Translations under genes and position numbers: made by a program
Part shown: one piece after another, positions 1 to 50,278 of the stretch
How positions within the stretch are numbered: position 1 is the stretch's first letter
Layout of the letters: each line of letters begins with the position of its first letter
IMG/VR virus record: IMGVR_UViG_3300007541_000030
Span: 1 to 50,278 of that record
From: a virus
Length of the DNA: 50,278 bases
Reading direction: 5' to 3' (one strand)
Notes under the pieces: model-generated
Told to the model about the DNA's origin: nothing
What the model saw: only the letters and a program-made list of their open reading frames with translations
The model's database searches: none

Positions 1-591
1 AATAGGTGACACATCACCGTCCATGCTATAAACTGATTCGAATACGATACAAGGAACTTCATTCATCATCTGGCATGTTTGTAGCGCTAGTTCGAGTTGC
101 TCAAGATTATTGTGTTCCCATATAATCTTGCTCGCTCTACTATGATTAATTCCAATGATCATAGAAGCGTGATTCATACTATCCGAGACAAAGCAAATAT
201 TCTTTATGATTCTACTTAGCGCTATGAGTGTCCACTCGTTAGCAACATAAGCAGAACTAAATAATAAACCACGTTCTTTCTTATGAAGATTCGCAATCGT
301 ACTCTCGAGTGTTACGTGATAGTGAGAGGTACCGCCGATGTTGCGAGTACCTCCACTCCCACTCCCCGTCTTTTCAAGTGCGGTTTGCATCGCATCAATA
401 ACATACTGATTCTGACCCATTCCAAGATAATCATTCGAACACCAGTTCACGATCGTCTTTGGAGCGTACCTGCTATACCAAGTCGCTTTAGGAAATTTTC
501 CACGATCTCGAACTATGTCATTAAAGACTCTGTAGTTTCCTTGTTCTTTAAAACTGTCTATGAGTTCTTGAAAAGGTTTTTTATCAATCAT
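1..591 (-). CDS. hemA: 5-aminolevulinate synthase, N-terminal part (cut by window edge)
   Basis: Partial CDS of 197 residues; the 3' part lies outside the window. It is a PLP-dependent alpha-oxoamine synthase that condenses glycine and succinyl-CoA to 5-aminolevulinate, the first step of the C4 heme pathway. Seen: R21 in NYRVF, N53 in WCSNDYLGMG, GTRNIGGT at 81-88, H141 in SDSMNHASM, and FESVYSMDGD near the cut. The TRNI block (T82, N84, I85) separates ALAS from 2-amino-3-ketobutyrate ligase and 8-amino-7-oxononanoate synthase. Numbering is within one residue of Rhodobacter ALAS. The PLP lysine falls beyond the edge, so activity cannot be judged. The gene follows nrdB by 12 bp, so it probably shares the primase-thyX-nrd transcript. 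No heme-regulatory CP motif is visible at the N-terminus. Confidence 0.9.
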   Translation of the reverse strand, partial: MIDKKPFQELIDSFKEQGNYRVFNDIVRDRGKFPKATWYSRYAPKTIVNWCSNDYLGMGQNQYVIDAMQTALEKTGSGSGGTRNIGGTSHYHVTLESTIANLHKKERGLLFSSAYVANEWTLIALSRIIKNICFVSDSMNHASMIIGINHSRASKIIWEHNNLEQLELALQTCQMMNEVPCIVFESVYSMDGDVSPI

Positions 592-603
592 TTACTGTTA
601 GCC

Positions 604-1812
604 TTAAGCGGCGTAAGCTTCATCCCATGATCCTGAAAGACCGGCAACTTCATATTCGGTTACACGGTTTTCAAAGAAGTTTGTATGATCCGCACCGTTA
701 AGGACCCATTCCAACCAAGGAAGAGGATTATCTTTGACCTTAAAGTTCGGCTTCATACCAAGTTGAAGCAAACGTCTGTCTGTGATATATCTTATATATT
801 CCTTCACCTCAGATTTATCGAGTCCCTCGATTGTTCCGAGCTCATAAGCAAGGTCGATGAACTTATCTTCGAGATCAACAATGTCACGAGACATTTCATA
901 GATTTCTTTCTTGAACTCGTCGTCAACTACACGACTGTGTTCTTTGCAGAAAGTCTTGAATAGTTTCGAGTTACCTTCGACGTGCATAGACTCGTCTCGA
1001 ATAGACCACTCGACGACCTTACCCATACCTTTCATCTTCCCGAAACGCTGGAAGTTCAGGAGCATTACGAACGAAGCGAATAGGGCTACACCCTCATTAA
1101 ACACTGATTTCGCCAGTGACAATCCAAGCCCTCTGAGAGTGTTTGTATCTGCTTTGCGCATATACTCGATCTTGTTTGCCATCTCTGAATACTCAAGGAA
1201 CGCATGGTACTCGCTATCAGGAAGACCAAGAGTCTCGTTTAGTAGAGCGTAGGCTCGCTGGTGAATACCTTCTCGAGCAGCAAAAGATCCAAGCATATTA
1301 CGAACTTCGTTGTTCTTAAACTTAGGAATGAACTGGTCATAATAGTTCTGGCCTACCGCAACATCTGATTGTGTAAACAAACGGAGAACGTTCGTGATAT
1401 ATTCTTTTTCTGTAGGAGTAATCTTACCACCTTTCCAATCTGTTACGTCTTCTGACAAGTCTAGCTCGTCCTCAATCCAGTGTGCTTTCTCGTGGCGCGT
1501 CGTGATTTGTACGGCCCATGGATAATGGAAGGGTTTATAAGTTTCTGAAAACTCCAGAAGACCACCAGATTTCTTTACGAGTGTATCTGAGATCTTCATT
1601 AAATCATTATAAGTTCCAATGTGTTTTCCATCAATAAAGATCTGAGGAACGGAGCGAACCTCCTTTCCGTTTGACATCTTTTGATAGAAAGCTAGACGTT
1701 GTTCTTCGTCGTCTAGTACGATTTGCGTGTACCCATATCCATGCTGAGTAAACCACGCCTTTGCCTTCTCACAGAAAGGGCAATTTGATTTTGTGTAAAT
1801 AAGTACATCCAT
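604..1812 (-). CDS. nrdB: glutaredoxin-ribonucleotide reductase beta subunit fusion
   Basis: Class I ribonucleotide reductase small subunit with a fused N-terminal glutaredoxin. Residues 1-80 form the glutaredoxin: CPFC at 11-14 and the cis-proline motif SVPQIFI at 54-60. The R2 domain follows, with D150, then E181-x2-H184-x3-Y188, which matches the iron ligands and radical tyrosine of E. coli R2, and a later RDESMH ligand pair. I chose the ATG preceded by AGGAAAA, 16 bp after the upstream stop. An ATG 14 codons earlier would overlap the upstream gene. The fused glutaredoxin probably reduces NrdA directly. It lies between the NUMOD3 gene and ALAS. Confidence 0.93.
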   Translation of the reverse strand: MDVLIYTKSNCPFCEKAKAWFTQHGYGYTQIVLDDEEQRLAFYQKMSNGKEVRSVPQIFIDGKHIGTYNDLMKISDTLVKKSGGLLEFSETYKPFHYPWAVQITTRHEKAHWIEDELDLSEDVTDWKGGKITPTEKEYITNVLRLFTQSDVAVGQNYYDQFIPKFKNNEVRNMLGSFAAREGIHQRAYALLNETLGLPDSEYHAFLEYSEMANKIEYMRKADTNTLRGLGLSLAKSVFNEGVALFASFVMLLNFQRFGKMKGMGKVVEWSIRDESMHVEGNSKLFKTFCKEHSRVVDDEFKKEIYEMSRDIVDLEDKFIDLAYELGTIEGLDKSEVKEYIRYITDRRLLQLGMKPNFKVKDNPLPWLEWVLNGADHTNFFENRVTEYEVAGLSGSWDEAYAA

Positions 1813-1828
1813 TCTTTTTCCTAGTCCA

Positions 1829-2323
1829 TTATTGTTGCTTTTTTCGAGCGACATGTTTCATTCCTCTTGTATATCCGGTTGGTATTTCTTCATGATCATA
1901 TAGGTATAAGTTTTTTTCGCCATTATTATACCATTTACGACCTTTGACGTAAGAGTTGTTTTTAAAATTATGCTTCTCAGGATGTGTATGAACTGGGTTA
2001 TTCTCTTTCATCCTTTTTGATTGTTCAGGATTAGGTACACCTTTATTCCAAGCAGGCGTACCTTTTTTAGACTCACTAACTTTCTTAGCAGTCTCAGGAT
2101 TTTTCATAGGATTATTTTCTTTCATCCTTTTACTAGATTCTTTCAAAAATCCCTCCCTATGCCTTATATCACCAGATGCCCATGCTTTAGACATCCATTC
2201 ATAATGCTCTTCACTTATGTAACCGTGGTTTTTTGTAGTTTCATTGGGATCTCTACCTTCGTTAGGATCGATGGAAAATCCCAATGGTCTCATACCCAGT
2301 GCTTCAGCTATTGGATCATGCAT
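1829..2323 (-). CDS. NUMOD3-type DNA-binding protein, possible homing endonuclease remnant
   Basis: 164 residues, very basic. Two KRMKENNP repeats (around residues 65 and 105) and a GTPAWNKG box are typical of NUMOD3 DNA-binding modules of phage homing endonucleases. The C-terminal RKWYNNG segment resembles another NUMOD-like motif. No GIY-YIG or HNH catalytic core is visible, so it may be a nuclease-less remnant or use an unrecognised core. It sits between nrdA and nrdB, a classic insertion place for free-standing homing endonucleases in T4-like phages. It has its own GGAGG site and its own TATAAATA late-promoter box, unlike the flanking nrd genes. Confidence 0.7.
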   Translation of the reverse strand: MHDPIAEALGMRPLGFSIDPNEGRDPNETTKNHGYISEEHYEWMSKAWASGDIRHREGFLKESSKRMKENNPMKNPETAKKVSESKKGTPAWNKGVPNPEQSKRMKENNPVHTHPEKHNFKNNSYVKGRKWYNNGEKNLYLYDHEEIPTGYTRGMKHVARKKQQ

Positions 2324-2351
2324 ATTACTTCCTCCGTAGATTCGATAATAT

Positions 2352-2359
2352 TATTTATA
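2352..2359 (-). promoter_or_regulatory. T4-type late promoter box TATAAATA
   Basis: Exact TATAAATA on the minus strand, about 30 bp upstream of the NUMOD3 gene start and downstream of nrdA. It matches the -10 element used by the T4 gp55-gp33-gp45 late machinery. A gp33 homologue is present in this window. Confidence 0.55.
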
Positions 2360-2397
2360 CATAACCTTGGCGCGCAATGCACAAAATTACAAAAAAA

Positions 2398-4188
2398 TCA
2401 TCCTTGACAAGCTACACATTCACTTTGATCTTCCTCTCGTCCGTTACTAAATTTAATTTCATTTGGATTGATGATATCGTCTAATTTTTCTCTTTCAATT
2501 TTTTGTGCTACGTTCTCAGCTCTATTCGATGTCTCAGTACGTAGATAATAAAGTCCCTTGCAACCTTGTTTCCAAGCTTGGTAGTGTACCTGATGCAATT
2601 CTTTTTTAGTTGCTCCGGCGGGGAAGAACACATTAAGTGATTGACCTTGGCAAAGGTATTTCTGACGATCACCTGCTAGTTTAATAAGTGCTAGCTGATC
2701 GAGCTCAATAGCTGTTTTGAATACGTTCTTAATGTGTTCATCAAGGAAGTCAAGATGCTGAACAGAACCACCGTTGGTAATGATCATGCTCCAGACTTCG
2801 TCAGTGTTCTTTCCGATCTTCTCGAGTTCTTGCTCGAGGTACGGATTTTTATTTAGGTGAGAACCCACTCGAGTACGAGAAGTAAATGCGTTTGCTTTCC
2901 AAGGTTCAATACTTGGACTCGTGTTTACGATCATAGAAGAGTTTGCATTAGGTGCGATAGCTAGCATGTGAGCGTTACGACGACCTGTGCCTTCCATGTC
3001 TGGTGCTTCACCACGACGCTTACCCATTTCGAGAGTAGCTTCGACTGCTTTTGCTTTAATGTAACTAAAGATCTCTTCGTTCTTTTCAATAGCTGCAGGA
3101 CTATCGAAAGCGATACGATGCTTTTGGAAATACGAGTGTAGTCCCATAGCACCAAGACCGAGTGATCGTTCCTGTTGAGCAGAATAACGAGCTTTGCTGA
3201 TTTCATCACCTGCGTGATCGATAAAGAACTGAAGCACGTTATCTAGAAACACCACAAGGTCTTTGACCATAGGTGTGTCTCTCCACTCGTCATACATTTC
3301 AAGATTAACCGAAGACAGACAACATACTGCAGTGCGTTCTTCATTGGTCACAAGGTGAATCTCATTACATAGGTTCGATCCTCGAATCTTAAATCCTTTT
3401 TGTTTTTGCGCTTCAGGTAATGCACGGTTAGCGGTATCGATAAAGTTGAGATAAGGTTCACCAGTACGATAGCGAGTCTCGAGAATATGTTCCCATAGCT
3501 TACGTGCTTTCATGGTATCACGAATAGTGCGATCATTAGGATCAAGTAAGAACCAATCAGCATTCTGCTCTACTGCTTCCATGAAATCGTCTGTGATGTT
3601 TACAGCGTGGTGTAAGTTCAAGTTCTTACGATTCACATCACCAGTAGGAATACGCATGTTAATGAACTCAACGATATCTGGGTGATCAACGTCCATGTAA
3701 GCTGCGTACGAACCCTTCCGCGTACGCCCCTGTCGGTACGCGACCATGTCAGCATCTACGGTGTGTAAGAAAGGCATAGGACCGGGCGCTTTCTTAGAAA
3801 CAGCACGAATGTCTGACCAGTGACCGCCTACACCTCCACCTTTTACTGACAACCAGCGAAGCTCATTACTGTGCTCTATGAGTCCCTCTAGTGTATCTGG
3901 AACATACGAAAGAAAACAGCTAATAGGTAACGCCTTCACTGGCTCGCCTTTAATCGGAGCATTCGAGAGTACAGGAGAAGCGTACATGAACCAACCTTTC
4001 GAAACATAATCATAGATGCGTTGAGCGAGATTCATGTTGCCGGCAGAAAAAGCAACTGCAGCACGAGCAAAAGCCATCTGAGGACTCTTTTCGTCCTCAC
4101 GACAATAATAGTCTTTTAGTAATTTAAATGATTGTTCTGATAACAGCTTATCTCTTTTAGTTTCGATGTCGATACCTAAGTGCTGCAT
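2398..4188 (-). CDS. nrdA: ribonucleoside-diphosphate reductase alpha subunit
   Basis: 596-residue class I large subunit, reducing NDPs to dNDPs with NrdB. Seen: active-site C91, NLCNEI with thiyl C274 and E276, and partner cysteine(s) at C289/C290. The tail CVACQG is the CxxC shuttle. It is about 150 residues shorter than E. coli NrdA: the N-terminal ATP-cone is absent, so dATP overall-activity inhibition is probably lost, as in several marine phages. The start has a clear AAGGAG. It follows thyX by 20 bp in a nucleotide-supply operon. Confidence 0.95.
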   Translation of the reverse strand: MQHLGIDIETKRDKLLSEQSFKLLKDYYCREDEKSPQMAFARAAVAFSAGNMNLAQRIYDYVSKGWFMYASPVLSNAPIKGEPVKALPISCFLSYVPDTLEGLIEHSNELRWLSVKGGGVGGHWSDIRAVSKKAPGPMPFLHTVDADMVAYRQGRTRKGSYAAYMDVDHPDIVEFINMRIPTGDVNRKNLNLHHAVNITDDFMEAVEQNADWFLLDPNDRTIRDTMKARKLWEHILETRYRTGEPYLNFIDTANRALPEAQKQKGFKIRGSNLCNEIHLVTNEERTAVCCLSSVNLEMYDEWRDTPMVKDLVVFLDNVLQFFIDHAGDEISKARYSAQQERSLGLGAMGLHSYFQKHRIAFDSPAAIEKNEEIFSYIKAKAVEATLEMGKRRGEAPDMEGTGRRNAHMLAIAPNANSSMIVNTSPSIEPWKANAFTSRTRVGSHLNKNPYLEQELEKIGKNTDEVWSMIITNGGSVQHLDFLDEHIKNVFKTAIELDQLALIKLAGDRQKYLCQGQSLNVFFPAGATKKELHQVHYQAWKQGCKGLYYLRTETSNRAENVAQKIEREKLDDIINPNEIKFSNGREEDQSECVACQG

Positions 4189-4208
4189 TATTAGTGCTCC
4201 TTATTGTT

Positions 4209-4880
4209 TTAGTTATTACTCACATAAGATTCGACTAGCGGGAATACTTTCGCAACCACGCAAGCGATTTCTCGTGCGAGCTCAATGTGTTCTTTTTGCG
4301 TACCGTGGCCGCTTCGAAGTTGGATGTAGTGAATCCAAGAGCGGATAGTTCCGTTAACGTAAAGTCTGGAAACAGTGTTTCCTTCTGGAAGTACGGCACG
4401 AGCCTGTTCTTTTGCAATACCGTTGTTGATGGCCCAAGTGTATGCTCGCTTTGCAGCATCAATAACTTGCTTTTGTTGCCAATCCCATTCTTCTTTGAGA
4501 TTGTCGTCATCAGTTACAATGCTGTTTTGTCGATTTTTAGTATCTTGTAGTCGTGCTTCACGCAATTCAAAATCTAGGTCTTCTGTAGGATCAGCATAAC
4601 GCTGAGAGAACTCTTGAAAAGAGAACGAACGGTGTCGAAGAAATTGTCGAGCGATATCGCGAGTAGTTTCAACTTCAATGCAAGCACTCACCATTTCAAA
4701 TGGACTCCAATGTGCGTGTTTAGCTAAGTACTTAAGTAGCTTTTCTGAAGTTTCGGTATTGAATTGATTGCTGGGATTACTAACTCTCGCGCAGTATGCA
4801 ATTAGATCTTGAAGATCTTCCAATCCCTCATCTTTAAAATCATCGGCAGGTTGTGAGTAACTAACTAGCCTTGTTTTCAT
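4209..4880 (-). CDS. thyX: FAD-dependent thymidylate synthase
   Basis: Makes dTMP from dUMP using methylene-tetrahydrofolate, NAD(P)H and FAD, releasing tetrahydrofolate. The ThyX signature RHR-x7-S (RHRSFSFQEFSQRY) is intact. I chose the ATG in ATGA overlap with the primase stop, preceded by GGAG; a second ATG lies four codons upstream. Because ThyX regenerates tetrahydrofolate, the phage-encoded SHMT could recycle it to methylene-tetrahydrofolate without dihydrofolate reductase. Cotranscribed with primase and nrdA. Confidence 0.95.
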   Translation of the reverse strand: MKTRLVSYSQPADDFKDEGLEDLQDLIAYCARVSNPSNQFNTETSEKLLKYLAKHAHWSPFEMVSACIEVETTRDIARQFLRHRSFSFQEFSQRYADPTEDLDFELREARLQDTKNRQNSIVTDDDNLKEEWDWQQKQVIDAAKRAYTWAINNGIAKEQARAVLPEGNTVSRLYVNGTIRSWIHYIQLRSGHGTQKEHIELAREIACVVAKVFPLVESYVSNN

Positions 4881-5887
4881 GTTCTTCTCCATTTCATAAA
4901 TTTAAGTTTAGCTTCGAGTCCTTTATAAACATTGTCCTTAACGACATTCTCAACGTTGAGCATACCATTCAAGTACATCTCATTAATATCTTTGCCGGGC
5001 ACATTAGAAGGCCATATACAAATCTTATAGCCGGCATCAATTATTTTTTCCATTCTCTTATGTATCTCTCGATTACGAGGTTCAGCATCGAAAACAAAGA
5101 CTGCATTTTCATGTGCACGCTTTAGAGCGCTGGTATTACCGTCGGCACCAGCCATGGCCACTGAGTTTCTTATGAAGAAGCTGTCAATGGCGCCCTCTAC
5201 AACGTAGTATTGACGATTAAAATCAATAGTATCTAATCCGAAGATCTTAGGTCGATCATCGAACATGATAGTAATGTACCGTATGCCATTGGGATCAAAC
5301 CCACGGGCCGATACACCGAATACTCTTTTGTTTTCATCGAGGAAGGGAATCACCAAGCGAGGCTCGTCTTTATCTACCTTTTCGAATTTATTTGGGACGA
5401 TACTATTAATCCATCCCTTGAACTTTGGTGTGTAGTAAAGACGATAGTGTTGATTCGCAGGAATCTTCCTCTTTTCTATATATGTTTTTACTGGGTGATT
5501 CCAGTTCAATTGTGAGATTTTTTTTATACTTTTTAGAGGATTTTTTTCAAAGCGAGGAGCTTCGAACTTGGTCGTTTCTAGTATAGGTTTCGTATTAGCG
5601 TCAGGCTTTTTAAGAAACTTATCAGCGACATAGTCTTTAAATGCTAGAGGATCGACGTTCTTAAGGAAGTACGAGAAAGATTGACTAGCACCACAGTTAT
5701 GGCAATAGTAGAATAGAGCGCTGTCGCGTTCTAACAACCAACCTCGAGCTTTAGAACGCGACTTTTGCGAGTCACCACAGATAGGGCAACGGAAATTAAT
5801 CTTATAGGGATTCGTTGAACGAATACGGAATTGATCTAGCCTTCCCGCTAGTGTTTGAGCATACTGTAAGTCTACAAAATCTATCAT
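4877..5887 (-). CDS. 61: DNA primase, T4 gp61-like
   Basis: 336-residue primase that makes RNA primers at the fork together with the gp41-like helicase encoded at 27.7-29.2 kb. The N-terminal zinc ribbon has C34-x2-C37 and C62-x2-C65. A Toprim-like core contains VVEGAIDSFFI followed by MAGADGN. It is the first gene of the primase-thyX-nrdA series and lies 40 bp behind a strong TTGACA/TATAAT promoter. The long leader contains AT-rich sequence and no obvious strong Shine-Dalgarno. Confidence 0.9.
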   Translation of the reverse strand: MIDFVDLQYAQTLAGRLDQFRIRSTNPYKINFRCPICGDSQKSRSKARGWLLERDSALFYYCHNCGASQSFSYFLKNVDPLAFKDYVADKFLKKPDANTKPILETTKFEAPRFEKNPLKSIKKISQLNWNHPVKTYIEKRKIPANQHYRLYYTPKFKGWINSIVPNKFEKVDKDEPRLVIPFLDENKRVFGVSARGFDPNGIRYITIMFDDRPKIFGLDTIDFNRQYYVVEGAIDSFFIRNSVAMAGADGNTSALKRAHENAVFVFDAEPRNREIHKRMEKIIDAGYKICIWPSNVPGKDINEMYLNGMLNVENVVKDNVYKGLEAKLKFMKWRRT

Positions 5888-5928
5888 AGTATAAAATGAC
5901 CTGACGGCTATAAATTTTTAGTAGATGG

Positions 5929-5957
5929 ATTATAAACCAGTTCTACTAAAATGTCAA
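5929..5957 (-). promoter_or_regulatory. sigma70-like early promoter for primase operon
   Basis: Minus strand CAGTTGACA, 17 bp spacer, TATAAT. The -35 box overlaps the last codons of the upstream membrane-protein gene. Both boxes match the consensus. It drives primase, thyX, nrdA and by read-through probably nrdB and ALAS. Confidence 0.85.
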
Positions 5958-6478
5958 CTGATAATTGAAAGAATATCCACTGACGTCATTAGAGTGACGA
6001 GTGTGGCAATGACAGCAGAAGCACCAAGTAACCACCACTTGACGTTTTCGAGGCCTCTTAGCCTTTCCTCCTGATCTTCTATACTTTCGACCATCTCATT
6101 CATTCTTTTCTCTAGGTTGCCGTTGAGCTTTCCTAGTTCATGCATAATCTCTTTATTTCGTTCTGCACGGTTCCGCGCACTCTCATCAGCTACACGCTGA
6201 TGATCTTCTTTTGAAGAAGCACGATACTCTTCTAATCTCTTTGAGAGCATCTCAGTACGCTTAATATCTTCTTGCTTGTGTTCTTCCATAGTCACTTCAA
6301 TGTCCTGCATTTTGGCATCAAAGTGTTCTATGATTTTCTGTTGTACTGCTAAGCTCTTGGTCATGTCAGACATTTCGGACATGACTGTATCTACTTTATT
6401 GAAAAAGCGCTCAATAGTTTTAATGTCTTTCTTAATAAGAGCAATGTCAGTCTTAACTTGGTTAAGTTCGTCGGACAC
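5954..6478 (-). CDS. coiled-coil protein with C-terminal membrane anchor
   Basis: 174 residues: long charged helical region (about 1-145) with heptad-like spacing, then one hydrophobic segment (about 148-170). The start is GTG, chosen because GGAGG lies four bases before it. This architecture resembles XhlA/hemolysin-like and other inner-membrane phage proteins, but I cannot assign a function. It has its own early-type promoter just upstream and lies between lysis-type genes and primase. Confidence 0.75.
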   Translation of the reverse strand: MSDELNQVKTDIALIKKDIKTIERFFNKVDTVMSEMSDMTKSLAVQQKIIEHFDAKMQDIEVTMEEHKQEDIKRTEMLSKRLEEYRASSKEDHQRVADESARNRAERNKEIMHELGKLNGNLEKRMNEMVESIEDQEERLRGLENVKWWLLGASAVIATLVTLMTSVDILSIIS

Positions 6479-6497
6479 GCGACCTCCGATTTTTAGT

Positions 6498-6526
6498 ATT
6501 ATACCACATTAAGCATGATATGTCAA
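6498..6526 (-). promoter_or_regulatory. sigma70-like early promoter
   Basis: Minus strand TTGACA, 17 bp, TATAAT with TGG directly before the -10 (extended -10 form). It directs transcription into the GTG-started membrane-protein gene about 20 bp downstream. Confidence 0.85.
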
Positions 6527-6545
6527 CTAGTATTTATTTGTTTAA

Positions 6546-7115
6546 TTAGTTGGAGGTTTCTTTATTTTCTGTTTCTGCGGGAGTTTCTTTTGGTTTCTTC
6601 GTAGTCACTTCACGATAGTATACGATCACCTCTCCGAGTTCACGTATGTACCTACGAAGCTCTTGAACGTTACCTGACATAAGTTCATAATCCTTCACCG
6701 TCGATGCAACGAAGAGGACGTCTCCACCTGTAGCGATCTTAATATCATCAATGAACTTATCGAGGTAAGTGTAGCCTTCTGGCTGGTTGGGATTTTCTTT
6801 TTCCTCAGGAGCGCATGCTTGAGGACGGGTTGTTTGAGGTTCACCGTCTTCTTTTAAAACAGGATTGCCTGCTTCATCAAGTTTAGGTATTACTTTACAT
6901 GGGTTTGGAACAACTGCTTCAGATACAACATACCATGTAGGAGCTTGTAACTGAATTGGCCGAGGCATTGTAGGCTGAATGATTTCAATCTCAATCGGCT
7001 TAGTTACAATTTCAATAATTTTCTCTGGCTTTTTGCCAATGCCTAATCCACTTAGTATTGAACAACCACTAATTAGAGTTGCTGTCGTTAAGAGCAGCAA
7101 TGTTCTTGCTATCAT
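6546..7115 (-). CDS. outer-membrane-type lipoprotein, possible o-spanin partner
   Basis: 189 residues with a lipoprotein signal peptide: positive N-terminus, hydrophobic core and lipobox LISGC with the acylated cysteine near residue 18. A proline-rich stretch follows, then a region with paired cysteines. Its 5' end overlaps the preceding gene by 47 bp; that gene encodes a short N-anchored coiled-coil protein, an arrangement typical of Rz/Rz1 spanin pairs. It is longer than usual o-spanins, so the spanin role is an inference. Start preceded by GAGGAG. Confidence 0.65.
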   Translation of the reverse strand: MIARTLLLLTTATLISGCSILSGLGIGKKPEKIIEIVTKPIEIEIIQPTMPRPIQLQAPTWYVVSEAVVPNPCKVIPKLDEAGNPVLKEDGEPQTTRPQACAPEEKENPNQPEGYTYLDKFIDDIKIATGGDVLFVASTVKDYELMSGNVQELRRYIRELGEVIVYYREVTTKKPKETPAETENKETSN

Positions 7116-7470
7116 TCTCTATCTCCTCAAAAACTTTCTTAGTTCCGTTGTTCATGCGATTAGCCACAAGTCCTGGCTTCATAAGAGCAAGCTTATCAAG
7201 GTTGTGGCGTTGGAAGATTGACATGTAACGATCTTTCTCAGCATTAATCTCAGCGTTACGCTGTTGAAGATTAGTCAATGCAGCAGCTTGTTTTTCGAAA
7301 GCTTCTTTCATAGCAGTCATTGCAGCTTTTTGCTCTTCGACCGCATTCTCAAGTTTTACCACATTACCCTTTAGTATTTGGTTGTTTGCTTCAAGAATTT
7401 GATTCTGCTGGTACATCCAGCCACAAGCACCACCCAAAACTAATATGATTGCTAACAAAATTTGATACAT
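7069..7470 (-). CDS. i-spanin-like N-anchored coiled-coil protein
   Basis: 133 residues: one N-terminal transmembrane segment (about 3-18), then a long glutamine- and lysine-rich coiled coil to about residue 80. A segment reading LMKPGLVANRMNNGTKKVF follows, which looks like a family seen in marine T4-like phages. Topology and overlap with the downstream lipoprotein gene fit an inner-membrane spanin that links to an outer-membrane lipoprotein during lysis. Not proven by sequence alone. Confidence 0.65.
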   Translation of the reverse strand: MYQILLAIILVLGGACGWMYQQNQILEANNQILKGNVVKLENAVEEQKAAMTAMKEAFEKQAAALTNLQQRNAEINAEKDRYMSIFQRHNLDKLALMKPGLVANRMNNGTKKVFEEIENDSKNIAALNDSNSN

Positions 7471-7480
7471 TTATAATCCT

Positions 7481-7690
7481 CTATAGACCAGCTCGTTGCC
7501 TAGACCAAAAATGACATTGCTGAAGAATCTGTGTTCTCAATATCGGATTTGGTTTATCCTCACTCATAGTGCTGTTCATACACTTTTCTCTCAGGTCTCT
7601 CGCCTGAGCTAGTTTTGCTTCTTCAATAGGATCTATTGTTGTGCAACCCATCAGAAAAAGAATTAATATTCCCATTCTGAAGAACGACAT
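7481..7690 (-). CDS. small lipoprotein
   Basis: 69 residues: short hydrophobic leader with lipobox FLMGC, then a charged helix with two cysteines. Unrecognised. It could be the true o-spanin or a superinfection-exclusion lipoprotein. It lies within the lysis-gene cluster, 10 bp upstream of the i-spanin-like gene. Confidence 0.6.
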   Translation of the reverse strand: MSFFRMGILILFLMGCTTIDPIEEAKLAQARDLREKCMNSTMSEDKPNPILRTQILQQCHFWSRQRAGL

Positions 7691-7692
7691 CG

Positions 7693-7908
7693 CTAATTCT
7701 GCTCTATCCTATAATGAAGCCCGTTAGTATCTTTGACGTGTACTAACTTTTTATCGACGGTTTTGAACTTAAGTTCTTTCCAATTAGCTACCATTATCTT
7801 TTTAGCATTTGGCCACGACTTATCGTCACTGTCTCCGTATTTTGTATTCTTGGAGACAGTGATGGTGTAAGTTGGTCGTTTAAAAAGCTTTAGTAGCCAA
7901 TTGAACAT
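7693..7908 (-). CDS. hypothetical small basic protein
   Basis: 71 residues, starting MFNWLLKLFKRPTY: an amphipathic N-terminal helix, then a beta-rich basic segment. No family recognised. It ends 2 bp before the small lipoprotein gene and so is probably cotranscribed with it. Confidence 0.55.
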   Translation of the reverse strand: MFNWLLKLFKRPTYTITVSKNTKYGDSDDKSWPNAKKIMVANWKELKFKTVDKKLVHVKDTNGLHYRIEQN

Positions 7909-7921
7909 AAAGACAGAAGCT

Positions 7922-8212
7922 TTACTTCTTCTTTGACGCGTGCTTAGCTAGACCTGGATTTACCATTTTTTCGTCCATGTCTTCTTCGTCATCGTCATCA
8001 TCGTCGTCATCTTCGTCCTCATCTTCTTCGGACTCATCATCTTCGTCTTCGTCTTCGTCTTCTTCCTCGTCGTCGTTCTCTTTCTTCATCATTTTCTTGT
8101 ACTTCTCTTCAAGAGCAGCACGGACGCGAGCATTCATTTCTTCCTCAAAAGCTTCTTTCATCTTGAGAGGATTGTTGTCGATAGCTTCAGCTACGATTTT
8201 TTCAATTGACAT
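7922..8212 (-). CDS. 67: acidic prohead core protein, gp67-like
   Basis: 96 residues. An N-terminal helix of about 40 residues (KIVAEAIDNN, FEEEMNARVRAAL) is followed by a tract of roughly 35 almost uninterrupted Asp/Glu and a short basic tail. T4 gp67 (PIP) has the same plan: a helical start with A-x-A-R, then a D/E tail cut by the prohead protease. The role inferred is internal scaffold of the prohead. Position next to other head-related genes fits. Similarity judged by architecture and motif memory, not alignment. Confidence 0.7.
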   Translation of the reverse strand: MSIEKIVAEAIDNNPLKMKEAFEEEMNARVRAALEEKYKKMMKKENDDEEEDEDEDEDDESEEDEDEDDDDDDDDEEDMDEKMVNPGLAKHASKKK

Positions 8213-8259
8213 TTGTATTTCTCCTTAAGGAAACTAAATAAACTGTACTTATTTATTTA

Positions 8260-8715
8260 TTAAACTTGTTCTAAGCGTGACATGAGCCTCTCAGCTCTGT
8301 TAGACACTTGATTATACCATCTAGAATCACGACCTTCATAAGCTGCTATTTTCCAGTCATGCTCACCTATAGCAGCATTGAACTTTTTGAATCCACTCAA
8401 GCGAGGACGACCCATGTTAAACATCATGTTAACCAGGATCTCTTGAACCTCTCCAGGAAAACCACTGAATTCGCTTTCTCCGTATAGAGTATGGCACTCG
8501 CTAATGGCAACGTCCAAGTCTCTATCAAAGCAGGCTCGAACTCTGTCTTCACTAACTGGAGTTCCAACTGGTTGTCCGTGTTCTTCATCACTCTCGAGGA
8601 TAAGATGACCCACTCCGAAAGTGGGGAGACCGAGGTGGTCGAGGTAGATCTCATTTACGACACCTTCATCGATTTTTAATTGTTCAAATACATTATCTTT
8701 ATTTTCTTGATTCAT
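8260..8715 (-). CDS. e: T4-type lysozyme (endolysin, GH24)
   Basis: 151 residues; cleaves the MurNAc-GlcNAc bond of peptidoglycan at lysis. The catalytic triad is in place with T4 spacing: E17 (T4 E11), D26 (T4 D20) and T32 (T4 T26) within KIDEGVVNEIYLDHLGLPTF. The C-terminal part has MMFNMGRPRLSGF and SRWYNQV typical of the family. No signal sequence, so release would need a holin, which I do not identify here. It abuts a second peptidoglycan hydrolase. Confidence 0.93.
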   Translation of the reverse strand: MNQENKDNVFEQLKIDEGVVNEIYLDHLGLPTFGVGHLILESDEEHGQPVGTPVSEDRVRACFDRDLDVAISECHTLYGESEFSGFPGEVQEILVNMMFNMGRPRLSGFKKFNAAIGEHDWKIAAYEGRDSRWYNQVSNRAERLMSRLEQV

Positions 8716-8717
8716 TC

Positions 8718-9218
8718 TTACTTATACCTTTCATAGTCGTTATCAGGATCAAAATCATCGACTGCCTGGTAACGGGTTGATTTTCCGTCTTTAAACGCGA
8801 TTAGTTTTGTTTTTCTATTCGGGCCATCTTTCTTCAATGAAGCATGGACCCACCCAGAATTGATACCCTCTTCTGGATTATAAAACTCGAGAATGACTTG
8901 GTCATATTCGCAGTTCTCAGTAATCCAATCAGCAAGAACTTTATTAGGAACTCCCATGATTTCAATATCAACTGCTTCACCGTTACAGTGTTGAGAAGCA
9001 GAAGCACCACCTACAGCTTTATTTAACTCGGGTGATCTATATCCGCTGTTCACTGTAACCGGCTTATCGAAAAACTCTCTAGCAGGCTGGCATATTTTTT
9101 CAACAACATTCTGAAGATTTTCAAGATGCTCACCTTTCGGTGTGTTGTCGATTCCTAATTTACTAGCGGTTGCTGATTTAGTGAATTCATTTAACACAAA
9201 GTTCTTACTTAATTTCAT
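8718..9218 (-). CDS. M15-family peptidase / D-Ala-D-Ala carboxypeptidase-like
   Basis: 166 residues of the M15A_3 type (DUF882/VanY-like fold). Zinc-ligand signatures are visible: SQHCNGEAVDIEI in the middle and SGWVHASL towards the end, with SGYRSPELN before them. Likely cleaves peptidoglycan stem peptides, either as a second endolysin or as a virion-associated enzyme. It lies 2 bp from the lysozyme gene, so the two are probably coexpressed. Confidence 0.88.
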   Translation of the reverse strand: MKLSKNFVLNEFTKSATASKLGIDNTPKGEHLENLQNVVEKICQPAREFFDKPVTVNSGYRSPELNKAVGGASASQHCNGEAVDIEIMGVPNKVLADWITENCEYDQVILEFYNPEEGINSGWVHASLKKDGPNRKTKLIAFKDGKSTRYQAVDDFDPDNDYERYK

Positions 9219-9246
9219 CTTACTTCTCCATGATTTTTGTTTACTA

Positions 9247-9777
9247 CTATTTTGCTTTAATGTCGACCATTAACTGCTTAAAATTCTTTTTCTTATATTT
9301 TTTCTGCTGGGCTGGAGTAAGGCCAGGTTCGCCTTGATCACCAACTCCTAAGCCTGCGATGGCACCGCTACCTACACCGGTCATTTCATTCTTACTAGCT
9401 TCTTCGAGTACTTCAGCGTATTCGTCTAAAAACGAGTGAAGTCGGTTTTCAATTTGGATATCGTCTAACTCGTAGTCTTCGGTTAATACACCGGCATCAT
9501 TCATTCTTCGCTCTTCTTTGATTAACCAAAGAGCTGCAGCGTATGTTGCTATTCTCGTAGATCCACCTGGAAGCTTGGCTAATAGCTTTTTAAGATTCAA
9601 TATTAAAATATCGAAGATACCAAAAGCTTTGCGCTGAGCAATTCGAGTAAAATCCTTACGCTTAACAAGGATGTTGCCTTTCGCATCGATGACGCCTTCT
9701 TTGTAAGCTTCCCACTTTTCAAAAGGCGTAACTAGCCTTCTAATGAATTGGTAAACTAGAAAAAGATCTACGACCAT
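9247..9777 (-). CDS. conserved T4-like phage protein, probable virion/assembly protein
   Basis: 176 residues. The N-terminus (VYQFIRRLVTPFEKWEAY) and central AKLPGGSTRIATYAAALWLIKEE match, from memory, a family conserved in marine T4-like phages with no firm function. A glycine-rich linker and lysine-rich tail follow. It directly precedes the next gene by one base, in a run of structural-type genes. Confidence 0.7.
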   Translation of the reverse strand: MVVDLFLVYQFIRRLVTPFEKWEAYKEGVIDAKGNILVKRKDFTRIAQRKAFGIFDILILNLKKLLAKLPGGSTRIATYAAALWLIKEERRMNDAGVLTEDYELDDIQIENRLHSFLDEYAEVLEEASKNEMTGVGSGAIAGLGVGDQGEPGLTPAQQKKYKKKNFKQLMVDIKAK

Positions 9778-10152
9778 TTAAATTTCCTTTAGTCTTTCTA
9801 CGATTAGAAAATCTGAATCGATACTATCAGCATTTATAACAACGTCTTCGTAAGCTATTAGTTGAGGCATATAGTTCAAATACTCGACAAAAGGCTTTAA
9901 GTACTCGTGGTACTCATGAAGCCTCATGAAGAGCATGTTCGTTGCCTGCAAACCAAACACATTGAATAATACAATGAGATGGTTTAGAATCAACCTTTCC
10001 TTCAATTCGTTTTCCTGCCTATATCGACTAAACAGCTTTCGAAGATACTGAAATCTTTTCAAGTCTTCTTCGAATTCAGACATCTCAGTACACTGAGGAT
10101 TGTCATAGTGTTTCATTGCATATAGCAGAAAGGTCGATTCCGTCAATTTCAT
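9778..10152 (-). CDS. conserved T4-like hypothetical protein
   Basis: 124 residues, mostly helical, with LILNHLIVLFNVFG and a tail rich in acidic residues. It recalls a conserved unnamed family of T4-like phages (I think DUF7207). It abuts the 176-residue gene upstream of the lysis cluster. Confidence 0.65.
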   Translation of the reverse strand: MKLTESTFLLYAMKHYDNPQCTEMSEFEEDLKRFQYLRKLFSRYRQENELKERLILNHLIVLFNVFGLQATNMLFMRLHEYHEYLKPFVEYLNYMPQLIAYEDVVINADSIDSDFLIVERLKEI

Positions 10153-10174
10153 AATGTAAAAGTTTTAGCTTTTA

Positions 10175-10498
10175 TTATGCTTCTTCGTCAAGTACGATTG
10201 TATCTTCGATTGTAGTGTTGCCTGTTACACCAATGTCGCCAGCATCAGCCTGAGATACTTTCATAGGTACTAGACATTCTGTCTTATATCTCTGAACGCC
10301 GTTCTGATCGGTGTAAGTGTGATACAAATTCCAACCTGGTGTTTTAAGACCTCTTGCACGGTTAACGTTGAGGCTTGCTTCTGTCAAGTCAACGAATACC
10401 GCGTTGTCTCTGTCGTGAGACTTGTTGGTGTTGTTCGCATCATCTTCTAGCCACTTAGGTACGTCTACTAGACGGTCTTGTTTTCCCCATAGTGCCAT
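10175..10498 (-). CDS. conserved small virion-type protein
   Basis: 107 residues starting MALWGKQD. The composition (RARGLKTPGWNLYHTYTD) matches small proteins found among structural genes of marine T4-like phages, function unknown. Acidic C-terminus. Preceded by a good AGGAG. Confidence 0.65.
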   Translation of the reverse strand: MALWGKQDRLVDVPKWLEDDANNTNKSHDRDNAVFVDLTEASLNVNRARGLKTPGWNLYHTYTDQNGVQRYKTECLVPMKVSQADAGDIGVTGNTTIEDTIVLDEEA

Positions 10499-10541
10499 TT
10501 TATTTCTCCTGTTAAATTAACGTTAATTTATAACAAAAATT

Positions 10542-10805
10542 TTACTTTTTCTCAGCTTTAAAAAGTTCATTTACTAAATCTGCTTTTTTCAAACCTTTCT
10601 TAAGAATAACGCCAAGTTCTTCTGCTCGAGCTTCGAGCTGAGCCTTCGTAAGTTTATTTAACGAGGCTTTCGTAACTTTAGGTTGTGCCTTTGGAGGCTG
10701 TGGTGGTGTGAGTTTCTCTTCTACCACTGGTTCAACCGGTGCTTCTTCTTTAAATTTAAGTCCGATTCCAAGAAAGTCTTTGAACCATTCAATTAATGCT
10801 TTCAT
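10542..10805 (-). CDS. SAP/Rho-N-like small protein
   Basis: 87 residues. The N-terminus MKALIEWFKDFLG is hydrophobic or amphipathic, a proline-rich linker follows, and the C-terminal 45 residues (LNKLTKAQLEARAEELG, then KKADLVNELF) look like a SAP or Rho N-type helix-extended-helix nucleic-acid-binding module. I chose the ATG with AGGAG upstream; a longer reading frame would need a TTG start. Confidence 0.65.
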   Translation of the reverse strand: MKALIEWFKDFLGIGLKFKEEAPVEPVVEEKLTPPQPPKAQPKVTKASLNKLTKAQLEARAEELGVILKKGLKKADLVNELFKAEKK

Positions 10806-10838
10806 AATTACTCCTATTGTATATTTCAAATCAATTTA

Positions 10839-11321
10839 TTAATATTTTCCAGCGTTAAGCTTCTTTTTCTTAGCCATTGCTTTAAGAGCTGACGCATTCA
10901 TTGTTCCACAAGAACCTTCATTCTTCTCAGCTTCATCAAGCTCAACACTTTCTTTTTTATTTCTTGCAGCTTCTCCAGCTTTTCTGCCTTTACGGAACGC
11001 GTCCATTGCTGCACCGCCGATACCGTAAGGTGGATTTTTGTAGGTAGATGGGTCTTTACCCATTTCGTAACCTTTACGGTACCAAGTTTGTGAATTTGCA
11101 GACATTTTTGAAACGTCTTCATCAAGCTCGGTTTCTTCTTTAGTCATTGCTTTCGCGATAGCCTTACGACGGTTGTGGAGATATTCATCAGAGTCATCAA
11201 CATCACCATCGTTGTCGATATCAGCGTCAGCTTTTCCTACTGGATCCATCTTCTTCTTTTCTTGAAGAGCTGCATAAAGCTTTTGATTCAATAACTCATC
11301 AATTTTCTCTTTAAATGACAT
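10839..11321 (-). CDS. putative internal head protein with duplicated module and EF-hand-like loop
   Basis: 160 residues. N-terminus MSFKEKIDELL is partly like a capsid-targeting peptide. A DIDNDGDVDDSDE segment resembles a calcium-binding loop. Residues about 78-132 (SANSQTWYRKGYEMGKDPS to VELDEA) are nearly repeated in the 274-residue protein 2 kb away. The recurrent ELDE contains L-x-E, the core of T4 prohead-protease sites. It lies behind a TATAAATA late promoter. Function inferred: head-packaged or core protein. Confidence 0.6.
   Translation of the reverse strand: MSFKEKIDELLNQKLYAALQEKKKMDPVGKADADIDNDGDVDDSDEYLHNRRKAIAKAMTKEETELDEDVSKMSANSQTWYRKGYEMGKDPSTYKNPPYGIGGAAMDAFRKGRKAGEAARNKKESVELDEAEKNEGSCGTMNASALKAMAKKKKLNAGKY
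10978..11109. repeat. copy 1 of a duplicated coding module
   Basis: About 130 bp encoding the SAN-WYRKGYEMG to KAGEAARNK module. It is strongly similar at DNA and protein level to the segment at 13258-13390, indicating an intragenomic duplication between two neighbouring genes. Confidence 0.7.
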
Positions 11322-11354
11322 TTCAGTCTCCCTTTAAATATTAGTTTTCTACTT

Positions 11355-11362
11355 TATTTATA
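11355..11362 (-). promoter_or_regulatory. T4-type late promoter box TATAAATA
   Basis: Exact TATAAATA about 34 bp upstream of the internal-protein-like gene that ends at 10839, followed by a GGGAG site. It overlaps the last codons of the upstream cupin-like gene. Confidence 0.65.
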
Positions 11363-11627
11363 ATACAGTAATTTGTATTTTTAAATCGTTTATCCCTTTA
11401 ATCAGCCGGTGAAACTCGTTCTTTTTAATATTGAATTCCATTCCAGGCTTTAAAAGCCAAGGTAAGCAACCGTCCCATTGGAATTGCCAGCCATCGCCTT
11501 CAATTATTTTAATTCTTCTATCAACGTGATCCATGTGCCAAACATAGTTAGAATCATCTTCTTGTACATCGAATGTTCTAATGTTTGACTCATCTCTAAA
11601 AGGATCACGATAAGTTGTTGTCGCCAT
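11358..11627 (-). CDS. small cupin-like conserved protein
   Basis: 89 residues: HMDHVDRRIKIIEGDGW, a WLLKPGMEF turn and NEFHRLIKG suggest a single small beta-barrel of cupin type, as seen in unnamed marine-phage proteins. Metal-binding is uncertain. It overlaps the coiled-coil gene upstream by 23 bp. Confidence 0.65.
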   Translation of the reverse strand: MATTTYRDPFRDESNIRTFDVQEDDSNYVWHMDHVDRRIKIIEGDGWQFQWDGCLPWLLKPGMEFNIKKNEFHRLIKGINDLKIQITVL

Positions 11628-11835
11628 CAGTCTCTAGTAGCCTTCCAGATATAATATCTGCTTTTTCATTTTGTATGATTTCAATGCAAAGATTTGTTAC
11701 ATCAATTTCTTTTCTTATAAACCACATTTTCTTTTGGAGCTTTTCAAGTTGCTCTTGATAGTACTCTAATTCTTTTTCTTTTCGTACTTTTTGTTCTAAA
11801 ATGTCGGCGAGCAGTATTATCTTACTGCTGCTCAT
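11605..11835 (-). CDS. coiled-coil hypothetical protein
   Basis: 76 residues with heptad-like KEKELEYYQEQLEKLQKKM. No function recognised. It starts one base after the stop of the gene upstream (TAATG-type junction) and overlaps the cupin-like gene downstream, so all are cotranscribed. Confidence 0.6.
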   Translation of the reverse strand: MSSSKIILLADILEQKVRKEKELEYYQEQLEKLQKKMWFIRKEIDVTNLCIEIIQNEKADIISGRLLETDGDNNLS

Positions 11836-12050
11836 TAGACAAGGCCCGCAATCACCATTAATGCGTCAACAGCCTTTTGAGCTTTGATCTTATTATCTTC
11901 AAGATCTAGATCTTCGTTAATTTTATTCATATCAACGATATCTTGAACAAGCTCTTCAAATTCGCCTTGGCTAATATGACCTTCATCTAGAAGAGTCTTA
12001 AGTTCTCTTACTTGTTGTTCTGCTTCTTCTTGCCAGGATTCTATACTCAT
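11835..12050 (-). CDS. small acidic helical protein
   Basis: 71 residues. The segment LKTLLDEGHISQGEFEELVQ resembles the short SHOCT-like helical motif, and the rest is acidic helix. Unassigned. ATGA-type overlap with the lipoprotein gene upstream. Confidence 0.6.
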   Translation of the reverse strand: MSIESWQEEAEQQVRELKTLLDEGHISQGEFEELVQDIVDMNKINEDLDLEDNKIKAQKAVDALMVIAGLV

Positions 12051-12433
12051 GATTTTCTACTCCCAAAAACCGAAAGGGCTTCAGTTGTTATTTTTTGAAT
12101 GCTTTGTCTCTTGATTTTGCAATATGCATCGCTTGGGTTTTCTTTTGCTCTTAACTCTTTTGTAAGATCGTGTATACCTTTGTAGATATTAGCGATGTTT
12201 GCGTTCAATCTGTATGTGCTATACGTATGTAAATACTCAGCTCTGTAGTTTAGTTGATTTATGATTGCTCTGTTACACCAGTCTTCAGCTCCACTATGAG
12301 ATGTAGTTAAAACATTAAGCTCAACTAGCTTACCATACTCAACGTTATCGAACTTGCTGGGGATAAATTTTCCGATAGATGAGCAACCAGCTAAGACTGT
12401 TACTAACATTAAACCTAATATTGCTTTCTTCAT
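12047..12433 (-). CDS. lipoprotein
   Basis: 128 residues with a clear lipoprotein signal: MKKAILGLMLVTVLAGC, acylated cysteine near position 17. The mature part contains two more cysteines that could form a disulfide. I chose the ATG seven bases after AAGGAG; the longer frame needs a TTG. Function unknown; envelope location is inferred. Confidence 0.7.
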   Translation of the reverse strand: MKKAILGLMLVTVLAGCSSIGKFIPSKFDNVEYGKLVELNVLTTSHSGAEDWCNRAIINQLNYRAEYLHTYSTYRLNANIANIYKGIHDLTKELRAKENPSDAYCKIKRQSIQKITTEALSVFGSRKS

Positions 12434-12444
12434 ATTGATACTCC

Positions 12445-12825
12445 TTACCAAAAATACGAACCACCGCCTGATAGACCTAACTGCTTAGCATATTTTGGTA
12501 AGCGGCATGCCCAGTAGCCGGGTGTCATTTTATCATTTTTCATATCGCACTGGTGTCGTGCAGCGAAGCTTCTAGCAGCTTCTCTATCATTGATCTTAGA
12601 AGTGAGTCCGCCCTTTTCATCACCGAACTCGATCTTCTTGATGTTACCTGTTTTAGGATTACGAACATATACGACGTACTTCTTGTCACCCGAGCTACGC
12701 TTCGGTGAGTTGAGCTCTGGATCCTTTTCTTCTTGGAACTCAATCATCGGTTGCTCTAGAGGAACAGTTACTCCCTCATAGATACCGAATCGCTCGCTGT
12801 CGTAAAATGTTTTGAATTTTTTCAC
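12445..12825 (-). CDS. conserved phage protein with capsid-targeting-like start
   Basis: 126 residues. It begins MKKFKTFYDSE, resembling but weaker than the capsid-targeting starts of its neighbours. The C-terminal 80 residues (KYVVYVRNP, REAARSFAARHQCD, TPGYWACRLP) form a compact conserved domain common in marine phages (I recall DUF5872), often in virion or packaged proteins. Function unknown. First of a run of similar genes. Confidence 0.7.
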   Translation of the reverse strand: MKKFKTFYDSERFGIYEGVTVPLEQPMIEFQEEKDPELNSPKRSSGDKKYVVYVRNPKTGNIKKIEFGDEKGGLTSKINDREAARSFAARHQCDMKNDKMTPGYWACRLPKYAKQLGLSGGGSYFW

Positions 12826-12830
12826 TTTAA

Positions 12831-13655
12831 TTAGTCTGCTTTTGCTAAGTCATCAGGAGCGTACTGCATAACTTCACCGTCATTGCGCTTGACTGTATAG
12901 TACTTACCTTTTTCAGAAGGATCGACTTTAGTAACAACACCTTCTTTTCCACTGTGAATGCACTTGACCTTGTCGCCTACTTTGAAATGAGATTCAGCGA
13001 GCTCGACTTCTTCACTAAAACCGAAGAAAGCATCAACCTTCTTTTCACCATACTTGTCATCAAGGATCTGACGAATTGCACCTGATTTATCATAACCCTT
13101 CAGGTCAGCAACACGATGGCTGCGACCGATGATGTTGCGAAGATCAGCAACAGGCTTTTTCTTAAGTGCTTCGTATTCCTTGTAGATTGGTGAAGACTTA
13201 TCTAACTTACCTTCATCAAGTTCGACTTCTTCGTTTTTGGCTGCTGCTTCACCGGCTTTTCTGCCTTTACGGAATGCGTCCATTGCTGCTCCACCGATGC
13301 CGAAAGGTGGGCTCTTATAGGTGCTAGGTTTTAGACCCATTTGATAGCCCTTGTCGTACCATTCCTTGGACTTTGCAGACATTTTTGCAGCTTCGTCAAG
13401 TTCGACTTCTTCTTTTCTCATTTTTGCTTGCATAGCACTACGAAGCATACGAAGATTGTTTTCTAACTCTTTGATCTCTTCGGCTCTGGGATTTTTACCA
13501 CCCAAGCTTGTCTTTGTGCTGTGTTGTCTTTTTAAGTTACCGATCGTAGTTTCAAGCTTATCTTTCATTGATCTTAGCTTTTCTACAGAGTGTTTCATGT
13601 ATTTGTTGTCAACACCCCATTGATTTTCGCTAATAAACTTCTTAAAACTTAACAT
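12831..13655 (-). CDS. putative internal head protein with KOW-like C-terminal domain
   Basis: 274 residues. Starts MLSFKKFISENQ, a T4-like capsid-targeting peptide with I-S-E as likely prohead-protease site. Several VELDE or ELAE repeats follow (about 105, 145, 220). Residues about 110-165 duplicate the WYDKGYQMG-KAGEAA module of the 160-residue protein. The C-terminal 50 residues (FKVGDKVKCIHSGKEG, DGEVMQY) form a small SH3/KOW-like fold. Probably packaged in the head and cleaved; inferred. Confidence 0.65.
   Translation of the reverse strand: MLSFKKFISENQWGVDNKYMKHSVEKLRSMKDKLETTIGNLKRQHSTKTSLGGKNPRAEEIKELENNLRMLRSAMQAKMRKEEVELDEAAKMSAKSKEWYDKGYQMGLKPSTYKSPPFGIGGAAMDAFRKGRKAGEAAAKNEEVELDEGKLDKSSPIYKEYEALKKKPVADLRNIIGRSHRVADLKGYDKSGAIRQILDDKYGEKKVDAFFGFSEEVELAESHFKVGDKVKCIHSGKEGVVTKVDPSEKGKYYTVKRNDGEVMQYAPDDLAKAD
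13258..13390. repeat. copy 2 of a duplicated coding module
   Basis: Partner of the segment at 10978-11109. Encodes SAKSKEWYDKGYQMG to KAGEAAAKN. Divergence is mainly at third positions and a few conservative substitutions, so the duplication is old enough to be under selection. Confidence 0.7.
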
Positions 13656-13657
13656 TT

Positions 13658-14080
13658 TTATCCTCCGAATTCGTGTCCAGCTACACGCTTCATTTGTTTT
13701 TTAAACTCATCAAATGATGGTTTTTCTTTATACAATTTGATGCTTATCTCTGGGCGATCTTTACCTTTGATGCGCCAGTTATAACCTTTTTCTTTATGTT
13801 CTGGTTTGGTCGTCTTCACGACTCTGCGCTCGTATCCTGCTTCCCAAGATTCAGAACCTTCGTCAATTTCTACTTCTTCAAACATTTTTTGTAGGTTCAT
13901 GTAGTGGTTGTCTTGTACAAACCCTCTATCTACTGGAACTTTGCGCTTTCCACCTCTATAAACGAATTCTATTGAGGTGTCTGTTTTCTTGACCTGAGAA
14001 CCACCATTCGATCTGATTTCTTTTTCGACAGTAGAAACAGCTACAGCGCCTTCGACTACAAATTGCTTAAAGGATTTCAT
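13658..14080 (-). CDS. putative internal head protein (capsid-targeting N-terminus)
   Basis: 140 residues starting MKSFKQFVVEGAV, with V-V-E before G as a possible prohead-protease site, and an internal VEIDEG. The rest is basic and unrecognised. It is 2 bp from the 274-residue paralogue downstream and overlaps the next gene upstream (ATGA type). Confidence 0.6.
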   Translation of the reverse strand: MKSFKQFVVEGAVAVSTVEKEIRSNGGSQVKKTDTSIEFVYRGGKRKVPVDRGFVQDNHYMNLQKMFEEVEIDEGSESWEAGYERRVVKTTKPEHKEKGYNWRIKGKDRPEISIKLYKEKPSFDEFKKQMKRVAGHEFGG

Positions 14081-14676
14081 CTTAGTAAGCCGACCATTTT
14101 CTTTAGATCTTGTGGACTACGGCCGATGATCGTTTGGAATTTTTCTTTGTCTAAAGACTTACGAATTGTGTCGAAAGCTCTTAACAATTTATCTGCATCA
14201 GCTTTCGAGACCTTCGCTTTTTTCTTATTAGCGAATTCCATCTCACCGCCTTCGATGTCAGCAATTCTTCTAAGCTGCATGATTGGATTTTTAGAAGCTG
14301 CTTTTTGATCTGCGTCTGATGCTTTAACATCGTCGTCGTCTTTGTCTTTGAAATAAGGATCACGACGGATTGCAGCCATAGCATCTCTTCTAGCATTTTC
14401 TTCGAGCTCTTCCTTTTGAAGACCTTGACGAGCTAGACTGAAAATAGCTTTGTTGCCAACAACCATATCAAGAAGCTTCTTAGCTAAGTCTTGAGCAATT
14501 TTTCTTTCTTTAACGTTAAGCTCTTCACCGGATTCAAGCTTCTGAACTACCCTTTGTACTAGCGCAGCTTGCTTAGTGTCAGCCAAGCCAAGACGCATGA
14601 GTTGTTTTACCTTCGGCATGTCGATCATGTCGACGTTGTCGTCAGCTTCGTTTATAAAATTTTTAAAGTTTTTCAT
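14077..14676 (-). CDS. putative internal head protein (capsid-targeting N-terminus)
   Basis: 199 residues starting MKNFKNFINEADD; I-N-E before A fits the cleavage pattern. The body is charged and mostly helical, with a DDDDVKASDAD acidic patch. No enzyme domain recognised. ATGA overlaps on both sides show tight translational coupling with the neighbouring internal-protein genes. Confidence 0.6.
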   Translation of the reverse strand: MKNFKNFINEADDNVDMIDMPKVKQLMRLGLADTKQAALVQRVVQKLESGEELNVKERKIAQDLAKKLLDMVVGNKAIFSLARQGLQKEELEENARRDAMAAIRRDPYFKDKDDDDVKASDADQKAASKNPIMQLRRIADIEGGEMEFANKKKAKVSKADADKLLRAFDTIRKSLDKEKFQTIIGRSPQDLKKMVGLLR

Positions 14677-15335
14677 CTTTTTAGCCTCGAAAATCCTTTG
14701 TGTTTATAATCTTTTTCAATGGTCATTTTGACAAGCTTTGCAACTTCTTGCGCGTCTTTCATATTACCAGTTTGAAGATCTTTAATTAATTTTTGTTTTA
14801 ACGCAGAAAGTATTGAATCGATGATGCTTTCGTCTCTTGCTGCAAGTGTTCCTTCGTCAAGCTTACCACCTGCTGCTACAAAAGCTGCGATGGCCATATC
14901 ACGTCTTTTCTTTTCATCAGCGTTTTTAAATTGAGGGGCATCTGATTTTTGAAAATCATCAATCCAGGCTCCAAGCCCGTCAGAGACTTTTAATTTTTCT
15001 TCTAGTTCAACAGATTCGCGTACCATAGTAGCATGCACACCATGTTTGGTTTTAAGAGTCGCTTGAAATGCCATGGCTTGTGTTAAGCCTTTGGTTGTTT
15101 CAGGAAAGGTTTTAATCACTTGGCCTGCTTTATATTTTGGACCTGGGTGGTCGGCAACAATCTTAATAACTTTTCCTTCATCAAGCTCAACAGACTCTTT
15201 ACGCTCTTTGTTCTTAGCGCCGATATCTGTAATGCTTTGGCCGGGAGTATCTTGTTGAAGTCTTTTACGAGCTTTGTCGGTTCCCCAATCTCCGGCTCCA
15301 CCTGCTTCTTTAACTAGCTCTTTGAACTTAATCAC
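14673..15335 (-). CDS. putative internal head protein, GTG start
   Basis: 220 residues. I chose the GTG start because it yields MIKFKELVKEAGG, matching the shared capsid-targeting start, has AAGGGA upstream, and overlaps the preceding stop by eight bases. A longer frame starting 20 codons upstream gives no such motif. It carries SVELDEG and SVELEE repeats (L-x-E sites) and a small domain around residues 50-100 (KIVADHPGPKYKAGQVI). Function unknown. Confidence 0.6.
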   Translation of the reverse strand: MIKFKELVKEAGGAGDWGTDKARKRLQQDTPGQSITDIGAKNKERKESVELDEGKVIKIVADHPGPKYKAGQVIKTFPETTKGLTQAMAFQATLKTKHGVHATMVRESVELEEKLKVSDGLGAWIDDFQKSDAPQFKNADEKKRRDMAIAAFVAAGGKLDEGTLAARDESIIDSILSALKQKLIKDLQTGNMKDAQEVAKLVKMTIEKDYKHKGFSRLKR

Positions 15336-17316
15336 TTTTATTTCCCTTGTGTTGATCCCATAGATCTTTATCTGTTGTTTTCTGTGTTTTTCCACCAGTG
15401 GCGAAACTATTAACTCTCGCTAATCCCCACTGTGTAGGAGTTGTTCCTGGCCTATGGCCTGTGCGCCATGCTGCTACACCACGGTCAAAAACTTTTTTCA
15501 GAATACCATAAGCTATTCCTGTTTTTTCTGCTTTATCTCTAAGAGATTTATCAGGATTGCTTTCGAAAATAAAATCTGTAGATTCCATAATTTGCTCAAG
15601 GTCTTCTTTCATATTAGCAATAGACAATTGAGCTAACATCAGATCAGTATCTTTTGCCTTTTTAAACATCTTAAAACGCTTGTCAATAACGACAGAACCA
15701 TTGCGTGCTAGAAGCATGTGTGGTCTTTTCATCATTGCTTTTTCGTAATTTGTTTCGCCAAAAATCTTTTTGAATTTATTCGTATGTTTGGAAGGTTTAG
15801 TTTTCGCTTCTGCATCGCCGGGAGCAGGCTCATATGCAGAAGGATCTTCATCGCTCTTCTTTGCATTTTTAGCAAAGTGGCGCGCTCTATCGTCTTTCTT
15901 GTCAACGGCTACATCTTTGTAGTAATTCTTTGGTTGTGATCCCGGCATTTTTTTGACGTGAGGATCTTGAGGACTCATGCGACGTTCTAATGTATATTGT
16001 TGATAAGCTTCTTCATTAAAATTTTCATTAGCGCGCTCTAATGCTTCTTTAACTAAAGAATGTCGAGACAAACCTTTCTTGATTTTCTCGATCTCTTTAA
16101 TGGCGTAGTTCATATTCCGACCGAGCTCATGTGCTGTCGAAACTGCGCGTCTAACTTTGTCTTCGAATGTCTCAGACAAAAAAGAAGTTTGCATTCTCTC
16201 CTTCAGGAAAGCTTCAAAGCGAATATTGAACTCTTCTGTCTTAATAGTCTTAATAGGATTTTGTCTAACAGTAGGATTCTTTGGTTTATCTTGAATTACT
16301 TTGTTAGCAAATCGATCTCTTTCTGCCTTCTTAACTCTTGGCAAGAATCTTCTGGCTAATATGTCGAGTCTTTTCTTGGGAATACGAGCAATACGATCAT
16401 CGATGCGCTGTCTTGCACTATATGGAAGATCTGCATAGTTGTTTGTTTTAGCGAAGCGTTTCTTTAGTGCTCGGATTACGAGTCTCTTTGCTCTTTTCTT
16501 AAGAACATCAACTGTAGCTTTACGTCTCATCGCTCTGCGTCTGCCCATCATAATCTTAGATCTGAGTCTGCGCATAAGCATCTTACGTTGAAGCCTTTGT
16601 TGTCGAGTCAGAGCTTCTTCTAACTCAACTTCTTCTATCGCTTCTTTAATTCCCATACCGGCTCTAACTGTGTTATAAACAGATTTTGCCTGAGGTTGTA
16701 ATTTACGAGGTAGACCGCCTTTAAACATATCAAAGTCGTTATCAGCTGCAGCTGCACGCATTTTAGATGCTGACATTCCTGAAACATCATCAGCATCAGG
16801 ATCTCGGTCACCTGCAGAAACTACTTTAATAGAATCATAGGTGTACTCTTTACCATTATACTTATTCAGCAATGTATCGAATTCTGTAACTCTGTCTGAT
16901 CCAGCTACAATTATTAATTTCTTAAACTTGTTTTGAAGCTCTTTTGCTACTTCAATAATAGTTCTAGCTTTTGATTTCACTATGAGTTTAGTACCAAAGG
17001 CTTTCTTAGCAAAGGCAATTTTTTGATCGTATGTTAGAGGATTCTTTTTAGGATCTGTAGAATGAGATAGGTAAATTAGAGGAACAGCGCCTTCTTTAAG
17101 CGCGGTCGAAATAACAGCATTAACTAATTTTTCGTGTCCGATAGTTATAGGATTCATTCGACCGAAAGCTATTACAGCAGTATTGCTGACTGGAGCTTCT
17201 ACTAATTCTGGCTTAGTATCGACGTATTTCGATCCGTCTTTATTTTTGCCAAAAGCTTTTTTGGTCGCGACCTTTTCTTTTCGGGTTTCGCCGATTAGAT
17301 CTAATAATTGGCTCAT
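15328..17316 (-). CDS. nucleotidylyltransferase domain fused to basic head-type protein
   Basis: 662 residues. Residues 45-190 form a nucleotidylyltransferase (NMNAT/cytidylyltransferase superfamily): FGRMNPITIGH has the (T/H)IGH motif at 58-61, and GMSASKMRA at 180-188 matches the ISSTxIR-type motif. Residues about 236-340 are extremely Arg/Lys-rich (MLMRRLRSKIMMGRRRAMRR). The C-terminal 70 residues (GIAYGILKKVFDRGVAAW, TPTQWGLARVNSF) form a conserved domain found alone in other marine phages (I recall DUF5824). Start MSQLLDLIGETR offers I-G-E. Probably packaged with DNA; substrate unknown. Confidence 0.75.
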   Translation of the reverse strand: MSQLLDLIGETRKEKVATKKAFGKNKDGSKYVDTKPELVEAPVSNTAVIAFGRMNPITIGHEKLVNAVISTALKEGAVPLIYLSHSTDPKKNPLTYDQKIAFAKKAFGTKLIVKSKARTIIEVAKELQNKFKKLIIVAGSDRVTEFDTLLNKYNGKEYTYDSIKVVSAGDRDPDADDVSGMSASKMRAAAADNDFDMFKGGLPRKLQPQAKSVYNTVRAGMGIKEAIEEVELEEALTRQQRLQRKMLMRRLRSKIMMGRRRAMRRKATVDVLKKRAKRLVIRALKKRFAKTNNYADLPYSARQRIDDRIARIPKKRLDILARRFLPRVKKAERDRFANKVIQDKPKNPTVRQNPIKTIKTEEFNIRFEAFLKERMQTSFLSETFEDKVRRAVSTAHELGRNMNYAIKEIEKIKKGLSRHSLVKEALERANENFNEEAYQQYTLERRMSPQDPHVKKMPGSQPKNYYKDVAVDKKDDRARHFAKNAKKSDEDPSAYEPAPGDAEAKTKPSKHTNKFKKIFGETNYEKAMMKRPHMLLARNGSVVIDKRFKMFKKAKDTDLMLAQLSIANMKEDLEQIMESTDFIFESNPDKSLRDKAEKTGIAYGILKKVFDRGVAAWRTGHRPGTTPTQWGLARVNSFATGGKTQKTTDKDLWDQHKGNKSD

Positions 17317-17375
17317 ATTGCTAAACAGCCCTTTTAACTAATTAGTTTGATTAAAAATTTGTAGTACACTCTTTG

Positions 17376-18059
17376 TTATTTATAATTTTGCGCAAACGAA
17401 GGTATAAAATCGTAATTTCTGTTCGCACTGGCGCGCCAGATAGTACTTTCTCGTATCCAACCTAGCGCTGGAGTAGGACTTGCAATCTTTAAAGGTACTG
17501 CTGTCCTACGTTGTCCTCTAATAAAGTATGCATTGTCTACTGCGCCAAGAATACCTTTCTCTTCTATCTCTTGTACTAGAAATTTAGCGGTATTCTTAGT
17601 CATAGCATAAGCGTGCGCACCTTCATGACCATTTATATCTATCAATTCGCGAGGCTTGCCTGCACTTTCATGGTCATAATTCTCAGGATCAAGAACTTTA
17701 TATCCTAAAACGACTATACAATTTTCAGGAATATCGACAGTGATAGGTTGAAGCATGATAGCGTCATGCTCTAAAACTACACCTACATCATCGGGGCCTT
17801 CAGCAATCCGTTTCCATATTGCACCATGTCCAGCACTACATGCGTTTGCTTTTTGAGCAGGTCCTGGTTGTGGCAAATATTGAATAGGTTCATAAAAATT
17901 CATTCGAATGCCAGTCAAACACCAAGCAGCACGGCCTGTCATGTTCTGATATCCTTGAAAATACTCCCATTTTAGTCCTACACTATCGCAGGAATCTGCG
18001 CATATTTTAGCGTATTCTTCAGATATTGGTGTATTGATCTTAAGAATGTAAGCTTTCAT
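17376..18059 (-). CDS. family 25-like glycosyltransferase
   Basis: 227 residues resembling LPS-type GT25 enzymes: N-terminal YILKINTPISEEYA, then CSAGHGAIWKRI and VVLEHDAIML, the last containing the acidic motif for metal and nucleotide-sugar binding. HAYAMTKNTAKFL and a C-terminal aromatic region follow. Acceptor unknown: host surface glycan, virion protein or DNA are all possible. Last gene of the eight-gene operon; ATGA overlap upstream. Confidence 0.75.
   Translation of the reverse strand: MKAYILKINTPISEEYAKICADSCDSVGLKWEYFQGYQNMTGRAAWCLTGIRMNFYEPIQYLPQPGPAQKANACSAGHGAIWKRIAEGPDDVGVVLEHDAIMLQPITVDIPENCIVVLGYKVLDPENYDHESAGKPRELIDINGHEGAHAYAMTKNTAKFLVQEIEEKGILGAVDNAYFIRGQRRTAVPLKIASPTPALGWIRESTIWRASANRNYDFIPSFAQNYK
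17377..17384 (-). promoter_or_regulatory. T4-type late promoter box TATAAATA
   Basis: Exact TATAAATA about 60 bp upstream of the nucleotidylyltransferase fusion gene, embedded in the last codons of the preceding glycosyltransferase gene. It separates the early glycan operon from the late internal-protein series. Confidence 0.65.
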
Positions 18060-18718
18060 TCACCTCTCGCTAACTTATTATACATTACAAAGTCTTCATG
18101 AAAATGTTCTTTAATATCTCTCAACGAAGCGTCGTCAAATTCAAACTCATTAGATTTATCTTTACGAGTATCAGTTTTATGCTTAGGCAACGGATAGTTG
18201 ATAATGATTTTTTTCTCATACATAAATTTAAATAATTCTTCTTCTAAATTCTCATATAACCAGAATCGACCTACTGATTCATTTCCTATTTTAAGAAGAG
18301 AAGTCTGAACTATTCCTGAATTCGGATCATTATTAAATACACCTCGATTCGTCCAGTTCTTGTATTCTTCGAGAGATGGTGAAGTGCGAGGGGATCTGAA
18401 CTTTTTATAGAAGTAATAAAAACTCTTTGCACGGTCAATAGGATCTCGCAATAAAGCAAAAACATCGTATTCACGCGCCTGTTGTTCAGTAATCACACCT
18501 TCTTTAATAAGTTGATTTAACGTGAAGTGATAAAAAGCATAAGGACGATAGCGAGATACGATACTCTCGTCAAGTGTACCTTTTAGATTTGAATCTTCTA
18601 CTTCGGTATAGATTGCGTTAGGATCATCGACGTTACGAATAAAGAAATCCGAAAGGCTACTACTTGCAGTTTTCGGTGTACGTAAGAATAGAAATTTATA
18701 TTTGTGTGATAAGTACAT
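18056..18718 (-). CDS. PAPS-dependent sulfotransferase-like protein
   Basis: 220 residues. FLRTPKTASSSL (residues 11-22) is the 5'-phosphosulfate-binding loop of carbohydrate sulfotransferases. ALLRDPIDRAKSFYY with R91 and S99 matches the 3'-phosphate-binding motif. It would move sulfate from PAPS to a glycan hydroxyl. PAPS must come from the host, as no synthesis gene is seen. It sits between two glycosyltransferases with one- to four-base overlaps, so a sulfated glycan product is likely. Confidence 0.8.
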   Translation of the reverse strand: MYLSHKYKFLFLRTPKTASSSLSDFFIRNVDDPNAIYTEVEDSNLKGTLDESIVSRYRPYAFYHFTLNQLIKEGVITEQQAREYDVFALLRDPIDRAKSFYYFYKKFRSPRTSPSLEEYKNWTNRGVFNNDPNSGIVQTSLLKIGNESVGRFWLYENLEEELFKFMYEKKIIINYPLPKHKTDTRKDKSNEFEFDDASLRDIKEHFHEDFVMYNKLARGE

Positions 18719-19380
18719 TACAAGACTCCGTCTGAATATTGTTCACAGAATGCGTGCATTCCGGTCGATCCCCACTTATGATCAGCATACACTTTGTCCG
18801 GTCCGCTATATCGCTTAGCGCCGGCTACATAGAACTGAGGAATAAAATAGTGAGATGGGAAGATGGTAAGCTTATCGCGCCACGAAGGAACGTAACGAGA
18901 TAAGAATTCATTTCCAGTAGACCTGAAAGGTTGAGGATGAAGATCGATAGGTCTTAGTTTGTGTAAATCATCTATCAGTGTTTTTATAAACTGATTTTCA
19001 GGATTACATGCAAAGATTGGTTGAACAAAGTTAGGGCGGCCTCGCTCATTCTCAAAGCAAGTATAGCAGTGATCTTCGGGACTTTGCAAAAGTTCTTCAA
19101 TGTTTTCTAAACATATCATGTCAGCTTCTGCTATGAATCCGCCGTTTTCATACAATAGTTCGTATCGAATAAGATCTGATACACCAGGCCATAACCTATT
19201 ATTATAATAAGTTTCAATTAAGTGTTGATTCTTCCAACGACGACTCCTAAGCATAGTATCAGTAAAGATACTATACTCCCAGTCGGGATGCTTATCACGC
19301 CACGTGTACATCCACTTTAAAGGAGCAGGCTTTGGCCCGATCCAAATATGGCTCATTTTCTTTTCGATACTTACGTTCAT
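18718..19380 (-). CDS. family 32-like glycosyltransferase (sugar-binding DXD region)
   Basis: 220 residues: SHIWIGPKPAPLKW at the start, WRDKHPDWEYSIF, then SDLIRYELLYENGGFIAEADM, which is the GT32 core. The usual DXD is changed to E-A-D, so catalysis may be altered. The start is taken as ATG in ATGA overlap with the SHMT stop; an internal ATG eight codons later is possible. Part of the glycan operon. Confidence 0.78.
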   Translation of the reverse strand: MNVSIEKKMSHIWIGPKPAPLKWMYTWRDKHPDWEYSIFTDTMLRSRRWKNQHLIETYYNNRLWPGVSDLIRYELLYENGGFIAEADMICLENIEELLQSPEDHCYTCFENERGRPNFVQPIFACNPENQFIKTLIDDLHKLRPIDLHPQPFRSTGNEFLSRYVPSWRDKLTIFPSHYFIPQFYVAGAKRYSGPDKVYADHKWGSTGMHAFCEQYSDGVL

Positions 19381-20519
19381 TCTAATAGACCTAAAATACG
19401 ATTTGCTAGAGCTCTAAACCATTTTTCGTCGTGGCCGCGAGTCGTCTCAGCTGCGGTTCCAATACGAATACCAGAAGTTTCAACAAAAGATCGAGGATCA
19501 TTCGGAATACCATTCTTATTTACAGTAATTCCATTATCCTCAAGAATATCTGCAGCTTCTCTTCCACTGTACTTTGAATTACTTAGGTCGAGTAGAATAA
19601 TGTGAGAATCTGTTCCGCCCGTTTGAACTTTTATAGTCTTCGATTCGTTAAACACTTCACACATTACTCTTGCATTCGCAACCACTCGCTCGCAGTACTC
19701 AAAGAATTCAGTAGTGTCTGCTTCCATAAACGCTTGGGCTTTAGCAGCGATAATATTCATGAGAGGTCCGCCCTGCGTTCCAGGAAAGATCGCAGAGTTA
19801 ATTCGTTTAGTATAGTCAGGATTATTCCAAAGAATGATTCCACCGCGAGGACCACGCAGTGTTTTGTGCGTAGTAGAAGTTACGACATCGGCATAAGGTA
19901 TTGGACTCTCATAGACATCACCGGCAATGAGTCCAGAATAGTGAGCCATGTCGACCATTAGGTAAGAGCTCGTAAGGTTAGCGATCTCACGGAACTTTTT
20001 CCAATCAATCTGTCGAGGGTATGCAGATGCGCCTGCAATGATCAGATGAGGTCGATGTTCTAGAGCGATTCGCTTGACTTCTTCGTAATCAATTAAGCCG
20101 TTCTCATCGACACCATAGCTTCGTGCGTCATAGACTTTACCCGAAAGAGTTACAGGTGCACCGTGAGTAAGGTGTCCGCCAGCTGCAAGATCCATACCAA
20201 GGATACGATCACCGGGCTTGAGGAATGCTTGGAAAACTGCGAGGTTAGCGTTAGCGCCTGAGTGTGGTTGAACGTTTGCGAACTTACAACCATATATGTC
20301 CTTAAGCTTTTGAATGGCGAGACTCTCAATCTCGTCCATGTGTTCACAGCCATTATAGTAACGCTTTCCGGGATAACCTTCAGCGTACTTATTCGTAAAT
20401 TCAGAACCACATAGTTTCATTACTGAGTCAGAAGCAAAGTTCTCGCTCGCAATAAGCTCAATGGTTGTTCGTTGTCTTTTAAGTTCTCTCTGATAGATTC
20501 TATCAATTTCAATGTGCAT
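19377..20519 (-). CDS. glyA: serine hydroxymethyltransferase
   Basis: 380 residues, 30-40 shorter than cellular enzymes. PLP-dependent: serine plus tetrahydrofolate gives glycine plus methylene-tetrahydrofolate. Seen: LIASENFAS near the start, YAEGYPGKRYY, HSGANANLAVF, VDMAHYSGLIAG with D190, and TSTTHKTLRGPRGG with catalytic K219. The motif set is complete. It is the fifth gene of an early operon otherwise devoted to glycan transfer. Products fit two phage enzymes in this window: methylene-tetrahydrofolate for ThyX and glycine for ALAS. Confidence 0.93.
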   Translation of the reverse strand: MHIEIDRIYQRELKRQRTTIELIASENFASDSVMKLCGSEFTNKYAEGYPGKRYYNGCEHMDEIESLAIQKLKDIYGCKFANVQPHSGANANLAVFQAFLKPGDRILGMDLAAGGHLTHGAPVTLSGKVYDARSYGVDENGLIDYEEVKRIALEHRPHLIIAGASAYPRQIDWKKFREIANLTSSYLMVDMAHYSGLIAGDVYESPIPYADVVTSTTHKTLRGPRGGIILWNNPDYTKRINSAIFPGTQGGPLMNIIAAKAQAFMEADTTEFFEYCERVVANARVMCEVFNESKTIKVQTGGTDSHIILLDLSNSKYSGREAADILEDNGITVNKNGIPNDPRSFVETSGIRIGTAAETTRGHDEKWFRALANRILGLLE

Positions 20520-21051
20520 ATATGTTCACCAGTTTTTCATAAGCAATTGACGCATGATCTGCGCCTTCAATTTGTGTATAAGGTATATTTAATCGTTTGA
20601 ATTGGTCGACGATTTCAAGGTCGATTCGAACACTCTGTACTTCGTCTTGAGCTCGGCCGTCTACTTCAAAATCAACTCGAGGCCGGCTGAGCATGAAGTT
20701 AATGTTGTCGTACATATTATAGCATTCAAGAGCTAGCCTGTCGATTAGATCGCTATAAAGTGGACCATCATAAACTTCTCGGTAAATAGGACTTAATAAA
20801 ACCGGAGAGTCAGTAATAATATAATCGACTTTGCCAGCGAGTCGTAAGATTTTTCGATGTTGATGAGCGAGAATCCAAAGCTGATCTTTCAGCATCGGAA
20901 CATTATCTTCCCATACACATTCTTTAGCGAACTCGTCTGTAAGTTCTACACTATAACCAAGAATTTTCATTTTATAGAACAACCCTGCTGCTGCGGTACT
21001 TTTACCAGAACAGGGACCACCATAGAAATTAATTACACGCGTTTTTCTCAT
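20509..21051 (-). CDS. P-loop nucleoside/small-molecule kinase-like ATPase
   Basis: 180 residues. Walker A GGPCSGKST at 11-19 followed by AAGLFYKMK; DYIITDSPVLLSPIY in the middle looks like the acidic Walker B region of the AAA_28/NadR-type kinase group. Substrate unknown. It could activate a nucleoside or sugar precursor for the glycan operon. Overlaps the SHMT gene by 11 bp and the tiny zinc protein gene by 23 bp. Confidence 0.75.
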   Translation of the reverse strand: MRKTRVINFYGGPCSGKSTAAAGLFYKMKILGYSVELTDEFAKECVWEDNVPMLKDQLWILAHQHRKILRLAGKVDYIITDSPVLLSPIYREVYDGPLYSDLIDRLALECYNMYDNINFMLSRPRVDFEVDGRAQDEVQSVRIDLEIVDQFKRLNIPYTQIEGADHASIAYEKLVNIYAH

Positions 21052-21151
21052 TATTTAAATCCTTATCAGCACATTCATAACTACACCATAAAACACCAGA
21101 GCTTAATAGTACGACTCTAAAACGTTTACCACAATACTGACATTTTTTCAT
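21029..21151 (-). CDS. 40-residue zinc-finger protein
   Basis: Too short for usual gene finding. Starts MKKCQYCGKRF and has LWCSYECADKD, giving C-x2-C ... C-x3-C, the pattern of small FCS/MYM-like zinc fingers. Its ATG overlaps the methyltransferase stop (TAATG) and its end overlaps the kinase gene, so it fits the tight coupling of the operon. Function unknown. Confidence 0.6.
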   Translation of the reverse strand: MKKCQYCGKRFRVVLLSSGVLWCSYECADKDLNNEKNACN

Positions 21152-21717
21152 TACTGCTTTTCAACCAACCAGAGGAAGTCATCTTCGACTTTCCAAGAGT
21201 TAGGACCGAAGTATTCGGTAACTGCTCGCTCAACGGTAGGGAAGTGAATATCGTGACCGATAATCATACCGCCTTTGCGAACTTTAGGAGTCCAAGCTTG
21301 AATATCTCGTAGACATCCTTCATAACCGTGATCAGCGTCGATGAATACAAAGTCTAAGCTTTCGTCTGCAACTTCTTTAGCTGCTTCAGTCGTATAGTCT
21401 TTAATAATTTCAGCGCGACCAGGATAGGCTTGACAGAATCTTACAAGGTCTTGATAGTAAGCTTCGTGATTCCATGCGTGACCATTTTCACCAGCAGTCC
21501 ATTTTTCTGGTCCGTTGTTTTCTGGTTGAGGTGCGTAAAGATCAACCCCGATAAGATGCAAATTATGACAAGTCTTGACAAGGTGTTTAAATGTTTCACC
21601 CAGCCAGACTCCAAGTTCTGCTCCCTTTGTCCAGCCATTTTTTCGTACGTATTTTTCAATTGTGTGCCACCTCCAAATATTACCACCATCATGACCTCTA
21701 TCACGAATACGTCCCAT
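21151..21717 (-). CDS. class I SAM-dependent methyltransferase
   Basis: 188 residues. GAELGVWLGETFKHL is the motif I glycine loop (E-x-G-x-x-x-G). LHLIGVDLYAP carries the ribose-binding acidic residue, and LDFVFIDADHGYEGC gives the post-II/III region typical of the Methyltransf_24 group used on sugars. Neighbour genes make a glycan O-methyltransferase plausible. It begins three bases after the GT29-like gene. Confidence 0.8.
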   Translation of the reverse strand: MGRIRDRGHDGGNIWRWHTIEKYVRKNGWTKGAELGVWLGETFKHLVKTCHNLHLIGVDLYAPQPENNGPEKWTAGENGHAWNHEAYYQDLVRFCQAYPGRAEIIKDYTTEAAKEVADESLDFVFIDADHGYEGCLRDIQAWTPKVRKGGMIIGHDIHFPTVERAVTEYFGPNSWKVEDDFLWLVEKQ

Positions 21718-21720
21718 AAT

Positions 21721-22338
21721 CTATTCTCCTTTTAAATTAAAACGCTCTTGCGTAAAAAATTTTTGTTTTGCGTATTGTTCTTCAAATTGATAATCGTGTC
21801 TAAAGAAACTATCAAATCTATTTTCATCTACATCATATGTAGGATTGCTAAATGTAGGTGTTCGTTTAAAATCAAACCCGTACACGTTTACTACTTGTGG
21901 ATTACATTCATTTAATAAGTACATAACGCATAATCCTGCAGAAGGATTACCTGTTTCTCTTAACATGTTTTGTTTTACTTCAAAAAAGAACTCATTTTCA
22001 TTCCACTTAAAACCTTCATTTTTCTTATTAGTCATGTTTAAATCTAAGATATTATATCTATCCGAATTCCAAAGTGCTTCTAAGAGTCTGTCAGGTTTAT
22101 TTCTATGATCACTTGTTGTATAGCGCAAATAATCCCAAAAAGCCCAGACATGAATACGAGTACCGTGTGAGTGTCTAGGCGTTAGGTCTTGAAAGAAGAT
22201 TGCGGGGGTGTTGATACGAATTACGACTTCATGATCATCAATCTCACTACCATATTGTGTACCGAACAGAGAAGCTGCGTTGCCTACTAAAGCTACTCGC
22301 TTGCCTTGAATGTATGTTTTAAAATCCCGTTCGAACAT
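21721..22338 (-). CDS. family 29 (sialyltransferase-like) glycosyltransferase
   Basis: 205 residues. RVALVGNAASLFGTQYG followed by DHEVVIRIN resembles the large sialylmotif. NPSAGLCVMYLLNEC with VNVYGFDF resembles the small sialylmotif. HDYQFEEQ near the end supplies the H and E of the terminal motifs. Predicted to move a CMP-linked acidic sugar or similar donor. First gene of the eight-gene operon, directly behind an early promoter. Confidence 0.8.
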   Translation of the reverse strand: MFERDFKTYIQGKRVALVGNAASLFGTQYGSEIDDHEVVIRINTPAIFFQDLTPRHSHGTRIHVWAFWDYLRYTTSDHRNKPDRLLEALWNSDRYNILDLNMTNKKNEGFKWNENEFFFEVKQNMLRETGNPSAGLCVMYLLNECNPQVVNVYGFDFKRTPTFSNPTYDVDENRFDSFFRHDYQFEEQYAKQKFFTQERFNLKGE

Positions 22339-22346
22339 AATGTAGT

Positions 22347-22375
22347 ATTATATACCATATACAATCAGGTGTCAA
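22347..22375 (-). promoter_or_regulatory. sigma70-like early promoter of the glycan/SHMT operon
   Basis: Minus strand ACAGTTGACA, 17 bp, TATAAT; predicted transcription start only a few bases before the GT29-like ATG. It drives all eight overlapping genes down to 17376. Confidence 0.85.
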
Positions 22376-22378
22376 CTG

Positions 22379-23659
22379 TTAATATTCAATCCACTTAAGC
22401 ATGCCGGCTGCAGCTTTAGATGTTGATCCTGTTCTTACTGCAAGTGTGTATGTGTCAGATGTTGAAGCATCTAATTGACCAATTTGATAATCCCAGTTCG
22501 AAGAACCGAATGTAGCGGGAGCAGTTTTACCACCAAGATAACCACCAGCAACGCGAGTTCCTAGAGATGAAAGGTCGGCGTCAATTGTATCATATGAAAC
22601 ACTACCGACTGAACTACCGAATGTCATGCCAGCAATCGTAGCGTTCTTGAATAGTCCCCATTCGAAATCTGCGTTAGCGATGTTCAAAACATCTAAACCA
22701 GTAATTACTACGATTGATTTGAGATCGTTTAGTTTTACTGTGATTAAATTCATAAATACGTTAGCGATATTCGTGGTATTACCAGCGAATGGAGTGGCTG
22801 CAACTATTTCTTGTCCTATCGCTTCGTAACCACCTTCAGAAACCACAGAGCAACAAATTTGTTTCATTGTCGCGCCTGCGCCTACGTACGAACCAGATGA
22901 AGAAATTTCATATGTTATTTGCAACTGAGCAGAATTCATATATGTGCCAGTAATACTGTTTGCGTGGTGGAATGTATGTGCGATAATAAGCGCGCCATTA
23001 ATTACGAATCCGCAACGGACAGAACCTACACCCAGCCACTCAAAGTCAGACCAAAAGATTTGAGATTTAGTCAAGTCTAATACGTGCCCTGATGTACTAT
23101 CTTCATCAATACCATTAAGCTTATCTCCATTCCAAGCTGATTGAGGAATGCGGTTTTCTACCATAGAACCCGAAGAGCTTGAACGAAGAACAATATTATA
23201 AGTTCCATTGACTTCCTCTAAAAAGATTCCATCTTCATCATCATAATAACCAACTCGTTGAGTAAGGCCGGCTTCTGGTGCTGCCATAGTAAATGTAGCC
23301 ATCATCAACAAGCTTTTACCGGGCTGATAAGCCATTCTACGTTTTGATCTACGAACTACACTCTCAGAAGCTCCGACAATAGCCATTTCAGCTGAGCTAT
23401 CGTTTGAATTGTGATTAACCGCGGCTCCGCCACCAGTTAAAGTATTATAGAATTCTGTTGATAAGTTACCGACGTTGTGTGCGTCAAAAAGAGTAAGTGG
23501 CTGAGCCATACGAGCTCGACCGAATGCGTCGACTGCTGATCCTGAGAAGTTACCACCACCAGTACTGATGTTACCTTCCTGGTCTGCGAGCATTACCACT
23601 TCATATAGTGAAGTACAATTTGGTAGGAATGAATTGTTCTGTTTATTATATTGTGCCAT
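22379..23659 (-). CDS. putative virion structural protein (tail/adhesin type)
   Basis: 426 residues, rich in Gly, Ser, Asn and Thr with few charges, beta-rich, no signal peptide. SAVDAFGRARMAQPLTLFDAHN is a segment often seen at the N-terminus of marine T4-like tail or capsid-surface proteins, and the following region looks like a lectin-type sandwich. Function not certain. It lies next to another small virion-like gene and upstream of the early promoter of the glycan operon. Confidence 0.6.
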   Translation of the reverse strand: MAQYNKQNNSFLPNCTSLYEVVMLADQEGNISTGGGNFSGSAVDAFGRARMAQPLTLFDAHNVGNLSTEFYNTLTGGGAAVNHNSNDSSAEMAIVGASESVVRRSKRRMAYQPGKSLLMMATFTMAAPEAGLTQRVGYYDDEDGIFLEEVNGTYNIVLRSSSSGSMVENRIPQSAWNGDKLNGIDEDSTSGHVLDLTKSQIFWSDFEWLGVGSVRCGFVINGALIIAHTFHHANSITGTYMNSAQLQITYEISSSGSYVGAGATMKQICCSVVSEGGYEAIGQEIVAATPFAGNTTNIANVFMNLITVKLNDLKSIVVITGLDVLNIANADFEWGLFKNATIAGMTFGSSVGSVSYDTIDADLSSLGTRVAGGYLGGKTAPATFGSSNWDYQIGQLDASTSDTYTLAVRTGSTSKAAAGMLKWIEY

Positions 23660-23669
23660 TTTTTATTCT

Positions 23670-23903
23670 CTACGGTATTAGATTATCATAATAGTTTTTA
23701 TTAAGTTCTCCGCGAACAATAGTTTCACCTGCTTTTCTGCATCTAATGTAAGTGTACTGCGCATTACCACCGGTAGGAGTAAATTCTCTTACACCACCTG
23801 TTACTGTTCCGTTTGCATCAGGATACACATCGCTTAATGAAGTATTAGCTGCGTTGTCGTATTCCCAGATTCCGTTAGATCCTGGTACTGTAACCCAAGC
23901 CAT
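23670..23903 (-). CDS. small virion-type protein
   Basis: 77 residues: MAWVTVPGSNGIWEYDN, polar, beta-rich, with a C-terminal YIRCRKAGETI. The ATG sits in TAATG overlap with the upstream stop; a longer frame would need a TTG. Probably expressed together with the 426-residue structural protein. Function unknown. Confidence 0.55.
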   Translation of the reverse strand: MAWVTVPGSNGIWEYDNAANTSLSDVYPDANGTVTGGVREFTPTGGNAQYTYIRCRKAGETIVRGELNKNYYDNLIP

Positions 23904-25141
23904 TATTTCTGCCAACCCTTAATGTAATCAGTCGAGAAGTTTGCTCTACTAAAAGCTAGCCTGTCGACGAGTTTCAAGCTATTCTTACCTAAGTGATCGA
24001 TAGCTACGAAACCTTCTTGACCCGTAACTTCAAATCCACTCTTTGTTTTTAAGAATGTTTTGAGTCCGTCGACGTGGTTAAGCTTCTCGATTACCATGTG
24101 CTTAGCGTCAACTAATAAGTTATAGAGTGTGAATACTTTCTCGATCTCGCGAATATTTCGTCTGTCGAAGAACTTAAGAATCTCTGCACCCTTAGCGATC
24201 TTGGCGTCTTTACTCGCCTGAGACTTAACTTTGCTTGCTTCTTTCTGATAGTACTCTTCGATGTATCTCTGTAATCCGATAACGAAAGCTTTTGGTTCTC
24301 CTACTCGCTGTCCGTCACGAACTTTTGAATTGATGTAAGTGTTTGTACGAGCGTTGAGCTCGGTGTTTGTTTTAAACTCGTTTAGAACGCTTGCTTTAAT
24401 TGTACGGAAAAGGCTTCCCGCTGTAGAAAGAAGACGTGTTACTGCTTCTGTCTCTTGTTTCGTAAATGTCGCGTTACCTGACTTGTCTTCGAATACCGCA
24501 TCTACTGCCCAGACTGTTTTGGTTTTCTTGAGCTTGCTTGTAATCTTCTCTCCAAAACTTGCTGACATTGACTCAAAGTCTGATCCTCTGTACGTTGTAT
24601 GCCAAACCACACCGATTTCGGATCCTGCAATTTGTTTACCAAGGTCGCTGTTCGTTGGTACCGCGTAAACAATGGTATTAGGATGGAAAGTAATATACGA
24701 TTCTCCATCAATAGTTTCTGTTTTAAGATCGTCTTTCGTAAATAGGAAATCACCTTGAATCACTCCTTCACTGATTCCAAGCTTAGCGAATTCCTTTAGC
24801 GCGACTTTAAACTTGTCTGCTAGATCGCCACTTAGATCATTATCAATTTCTGCATTTGTTTTATAAATTTTTGGGTTCTTGTTAAACACACCTTTCTTAG
24901 CAATAAAGAACTTGCCGTCAGAAGGATCGATACCTGCAAATAAAGCAGGAGCACCGTCCCATTTTACTGTTATACTGACAGGAGCAGACGCGTTACCCGC
25001 GAGCATGTCACGTAGAGCTCGAACATAGTTAATAACATTTCTTGCACCAACAACACCACCGTCGATAACGGCATCTTCGAGGTGGGTCATATGAAGATTC
25101 TTACCGGCAGCTTCTGTTATATAAGTCTTAAAGCTTTTCAT
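23903..25141 (-). CDS. conserved T4-like protein with ligase-like KWDG motif and capsid-targeting start
   Basis: 412 residues. Starts MKSFKTYITEAAG, close to the T4 internal-protein leader, with I-T-E before A. K60-W-D-G-A-P followed by FFIAKKG (78-84), VIQGDFLF and IGVVWHTTYRG recall motifs I, III and IV of the RNA/DNA-ligase nucleotidyltransferase fold. This is my reading, not an alignment. The family is common in T4-like phages without known function (I recall DUF6267). ATGA overlap with the kinase-like gene upstream. Confidence 0.65.
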   Translation of the reverse strand: MKSFKTYITEAAGKNLHMTHLEDAVIDGGVVGARNVINYVRALRDMLAGNASAPVSITVKWDGAPALFAGIDPSDGKFFIAKKGVFNKNPKIYKTNAEIDNDLSGDLADKFKVALKEFAKLGISEGVIQGDFLFTKDDLKTETIDGESYITFHPNTIVYAVPTNSDLGKQIAGSEIGVVWHTTYRGSDFESMSASFGEKITSKLKKTKTVWAVDAVFEDKSGNATFTKQETEAVTRLLSTAGSLFRTIKASVLNEFKTNTELNARTNTYINSKVRDGQRVGEPKAFVIGLQRYIEEYYQKEASKVKSQASKDAKIAKGAEILKFFDRRNIREIEKVFTLYNLLVDAKHMVIEKLNHVDGLKTFLKTKSGFEVTGQEGFVAIDHLGKNSLKLVDRLAFSRANFSTDYIKGWQK

Positions 25142-26190
25142 CGTTGTCTTTCTCGCTCTCGTTGTCGTTGTGCGGCCATGTCTTGAGTATCATGACGGCG
25201 CTGCATCATTTCTTTTTCTCGTTTTTGTTTAGCTAATAGTCTTTGTTTTTCGTCTGCCTGTCTTGCGTTCAGTTCTGCATCTTCAAATGCAACACCTTTA
25301 TGCGTATGCTTAAGTTCTCCACTATACTTTTTGAGCATACGCTTAGTTAAATCTTTTGGTTCAGTCGCAGTAATTTCATCAGGAATCTTACCACTAAAAT
25401 CATAAGCGTCTACATCACCGTCGTTGTCTCTGTCGAAATGTTTAAGAGCGTCTTTTGACTGGTGCTTGAAACTTACACCGATACCAAGATGATGCTTAAC
25501 AGATCTCTTGTCTTCTTTAATACCGCGAGCCTTTTTCTGTTGGCTTAACCAATTCTTAGCGATGTAATTCTCAGGAGGTGTTTTAGACCAAGCAGCTACT
25601 CGCTTATAAACCGATGTTAGAATCTTTTGAGAATCCGAACCGTCTGAATTGTCAACTACAATCAAGCGATCTCTAAATAAGTTTTGGAACCTACCAATAT
25701 TCTTCTGAACGTCGTTCCACATTTTCTTAACAGTATCATCAGGCAAACTTCTAGCGCGCTTTTGATTACGGCTTAGTGCTGTTTCAATGTCAGTATTAAC
25801 GAACAACATCATTACACTATAACCTAATTCACGCACCATGTCAACTTGTTTTTTGATCTTGTCGTAGTCTTTGCCGGTTCCGTCGATAACTAGACCCAAG
25901 CGACCTTCGATTGCACGATCCATTTTCTTGCCAGTAAGAGCCTTTGCTTTACTTCGAAGTTCTTGACCACGAGGTGAAAAGATTGTTTCGGGATCTGGTT
26001 CTAAACCTGCGCGTGATAAAGCTGCTTCAAAAGCATCGTCTGAGTTGATGAGCTTGAAACCTAAGGCTTGTAGCGCGGTTTGTCCTACGACAAATGACTT
26101 TCCAGAACCAGGACCGCCGGCGAGGAATACTGCTTTGAAAATAGCAGGATCATTAATTCCTTCTTCAAAAAATCTCTTGAATTTTATCAT
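25138..26190 (-). CDS. zeta-toxin-like P-loop kinase with capsid-targeting start
   Basis: 350 residues. Starts MIKFKRFFEEGIN (possible F-E-E/G cleavage). Walker A GGPGSGKSF at 25-33, LINSDDAFEAAL, and LVIDGTGKDYDKI as Walker B-like region; this resembles zeta-toxin and polynucleotide-kinase type folds. An EF-hand-like loop DRDNDGDVDAYD follows near residue 255. The last 40 residues are very basic. Substrate unknown. Overlaps both neighbours by four bases. Confidence 0.68.
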   Translation of the reverse strand: MIKFKRFFEEGINDPAIFKAVFLAGGPGSGKSFVVGQTALQALGFKLINSDDAFEAALSRAGLEPDPETIFSPRGQELRSKAKALTGKKMDRAIEGRLGLVIDGTGKDYDKIKKQVDMVRELGYSVMMLFVNTDIETALSRNQKRARSLPDDTVKKMWNDVQKNIGRFQNLFRDRLIVVDNSDGSDSQKILTSVYKRVAAWSKTPPENYIAKNWLSQQKKARGIKEDKRSVKHHLGIGVSFKHQSKDALKHFDRDNDGDVDAYDFSGKIPDEITATEPKDLTKRMLKKYSGELKHTHKGVAFEDAELNARQADEKQRLLAKQKREKEMMQRRHDTQDMAAQRQRERERQR

Positions 26191-27686
26191 TTGTAAATCG
26201 CCTTGAATTCTGGAGACATTGTCGCTAAGAATGAAGGAGCAGATCTAAAGTTTCCTTTATAGCGAAGAGAGATGTTGCAAAGAGGAACACCACCTAGAAC
26301 TAAATCGAACTTGAGAACCGCTGCAGTCGCTCCAGGTTGAAACGCTTGAGTCGATCCAGGTGTAAACACTAAGTCAACATCTCCTTTCGAGGCAAGATCA
26401 TTGAGTTTAGTCGTTACTGTGTCGATGTCTTTGTACTCACCTGTTTCGATAACTACACCTTTCTGAGGACCGTAATCTCCGATACCAGTTACTAGTGCGA
26501 AGTCAAAGTTTACTTTCTGTAAGTCTTTTAAGTCTGATTTAAAGATAAGTTGCATGAGCTGATCAGCGATCATTTGCTTATTCTTTAGAATGATGTTAGC
26601 CATATCTTTAAACAAAGACGAGCTTGACTTGAGTTCTCTATTGACGACTTCGTTATCGACTCGCTGAATAAACTGTTTCCAGTTACGAGTGTTAGGACGA
26701 GTTTTCTCCATGTCGGCTAGAAGTTCTTTGCTTAGCTTTCCTTCACGCTTTCCACGAGCTAACACCTTGAGATAGAACAAACCAGTCTTATCGTCAAGCT
26801 GCTTCATGATTCGATTAAACTTAGAGTCTTGAAAGAGAGTTGAGAATGACTTGTTAATAAGTGTAGGATCTTCTTGATTGATTCGTTGCTTCTTCTTGAG
26901 AGAAACACCTAAGAACTTGTCGCCTTTCTTTACAATAAAGTCTGACGAGTTGAAGTCAGCCATTCCATATTTAGTGATTTGAAATTGTTTTACGTCGTCG
27001 TCCCAAGCTTGACCGGTAAGATAGACCATGTCAGCGTCACCGTATCCAGCATCATGAACTGCTTTAGCTGCTGAGACTGCTTGACAGAGATTAGGATAGT
27101 CGCCTGATAGGCTTTCGACTTGGCCTTTCTTATATCCCTTTACTTTATTAAGTCCAAGGCGGACGTCATTAATAAGAGCGTCCATTTCGTCTGAGTTTTC
27201 TGGAATTTTAAGTGTTGACTTTAAGCACAGAGCAGCGGTCATAAGTTCGTTGGGATCATCACCCGCTGCTGAACGCTTGCCATCGGGACGACAGTTAACA
27301 TAGATATAGCGATCCATGTTTTTGTATTTAATAGCGTAATCTTTTTCTTTTCTTGCAGGAGGAACAGGTCCTCTTTCTAAGTCAGGATGCTTGTCAATGA
27401 TCTCGTTTGCTAGTGCAGCAAACTTAGTACGATCTTTATCTGGCATTACCTGAGAGACAGCAAGTTTCTTACCAGTCGACTTTCCTGGTCTCTTATCGAT
27501 TTCAATTTCTGTCTGTATAGAACCGATCTGATTATCGATATCAGAAAGAAGGTCGAGCGTAAAGGCTTCTTCGTTCCCTTTGAATTCTAAATTCGCAAGA
27601 TCTTCACCCATGAATGTCATGAAGTCAAAATCAAGTTTAGAGAATCTTACTCTATTTTCAGAAAAATTTGATTTGAACTTTTTCAT
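26187..27686 (-). CDS. large unassigned protein, possible PD-(D/E)XK nuclease fold, capsid-targeting-like start
   Basis: 499 residues. Starts MKKFKSNFSENRV. Between residues 245 and 267 lies FNSSDFIVKKGDKFLGVSLKKK, with D249 and S-L-K-K, which is how a D...(S/E)xK nuclease core can look. A preceding MVYLTGQAWDDD may add residues. No other family recognised. First gene of the late trio behind a TATAAATA box and upstream of the ligase-like and kinase-like genes. Confidence 0.5.
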   Translation of the reverse strand: MKKFKSNFSENRVRFSKLDFDFMTFMGEDLANLEFKGNEEAFTLDLLSDIDNQIGSIQTEIEIDKRPGKSTGKKLAVSQVMPDKDRTKFAALANEIIDKHPDLERGPVPPARKEKDYAIKYKNMDRYIYVNCRPDGKRSAAGDDPNELMTAALCLKSTLKIPENSDEMDALINDVRLGLNKVKGYKKGQVESLSGDYPNLCQAVSAAKAVHDAGYGDADMVYLTGQAWDDDVKQFQITKYGMADFNSSDFIVKKGDKFLGVSLKKKQRINQEDPTLINKSFSTLFQDSKFNRIMKQLDDKTGLFYLKVLARGKREGKLSKELLADMEKTRPNTRNWKQFIQRVDNEVVNRELKSSSSLFKDMANIILKNKQMIADQLMQLIFKSDLKDLQKVNFDFALVTGIGDYGPQKGVVIETGEYKDIDTVTTKLNDLASKGDVDLVFTPGSTQAFQPGATAAVLKFDLVLGGVPLCNISLRYKGNFRSAPSFLATMSPEFKAIYK

Positions 27687-27722
27687 TGGATCCCTAATGA
27701 CTAAAGTTAAGATTTATTTTTC

Positions 27723-27730
27723 TATTTATA
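27723..27730 (-). promoter_or_regulatory. T4-type late promoter box TATAAATA
   Basis: Exact TATAAATA in the 45 bp gap between the helicase stop and the 499-residue gene. It would start late transcription of the three large packaged-type proteins. Confidence 0.7.
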
Positions 27731-27731
27731 A

Positions 27732-29177
27732 TTAGGTAAGTTGGACATCTCCAAAGACGTTTCGAGCTTTACGCCGAGATCCTAACCTCTGGCCGATGTC
27801 TGTTTTATCGAATAATGGCGTGTCGTCATAGTTAGAAGACTTTTTTCCAGAGCCACCACCATTCGATCCATCTTCTACGTTGATATTACGTTGTGCGCTT
27901 TCTTCAAGCTCATAGATCTTCATCTTAGCACGGTCAATACCGACGAGGAACCGACGATAGTAGCCAAGGTCGCCCCATCGATTCTTAAGTTGTTTGATCA
28001 TCAATTGACCAAGATCGTCGAGTGCTTCTGATGTTACCAATCCGAGAATACAGTCTGCAGTATGAGTGATCCCCATTGATTCGGAGGTATTTGTAAGATC
28101 AACATCAGAATTACCGTAACCGTCACGATTAAACTGAGAGCTAGTAACAACTGCACAATTAAACTCCATAGCCAGTCCACGTACTTCCTCCGCAATAGAT
28201 TTTACCAGTGTGTATGAATTCGCTGCTGCTGATCCTCGAACACGAGCAGAAGCGCATATGTTAAGGTAGTCAACGAAGATAACATCAGGCTGAAAGTTTT
28301 TCTTGAGACGAAGTTCATTGAGTAAGTGTCGGAAGTGACCTGAGTGTACCGACCCAGTAGGATACTCTTTAATGACGAGCTTACCCGTTGTTTTCGTCTT
28401 ATAGCGATTCATTCGCTTTTCAAATACATCACGAGGAATTTCTTTTACTTCGTCAATTGTAATATCCATGATGTTGGCATCAATACGACGGCCGATTTCT
28501 TCTTCAGCCATTTCCATAGTGATATACAAAACGTTCTTACCGTACATCAAGTGATTCGCAGCCATGTGGCATTTCAATAATGATTTACCACCGCCCGTAG
28601 TTGCGAGCAACACGGTCATAGACTTACGAGGTAGACCACCCTTTGTAATCTTATTTAGGATGTCAATGTCGAACGGAATGCGTTCTTCTTTCTTATGATA
28701 GTGTTCATATCGATCATCGAAGTCGTTTAGGAAGTCGTGACCGACACTACTATCAAAGCTAATTCCTAGAGAGTCAGAAAGAATCTTAGGAATAGAGCCC
28801 TTGTCGAATTCTTTGTCTTGACCATCGAGAATGAGAATAGATTTACGAATAGCGTTATAGAGGTCTTTATCTTGACAAAACTTTTCTGTTTCATCAAGTA
28901 GGAATGTCATGTTCGTATCTTTGTCTAGTTGCAGCGAACCAATAACCTGATGAACTTCATTATATTGATCTTCGTTGAGATCTTTACGCTTATCGATAGC
29001 AAGTTTAAGAGCCTCTTTTGAGGGAGGCTCTTTATACTTTTCTACATATTCAGAACAGGTTGCAAAGATTTTACGAAGAACAGTGTCATCGAAATAGTCT
29101 TCTTTCAGATAAGGATAGACCTTGCGGCTATACTCTTCATTCAGAATCAGATTCGATAAGATCGTCTTCTCTATCAT
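27732..29177 (-). CDS. 41: replicative DNA helicase, T4 gp41-like
   Basis: 481 residues, DnaB-family hexameric helicase that unwinds at the fork with gp61-like primase. N-terminal MIEKTILSNLI and VYPYLKEDYF match the gp41 start. Walker A ATTGGGKS at 192-199, VLYITMEMAEEEIGRR, Walker B-like DVIFVDYLNI and SSQFNRDGYG follow. The 5' end overlaps uvsX by 41 bp, and an internal promoter lies in uvsX. Confidence 0.93.
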   Translation of the reverse strand: MIEKTILSNLILNEEYSRKVYPYLKEDYFDDTVLRKIFATCSEYVEKYKEPPSKEALKLAIDKRKDLNEDQYNEVHQVIGSLQLDKDTNMTFLLDETEKFCQDKDLYNAIRKSILILDGQDKEFDKGSIPKILSDSLGISFDSSVGHDFLNDFDDRYEHYHKKEERIPFDIDILNKITKGGLPRKSMTVLLATTGGGKSLLKCHMAANHLMYGKNVLYITMEMAEEEIGRRIDANIMDITIDEVKEIPRDVFEKRMNRYKTKTTGKLVIKEYPTGSVHSGHFRHLLNELRLKKNFQPDVIFVDYLNICASARVRGSAAANSYTLVKSIAEEVRGLAMEFNCAVVTSSQFNRDGYGNSDVDLTNTSESMGITHTADCILGLVTSEALDDLGQLMIKQLKNRWGDLGYYRRFLVGIDRAKMKIYELEESAQRNINVEDGSNGGGSGKKSSNYDDTPLFDKTDIGQRLGSRRKARNVFGDVQLT

Positions 29178-30201
29178 ATTGTACTTCCTTAGTAGTTAGT
29201 TTAAATTTACGCTCAATAAAGTCATTGAATTTTTGATCAGCAACTAGACCTTCAAAGAATTCATCATCATTCTCAATATCTTTTTGTCTGCGCTTCGGTT
29301 CAATGATTTCACCAGTATCCATGTTGACCATATTATACCACCCTTGGTTGGCTTTTGTCAAATGGCCAGACTCAAGAGCTAGATCAAATAGCGCTGACCA
29401 CTTTTGAATACCACTATCATATAGTACAGTGAATGGTAGCTTGGATTTTTCTTTGACGTAACGAGACTTTTCGATATTGATGGTAAACTTCCAACCGGCT
29501 AGATCACTACCATCTTTTTCTTGAGACTTAGTAATGATAAAGATCTGGTTAGCTGAGTAGTAGATGCCCGTACCACCAGAAACAACAGCCTTAGGAAATA
29601 GACCTATCTCCATGTAAGTATGGTTGATAGCGACCAGAGGAATTTCTTTTGCTGTGAGCTTAGGTGTAACGATACGGAACAAAGACTTCAGCTGCTTAGC
29701 ACGAGACATGTCAGCAACTGACTTTTCGTTTTCAGCGTCTTCAACTTCTTTACGAGAAGCGAGGTTACCGATTGAGTCAATCATGATGAATACACGATCA
29801 CCCTTTTCGATCTCGTTCAATCGCTTAGTAGCGTCAAACTTAAGTTGTTCAACATCCTCAATAGGAACGTGAATAACTCGATTAGTATCGATGTCGTAGC
29901 TTTCAAGATACTCAGGTGTTACACCATACTCAGAATCATATAGAATAGCAACACCATCTTCGTACTTGTCGAGATAAGCTTTCATACAATACAAACCAAG
30001 TAGAGTCTTAAAGCTTTTCGAAGCACCGGCTAACACAGTTAGACCAGGAAGTAGACCACCCTTTAGAGAACCGCAGAAAGCGATATTCACAATAGGAAGA
30101 TCTGTTTGAATGGGATCTTTGTCCTTAAAGAACGAGGATTTGGCCAGTACAGTCGATCCCTTGACTGAACCGGCTTTCAACATTTTGTCAAGTAAACTCA
30201 T
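29137..30201 (-). CDS. uvsX: RecA-like recombinase UvsX
   Basis: 354 residues. Catalyses strand exchange for recombination-dependent replication with gp32 and gp59. Walker A GASKSFKT at 59-66 has the phage-type serine/lysine form. RVFIMIDSIGNLAS is Walker B, and GGTGIYYSANQIFIITKSQ is the L2/C-terminal core. Highly acidic tail. Start follows GGAGATTAAT. Confidence 0.95.
   Translation of the reverse strand: MSLLDKMLKAGSVKGSTVLAKSSFFKDKDPIQTDLPIVNIAFCGSLKGGLLPGLTVLAGASKSFKTLLGLYCMKAYLDKYEDGVAILYDSEYGVTPEYLESYDIDTNRVIHVPIEDVEQLKFDATKRLNEIEKGDRVFIMIDSIGNLASRKEVEDAENEKSVADMSRAKQLKSLFRIVTPKLTAKEIPLVAINHTYMEIGLFPKAVVSGGTGIYYSANQIFIITKSQEKDGSDLAGWKFTINIEKSRYVKEKSKLPFTVLYDSGIQKWSALFDLALESGHLTKANQGWYNMVNMDTGEIIEPKRRQKDIENDDEFFEGLVADQKFNDFIERKFKLTTKEVQYDREDDLIESDSE
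29332..29361 (-). promoter_or_regulatory. sigma70-like promoter inside uvsX
   Basis: Minus strand TTGACA, 18 bp, TATAAT preceded by TGG. It lies in the 3' part of uvsX and would give extra transcription of the gp41-like helicase gene. Confidence 0.7.
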
Positions 30202-30202
30202 A

Positions 30203-30484
30203 TTAATCTCCAGTTAAAATGTCATGAAGCTTATCTGCGAATGCATCGAGTTTATCATAACGGTCAGGCCAGTAGATATAATCTTTTTCTGGATTTGCCT
30301 TGAGGTTATTCAATAGCGGCATTATTGCATCATAAAGTAGTTGTGCTTTTGAAGTCGTGGACGCGAGCGCTGAAGTGAGGTTAGCCTTTTCTTCTTTAGC
30401 AGCTCGGACAACTTCGAGTTCGTCTTCCGATACGGCTGTAAAGCCGAAATCAAAATCGAGAATTGTTTCGGGTTTATCCGACAT
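30203..30484 (-). CDS. conserved small protein between gp32 and UvsX
   Basis: 93 residues, acidic N-terminus (ETILDFDFGFTAV) and a helical core with NPEKDYIYWPDRYDKLDAF. A protein of this shape is found at the same place in marine T4-like phages; role unknown, probably replication-linked. One base before the uvsX ATG. Confidence 0.7.
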   Translation of the reverse strand: MSDKPETILDFDFGFTAVSEDELEVVRAAKEEKANLTSALASTTSKAQLLYDAIMPLLNNLKANPEKDYIYWPDRYDKLDAFADKLHDILTGD

Positions 30485-30498
30485 AGACTTTCTCCTGT

Positions 30499-30526
30499 AA
30501 AAGTGGGGAGGGTTGCCCCTCCCCTA
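30499..30526 (-). terminator. intrinsic terminator or attenuator after gp32 gene
   Basis: Perfect 8 bp stem GGGGAGGG/CCCTCCCC with a four-base GCAA loop on the minus strand, followed by ACTTTTAC. It lies six bases after the gp32 stop. Partial termination here would keep gp32 more abundant than the downstream replication proteins. Confidence 0.8.
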
Positions 30527-30531
30527 ACGCT

Positions 30532-31461
30532 TTAGCTACGTGCGAGTTCTTTAAAGATTGAAAGATCGTCGTCATCGTCATCGTCAGCAACTGCACTCGT
30601 TTGTGCAACTGCTGCTTCAGGAGCAGGAGCGGATTTAAGATTGCTTAGATCCAAATCGTCGTCCTCGTCAGTTTCATAAGATGAAGGAGCTGCTTGCTCT
30701 ACAGTGTCCGCAGCAAGATCAAGTACTCGATAGAGCTTGGTCTTAAGTTCTGCATAGGACTTGAAGTTCTTAGGATCAAGAAGTTCTTGTAGAGAATGCT
30801 GAGTCTTCCAAACTTGTTCCATCTTATCGTCATCATCAAATAGAGGCTCTGGAGCATCAAACTCAGACTTGTCGTAGTTAGGATAACCTTCGAACTGTCG
30901 AATCTTTAGGCGGAAGTTTGCACCTTCCCAAAGATCAAACGGATTTACTGGTTCCTCATCTTCAAAAGTTGGGTTCATAAGATCGTTCAACTTATCAAAG
31001 ATTTTCTTACCGAAAGCGTATAGGAATACTTTACCTTCGTTTTCTGGGTTTGCAGGATCCTTTAGTACGTAGATGTTTGAAACGTACTTCAGCCTGCGCT
31101 TTTGCTTACGAGCTTGGTCTTTGTCAGACTCGACACCTGAGTTCCAGAGCTTAGAGTTAAACTCAGAAACTGGATCGTCTTGACCGAGAGTGGTAAGCGA
31201 GTTTTCAATGTACCAAAGGCCGGTAGGACCTTGGAATCCGTGATCCCATACACGAACAAAAGGCATTTCCTCGCCTGGAGCTGCAGGTAGGAAACGAATG
31301 ACTGCGAAGCCGTTACCAGCTTTGTCACGAGTAGGTTTCCAAAACTTGCCTTCGTTAGGATCTGAATAGGATTTGGTTGAGATTTTCTCGAGTTGAGCGT
31401 TCAGCTTTTCGAGAGATTTGTTACGATTCTTCTTGAGAGAAGCGAAATCGGTAGGTGCCAT
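30532..31461 (-). CDS. 32: single-stranded DNA-binding protein, T4 gp32-like
   Basis: 309 residues. Basic N-terminal LEKLNAQLEKISTK (cooperativity region), OB core with GFAVIRFLPA, HGFQGPTGLWYIENSLTT and YVSNIYVLKDP, and an acidic tail with runs of Asp ending SIFKELARS. The T4 zinc ligands are missing: where T4 has C-P-V-C after SLTT, here it is DDPVSEFN. The same loss is known in cyanophages. Expressed from a promoter inside gp59 and possibly from a late box. Confidence 0.92.
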   Translation of the reverse strand: MAPTDFASLKKNRNKSLEKLNAQLEKISTKSYSDPNEGKFWKPTRDKAGNGFAVIRFLPAAPGEEMPFVRVWDHGFQGPTGLWYIENSLTTLGQDDPVSEFNSKLWNSGVESDKDQARKQKRRLKYVSNIYVLKDPANPENEGKVFLYAFGKKIFDKLNDLMNPTFEDEEPVNPFDLWEGANFRLKIRQFEGYPNYDKSEFDAPEPLFDDDDKMEQVWKTQHSLQELLDPKNFKSYAELKTKLYRVLDLAADTVEQAAPSSYETDEDDDLDLSNLKSAPAPEAAVAQTSAVADDDDDDDLSIFKELARS

Positions 31462-31514
31462 AATAGTTTTCTCCTTTATATAGCGTTATATAGCATTTTA
31501 TTTAGTTTAGCGAA

Positions 31515-31543
31515 ATATACGTCGGTTGTGACCGACGATATAT
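31515..31543 (-). promoter_or_regulatory. hairpin in gp32 leader
   Basis: Stem CGTCGGT/ACCGACG with a four-base loop, extendable by flanking ATATA/TATAT pairs, in the leader of the gp32 gene. T4 gp32 represses its own translation by binding a leader pseudoknot plus unstructured A/U-rich RNA; this hairpin followed by AT-rich leader could serve the same purpose. No T-tract, so a terminator is less likely. Confidence 0.5.
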
Positions 31544-31548
31544 TTATA
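31541..31548 (-). promoter_or_regulatory. possible late promoter box TATAAATA upstream of gp32
   Basis: Exact TATAAATA abutting the gp59 stop, about 80 bp upstream of the gp32 ATG. It also forms part of the extended hairpin arm, so it may be fortuitous. Confidence 0.4.
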
Positions 31549-32151
31549 TTAGAAAAAGTGGCCACGGATAATATCCTTGAACTTTTTTTCATCATACACT
31601 AGGAAGGGCTTATACTTCTTAGCAAGTCTTATTATATCACGCGACACGATTTTGTCAACTATTTTTTCACTCCAGTATGAAAATATTTTTGCGGTATGAG
31701 CAAGAATAGTGAAAGTCTCTAGCGAGATTTTCTTCTGACTGTACAGTGTCATAATATAAGGATGTTGTCCATCACGTGATACAAAGTTGAGTTGATAGTC
31801 ACTATATAAGTGATACAACTCGGATTTGAAAACATAACTCAGAGAGTCTTGCTTTCGCTTCCATTCGGTGTATCTGGCTTCGGCTTCTTCATCGAGAATT
31901 TCGCGAACCCAGATTTCTGGTTTGACGATCATGTTCGCGAGGATTAGGTTTTCATAATCATCGCGTTTCGCTAGCTTAGCGAAAAAGTATGCGTCGTTTC
32001 TTCCATTGAATGTGTCAAATGAAGCTCTGATCTTTCCGTTGTACTTGAAGTAGTCGTAGGAATCAGAAGTAAAATGCTTTTTGAGGGCGAGGTATTTTAC
32101 GTAGGCTTCAAATGATCGATCATTCACATAGGTCTGTGAGATCTGTCTCAT
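31549..32151 (-). CDS. 59: helicase loader, T4 gp59-like
   Basis: 200 residues. SFEAYVKYLALKKHF, GRNDAYFFAKLAK and LILANMIVKPEIWV, with a C-terminal domain containing ISLETFTILAHTAKIF, follow the T4 gp59 pattern. The protein loads gp41 onto gp32-coated DNA. The ATG overlaps gp33 by 32 bp; a GTG eight codons downstream (VNDRSFEAYV) would remove most of the overlap and is a plausible start. Confidence 0.88.
   Translation of the reverse strand: MRQISQTYVNDRSFEAYVKYLALKKHFTSDSYDYFKYNGKIRASFDTFNGRNDAYFFAKLAKRDDYENLILANMIVKPEIWVREILDEEAEARYTEWKRKQDSLSYVFKSELYHLYSDYQLNFVSRDGQHPYIMTLYSQKKISLETFTILAHTAKIFSYWSEKIVDKIVSRDIIRLAKKYKPFLVYDEKKFKDIIRGHFF
31631..31658 (-). promoter_or_regulatory. sigma70-like promoter inside gp59 gene, upstream of gp32
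   Basis: Minus strand TAGTTGACA, 16 bp, TATAAT in the 3' end of the gp59 gene. It would supply gp32 independently of the gp33-gp59 transcript. Confidence 0.75.
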
Positions 32152-32359
32152 CTTTTCTTACCATCTTCAATTTGATAGCTTCAGATTTTACTTTCTCTCG
32201 AAGTATCGAGGACTTCTTAACGATCTGAGCTATCGTTTCAATTTCAACATTGTTCTTTTCGGCAAAGTCAACTAGCGCGTCGATATACGGCACGCCTCTG
32301 GAAATGTGCTTAGAGATTTCATGATGGATTTTGTCGGGTGTCATTGCTACAACTGACAT
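32120..32359 (-). CDS. 33: late transcription coactivator, T4 gp33-like
   Basis: 79 residues of helical type: HHEISKHISRGVPYIDALVDFAEKNNVEIETIA matches the gp33 core of marine T4-like phages, bridging RNA polymerase to the sliding clamp at late promoters. Its presence supports the reading of TATAAATA boxes. I chose the ATG with GGAG upstream. An ATG nine codons earlier would coincide with the predicted transcription start and have no leader. Confidence 0.8.
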   Translation of the reverse strand: MSVVAMTPDKIHHEISKHISRGVPYIDALVDFAEKNNVEIETIAQIVKKSSILREKVKSEAIKLKMVRKDETDLTDLCE

Positions 32360-32394
32360 TTCTGTTTCTTCTCCGGTATTTTTCATGAGTATCT

Positions 32395-32423
32395 ATTATA
32401 TCCTAGATTGATGGAAATGTCAA
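32395..32423 (-). promoter_or_regulatory. sigma70-like promoter of gp33-gp59
   Basis: Minus strand ACAGTTGACA, 17 bp, TATAAT. Nearest of two tandem early promoters upstream of gp33. Confidence 0.85.
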
Positions 32424-32450
32424 CTGTTTTTTTTCACAGTTTAGATAAGA

Positions 32451-32483
32451 ATTCGGTCCGACGGTTTATCCATCAGACCGAAT
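32451..32483 (-). promoter_or_regulatory. 5'-leader hairpin between tandem promoters
   Basis: ATTCGGTCcGA pairs with TCaGACCGAAT (10 of 11) around an 11-base loop. It begins just where transcripts from the distal promoter would start, so it would form a 5' hairpin on that RNA. No T-tract for termination on the minus strand. Confidence 0.5.
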
Positions 32484-32512
32484 ATTATACCACGCTTATT
32501 GTATTATGTCAA
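32484..32512 (-). promoter_or_regulatory. distal sigma70-like promoter of gp33-gp59
   Basis: Minus strand AGTTGACA, 17 bp, TATAAT with TGG before the -10. Overlaps a TATAAATA box at 32514-32521, giving possible early and late transcription of gp33. Confidence 0.8.
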
Positions 32513-32513
32513 C

Positions 32514-32521
32514 TATTTATA
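32514..32521 (-). promoter_or_regulatory. possible late promoter box TATAAATA
   Basis: Exact TATAAATA at the very end of the upstream membrane-protein gene, next to the early -35 box. Would let gp33 remain expressed late. Confidence 0.45.
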
Positions 32522-32750
32522 CGTAAAAAGTTTCATTTTTTGTGCAAGCTGTTTCGCTTGAGAGTGCGGAAGGATCTACGACATTACAGATTTCAACATG
32601 ATGTTGAACCATTGGGATAGCATTGCCGTGGAGAATAATTTCTGAGTACGCAGATGGATTCATAAGAGGATAAGCCATTCCGAAAAATGACATGAATACA
32701 ATGAAAGCGAAGACGAAGTATGTTACGATGTTTTCAACACGCTGGGACAT
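32517..32750 (-). CDS. small membrane protein
   Basis: 77 residues with one strong membrane segment (about 9-30, TYFVFAFIVFMSFFGMAYPLM) and a polar C-terminus with two cysteines. Unrecognised. It follows the secreted 74-residue protein by five bases, and both lie downstream of the bilin reductase gene. Confidence 0.6.
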   Translation of the reverse strand: MSQRVENIVTYFVFAFIVFMSFFGMAYPLMNPSAYSEIILHGNAIPMVQHHVEICNVVDPSALSSETACTKNETFYV

Positions 32751-32755
32751 TGGTC

Positions 32756-32980
32756 TTAAATCTCAACCTCCATGCCGTTTAGAGTTTTGATTTGGTAACC
32801 AGCTTCTTTCCACTCTTCGAGAGTGCGGCACTTTGTTTTGTGGAACACCATTGCGCCAGGACCAGTCAATTCAACACGAGCGCAGTACTCACCGTTCTCT
32901 TGGAGTTTTGCGATAAATTCAACATCAGCAAAAGCAGGAACCGCAAGAATTGCACAAAGGGATGCAATAAGTTTTTTCAT
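32756..32980 (-). CDS. small secreted protein
   Basis: 74 residues with a clear Sec signal peptide (MKKLIASLCAILAVPAFA) cut after A-F-A near residue 18. The mature part is about 56 residues with two cysteines likely disulfide-bonded in the periplasm. ATG preceded by AGGAG; the longer frame starts at TTG and is rejected. Function unknown. Confidence 0.7.
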   Translation of the reverse strand: MKKLIASLCAILAVPAFADVEFIAKLQENGEYCARVELTGPGAMVFHKTKCRTLEEWKEAGYQIKTLNGMEVEI

Positions 32981-33018
32981 TTGAAAAACTCCTAATATAT
33001 TGTTGGGGGTGGAAGTGT

Positions 33019-33046
33019 GTAAAAAGGTAACACTCAGTCTTTTTAC
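33019..33046. terminator. hairpin between bilin reductase and secreted-protein genes
   Basis: Perfect 8 bp inverted repeat GTAAAAAG/CTTTTTAC around a 12-base loop. The T-run is in the stem, so termination would be weak; it might instead stabilise the 3' end of the heme oxygenase-reductase message. The rest of the 160 bp gap is AT-rich; a weak -10 (TATAAT near 33107) has no good -35. Confidence 0.5.
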
Positions 33047-33141
33047 GGTAATATATATACGTCTACTTTGCAAGAACCTTGACAAATTGCAATATTTTTT
33101 GGAAACTATTATATTCCGTTTAAGAATAAGTTAAACAAAAC

Positions 33142-33849
33142 TTAAACAATTTCTTCGAATAGAACGTTCTCGACGTATTGATCTTTGCGATCTTCTTCGA
33201 TACCCATAGCTAAAATAGAACCGTGCAGCATCTTGTTCATCTTCTGGTTTCTGCAATACTTGTTCTGTGCTTCTTTAGTGTTGAGGCCTTCTTTCTTATA
33301 GTTAGTGTTGTCGCACTCAGCTAAGTAGAACTGTATAAGATGAAGTGCCATCTCGCAGAGTTGATCAGTTTCTTCGCCTTCTCGAATACTACCTGCACCG
33401 ACGATGTTCTCAGAGAAAATCTCTTGAGCCCAGTCTGGCATTTCACGAGCTCGAGTCCAAGAAAGATCTTTTACTAGAAACTCAAACTTATCTAAGTAAG
33501 GATGCGGTTTGGTTTCAGTAGTAGGCGAGTAGTCACAGAAACATCCACTGATCTTATTAGGATTAGCTACAATGTCTAGACCGAAGATCGGAAGATCTCG
33601 GTCAAACTGAGGAAAGATATTGATGTGCATCAACCAGAGATTTTTATTTTTACCGAATCCTGGTTCAATTGTTTTAATGTGGCACTTACGAATCGATTCT
33701 GAACTATAGAAAAAATCATACCAGCCCGGAAGATCCTTTACATGTTTGTCGTTCTCATACTCAACCATGTGAGTTTCGAAAACATGTCGTATTTCTTTCT
33801 CGAGCTTTCTTAGTCTTTCAAATAGTTCAGAATGTACCAAGTACTCCAT
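33142..33849 (-). CDS. pcyX: ferredoxin-dependent bilin reductase (PcyA/PcyX type)
   Basis: 235 residues, typical FDBR length. Reduces biliverdin IXalpha using ferredoxin electrons. Conserved core: LWLMHINIFPQFDRDLPIFGLDIV with H75 and D92, matching PcyA H88 and D105, then NKISGCFCDYSPT. The mix fits the PcyX group described from uncultured marine viruses, which makes phycoerythrobilin, but PcyA- or PebS-type products cannot be excluded from sequence. The ATG overlaps the heme oxygenase stop (TAATG), so translation is coupled. No ferredoxin gene is seen in the window. Confidence 0.87.
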   Translation of the reverse strand: MEYLVHSELFERLRKLEKEIRHVFETHMVEYENDKHVKDLPGWYDFFYSSESIRKCHIKTIEPGFGKNKNLWLMHINIFPQFDRDLPIFGLDIVANPNKISGCFCDYSPTTETKPHPYLDKFEFLVKDLSWTRAREMPDWAQEIFSENIVGAGSIREGEETDQLCEMALHLIQFYLAECDNTNYKKEGLNTKEAQNKYCRNQKMNKMLHGSILAMGIEEDRKDQYVENVLFEEIV

Positions 33850-34481
33850 TACATTTCTTCTTCATCAAAAAAATCGTCATACGTTTGAGCTTCAGCTAGA
33901 AGTGTTTCTGCGCTTTGATAATCTTCTGGGTTATTATTAAGTCTCTCGATCAACTCATGAAATAGTCTTTCTGCATATTCAAAACAGATCTTAGCTTCAT
34001 CAGCCATTCCGTCATGTAGTAGTTCGCGAACTCCGTCTATTAAAGCTTTGCGATTTTCAAACTCGTACATCGTACCACTACCCGGAATATGCTTCTTAAT
34101 CATCTGGCCACCGTGAGCGTCACCGAAGTGACGAACATAGAGGTGTGCAAGAAGAGCATCGTTATCTTCTTCTTCAACGAGTGTTTGGATGTGATGACTG
34201 TACTCGATAGTAGACTGAAGATTATCTTCTACTTCAGGAAGATTGAACAGAGTTTCTAACTCTTGCAAATCTTCTTCCATCTGCGAAGATCTAAAAATAG
34301 GTTCTAATTCAATTGGGATATTAACAGCTGATTCAAGAGCCATATAGTTTTGTAATTGAGCATGGAGAAACTCTTGATAAAGCTTTGGTGGGATGTCGCC
34401 GCTCATTAATAGATCTGCGAACTCTGTGCGTTCTGCATTATCATGATGTTGTTTAGTTAAGTCTTTTAGGTTATTTGCCAT
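33849..34481 (-). CDS. ho1: heme oxygenase (biliverdin-producing)
   Basis: 210 residues. Opens heme to biliverdin IXalpha, Fe2+ and CO. T-K-x-x-H13-x-x-A-E at 9-17 gives the proximal histidine, and YVRHFGDAHGGQMIKK supplies the flexible distal helix with the conserved glycines. C-terminus acidic, no membrane anchor, as in cyanobacterial and phage HO1. First gene of a two-gene operon with the bilin reductase. A TATAAATA box lies about 40 bp upstream of the ATG, pointing to late expression. Confidence 0.92.
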   Translation of the reverse strand: MANNLKDLTKQHHDNAERTEFADLLMSGDIPPKLYQEFLHAQLQNYMALESAVNIPIELEPIFRSSQMEEDLQELETLFNLPEVEDNLQSTIEYSHHIQTLVEEEDNDALLAHLYVRHFGDAHGGQMIKKHIPGSGTMYEFENRKALIDGVRELLHDGMADEAKICFEYAERLFHELIERLNNNPEDYQSAETLLAEAQTYDDFFDEEEM

Positions 34482-34520
34482 TCACTCACTCCTTCATTGT
34501 GATGTAGTTTAATACGATCG

Positions 34521-34532
34521 TATTTATAAATA
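34521..34532. promoter_or_regulatory. palindromic bidirectional late promoter TATTTATAAATA
   Basis: The 12-mer contains TATAAATA on both strands (34521-34528 read on minus, 34525-34532 on plus). It lies about 40 bp from the heme oxygenase ATG on one side and about 40 bp from the 52-residue plus-strand gene on the other, so it could fire the bilin operon and the Fe-S carrier operon together. Confidence 0.6.
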
Positions 34533-34571
34533 ATATGTAGAAACATATAACGCTTACTACATGAGGTAATC

Positions 34572-34730
34572 ATGAACACCGAAGAAGCACGTTATCTCGA
34601 AAAAAGAATAGAAAAACTAGAAGAGTGGTCTCACCCTCCGGTTGCTCCAGGTGGAACTACTGAGCTACTAGAACTTATTCACAAACTAGAAAAAAGAGTG
34701 GAGCAGCTCGAAAATGATAGAGCTAACTGA
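34572..34730 (+). CDS. small coiled-coil protein
   Basis: 52 residues, too short for usual gene finding: MNTEEARYLEKRIEKLEEW, a HPPVAPGG turn, then a second heptad helix ending QLENDRAN. It has GAGGT before its ATG and overlaps the A-type carrier gene by 17 bp, so it is probably the first gene of that plus-strand operon. Function unknown. Confidence 0.6.
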   Translation: MNTEEARYLEKRIEKLEEWSHPPVAPGGTTELLELIHKLEKRVEQLENDRAN

Positions 34731-35031
34731 TGCAGCAATATCTAAAGCGATTGAAAGAACGGCAAGAGCGGGCAAAAATGATATCAGACTTGGTGTTACT
34801 GGCGGGGGTTGTGCTGGTTATAAGTATGTCATTGAGCTTGCCGATAATATTAGCGAAAATGATATTCTGATAGACTACGGAAAATTCGGAATAGTAGTCG
34901 ACAAAGATTCTATGCAATTCCTTAAAGGCTCGCGACTCGACTGGGTCAGAGAAGGACTAAACGAACAGTTTAAAATTATCAACCCTAACGAAGGATTTTC
35001 GTGTGGGTGTGGTGTAAGTGTTACTTTTTAA
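34714..35031 (+). CDS. A-type iron-sulfur carrier (IscA/ErpA-like)
   Basis: 105 residues with all three ligand cysteines: C33 in GGGCAGYKY and C97/C99 in SCGCGVSV. Carries or delivers Fe-S clusters to client proteins. Such genes occur in marine T4-like phages. Here it is divergent from the heme oxygenase-bilin reductase operon; ferredoxin, the reductase's electron donor, is an Fe-S protein, so a functional link is attractive but unproven. Heme oxygenase also releases Fe2+. Confidence 0.9.
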   Translation: MIELTDAAISKAIERTARAGKNDIRLGVTGGGCAGYKYVIELADNISENDILIDYGKFGIVVDKDSMQFLKGSRLDWVREGLNEQFKIINPNEGFSCGCGVSVTF

Positions 35032-35086
35032 AAAAACTATACTATGTAAGTAACGAAAAATACCGTAAACATAAAAGGAGACAAAT

Positions 35087-35269
35087 ATGGATATGGTTAA
35101 CAAAATGAAAGGCTGGGTTATTGATAGACTCGGCGAACGTACTTCATGGGATGGTGCTATTCTTATTGGTGCCGGGGTGATTTTTCTTATTTTTAAACCC
35201 CTCGCTTCACTAGTAGCTTATGGAGCTATTGGATACGGAGCTTGGACACTTTGGAAGAAAGAGGACTAA
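35087..35269 (+). CDS. small membrane protein
   Basis: 60 residues with ERTSWDGAILIGAGVIFLI and a second hydrophobic stretch, ending in KKED; one long or two short membrane segments. A family seen in many marine phages, function unknown. Strong AAGGAG before the ATG. Followed four bases later by another membrane protein gene. Confidence 0.7.
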   Translation: MDMVNKMKGWVIDRLGERTSWDGAILIGAGVIFLIFKPLASLVAYGAIGYGAWTLWKKED

Positions 35270-35272
35270 GGC

Positions 35273-35614
35273 ATGTCAGAAGAAACAAAAGAAGTTAAAA
35301 CTATAGACGCTGATGCGCTTGTCGGCGCAGACACGAATGGTGACGGACACATTTCTAAAGAAGAGATGAAGATGCACCTTGAATTCAAGCGCAAAGAGCT
35401 TGAAGACAAAGACGCTCAGCGAGATGCTATCCGTAAGATGGCATGGTTCTCGCTGATTGGTCTACTAGTATATCCAATTGGTATTGCTCTAACAGCTTTA
35501 CTAGGTATGGACAAAGCGGCTGAATTAATTGCCGACATCGCTCCTACCTATTTTGCTTCTATTGCGGTATTAGTATCAGCCTTCTTTGCAGCTGACGCTG
35601 TAGGCAAGAAGTAA
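35273..35614 (+). CDS. EF-hand membrane protein
   Basis: 113 residues: a canonical calcium loop DTNGDGHISKEE near residues 20-31, a charged helix, then two membrane segments (about 58-75 and 88-108). Common in marine phages together with the preceding small membrane protein; possibly holin-like or envelope-modifying, but not proven. Its stop abuts the convergent HNH gene with no room for a terminator. Confidence 0.75.
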   Translation: MSEETKEVKTIDADALVGADTNGDGHISKEEMKMHLEFKRKELEDKDAQRDAIRKMAWFSLIGLLVYPIGIALTALLGMDKAAELIADIAPTYFASIAVLVSAFFAADAVGKK

Positions 35615-36127
35615 CTAGCTAATCCACTGCTCCCATGATGGGTGCTTGATGTCATACGGGAGTTGTCTCCTTTTACGGACCAACTCCCAGTATCCCGGAT
35701 GATACGGAGCGTATCTAGGTTTCATAGTCGTTTTATTGCCTTTAAGCGAATTGCATTTTTCGCAAGAAGTTACGATGTTTAAGAAATTTGTTTTACCACC
35801 TTTACTTAAGGGTATTACGTGGTCAAGCGTAGCGCGCGAATGAGTGACATGTTCATCGCAATAAAGACAAGTGTACATATCGCGAAGGAACACATTATAT
35901 TTAGAAAAACGCACTCGTGTTTTCTGCTTCACAAAATCCTTTAGCATAATTACTGCTGGGACTCGTGTTTCCCAACTTGGTGAACGTACTAGCCAATCGT
36001 CGTACCACTCCAGAACAGAACATTTCTGATGGTACATATAAAGGATTGCTTCTTTCCAAGAGATGGTACTTAGGGGTAGATAACTGATCGGTTGTGCGTC
36101 TGCGTTCAGTAGCAAAACGTCGGCCAT
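35615..36127 (-). CDS. HNH endonuclease
   Basis: 170 residues. HNH core near the middle: CLYCDEHVTHSRATLDHVIP, SKGGKTN and NIVTSCEKCNSLKGN, with two CxxC zinc knuckles and D-H catalytic pair. The same architecture is frequent in cellular and phage HNH proteins of unknown target. Could be a free-standing homing nuclease or a DNA-processing enzyme. Confidence 0.88.
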   Translation of the reverse strand: MADVLLLNADAQPISYLPLSTISWKEAILYMYHQKCSVLEWYDDWLVRSPSWETRVPAVIMLKDFVKQKTRVRFSKYNVFLRDMYTCLYCDEHVTHSRATLDHVIPLSKGGKTNFLNIVTSCEKCNSLKGNKTTMKPRYAPYHPGYWELVRKRRQLPYDIKHPSWEQWIS

Positions 36128-36160
36128 TTTTTCTATTACTCCCTTTCAACAATTTAGTCT

Positions 36161-36286
36161 TTAAATTCTTTCACCTTTATCTATGCGTCTAGAAATTTGC
36201 ATAAACTCATTCCACCTATAAAACTTCTTATTCACATGGCACCAAAATAGACCTTGGTAATGTGGATCATCATTTTTATTCTTCAT
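36161..36286 (-). CDS. hypothetical 41-residue protein
   Basis: Starts MKNKNDDPHYQGLFWCHVN; basic and aromatic-rich. Chosen because GGAG precedes the ATG; a longer frame would run deep into the glutaredoxin gene. Overlaps the glutaredoxin 3' end by 11 bp. Function unknown. Confidence 0.5.
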   Translation of the reverse strand: MKNKNDDPHYQGLFWCHVNKKFYRWNEFMQISRRIDKGERI

Positions 36287-36527
36287 TATTATAATCTCCT
36301 TCTTCCAATTTGTCAATATACTGGATAAAATCTGTGTACCACCCGATGTGTTTATCATTATGAAAAACACATGGAAATTCAATTCGAGTACTCAATCGTT
36401 CTTTTAACTCGTTATAGTTATCTATAATTGAGGTATCTTTGTATTCGTATTTTATGTTTAGGTTGTTGCAGACTTTTTTAATTTTTACACAATACTCACA
36501 ACCGCGGACACCGTATATCGTAATCAT
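36276..36527 (-). CDS. glutaredoxin
   Basis: 83 residues with CEYC at 10-13 and FPCVF in place of the usual T-V-P cis-proline motif, which lowers certainty about substrate. A second, free glutaredoxin in addition to the one fused to NrdB. One base after the 2OG oxygenase gene, so probably coexpressed. Confidence 0.8.
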   Translation of the reverse strand: MITIYGVRGCEYCVKIKKVCNNLNIKYEYKDTSIIDNYNELKERLSTRIEFPCVFHNDKHIGWYTDFIQYIDKLEEGDYNNEE

Positions 36528-36528
36528 T

Positions 36529-37278
36529 TTAGTAGAATAATAATGACGGATTAATGTGCATATTTGGCATTGTGGCTTGTTTTTTCAAATCATCAATTTC
36601 AGATTCCATTTCTCTAATTAAGTCTACTCCATTAGTATACTCGATCCAACTCGTAACAATGTACTTATCTTTTTCTGGCGATCTTAGACCACGATGCCAA
36701 AATGGAATGCCCGCTGGTATGATTAAAACTCTTCCTGCTTTAGGTTTAACCTTTAGACCAGCGAGTGGTATTTCGGTTTCTCCTTCTACTTCAACATCAT
36801 TGAGATAAATGATAGGCGCCAGAAATCTGTAGATAACAGAAGGTCCTTCTGATTCGATATGAAGTGCAGGATAACCTACCTCTTTCTTTTTATATCTTTG
36901 AACTTGCAAAGAAGTAATTGTTTGCTTTGTCGTATGAAACGGAGTATGTTTCGCACCTGCCATATCTGCCATGTCAAACACATACTTATGAGAGCTAGAC
37001 GTAACTGCAGAAATTAGTCTGTCATGTATTTCTCTGTAAACTTCTGGTTTATGTACTGGAGTAAAGAAAGCATTACTAGATGCTTGCTTCCATAGAAGCT
37101 GAAGATCTGTTGACTCTTTTACTCGACGATCAACGTTTCCTGCAAAACCGCTAGAACCTTTTGAAGTGAGTTCTAGCTTATCGCACTCTTCAAAGTACTC
37201 TATAGTTTTTTCACAAATATCTAAAGGAACAACGTCATCATATATTCCAATTAGCTCTGATAGTTTTCTATCAATCAT
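36529..37278 (-). CDS. 2-oxoglutarate/Fe(II) oxygenase-like protein
   Basis: 249 residues. C-terminal double-stranded beta-helix pattern: YPALHIESEGP (H-x-E in place of H-x-D), AGRVLIIPAGIPFWHRG with distal histidine, and a closing arginine-containing strand. Resembles phage prolyl-4-hydroxylase-like proteins; target unknown. The changed acidic ligand is still compatible with iron binding. Confidence 0.65.
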   Translation of the reverse strand: MIDRKLSELIGIYDDVVPLDICEKTIEYFEECDKLELTSKGSSGFAGNVDRRVKESTDLQLLWKQASSNAFFTPVHKPEVYREIHDRLISAVTSSSHKYVFDMADMAGAKHTPFHTTKQTITSLQVQRYKKKEVGYPALHIESEGPSVIYRFLAPIIYLNDVEVEGETEIPLAGLKVKPKAGRVLIIPAGIPFWHRGLRSPEKDKYIVTSWIEYTNGVDLIREMESEIDDLKKQATMPNMHINPSLLFY

Positions 37279-37284
37279 ATTAAC

Positions 37285-37875
37285 CTATTTTTCGAGTCGT
37301 GGTTTTGATATGTCGTAAAGCGTGTCTTCTGCAATGAATCTTAATGAAATTATTTTTTGATTGTGTTTATGAGATGAAAGGACTATTTTTGTAAGCTCTT
37401 CATAATCTCTAGTTATCGCAATAAAACCGTTCACTGCTTGTGTGTATTCTTTTTCTGCATGACCATCTAAAATTGTAACACTCTTTATTTCAGGAGGTAT
37501 ATTGCTAAGAGTTACTTTTGTACCTACTGGAACATTAATTCTGTTTTGAAAGACTAATGCGGGCTCATCATCTTCGTGCCAATAAGGATCTGTGTTTGCT
37601 GAAATAATAAAAGGTTCAACGAATGGGTGGGAAGTCACTAATTCTATTTCTTTTTTCGGTAAAGTCTCATAAGTTTTTGTATCAAAATAATGTTCAGTGT
37701 CTTCTATACCAGAAAAAGTTTCGCCTTCTTGTAATGAAAGAATCATTATGGTATTGTTTGCTTCGTCTTGATAGATAACAGGCCTGTTATCAGATAAATC
37801 GTCGTCTCTTCCAGTACAAATGATTTCACCTGTCGTGTGATTAACGACTATATAATTATCTGTGTTTGCAGACAT
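37285..37875 (-). CDS. hypothetical protein, possible virion-associated
   Basis: 196 residues, acidic, beta-rich, no recognised family. The start is the ATG in TAATG overlap with the upstream structural-type gene; a longer frame needs TTG. Placed between two 2OG-oxygenase genes and a fibre-like gene, so it may belong to the same virion or glycan module. Confidence 0.5.
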   Translation of the reverse strand: MSANTDNYIVVNHTTGEIICTGRDDDLSDNRPVIYQDEANNTIMILSLQEGETFSGIEDTEHYFDTKTYETLPKKEIELVTSHPFVEPFIISANTDPYWHEDDEPALVFQNRINVPVGTKVTLSNIPPEIKSVTILDGHAEKEYTQAVNGFIAITRDYEELTKIVLSSHKHNQKIISLRFIAEDTLYDISKPRLEK

Positions 37876-38435
37876 TATAAACAACCTTGATTAAAGTTAA
37901 CGTTGTAATTAAATCCGCGGTTTACTGAAGTAGTACCATCGCTTACGTTTACGTTATATACTGCATTCCTATTAAATTCACCTGAAGCGTTCGTGCTGTT
38001 ATTATTTGCAAAAATGTTGATGTTAGCCGCGGTTTGATTATCGATGTTCTGAAATCTTACAATTATAGAACCACTCTGAGAATTAGGCCCGTCCCAATCT
38101 CTGTTATAAGAGCCATTTCCTCCAGAAACAGATAAATTAGTAGTTCTGTTTATACCCATAGAGTATGGTCTACTGCAATCTACTCTGCCCGCAAACAACA
38201 TTCCTATAGATGCAGATACTGGTGTATACGCGCTCGTACCATAAAAATTAGAAAACGCAATTTGTCCGCTTGACGGAACATTCGTAGCAGTATTAGGAAC
38301 ATAGCCGGCTCCTCGATAATATTCAGAGAGCTCGTCTTGGCCTGGTGTATTACCGAATTCTGATGATATGTTTCTATTCGCAGGTTGATTTGCTGGAATA
38401 CCTAATTCTAATGTTCCTGAATTTACTAACGCCAT
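37875..38435 (-). CDS. fibre-like virion protein
   Basis: 186 residues, Asn/Ser/Gly-rich. N-terminal ANRNISSEFG, DELSEYYRGAGYVPN and IAFSNFYGTSAY are hallmarks of a domain found at the start of many phage tail-fibre proteins. The rest is a beta-rich polar stretch. Start ATG follows GAGGGA; overlaps the prolyl-hydroxylase-like gene by 10 bp, suggesting that this enzyme might act on the fibre. Confidence 0.65.
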   Translation of the reverse strand: MALVNSGTLELGIPANQPANRNISSEFGNTPGQDELSEYYRGAGYVPNTATNVPSSGQIAFSNFYGTSAYTPVSASIGMLFAGRVDCSRPYSMGINRTTNLSVSGGNGSYNRDWDGPNSQSGSIIVRFQNIDNQTAANINIFANNNSTNASGEFNRNAVYNVNVSDGTTSVNRGFNYNVNFNQGCL

Positions 38436-38965
38436 GCTGGTCCCTCTATCCAAGTTACTAATGATAGCCTTTCACCGCTTGTCACCGGAGTAATTGAATG
38501 AAACATCATTGACGGAAAAATGATTACACTTCCTTTGTCTCTAATTCTATCGCCGACTTCTTCTGTATTGTCATGCTGAAAAACTAAATCGCCGCCTTCA
38601 TAATCATCAGAATTAGAAAGTTGTACGATCATTGTAAGTTTACGTTGAAATGGATAATCGAACCAACCAACGTCTTGATGCATTTCGTACTTGCCACCTA
38701 CACTATATTTAAGTAGCTCAATTTGTGAAATAGTACTAACATCGAAGCCAAAATTCTTATTTTCTATTTTTGCTATGTACATCAAGATACCAGCCAACCA
38801 CGCGTGGCGATGAACATTAAAATTAATCTTGTCAACCGATCTCATATCAAGATCTAGTCCAGAAGCAACCGCACCAGAAGTCCATTGCACTTCATTTGAC
38901 AAGTTTAAAATTTTATCAATAATAGAATCATCTAGATGTTGATGAAGGAAAGCATAACCTTTCAT
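38426..38965 (-). CDS. 2OG-Fe(II) oxygenase, prolyl-4-hydroxylase type
   Basis: 179 residues with the complete facial triad: YEMHQDVGWF (H-x-D), FHSITPVTSGER (distal H and the 2OG-binding R), and GGDLVFQHD between. PiuC/P4Hc-type enzymes of this size are frequent in T4-like marine phages. Substrate unknown. Translationally coupled to the fibre-like protein downstream. Confidence 0.85.
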   Translation of the reverse strand: MKGYAFLHQHLDDSIIDKILNLSNEVQWTSGAVASGLDLDMRSVDKINFNVHRHAWLAGILMYIAKIENKNFGFDVSTISQIELLKYSVGGKYEMHQDVGWFDYPFQRKLTMIVQLSNSDDYEGGDLVFQHDNTEEVGDRIRDKGSVIIFPSMMFHSITPVTSGERLSLVTWIEGPAWR

Positions 38966-38996
38966 AATATACTCCGATTACTTTTACGAATATTTA

Positions 38997-39203
38997 TTAT
39001 TCAGTAAGCAATTGGATAATCCCGTTTTCCCAATTCTCAGCTACATCTTCTGCGTAGTGTCGATTGTGGCCAGGAAGATCTCGACTTTGAACGAGCTTTC
39101 CATTTTCATAGAGATCGACAACATACATGCTATCACCACCAGCAGCTACGTTGTCTGTAGCCACTAAGCGAACGTTCGCTTTTCTACCACTTACTTTATC
39201 CAC
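38997..39203 (-). CDS. conserved small hypothetical protein
   Basis: 68 residues: YVVDLYENGKLVQSRDLPGHNRHYAEDVAENW is a small alpha-beta unit found in other large phages, function unknown. Overlaps the following SH3-like gene by eight bases. Confidence 0.6.
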   Translation of the reverse strand: MDKVSGRKANVRLVATDNVAAGGDSMYVVDLYENGKLVQSRDLPGHNRHYAEDVAENWENGIIQLLTE

Positions 39204-39462
39204 CTAGTACCTCCCAGGATTGAACAGCGTCTAGTCTAAAACTACGCCAACCTTCTTTGTCAGTACACCAAACAGCCATAACATCTTCGTTACGAGGCCT
39301 CACGTCTTTTACATTATCTGAAGTACCGTAGGCTTCAAGTACGGCTGGGTTTAACGTACAAGGCATTACACGAATTTCACCGGTGCTTACCTTTTGAAAC
39401 GTTACCGTTACTGTACCTTTGCGCAGAGCTTCTACCAAATCTTTCTTTTCATTCGAATCCAT
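39196..39462 (-). CDS. small SH3-like (WYL-associated type) conserved protein
   Basis: 88 residues: VTVTFQKVSTGEIRVMPCTL, then VWCTDKEGWRSFRLDAV. This is a short beta-barrel family common in T4-like phages (SH3-like, similar to DUF2693). Role unknown, maybe nucleic-acid or protein binding. Confidence 0.65.
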   Translation of the reverse strand: MDSNEKKDLVEALRKGTVTVTFQKVSTGEIRVMPCTLNPAVLEAYGTSDNVKDVRPRNEDVMAVWCTDKEGWRSFRLDAVQSWEVLGG

Positions 39463-39468
39463 AATCAG

Positions 39469-39645
39469 TTACTCCTCAACTTTTTTCATTATCACTAAAC
39501 ACTTGCCTTCGAGAGTAACTTGTATTAAGTCACCCTCGTTAAAGCCAGCTTCTTCACATATTTCCGGAGGTATCGTCATTAAGATATTCTCAGGATCATC
39601 TTCAATATCAGAAAAAATTTCTTCGTATGCGTATACACGTGACAT
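39469..39645 (-). CDS. AbrB/SpoVT-like small DNA-binding protein
   Basis: 58 residues, below usual size cut-offs. LMTIPPEICEEAGFNEGDLI followed by VTLEGKCLVIMKK is the swapped-hairpin AbrB/MazE pattern (I-P-x-E-x(4-5)-G-x-x-E/G-D). Could be an antitoxin-type or transcription regulator; no toxin partner is visible next to it. Preceded by AGGTG. Confidence 0.6.
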   Translation of the reverse strand: MSRVYAYEEIFSDIEDDPENILMTIPPEICEEAGFNEGDLIQVTLEGKCLVIMKKVEE

Positions 39646-39664
39646 TCTATAACACCTTTCTGAT

Positions 39665-39741
39665 TGGCCTCCTCAGAGAGATTCGAACTCCCGACCTTCT
39701 GGTTCGTAGCCAGATGCTCTATCCAACTGAGCTATGAGGAG
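39665..39741 (-). tRNA. tRNA-Arg, anticodon ACG
   Basis: 77 bases with encoded CCA. Acceptor CTCCTCA/TGAGGAG, D-arm GCTCAGTTGGATAGAGC, anticodon loop CTACGAA, T-loop TTCGAAT. A34 needs deamination to inosine by host TadA to read CGU/CGC/CGA. Unusual among phage tRNAs. Confidence 0.92.
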
Positions 39742-40034
39742 ATAAAACTACTAAATATTCTTGTCCAGAAATCCATCCACCATTGACCGTGTTGTCTCAT
39801 TATACCCATGCTGAGTACAAAGAACGAAACACCGTTCAACAAGATGAGGGCTCGATCTTCCCAAAGAAGTGAGACCCATAACCATAAACCTATTCCAATT
39901 GTTCCTACGTACATGTCGAGTTCTCTAAACTCTGGTCCTGCTGCTCGGGCACAAATTGATATTAGTACTAGTATTGAAGCAATCCACTTAACGTACCAAT
40001 CAAGTTTCTTTTCGCCCTTTTCAGATTTTATCAC
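39732..40034 (-). CDS. small multi-span membrane protein
   Basis: 100 residues with three hydrophobic segments (about 15-32, 40-58, 63-80). A short membrane family common in large phages, function unknown. GTG start in TAGTG overlap with the upstream stop. Its last 10 bases overlap the tRNA-Arg gene. Confidence 0.6.
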   Translation of the reverse strand: MIKSEKGEKKLDWYVKWIASILVLISICARAAGPEFRELDMYVGTIGIGLWLWVSLLWEDRALILLNGVSFFVLSMGIMRQHGQWWMDFWTRIFSSFISS

Positions 40035-40207
40035 TAAAGTAGTACATCCTGACTTAAAATATTTGCTGTAGGAATATCAATCGAATATCCATCAATACGT
40101 TTAACGAAAGTTGTAGTATCATCTACGTCATACACCCAACCTACAACTTCTAATTCAACATCTTCTTTTACTGGGTGTTTGTATTTAATTCTTACCTTAG
40201 CTTCCAT
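40034..40207 (-). CDS. small beta-rich protein
   Basis: 57 residues (MEAKVRIKYKHPVKEDVELE, then GWVYDVDDTTTFVKRIDG). Below common size cut-offs; AGGAG precedes the ATG. Looks like a tiny SH3-like barrel. Coupled to the membrane protein by stop-start overlap. Function unknown. Confidence 0.6.
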   Translation of the reverse strand: MEAKVRIKYKHPVKEDVELEVVGWVYDVDDTTTFVKRIDGYSIDIPTANILSQDVLL

Positions 40208-40216
40208 AGGATTCTC

Positions 40217-40447
40217 CTAGAATATCGTCGACTCTCCACCATAGAATTTAATAATGAGCTTCAAAGCGTCGATATGTTTTTGAATCTGAACTGCATCTTC
40301 TTCTCGATCATGACTAAACACACCAAGATAATCATCATCGTCGACATCTTGTTTAAGATTGTTTACTAAACTATCTATATTATCATTCAATTCACTAATA
40401 ATAATCTTGTCGACCTGTTCAGGTTCAAGTGTAAATGTCATATGCAT
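40217..40447 (-). CDS. conserved small hypothetical protein
   Basis: 76 residues: acidic helix, DDYLGVFSHDREEDAVQIQKH and IIKFYGG. A recurrent family in large phages, unknown role. Two in-frame ATG codons lie at the start (MHM); the first is kept. Confidence 0.6.
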   Translation of the reverse strand: MHMTFTLEPEQVDKIIISELNDNIDSLVNNLKQDVDDDDYLGVFSHDREEDAVQIQKHIDALKLIIKFYGGESTIF

Positions 40448-40450
40448 AAT

Positions 40451-41161
40451 TTAAAACTCCTTCAAAAGATCCCATGTATGTTGCCAAGATTCTACTTGAT
40501 TCACCTTTCCAAGGTTTCCAAGTTGAATCACTAAGGCTATAGAATAATCATTTCCACCATGTTCTGTTCTGTCACCAAAGAAGTGGATGTAATCGTAAAC
40601 ACCTTCGAAATCTTTAATGATCTGAGATTTGTCTGCACCCTTGGGATAGATGTCAATACTGATGTGGCCACCGATTGAAGCGTACAATTCTTTAAACTTT
40701 CTATTCAACTCGTCAGCGATGTGCTCTCGCTCTTTGTGTTTCTTATCCCACTCGTAATAAGCTTGTCTCTGCTGCTGATTAGCGTCGCGACCTACAGTAC
40801 TGAAGTTAATCATTCCAGTACGCATTTCGATATGATTGTCAGTTTTAAAAGGATACTTACTATGATGAAGCTTATTCTGGAGATAGTGCTTAAGTTCGTA
40901 AGAAGGTTTCCATCCGTTCGTCTTAACGCGACGATTGTGATACCAATGCTCGTTACCATTACACTGATAAACACCTAAGCAAGCATCATATATTCGCTGA
41001 CCCACTTGTTCTAGTGTTTTCGGTCGATCACTACCAGAGACAAGAAATACTGGATTGTTTTGACAAAAATTATAAAACCAAGATTCAAATTCTGGATCGA
41101 TAGTCTGTCTCGCTGGCGTGAGCGTTCCATCTACATCAAAAACAAAAACTGGATTCGTCAT
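40451..41161 (-). CDS. phosphomannomutase-like HAD phosphatase/mutase
   Basis: 236 residues, like eukaryotic-type phosphomannomutase. FDVDGTLTPAR with nucleophile D9 and acid D11, VSGSDRPKT, a cap with MINFSTVGRDAN, then SIDIYPKGADKSQII and FFGDRTEHGGNDY for metal and phosphate binding. Would convert hexose-6-phosphate to hexose-1-phosphate for nucleotide sugars, which fits the glycan operon elsewhere. Simple phosphatase activity is an alternative. Confidence 0.85.
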   Translation of the reverse strand: MTNPVFVFDVDGTLTPARQTIDPEFESWFYNFCQNNPVFLVSGSDRPKTLEQVGQRIYDACLGVYQCNGNEHWYHNRRVKTNGWKPSYELKHYLQNKLHHSKYPFKTDNHIEMRTGMINFSTVGRDANQQQRQAYYEWDKKHKEREHIADELNRKFKELYASIGGHISIDIYPKGADKSQIIKDFEGVYDYIHFFGDRTEHGGNDYSIALVIQLGNLGKVNQVESWQHTWDLLKEF

Positions 41162-41298
41162 AGTAAACTCACAATCACGACAATAAACATAGCCCAGATA
41201 GGTAAAGAAATAGCCAGGCCGACAATGATTCCTTTCCAGAAGTTGTCATCGTCATAATGCTGTAGCGGTTTTCCTTCGTATCTTTCTTCTTTATCCAT
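41158..41298 (-). CDS. small membrane protein
   Basis: 46 residues: charged N-terminus, then one hydrophobic helix (GIIVGLAISLPIWAMFIVV). ATGA overlap with the phosphomannomutase-like gene. A longer frame would run into the tRNA-Ala gene and is rejected. Function unknown. Confidence 0.55.
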   Translation of the reverse strand: MDKEERYEGKPLQHYDDDNFWKGIIVGLAISLPIWAMFIVVIVSLL

Positions 41299-41312
41299 AA
41301 TATAATTCCGAA

Positions 41313-41388
41313 TGGTGGACCTGACAGGGGTCGAACCTGCGACCTCCTGCGTGCAAGGCAGGCGCTCTCCCAACTGAGCTACAGGCCC
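41313..41388 (-). tRNA. tRNA-Ala, anticodon TGC
   Basis: 76 bases with encoded CCA. Acceptor GGGCCTG/CAGGTCC (one G-T pair), D-arm GCTCAGTTGGGAGAGC, anticodon loop CTTGCAC, T-loop TTCGACC. Reads GCA and GCG. Confidence 0.94.
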
Positions 41389-41390
41389 AT

Positions 41391-41498
41391 CTAATCTTTA
41401 TCTTTAAATTCTGTGTTTTCAAGCAAATCCCAAATAAAACATCCTAAAACAACACTTGTAACCACAATAATACTTACTATTATGTATATGCCTTCCAT
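41391..41498 (-). CDS. tiny membrane protein
   Basis: 35 residues, one hydrophobic helix (IIVSIIVVTSVVLGCFI) and a charged tail. It fills the gap between two tRNAs exactly. Only weak evidence beyond the membrane-like composition; the ribosome site is poor. Confidence 0.35.
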   Translation of the reverse strand: MEGIYIIVSIIVVTSVVLGCFIWDLLENTEFKDKD

Positions 41499-41512
41499 AC
41501 TACTTCTTATAT

Positions 41513-41588
41513 TGGTGCCGAATGCAAGAATCGAACTCGCGACCTTTCGCTTACAAGGCGACTGCTCTACCTGCTGAGCTAATCCGGC
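41513..41588 (-). tRNA. tRNA-Thr, anticodon TGT
   Basis: 76 bases with encoded CCA. Acceptor GCCGGAT/ATTCGGC, D-arm GCTCAGCAGGTAGAGC, anticodon loop CTTGTAA, T-loop TTCGATT. One weak pair at the top of the anticodon stem. Reads ACA and ACG. Confidence 0.93.
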
Positions 41589-41599
41589 ATAAAACTTCT

Positions 41600-41779
41600 T
41601 TATTCTCCCTTGGCAAAGTGAAGTCGCTTCTCAACGAATTCTCTTACCTTTTGTTCTGTGTACCAAAGACCACTAAACATTTGTGTACTGTCAGGCCACT
41701 CAACAATATATCTTTTATAGCCAAAAGGACGCTCTACAAAAATTCTAGCGTCTCCATAATTTTCTACTAATAACCTCAA
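41600..41779 (-). CDS. small hypothetical protein with TTG start
   Basis: 59 residues: RLLVENYGDARIFVERPFGY, WPDSTQMFSGLWYTEQKV. The TTG overlaps the upstream TGA stop and is preceded by GAGG, so translational coupling makes the start credible. A T-Q-x-F-S/W-Y domain of this kind looks protein-like rather than random. Function unknown. Confidence 0.5.
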   Translation of the reverse strand: MRLLVENYGDARIFVERPFGYKRYIVEWPDSTQMFSGLWYTEQKVREFVEKRLHFAKGE

Positions 41780-42018
41780 AGGTAATCCTCTAACTTAGGA
41801 AGAGGTACCGTTTCTTGCTTAGGACCTTCTTTAATAACAGCATTAATGTAATTGTTATAATCTGCTAGCATAATCGCAAACTGTTCATTTTCTTTTGCTA
41901 AATTTCTCAACTCAACTTTTCCAGCTTGTCCTCTTTGCCAAGCGCTATGATCGTCACTGTATTCGTAAAACCAATCGTGACGTCTTAGCATGTCGAAGTA
42001 TTCCTCAATAGTGAGCAT
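41776..42018 (-). CDS. conserved small hypothetical protein
   Basis: 80 residues: MLTIEEYFDMLRRHDWFYEYSDDHSAW is a short motif seen in many phages; helical remainder. Function unknown. Overlaps the coiled-coil gene upstream by 14 bp. Confidence 0.65.
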   Translation of the reverse strand: MLTIEEYFDMLRRHDWFYEYSDDHSAWQRGQAGKVELRNLAKENEQFAIMLADYNNYINAVIKEGPKQETVPLPKLEDYL

Positions 42019-42223
42019 TCATAGCCTCCTTGAGTCTCGTAATTTCTTGTTGCAATTCATTGATTCGTTTGTATGCGGCATATTTACCAGCAGTTTCTTC
42101 AGCTATCAACTTATCTTTTAGAGAAAGCTCAGTTTCAAGGCGAACGATGTGTTTCTGCTGATCACAAAGTTCTAGTCTTAGCTTCTCTTCAAGAGTATCA
42201 TTTAAGCTAAAGTTCTGTGGCAT
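42005..42223 (-). CDS. coiled-coil hypothetical protein
   Basis: 72 residues with continuous heptad-like leucine and isoleucine spacing. First gene behind the promoter at 42253-42281, with GAGGT before the ATG. Function unknown. Confidence 0.6.
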   Translation of the reverse strand: MPQNFSLNDTLEEKLRLELCDQQKHIVRLETELSLKDKLIAEETAGKYAAYKRINELQQEITRLKEAMNAHY

Positions 42224-42252
42224 AACAATCTACCTCAACGTTTATGGTACCA

Positions 42253-42281
42253 ATTATATATCATGTATCTCTAAATGTCAA
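42253..42281 (-). promoter_or_regulatory. sigma70-like early promoter
   Basis: Minus strand TTGACA, 17 bp, TATAAT, followed by TGGTACCAT, a palindrome shared with the promoter at 45899-45927. Drives 42223 and the genes and tRNAs downstream to about 39.0 kb. Confidence 0.85.
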
Positions 42282-42284
42282 TAG

Positions 42285-42350
42285 TTTTTTTAAAAAAAGT
42301 GTGGGGCACGACCGAGTAGTCCCAATCCTTATCCACATTATCTGCCCCAC
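42285..42350 (-). terminator. intrinsic terminator
   Basis: Minus strand stem GTGGGGCA/TGCCCCAC with a 34-base loop, followed by ACTTTTTTT. It would end transcripts coming from the tRNA-Pro side just before the promoter at 42253-42281. The loop is longer than usual for an intrinsic terminator. Confidence 0.6.
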
Positions 42351-42505
42351 CCGATCAGGTTGGTAGTGCGCAGTGACTACCTGAGGACTTACAATGCCAG
42401 CTGACTCACCCCGATCGTAGTCCGCCACACTACAACCATTTACCCTACCACCGTAGCGTAGGCGCCGATTTGAGCATCGTTGAGAGGCTTGGCGGGTGCA
42501 TTGTT
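42301..42505 (-). ncRNA. candidate structured non-coding RNA next to tRNA-Pro
   Basis: About 200 bases without a credible CDS, clearly richer in G+C than the flanks. Contains the GTGGGGCA/TGCCCCAC stem, a GGTAGT-N8-ACTACC hairpin (42362-42381), and two related GATCGGG blocks. It runs from the tRNA-Pro 3' end to the T-tract terminator, so it would be transcribed with the tRNAs. Strand inferred from the terminator. Function unknown. Confidence 0.4.
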
Positions 42506-42582
42506 TGGTCTCGGTGGAGAGATTCGAACTCCCGACCCACTGCTCCCAAAGCAGTTGCGCTACCAGGCTGCGCTACACCGAG
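42506..42582 (-). tRNA. tRNA-Pro, anticodon TGG
   Basis: 77 bases with encoded CCA. Acceptor CTCGGTG/CACCGAG, D-arm GCGCAGCCTGGTAGCGC, anticodon loop TTTGGGA, T-loop TTCGAAT. Reads CCA and CCG. Confidence 0.94.
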
Positions 42583-42591
42583 TTTAAAACT

Positions 42592-42954
42592 TTATCCGGC
42601 TGAACGAGTAATAAAGTTCAGACGAATTTTTTGAGGTTCGAAGTACTTAACAATAAGTTCTTCAGCAACTTTTACGTCGACAGTCTTACAACTAAAGATG
42701 TCGATATAGGCATCACCGTTGTGATCAACTAAGTGACCAGTGATGCTAGAAGTCTCAATCATTTGAACAAAACTAAACCCAGCTTTATCTTCAGCATGAG
42801 TAGCGAAGTGTTCAATCATAGGTTCTCCGAAACCGACCATGTCGATAGCGGGAACAAGTTCTTTGATAAAGTTATATATGTTCTCACGGCTAGTAACTTT
42901 ATCTTTACTACAGGCTGCACAATCAAACATAGCGTGATAGCCCCAGTATGACAT
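42592..42954 (-). CDS. speD: S-adenosylmethionine decarboxylase proenzyme
   Basis: 120 residues. Decarboxylates SAM for spermidine synthesis after self-cleavage to a pyruvoyl enzyme. IETSSITGHLVDHNGDAYIDIFSC holds the processing serine in E-T-S-S and the H and C of the active site; length fits phage SpeD. No other polyamine gene is seen here. Start ATG follows GGAG; the longer frame overlaps a tRNA and is rejected. Confidence 0.85.
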   Translation of the reverse strand: MSYWGYHAMFDCAACSKDKVTSRENIYNFIKELVPAIDMVGFGEPMIEHFATHAEDKAGFSFVQMIETSSITGHLVDHNGDAYIDIFSCKTVDVKVAEELIVKYFEPQKIRLNFITRSAG

Positions 42955-42978
42955 TTTTTCAATCTCCAAAAATAAAAG

Positions 42979-43055
42979 TGGCACGCCCGAGAGGATTCGA
43001 ACCTCTGACCGATGGCTTAGAAGGCCATTGCTCTATCCAACTGAGCTACGGGCGC
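42979..43055 (-). tRNA. tRNA-Arg, anticodon TCT
   Basis: 77 bases with encoded CCA. Acceptor GCGCCCG/CGGGCGT, D-arm GCTCAGTTGGATAGAGC, anticodon loop CTTCTAA, T-loop TTCGAAT. Reads AGA and AGG, codons common in AT-rich phage genes. Confidence 0.94.
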
Positions 43056-43067
43056 ATTAAAAGTTTA

Positions 43068-43343
43068 TTAGCCTTTCTTTCGAGAGGCTTTACCGCGACC
43101 TTGCTTTGCGTATAGTTCATTTTCGTGTTCTAAGATCTCAACTACCGCTTCAGTTAGCTCTTTAGCTCGACGAGCATCGACTACATCGCCATGCTCGTAA
43201 ATGATTACCTTATTACCCTGTTTCTGGATAGAACACATAGCTCGCAATGAGCTTTGCTTTGCGTAATTAGTTGCTTCCTGAGTACTAGGAAATTCTTCTT
43301 CGTACTGCGATCCGTTGACCTTTACTACCCACACCTTATTCAT
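43068..43343 (-). CDS. hypothetical protein
   Basis: 91 residues: MNKVWVVKVNGSQYEEEFPST, an alpha-beta domain, then a lysine- and arginine-rich tail (GRGKASRKKG). Unrecognised. Just upstream of tRNA-Arg(TCT). Confidence 0.55.
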   Translation of the reverse strand: MNKVWVVKVNGSQYEEEFPSTQEATNYAKQSSLRAMCSIQKQGNKVIIYEHGDVVDARRAKELTEAVVEILEHENELYAKQGRGKASRKKG

Positions 43344-43358
43344 AATATAGTCCTTCGT

Positions 43359-43787
43359 TTACTCTTCCATGAAAACTTCAACAAGTTTAGTTTGAAGTCT
43401 TCGAGCTTCCTTTTCCCAAGGTTGATCCCAATACTCAGCTTTCGAGTAGTTCTTGTTCTTCCAATGAGTCAGGCTTTCATTCAACTCGCCGCGAACAAAC
43501 TGTTTGACGTGAACGAGTTCATGCGCCAGTGTGCCCAGCCAGTTACCGTATAAAGCGACATCAATAACAAAAGAGCGCTTATCTAAAGATTCACATAGAC
43601 CTTCACATGTTTTCTTGCTGTCTACAAAAACGCTATGATGAAAGTTTACTTGAACCGCAGTTTTCAACCGATCAATCTTTAGTTGTTTCGTAAAACTGTT
43701 AATTGCCTGCAATGCATAAGCTTGCAACCCGTAATCAAGTTTCCCGCCACGTGGCCCAGAAAACGAAACCGTCATATGATTCGACAT
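43359..43787 (-). CDS. HELVH zinc metallopeptidase-like protein
   Basis: 142 residues with LAHELVHVKQFVRGEL (HExxH form) and a following WDQPWEKEARR glutamate that could be the third ligand, as in SprT-like and related small phage metallopeptidases. Substrate unknown. A GATAAATAAC box directly before the ATG might be a late promoter variant but is too close. Confidence 0.7.
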   Translation of the reverse strand: MSNHMTVSFSGPRGGKLDYGLQAYALQAINSFTKQLKIDRLKTAVQVNFHHSVFVDSKKTCEGLCESLDKRSFVIDVALYGNWLGTLAHELVHVKQFVRGELNESLTHWKNKNYSKAEYWDQPWEKEARRLQTKLVEVFMEE

Positions 43788-43797
43788 GTTATTTATC

Positions 43798-43944
43798 CTA
43801 TAGTGATAGTACTAGTAATAAAATAACAAAGATCAAGAAAGCGTATTCCCAAGTAATAGAAATCACTTTGAATGTGAATTTAACTATTACCATTAGGACT
43901 ACGAGTATTAGCCACAGTCCTAATAGTATTGAGAGCGCTTCCAT
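43798..43944 (-). CDS. small two-span membrane protein
   Basis: 48 residues, almost wholly hydrophobic (LLGLWLILVVLMVIV and AFLIFVILLLVLSL) with a short polar turn. ATG in TAATG overlap with the upstream stop. Could be holin-like in size and topology, but there is no positive evidence. Confidence 0.5.
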   Translation of the reverse strand: MEALSILLGLWLILVVLMVIVKFTFKVISITWEYAFLIFVILLLVLSL

Positions 43945-44132
43945 TAATAATCGTCACTGAATCCTATATTATAATTATAATTACCAGTAACTTCACTGAG
44001 ATCAAAATCGTTCACAGTCGAAGTATACAGCACGAAATCTGATTCTTTAGTCAGCTTACGTAGTGAACGCTTATTGCGCTTAAGCTCTTGCTCAGCGATC
44101 TCTACGTCATCATCAAAATAATCAATTGCCAT
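43944..44132 (-). CDS. hypothetical acidic protein
   Basis: 62 residues: AIDYFDDDVEIAEQELKRNKRSLRKLTKES. Unrecognised. One-base overlap (TAATG) with the 111-residue gene upstream. Confidence 0.55.
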   Translation of the reverse strand: MAIDYFDDDVEIAEQELKRNKRSLRKLTKESDFVLYTSTVNDFDLSEVTGNYNYNIGFSDDY

Positions 44133-44467
44133 TAGGCTACCTCCTTCATTTTTTCTTCGAAAATCTCTTTGAGTGTCATCGCTTGCAATTTAGACTTAGC
44201 ACCGATGTGCCACTCGTATTGAGGATTCGAAGTTGCTTCAATTCCACCGTCGTAATCTTTCCAATTGTAGATAGTAACGATGAAAGTTTCATCTTCATAA
44301 GTTGCATCTTGAACGGTGAGAACCCATTCAATATCGACCTTGTTGTCGCCAGACGTGTCGTCATAAGTCGGAGGACCGAATGCGTGAACAAGATCGTCAT
44401 AAGACGCTACTAGGTATCCCTGTAAGGATGTACCACTACCGTCTCCTGATTGATATACTTTATACAT
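44132..44467 (-). CDS. conserved small hypothetical protein
   Basis: 111 residues: YLVASYDDLVHAFGPPTYDD, VDIEWVLTVQD, FIVTIYNWKDYDGG. A recurring family in large phages, function unknown. First gene after the promoter at 44498-44526; the longer frame runs into the leader. Confidence 0.65.
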   Translation of the reverse strand: MYKVYQSGDGSGTSLQGYLVASYDDLVHAFGPPTYDDTSGDNKVDIEWVLTVQDATYEDETFIVTIYNWKDYDGGIEATSNPQYEWHIGAKSKLQAMTLKEIFEEKMKEVA

Positions 44468-44497
44468 AACTAAAACCTTTTCCAACCTTATGATGCC

Positions 44498-44526
44498 ATT
44501 CTACCACGCTCAACTGAAATTGTCAA
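44498..44526 (-). promoter_or_regulatory. sigma70-like early promoter
   Basis: Minus strand AACAGTTGACA, 17 bp, TAGAAT with TGG before the -10. Drives the 44467 gene and those downstream. Confidence 0.85.
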
Positions 44527-44564
44527 CTGTTTTTTTAGATCATTTGGTTATAACTTTATAACCT

Positions 44565-44753
44565 TTAATAACCTTTCGACATGTGAGTGTAGCAGTCAGG
44601 ATCGAACTCGTCTAGACTCTTGCCACAAATGCAAGTGTCAGATTCTTCGAACGAGGGCGCGCCCACCAAGGCGCGAATCTGGTCCTCTGTGTACCTTTGT
44701 TCTCCGCCGCGGATACTCTGTTCCGCTAGAAGACGAATCATCTCATCATTCAT
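44565..44753 (-). CDS. small hypothetical protein with CxC motif
   Basis: 62 residues: YTEDQIRALVGAPSF, then DTCICGKSLDEFDPDCYTH, three cysteines possibly holding a metal. Overlaps the gene upstream by eight bases. Function unknown. Confidence 0.55.
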   Translation of the reverse strand: MNDEMIRLLAEQSIRGGEQRYTEDQIRALVGAPSFEESDTCICGKSLDEFDPDCYTHMSKGY

Positions 44754-44943
44754 TCATATAGTCCTCGTAAATCATGTGCATCAGCGTATCGCGATACTCG
44801 TCCATTTGTTCATTAATATCGCAGCTCGCGTCGATCGGACATGCGTGCTTGCGACCGATCCGCTCGAGCACTTCAAGATCTGACATAGCCGTTACTTCCA
44901 TGATGACTTGGTCTACAATCTGATCGTTAACTAAATTACTCAT
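44746..44943 (-). CDS. small hypothetical protein
   Basis: 65 residues, acidic and helical with two cysteines (HACPIDASCD). Start ATG overlaps the upstream TGA (TGATG). Part of a string of overlapping small GC-richer genes. Confidence 0.5.
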   Translation of the reverse strand: MSNLVNDQIVDQVIMEVTAMSDLEVLERIGRKHACPIDASCDINEQMDEYRDTLMHMIYEDYMNE

Positions 44944-45119
44944 CACTCTTCTCCTTCTGTGAGAGACAGGTACAATTGTTCAACCGTGTCAAGTGCATTC
45001 AGCAACTGAGCACCGGCTACCACATCAATCTCTCCGTGCTCCCGTGCACACAAAACGCAGTTGCGTAAGGCGTCGATGGTGCTGACGCCTTGGATCGGGA
45101 ATTGAACCACATTACTCAT
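44943..45119 (-). CDS. small hypothetical protein
   Basis: 58 residues (MSNVVQFPIQGVSTIDALRN, then CVLCAREHGEIDVVAG). Below common size cut-offs but starts where the upstream gene stops and ends in overlap with the next. Function unknown. Confidence 0.5.
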   Translation of the reverse strand: MSNVVQFPIQGVSTIDALRNCVLCAREHGEIDVVAGAQLLNALDTVEQLYLSLTEGEE

Positions 45120-45319
45120 TAGTAACGCTCCTCCCAGTCGTAATAGAACTTATTGAGCCCAGGAAGTATTTGATCCAGGCCTTCCATGAACGCCTTGTCC
45201 GTCTCATCGACCTTGCCGCGTTTCTCCTGGCGCTCGAGCCTTGCTTCCAAGTCCTCAACGCTATCAAGAAGGCTGCCTATCGATCCCATAATACGATCAC
45301 GAGGTTTGAGGGTCATCAT
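45119..45319 (-). CDS. small hypothetical protein
   Basis: 66 residues, helical (IGSLLDSVEDLEARLERQEKR) with an aromatic tail. Unrecognised. Overlaps its upstream neighbour by four bases. Confidence 0.5.
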   Translation of the reverse strand: MMTLKPRDRIMGSIGSLLDSVEDLEARLERQEKRGKVDETDKAFMEGLDQILPGLNKFYYDWEERY

Positions 45320-45519
45320 CGGTTTATCTCCACATTCACAGAAAAGTTAACGGTTCGAAATTCAGTCTTAAACCGCTCTTCGTAAGCTTCACGTCCGCGG
45401 TCTTTGATGTAATCTCTGTACCATTTTATATAGTCGGACTCACGCCCGAATACTTCGTACACGGGATCATCGGGGTAGTCTTTTTCGAGAACGATATAGA
45501 CTTTACCTTCAACGATCAT
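45316..45519 (-). CDS. small hypothetical protein
   Basis: 67 residues: MIVEGKVYIVLEKDYPDDP and many aromatic and charged residues. Unrecognised. One-base overlap with the gene upstream. Confidence 0.5.
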   Translation of the reverse strand: MIVEGKVYIVLEKDYPDDPVYEVFGRESDYIKWYRDYIKDRGREAYEERFKTEFRTVNFSVNVEINR

Positions 45520-45764
45520 TAGAGAGCCTCCATGGCCGCGTTATATATAGTCATGTTGGTAACAGCTAGTGATTTCATCATGTTGCTGTTGAGACGAACG
45601 CCAGCGTTACCGTGACGATGAAGGCGGATCATGTAGTAGTCCGCCTTGACCACGGGATCCGCAGTAGGCTCGTCCCGATCGATACGCTCGATGATGCCGG
45701 TACAGATACCTGCGGCGGACACCCACCGTATCTCGTCTCCGACTTTACCATAATTACTTAACAT
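45519..45764 (-). CDS. small SH3-like (DUF2945-type) hypothetical protein
   Basis: 81 residues: VGDEIRWVSAAGICTGIIERI looks like the first strands of a small SH3/Tudor barrel of DUF2945 type. Start ATG chosen because the longer frame covers the promoter. First gene of the overlapping string. Confidence 0.55.
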   Translation of the reverse strand: MLSNYGKVGDEIRWVSAAGICTGIIERIDRDEPTADPVVKADYYMIRLHRHGNAGVRLNSNMMKSLAVTNMTIYNAAMEAL

Positions 45765-45795
45765 ATTCAATACTACCTTTGTATGTGATAGACTA

Positions 45796-45824
45796 ATTCT
45801 AACCGGTGTTTCAGCAATTGTCAA
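45796..45824 (-). promoter_or_regulatory. sigma70-like early promoter
   Basis: Minus strand AACAGTTGACA, 17 bp, TAGAAT. Proximal promoter of the small-gene string starting at 45764. Confidence 0.85.
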
Positions 45825-45898
45825 CTGTTTTTTTGAACTTTTTTGCTGTCCCTTTAGAATCAACCACTTAGTCTATTTTTTTTCATCATTATGGTACC

Positions 45899-45927
45899 AT
45901 TCTAAACCATTTCAAAGAGAATGTCAA
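45899..45927 (-). promoter_or_regulatory. sigma70-like early promoter
   Basis: Minus strand AACAGTTGACA, 17 bp, TAGAAT followed by GGTACCAT. Distal tandem promoter for the same gene string. Confidence 0.85.
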
Positions 45928-46027
45928 CTGTTTTGTGAAAAAAAGATTTCCTTAGAAATCAACTACTTATGATACTGTACACATAAGTTATTGATTTTTA
46001 TGGCAAAAAAATATTTTTAAAAAATGG

Positions 46028-46056
46028 TTGACATTTTCAGCTGGCTGTGGTAGAAT
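46028..46056 (+). promoter_or_regulatory. sigma70-like early promoter for topoisomerase operon
   Basis: GGTTGACA, 17 bp, TAGAAT with TGG before the -10 and GGTATC after. Distal of two plus-strand promoters. Confidence 0.85.
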
Positions 46057-46104
46057 GGTATCTCAAATGGAAAACTACGGTTCGAAAAAATTTGAAAAAA
46101 ACAG

Positions 46105-46133
46105 TTGACAATGAGATTCGACTATGGTAAGAT
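46105..46133 (+). promoter_or_regulatory. sigma70-like early promoter for topoisomerase operon
   Basis: AACAGTTGACA, 17 bp, TAAGAT with TGG before it. The predicted start is about 20 bp before the GTG of the topoisomerase gene. Confidence 0.8.
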
Positions 46134-46159
46134 ACACAAGTATTTGATGGAGAACTGTA

Positions 46160-47989
46160 GTGTCTAAACAAACAGAACAATTTCGCATACTGACAGCGCG
46201 ACAACATGTCCGTGAGCGCATCGGTATGTACATGGGTTCGAGCTCGCAAGAGTCTATCGAACGTTTCGTGCTTGGCCAGTGGAAGTCAGCGACCTATGTC
46301 CCTGCACTATCCAAGATGGTGGACGAGATCCTCGACAACGCGATCGACGAAGCGATCCGCACGAACTTTAAATACGCGAACAAGATCAACGTGTCGGTAG
46401 AGGGTAACAAGGTTATCGTCACCGACAATGGCCGCGGGATCCCTCAGGATGAAATCTTTGATGAAACCTCTGGGGATACCATTCTTCGTCCCGTAGCAGC
46501 ATGGACGAAGGTGAACGCCGGTACCTCGTTTGACGACGAGCGAGTAACGATCGGTACGAACGGTGTCGGCTCAGCTGCTACCAACTTTCTATCATCTCAG
46601 TTCGTCGGTAAGACTTGGTCCAATGGGAACCTAGTCGAAGTCAAGTGTAAGGACGGTGCTGAGACAGTCAACATCACACGTAAGACAAAGGACGGTAACG
46701 GTACTGAGGTTGCCTTTGTCGCTGACTTCTCTTTGTTTGAAGTCGACAGCTTAGACGAGCTTGACACGGTAGCGCTCATTGAGGATCGACTCATCAGCCT
46801 CCAAATGGCTTTTCCTGAGATTGCCTTTTCCTTTAATAAACGACGCGTAAAGGTCAATGATCTTAAGAAGTACGCTGCGCTGTTCGGCGAGTGTACCATC
46901 ATCGAGAAAAGCGAGAATCTCTCGTTCTTCTTCGCTCCCTCTGAGGACGGCTTCCGTTCGAACTCGTTCGTCAATGGAGTGAACACTCGACAGGGTGGCA
47001 ACTATGTCGACTACCTGGTGAACGGTGTAGTAGACGAGCTCGTTACCATGATCAAGCGTAAGCACAAGATCGAGGTGGTCAAGACGACGATCAAGGGTGG
47101 GCTTACTTTCGTTAAGTTCGCTCGTAACTTCATCAATCCGAAGTTTGATAGTCAGACTAAGGAACGTCTTACGAACCCCTATGGTAATATTAAGGAACAC
47201 GTCGAGAGTGCAGGAGTCAAGGATTTTCAAGCTCTAGCGAAGAAAATCTTAAACACACCTGAGATCATCGATCCTATCATTGAAGCTCAGCTCGCTAAAA
47301 AGCTCGCGGCTGACAAACGAGCTGCAGCTCTAGCTCAAAAGAAATTGCGCAAAGTCAAGGTAGCTAAACACATTTCGGCTAACGGTGACAACGCTACCCT
47401 CAAGATTGTCGAGGGTGATAGTGCTATGGGGTTCCTATTGAAGGTGCGTGATCCTAACAAGGTGGGAGCCTTCCCGCTTCGTGGTGTGATCATGAACACA
47501 TGGGATATGAAACCAGCCGAAGTCTTGAAGAACAAGGAGCTATCTGAGCTGGTGGCTGTGCTAGGGTTGGATATTAATGATCCCGACAGTGTCGACGACA
47601 TGACTTACAGAAATGTCGCAGCACTCACTGATGCTGACCACGACGGTATCGGACATATTAGCCCATTGCTCATCGCTTTCTTCTACAAGTTCTGGCCAAG
47701 GCTACTAAATGAGAGACGAGTTAAGATTACTCGTACACCGATTATGATTTCAACTAATGGCTCTGATGTAAATTGGTTCTATACATACGAACAAGCAACA
47801 GAGTTTAAGACTAACAATCCAAACTGGAAGCATAGATACATTAAGGGTCTCGGATCTCTTACTGAAGAAGAGTATGATCGAATTATTAATGATCCAGTCT
47901 ACGACACAGTAACAGTAGACGATGCTTCTATTTTTCAAATGATGTTCGGTAAAGATTCGAACCTACGTAAGGAATTTATGTTTCAATGA
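46160..47989 (+). CDS. 39: DNA topoisomerase II large subunit (T4 gp39/gp60-like)
   Basis: 609 residues. ATPase subunit of the phage type II topoisomerase. GHKL ATPase motifs: EILDNAIDEA, VTDNGRGIP and NGVGSAATNF; then the Toprim part: LKIVEGDSAMGFL and LTDADHDGIGHI (D-x-D). In T4 these parts are split between gp39 and gp60; here they are one gene. GTG start, with GGAG nine bases upstream. The first 1.5 kb uses many C-ending codons, whereas the last 300 bp is AT-rich like the rest of the window. Confidence 0.93.
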   Translation: MSKQTEQFRILTARQHVRERIGMYMGSSSQESIERFVLGQWKSATYVPALSKMVDEILDNAIDEAIRTNFKYANKINVSVEGNKVIVTDNGRGIPQDEIFDETSGDTILRPVAAWTKVNAGTSFDDERVTIGTNGVGSAATNFLSSQFVGKTWSNGNLVEVKCKDGAETVNITRKTKDGNGTEVAFVADFSLFEVDSLDELDTVALIEDRLISLQMAFPEIAFSFNKRRVKVNDLKKYAALFGECTIIEKSENLSFFFAPSEDGFRSNSFVNGVNTRQGGNYVDYLVNGVVDELVTMIKRKHKIEVVKTTIKGGLTFVKFARNFINPKFDSQTKERLTNPYGNIKEHVESAGVKDFQALAKKILNTPEIIDPIIEAQLAKKLAADKRAAALAQKKLRKVKVAKHISANGDNATLKIVEGDSAMGFLLKVRDPNKVGAFPLRGVIMNTWDMKPAEVLKNKELSELVAVLGLDINDPDSVDDMTYRNVAALTDADHDGIGHISPLLIAFFYKFWPRLLNERRVKITRTPIMISTNGSDVNWFYTYEQATEFKTNNPNWKHRYIKGLGSLTEEEYDRIINDPVYDTVTVDDASIFQMMFGKDSNLRKEFMFQ

Positions 47990-49356
47990 GTGACTTGACT
48001 ATGTTTACAAACGAACCGGAAGTGACTTCTTATCCAGAAGATAACTATCCCATCTCAGCGGTAGCTAAAAACGAGTGGCTCAGCTTTGCTAAGTACACCG
48101 TTGAAGCTCGAGCTATTCCTAACATGATTGATGGTATGAAACCCGTTCAAAGGTTCTACCTTTACTCGTCGATTCTTAACTCGAAGCGAGAATTCAAGAA
48201 AGTCTCAGCGGTGAGTGGTATTATTAGTGACTATGGTTACAATCATGGAGAGGGTTCTGCGGCAGGCTCCGGCCAACTTATGGCAGCCACGTGGAATAAC
48301 AACATCTGTCTAGTTGAGGGACGCGGTTCCTTCGGTACTCGACTCGTTCAAGAAGCTGGTGCACCTCGTTATGTTTATACTCGACTGCACGACAACTTCA
48401 ACAAGTACATTAAGGATATTGATCTCGCTCCTAAGCACGAGGATCCTGAGCACGAACCACCGGCATTCTACCTTCCAGTTATCCCTCTAGTGTTGGTTAA
48501 CGGAACTAAGGGTATTGCTACTGGCTTTGCTACTAACATCCTCCCTCATGATCCTGAGAGCGTAGCTGCGGCATGCTTGGAGTACATCAACACCGGCGAT
48601 ATTAAGAGTACCCTTCAGATTAAGTTTCCTGAGTTCAACGGTGTAGTTACTCAAGACCACGAGGATCCTAGCAAGTATACGGTAATCGGTGTTTTCGAGA
48701 AGAAAGGTAAGACACAGCTTACGATTACTGAAGTACCCTATGGCTACGACCGTGAAAGCTACGTCAAGGTTCTAGATGGCCTCGAGGAGGACGGTGACAT
48801 CGTATCCTATGAGGACCAGTGCGACAAGACAGGATTCAAGTTTGAAGTCAAGCTCAAGCAGAATACCTCGGCTAACTGGAATGCTTCTAAGATCATTAGT
48901 AAGTTTAAGCTGAGTAAGCCTATGTCGCAAAACCTTACGGTGATCGATCAAGACGGTAAGCTTCGTGAGTATCAAGATGCTCGAGGTATCGTAAAGGATT
49001 TCTGCGACTACCGAATGGGAGTACTCAAGCAGCGAATCAACAAGCAAATCTCTCTTAACTCGATTGAACTCAACTGGTTACGACTCAAACTCGAGTTTGT
49101 ACAAGCAGTGCTTGACGACAAGATCGTATTTAAAAACAAAACTAAGGCTCAGGTAATCGCTCAAATGAAAGCAGCCGGAATGCACCTTTCGCAAGACGAA
49201 GGTGAACGACTTCTTCGCTTGAATATCATGAGTCTGACCAAAGAAATGGTTGCTGAACTTGAAAAACAAATCAAGGATGCTGAAAAGCAACTTCGATTCT
49301 GGCAGCAAACCAGCCCCAAAAAGCAGTTCGTCTCTGACCTCGAAGAGATTAACTAA
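47986..49356 (+). CDS. 52: DNA topoisomerase II medium subunit (T4 gp52-like)
   Basis: 456 residues. DNA breakage-rejoining subunit, GyrA/ParC-type. IPNMIDGMKPVQRFYLY near the start, then RGSFGTRLVQEAGAPRYVYTRLH with the active-site tyrosine (in A-P-R-Y). C-terminal coiled coil (MVAELEKQIKDAEKQLRF). ATGA overlap with the large-subunit gene. Confidence 0.94.
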   Translation: MSDLTMFTNEPEVTSYPEDNYPISAVAKNEWLSFAKYTVEARAIPNMIDGMKPVQRFYLYSSILNSKREFKKVSAVSGIISDYGYNHGEGSAAGSGQLMAATWNNNICLVEGRGSFGTRLVQEAGAPRYVYTRLHDNFNKYIKDIDLAPKHEDPEHEPPAFYLPVIPLVLVNGTKGIATGFATNILPHDPESVAAACLEYINTGDIKSTLQIKFPEFNGVVTQDHEDPSKYTVIGVFEKKGKTQLTITEVPYGYDRESYVKVLDGLEEDGDIVSYEDQCDKTGFKFEVKLKQNTSANWNASKIISKFKLSKPMSQNLTVIDQDGKLREYQDARGIVKDFCDYRMGVLKQRINKQISLNSIELNWLRLKLEFVQAVLDDKIVFKNKTKAQVIAQMKAAGMHLSQDEGERLLRLNIMSLTKEMVAELEKQIKDAEKQLRFWQQTSPKKQFVSDLEEIN

Positions 49357-49373
49357 ATTTAATCTAAAAACAA

Positions 49374-49402
49374 TTGACAAATGCAGTATGATGGTGTAGA
49401 AT
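49374..49402 (+). promoter_or_regulatory. sigma70-like early promoter
   Basis: CAATTGACA, 17 bp, TAGAAT. The -10 box runs directly into the ATG of the following gene, so the predicted RNA start is inside that gene. Confidence 0.65.
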
Positions 49403-49744
49403 ATGTTGAATGTAGGAGAATACACACCCGACAACTGGGTAGTGTTGAAATTAAAACAAGGTAAGCTTGATCGTGGATTCTACAAAGTCCTCGCTGGGTG
49501 GAGTGGTGGTTACCTAGACGGTGACAGTTGGCGAATGAACTCAGGTGTCTCTGAGGTCACTGAGGACGGTGATTACCTATTGTTCCATGGCTACTCGGGT
49601 AGTATCTATCGTTGTCATAAGAAAGGTTATGGGTTGCGAATGAATAATGCCGGTGTTTACAATCATTTAAAAGAGAAGGAAGGATTCGAAGGTCAAGTTA
49701 CTTTGATGGACGAAGATACTGATTGGCTGAATGTGAAATGGTAA
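49403..49744 (+). CDS. conserved small hypothetical protein
   Basis: 113 residues: VGEYTPDNWVVLKL, VLAGWSGGYLDGDSWRMNSG, HGYSGSIYRCHK. A family found in many marine phages; beta-rich, unknown function. The ATG follows the -10 box immediately, so this message is either made by read-through from the topoisomerase operon or begins downstream. Confidence 0.7.
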   Translation: MLNVGEYTPDNWVVLKLKQGKLDRGFYKVLAGWSGGYLDGDSWRMNSGVSEVTEDGDYLLFHGYSGSIYRCHKKGYGLRMNNAGVYNHLKEKEGFEGQVTLMDEDTDWLNVKW

Positions 49745-50019
49745 GCTATAGCACGAACTGGTGCGGTCCAATCAACATGAAATGGATCGAAGAAAATGGT
49801 GATTATTGGAGCGGTGGTCGAATTGATATCTACGGTGTACCGGGCGAACATTATCCTATAGAGTATGGCTTGCCTGTTATGCACACTGAGGATTGGAACG
49901 ATTTCAGTGGTTGGTTAGATGACTTTGAAACACACGAACTGTGGCAGTTTGACGACATTATCGCACAGTACGAACAAGAGAGTGGCCGAAAGATTCGGTG
50001 GTTGAAAGATGAACGATAA
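49738..50019 (+). CDS. conserved small hypothetical protein
   Basis: 93 residues: VSYSTNWCGPINMKWIEENG, GGRIDIYGVPGEHYPIEYGL, then HTEDWNDFSGWLD. Highly characteristic family of marine phages and some cellular genomes; role unknown. Its ATG overlaps the previous stop. Confidence 0.75.
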   Translation: MVSYSTNWCGPINMKWIEENGDYWSGGRIDIYGVPGEHYPIEYGLPVMHTEDWNDFSGWLDDFETHELWQFDDIIAQYEQESGRKIRWLKDER

Positions 50020-50278
50020 AAAAAGATTGTTTGAAGGCTTAGACGAACTACGTGAAATACAACAAGCGGTACGGGCTGAATATGAAGCTAAGAACGATGC
50101 ATGGTGGAATGGTCTTACCGAAGAAGAACGTGAAGATGCGTTTTATGCTGTAATCAAGCGTATGCACAAAGCCGAAGTGGAAGACCGAGGCACTTATCGT
50201 TGGGCACTATACGATGTATTTGGTTTTGATCCAGGCATGTATGGGCGCGGTATGGATTGTGGCTACATGTCACTGCAC
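50009..50278 (+). CDS. conserved small hypothetical protein, 3' end outside window
   Basis: At least 90 residues: AWWNGLTEEEREDAFYAVIKR, then YRWALYDVFGFDPGMYGRGMD. A recurrent partner of the two preceding genes in marine phages. Overlaps the previous gene by 11 bases; no in-frame stop before the window end. Confidence 0.7.
   Translation, partial: MNDKKRLFEGLDELREIQQAVRAEYEAKNDAWWNGLTEEEREDAFYAVIKRMHKAEVEDRGTYRWALYDVFGFDPGMYGRGMDCGYMSLH

Follow-up and report, generated by a model that had tools for sequence, protein, structure and literature searches.

A heme oxygenase and bilin reductase operon with an invariant active-site lysine in T4-like phages of probably non-photosynthetic hosts

The closest described counterparts of the locus analysed here are the hemO-pcyA/X-valaS cassettes of aquatic phages, published in 2024, in which heme oxygenase (HO), a bilin reductase (FDBR) and in some cases 5-aminolevulinate synthase (AlaS) are encoded by non-cyanobacterial T4-like phages (PMC11480375). 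The phages of that set are described as pelagiphage-like on the basis of gp13, together with the Methylocystis phage CB_2, and their FDBRs are assigned to PcyX or PcyA*, Asp55 being called PcyX-specific and diagnostic. The catalytic triad of PcyA consists of Glu76, His88 and Asp105; Glu76 is regarded as the first proton donor and Tyr238 as its partner (PMC9800206). Glu76 is also necessary for 18-vinyl reduction, and pre-PcyA enzymes, which are without Glu76, produce phytochromobilin and sometimes phycoerythrobilin (PMC10151467). More generally, the relation of structure to function in FDBRs, including regiospecificity, is poorly predictable (PMC13193486).

We analysed a 50,278-nucleotide stretch (the window) of the IMG/VR virus record IMGVR_UViG_3300007541_000030. 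An initial annotation had recognised HO and FDBR in two adjacent open reading frames; both families were matched and the coordinates are right:

33849-34481, minus strand: heme oxygenase (HO), 210 amino acids, PF01126 at 6.8e-20, with proximal His13 and the distal-helix motif GDAHGGQ
33142-33849, minus strand: bilin reductase (FDBR) of the Lys type, 235 amino acids, PF05996 at 2.9e-20, with Lys59, His75, Asn77, Asp92 and Tyr225

Against the curated cut-offs, the FDBR scores 73.3 bits (cut-off 31) and the HO, of the HO-1 family, 72.2 bits (cut-off 23). The two genes had been described as fused by TAATG coupling: the TAATG overlap is present, the HO stop and the FDBR start having one base in common, but the genes are not fused. 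Both sets of residues initially singled out as catalytic hold up on alignment. His13 aligns with the proximal heme-ligand histidine of human HO-1 and HO-2 and is kept in 48/48 unique window-family HOs, while the distal-helix equivalents of HO-1 Asp140 and Gly143-Gly144 are Asp121 (46/48) and Gly124 and Gly125 (48/48 each). At the position of HO-1 Ser142, all 48 window-type HOs have a histidine (residue 123; 34113-34115, minus strand), with a possible effect on the heme pocket. Weak coiled-helix similarity of HO residues 141-190 to influenza haemagglutinin was disregarded. In the FDBR, the counterparts of PcyA His88 and Asp105 are His75 and Asp92 (phmmer alignment); these also correspond to PcyX His69 and Asp86 and are invariant in all relatives.

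The AlphaFold2 model of the FDBR, built from an alignment of 51 sequences (the window and viral contigs), has a mean pLDDT of 91.3. All PDB fold matches of this predicted structure at E<=0.001 have the FDBR/RCCR fold, two cryo-EM complex entries being counted through what we take to be their PcyA chain. In IMG/VR, the window FDBR protein itself retrieved 50 relatives. A profile scan retrieved 409 candidates, and at least 499 were retrieved with a wider profile; PcyX sequences are among them, and the sets overlap. HO lies directly upstream of FDBR in 79/81 window-type loci from independent metagenomes and in 72/75 PcyX-type loci, and the order kept in the 79 window-type loci rules out a chance pairing. 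No relatives were found on plasmids.

The feature that sets this reductase apart is Lys59, which occupies the column of PcyX Asp55 and PcyA Glu76. Lysine is found there in all 110 unique Lys-type sequences (all 56 of the window group and all 54 of a second group, B), where all 64 PcyX sequences have Asp and all 6 cyanophage PcyA have Glu (unique full-length sequences). The column numbering was checked on the PcyX alignment, where Asp55 and Asp86 are in register, and by phmmer, which brings window Lys59 to PcyA position 76. The Lys type has three further fixed positions, Asn77, His209 and Tyr225, the last being the equivalent of PcyA Tyr238; PcyX has Cys, Pro and Phe there with no exceptions. 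The window enzyme accordingly has the His and Asp of the PcyA triad with lysine in place of Glu76, and has lysine in place of the Asp55 diagnostic of PcyX. The lysine itself could act as a proton donor.

The same separation is seen in phylogeny. In a maximum-likelihood tree of 74 sequences that includes PebS, PcyA and PcyX, the Lys type (window group and group B) lies on one side of a 95/88 branch and PcyX forms its own clade (100/99); Lys type and PcyX come together (99/96) apart from cyanophage PcyA. The window FDBR falls in the clade sister to PcyX and not within it. The locus had initially been described as PcyX-type and as an operon of a phage infecting a non-photosynthetic host; the operon and the phage type are supported and the PcyX assignment, taken strictly, is not. 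PebS and the rows of alphaproteobacterial genome G297 form very long branches in this tree. A quick tree without PebS, G297 and one long cyanophage row keeps the split between Lys type and PcyX (SH-aLRT 90 on the Lys side), with group B not strictly monophyletic. Neither tree contains the CB_2 enzyme or PcyA of the alphaproteobacterial AX clade, and neither fixes the root of the Lys clade relative to the latter. Compared with cyanobacterial and cyanophage PcyA, the window enzyme is alike in fold and in the equivalents of His88, Asp105 and Tyr238; it differs in the lysine at Glu76, in its HO partner, in the absence of photosynthesis genes from the records searched and in its phylogenetic position. 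Pre-PcyA of heterotrophic bacteria is alike in being without Glu76, in its heterotrophic setting and in having HO near, but is without His88, whose equivalent the window enzyme keeps, and has globin and other partner genes; here the two are set apart by published description (PMC10151467).

The genomic site also differs between the two clades. Lys-type cassettes have the order HO-FDBR-gp33-gp59-gp32, the downstream genes in the window being:

32120-32386, minus strand: gp33-like gene, named by position and likeness only
31549-32151, minus strand: gp59 helicase loader (PHROGs)
30532-31461, minus strand: gp32 SSB (PHROGs)

Of 91 window-group loci, 85-90 show this gp33/gp59/gp32 synteny, as do 72-81 of the 85 loci of group B (gp59 alone in 90/91 and 79/85); of the PcyX loci, 0/81 show it within the neighbouring stretches examined. 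The cassette of pelagiphage Mosig (EXVC030M) instead adjoins neck genes. These different neighbours indicate that Lys-type and PcyX cassettes occupy different sites of T4-like genomes. A host origin of the FDBR gene was considered and rejected, as just two of the alpha/proteobacterial genomes sampled, about 780 in number, had FDBRs above the cut-off: in the Rhodobacteraceae MAG Water_Bin34 the matches are T4-like phage contigs, and the second genome has divergent FDBR-like genes. Two divergent FDBR-like proteins (L184 and L186) come from the alphaproteobacterial genome G297; L184, when aligned, is without the PcyA His/Asp pair.

A third gene of the pathway, absent from the initial annotation, lies at the end of the window:

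1-591, minus strand: 5' part of the AlaS gene, cut by the window end, TIGR01821 at 5.3e-73 over model positions 6-196 of 402
604-1854, minus strand: nrdB, with AlaS directly downstream

With this partial gene, all three members of the valaS-hemO-pcyA/X set are represented in the window and, as in published 'broken cassettes', AlaS stands apart from HO-FDBR on the same genome. Full AlaS genes are present in 7 related Lys-type virus records. Among 13 AlaS-bearing records searched, 7 have an FDBR above the cut-off, including records of 170, 201 and 275 kb; five of these FDBRs have Lys and two Asp. Some related records gave no AlaS match (G750 is an example), and no homologue at >=60% identity was found in INPHARED phage records, the best reaching 29-35% and several being annotated as KBL or BioF. 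Together, the window and the 7 Lys-type records argue that this phage lineage has AlaS, HO and FDBR; Mosig, by comparison, has no AlaS. Near the truncated gene, nrdA is found as well as nrdB, and NrdB has an N-terminal thioredoxin/glutaredoxin-like domain (PHROG 22, residues 12-88). Separately, two phage records of 101 kb and 275 kb (L386 and L390) combine an Asp-type, PcyX-like FDBR with AlaS and an alpha-type tmRNA, which suggests that PcyX may not be restricted to pelagiphage-like genomes.

The HO-FDBR operon is preceded by a promoter motif shared with divergent genes:

34521-34532, both strands: overlapping TATAAATA, a bidirectional T4-type late promoter motif (DNA motif search)
34572-34730, plus strand: small coiled-coil-like protein of 52 amino acids, divergent from HO, in 41/91 window-group loci (stretches examined)
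34714-35031, plus strand: A-type Fe-S carrier, IscA/ErpA-like, PF01521 at 5.9e-15, divergent from HO, in 43/91 window-group loci (stretches examined)

TATAAATA is the core of the T4 late promoter. Among unique upstream regions of the window group, it is found on the HO strand in 44/45 and on the opposite strand in 45/45; on the HO strand it is found in 29/45 of group B and 3/53 of PcyX, against about 3% of random stretches. Given this conserved motif, late expression is probable both for HO-FDBR and for the divergent IscA-like gene. Further upstream of the cassette, on its strand, a row of genes (36276-38965, minus) codes for a glutaredoxin, two proteins resembling 2OG-Fe(II) oxygenases and two unknown products.

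The phage type was judged from the window and its relatives. T4-like replication genes in the window include gp32, gp59, a gp41-like helicase and topoisomerase II; neither a terminase nor a capsid gene was recognised in it. Among the matches listed, window gp32 has its highest identities (61%) to Sinorhizobium phages, the topoisomerase is closest to Vibrio phages (about 50%), and the terminase TerL of a related 221-kb phage (G749) is closest to Sinorhizobium phages phiM12/phiN3 (58.6% identity). Close kinship with Mosig-type pelagimyophages (SAR11 phages) is not indicated: the window FDBR and HO are 30.6% and 35.1% identical to those of Mosig, TerL points to the Sinorhizobium phages, and GC content is 40% in the window and on average 37% in window-type loci, against 32% in PcyX loci. 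A permuted tmRNA is present in many group B phages and one window-group phage (L046); where Rfam was run, the alphaproteobacterial model scores best for most of them, with tags such as ANDNFAPSGYALAA. Loci include L282:2768-3076, L291:9724-10075, L046:212-601 and L170:4500-4852, with about 25 more, and in group B the tmRNA, mostly of the alpha type, usually lies immediately upstream of HO. No tmRNA was found in the window, either by ARAGORN over its whole length or by a search of 38900-46200 even at E 5. Three Lys-type T4-like HO-FDBR phage contigs (L170, L171 and L183) are binned in Water_Bin34. The alpha-type tmRNAs, the Sinorhizobium-phage-like terminase and the Rhodobacteraceae-binned contigs together suggest that the hosts are probably Alphaproteobacteria, even though methylophage Melnitz, with an alpha-like tmRNA and OM43 as host, is an exception to inferring hosts from tmRNA (PMC9004378). 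A non-photosynthetic host, as initially proposed, also agrees with the T4-like replication genes and with gene content: no psbA/photosystem, phytochrome PHY or phycobilisome/phycobiliprotein family was found in 12 records, four of them of about 170 kb or more and a fifth, G750, of 183 kb. A phage-encoded bilin acceptor was therefore rejected for these records. An additional feature of the window is an Rfam abiF RNA (RF03085; 42463-42494, minus strand; 45.4 bits against a gathering threshold of 37) adjoining a tRNA-Pro; if a lone copy, it might be a decoy of a host AbiF defence, or else a chance match.

Building on the observed gene identities, conservation, clade, promoter motif and AlaS and on the absence of acceptor families from the records searched, we infer the following for catalysis, product, host and purpose. 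The cassette would probably act as a late-expressed AlaS-HO-FDBR pathway in a heterotrophic, likely alphaproteobacterial cell, releasing Fe2+ and CO and yielding a reduced bilin other than phycocyanobilin, a reading in which we have moderate confidence. More specifically, phage AlaS would supply 5-aminolevulinate and the host would finish heme, which phage HO would convert to biliverdin, Fe2+ and CO; the Lys-type FDBR would then reduce biliverdin with host ferredoxin. A phage 2Fe-2S ferredoxin was considered as electron donor and rejected, since a search of 11 Lys-type records gave no Fer2 ferredoxin and the donor must then be the host's; Mosig, unlike these, has one. With lysine at the Glu76/Asp55 column and His75 and Asp92 kept, 18-vinyl reduction appears unlikely and A-ring reduction plausible, so that the product would most likely be phytochromobilin or phycoerythrobilin. 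Counting against the exclusion of phycocyanobilin, the CB_2 phage FDBR is without Asp55 and yet makes this bilin (PMC11480375).

What such a phage gains from a bilin was called unknown in the initial annotation, and PMC11480375 states the same. The purpose we favour is a turnover of heme late in infection by which iron would be recovered and biliverdin safely removed; release of iron and CO with biliverdin disposal would be the simplest reading, and an action on host phytochromes the alternative. In its strict form, in which heme is degraded for iron (and CO) and FDBR merely clears biliverdin, the bilin itself being useless, we rate this explanation somewhat below an even chance. The lack of a bilin acceptor family in the phage records searched, the divergent Fe-S carrier gene on the common promoter region, and the glutaredoxin and 2OG-Fe(II) oxygenase genes close by all favour it, and iron supply is discussed in PMC11480375. 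It has to contend with cost, as AlaS would make the very heme that HO destroys. To our knowledge, bacteria with HO are also mostly without FDBR. Against the purpose that we favour, the keeping of FDBR is not accounted for by iron recovery alone.

As to the enzyme, it might be a divergent PcyX, that is, a phycoerythrobilin synthase of the pelagiphage kind in which Lys59 has taken over from Asp55. The nearest sequence with a solved structure is indeed PcyX (5owg, PcyX_EBK42635; 6.6e-31, 111 bits, against 52 for PcyA, the next), the clades are sisters, and both represent PcyA-lineage FDBRs encoded directly downstream of HO in T4-like phages of heterotrophs. We nevertheless consider it unlikely given an identity to PcyX of about 29-35%, the other genome site, the loss of Asp55 in 110/110 and the three further exchanges without exception.

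That the bilin alters bacteriophytochrome signalling of the host, through supply of a reduced chromophore or removal of biliverdin, strikes us as improbable. Biliverdin-binding phytochromes are used by many alphaproteobacteria. The CB_2 enzymes are able to chromophorylate a phytochrome (PMC11480375), but a late promoter would leave little time for a regulatory effect and no phytochrome gene was found in the phage records searched. A PcyA-like enzyme yielding phycocyanobilin as in the freshwater phage CB_2 is a quite improbable reading despite that precedent, the retained Tyr225 and the best fold match by E-value (PcyA), because Glu76, needed for 18-vinyl reduction (PMC10151467), is swapped to the opposite charge in all members.

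The heme-to-bilin gene set of this phage is thus ordinary in kind, and what is new is the enzyme clade: it is abundant, its active-site exchange is invariant, it occupies a genome site of its own, and its late promoter is conserved. No mention of the Lys-type clade was found in the main text of PMC11480375 as far as covered, and no description in the literature searched, which comprised main texts of non-subscription papers. As a tentative and rather doubtful extension, the Lys type may be a functionally distinct FDBR class, likely outnumbering PcyX in viral contigs. Lysine would stand in for the acidic first proton donor, and the bilin, made late in alphaproteobacterial infection from phage-boosted heme, would differ in identity or in the order of reduction from what is known of PcyA, PcyX, PebS and HY2.

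A large phage clade encoding AlaS, HO and a Lys-swapped reductase under a late promoter, with no photosystem, phytochrome or phycobiliprotein gene found, turns the vague puzzle of bilin genes in phages of non-photosynthetic bacteria into testable questions. The late timing counts against a role in early host take-over, and the lysine exchange amounts to a natural experiment on what makes an FDBR reduce one double bond and not another. Should the bilin prove to have no use, with iron or CO as the actual benefit, or should it instead influence how the host senses light, the published puzzle would be settled in either case.
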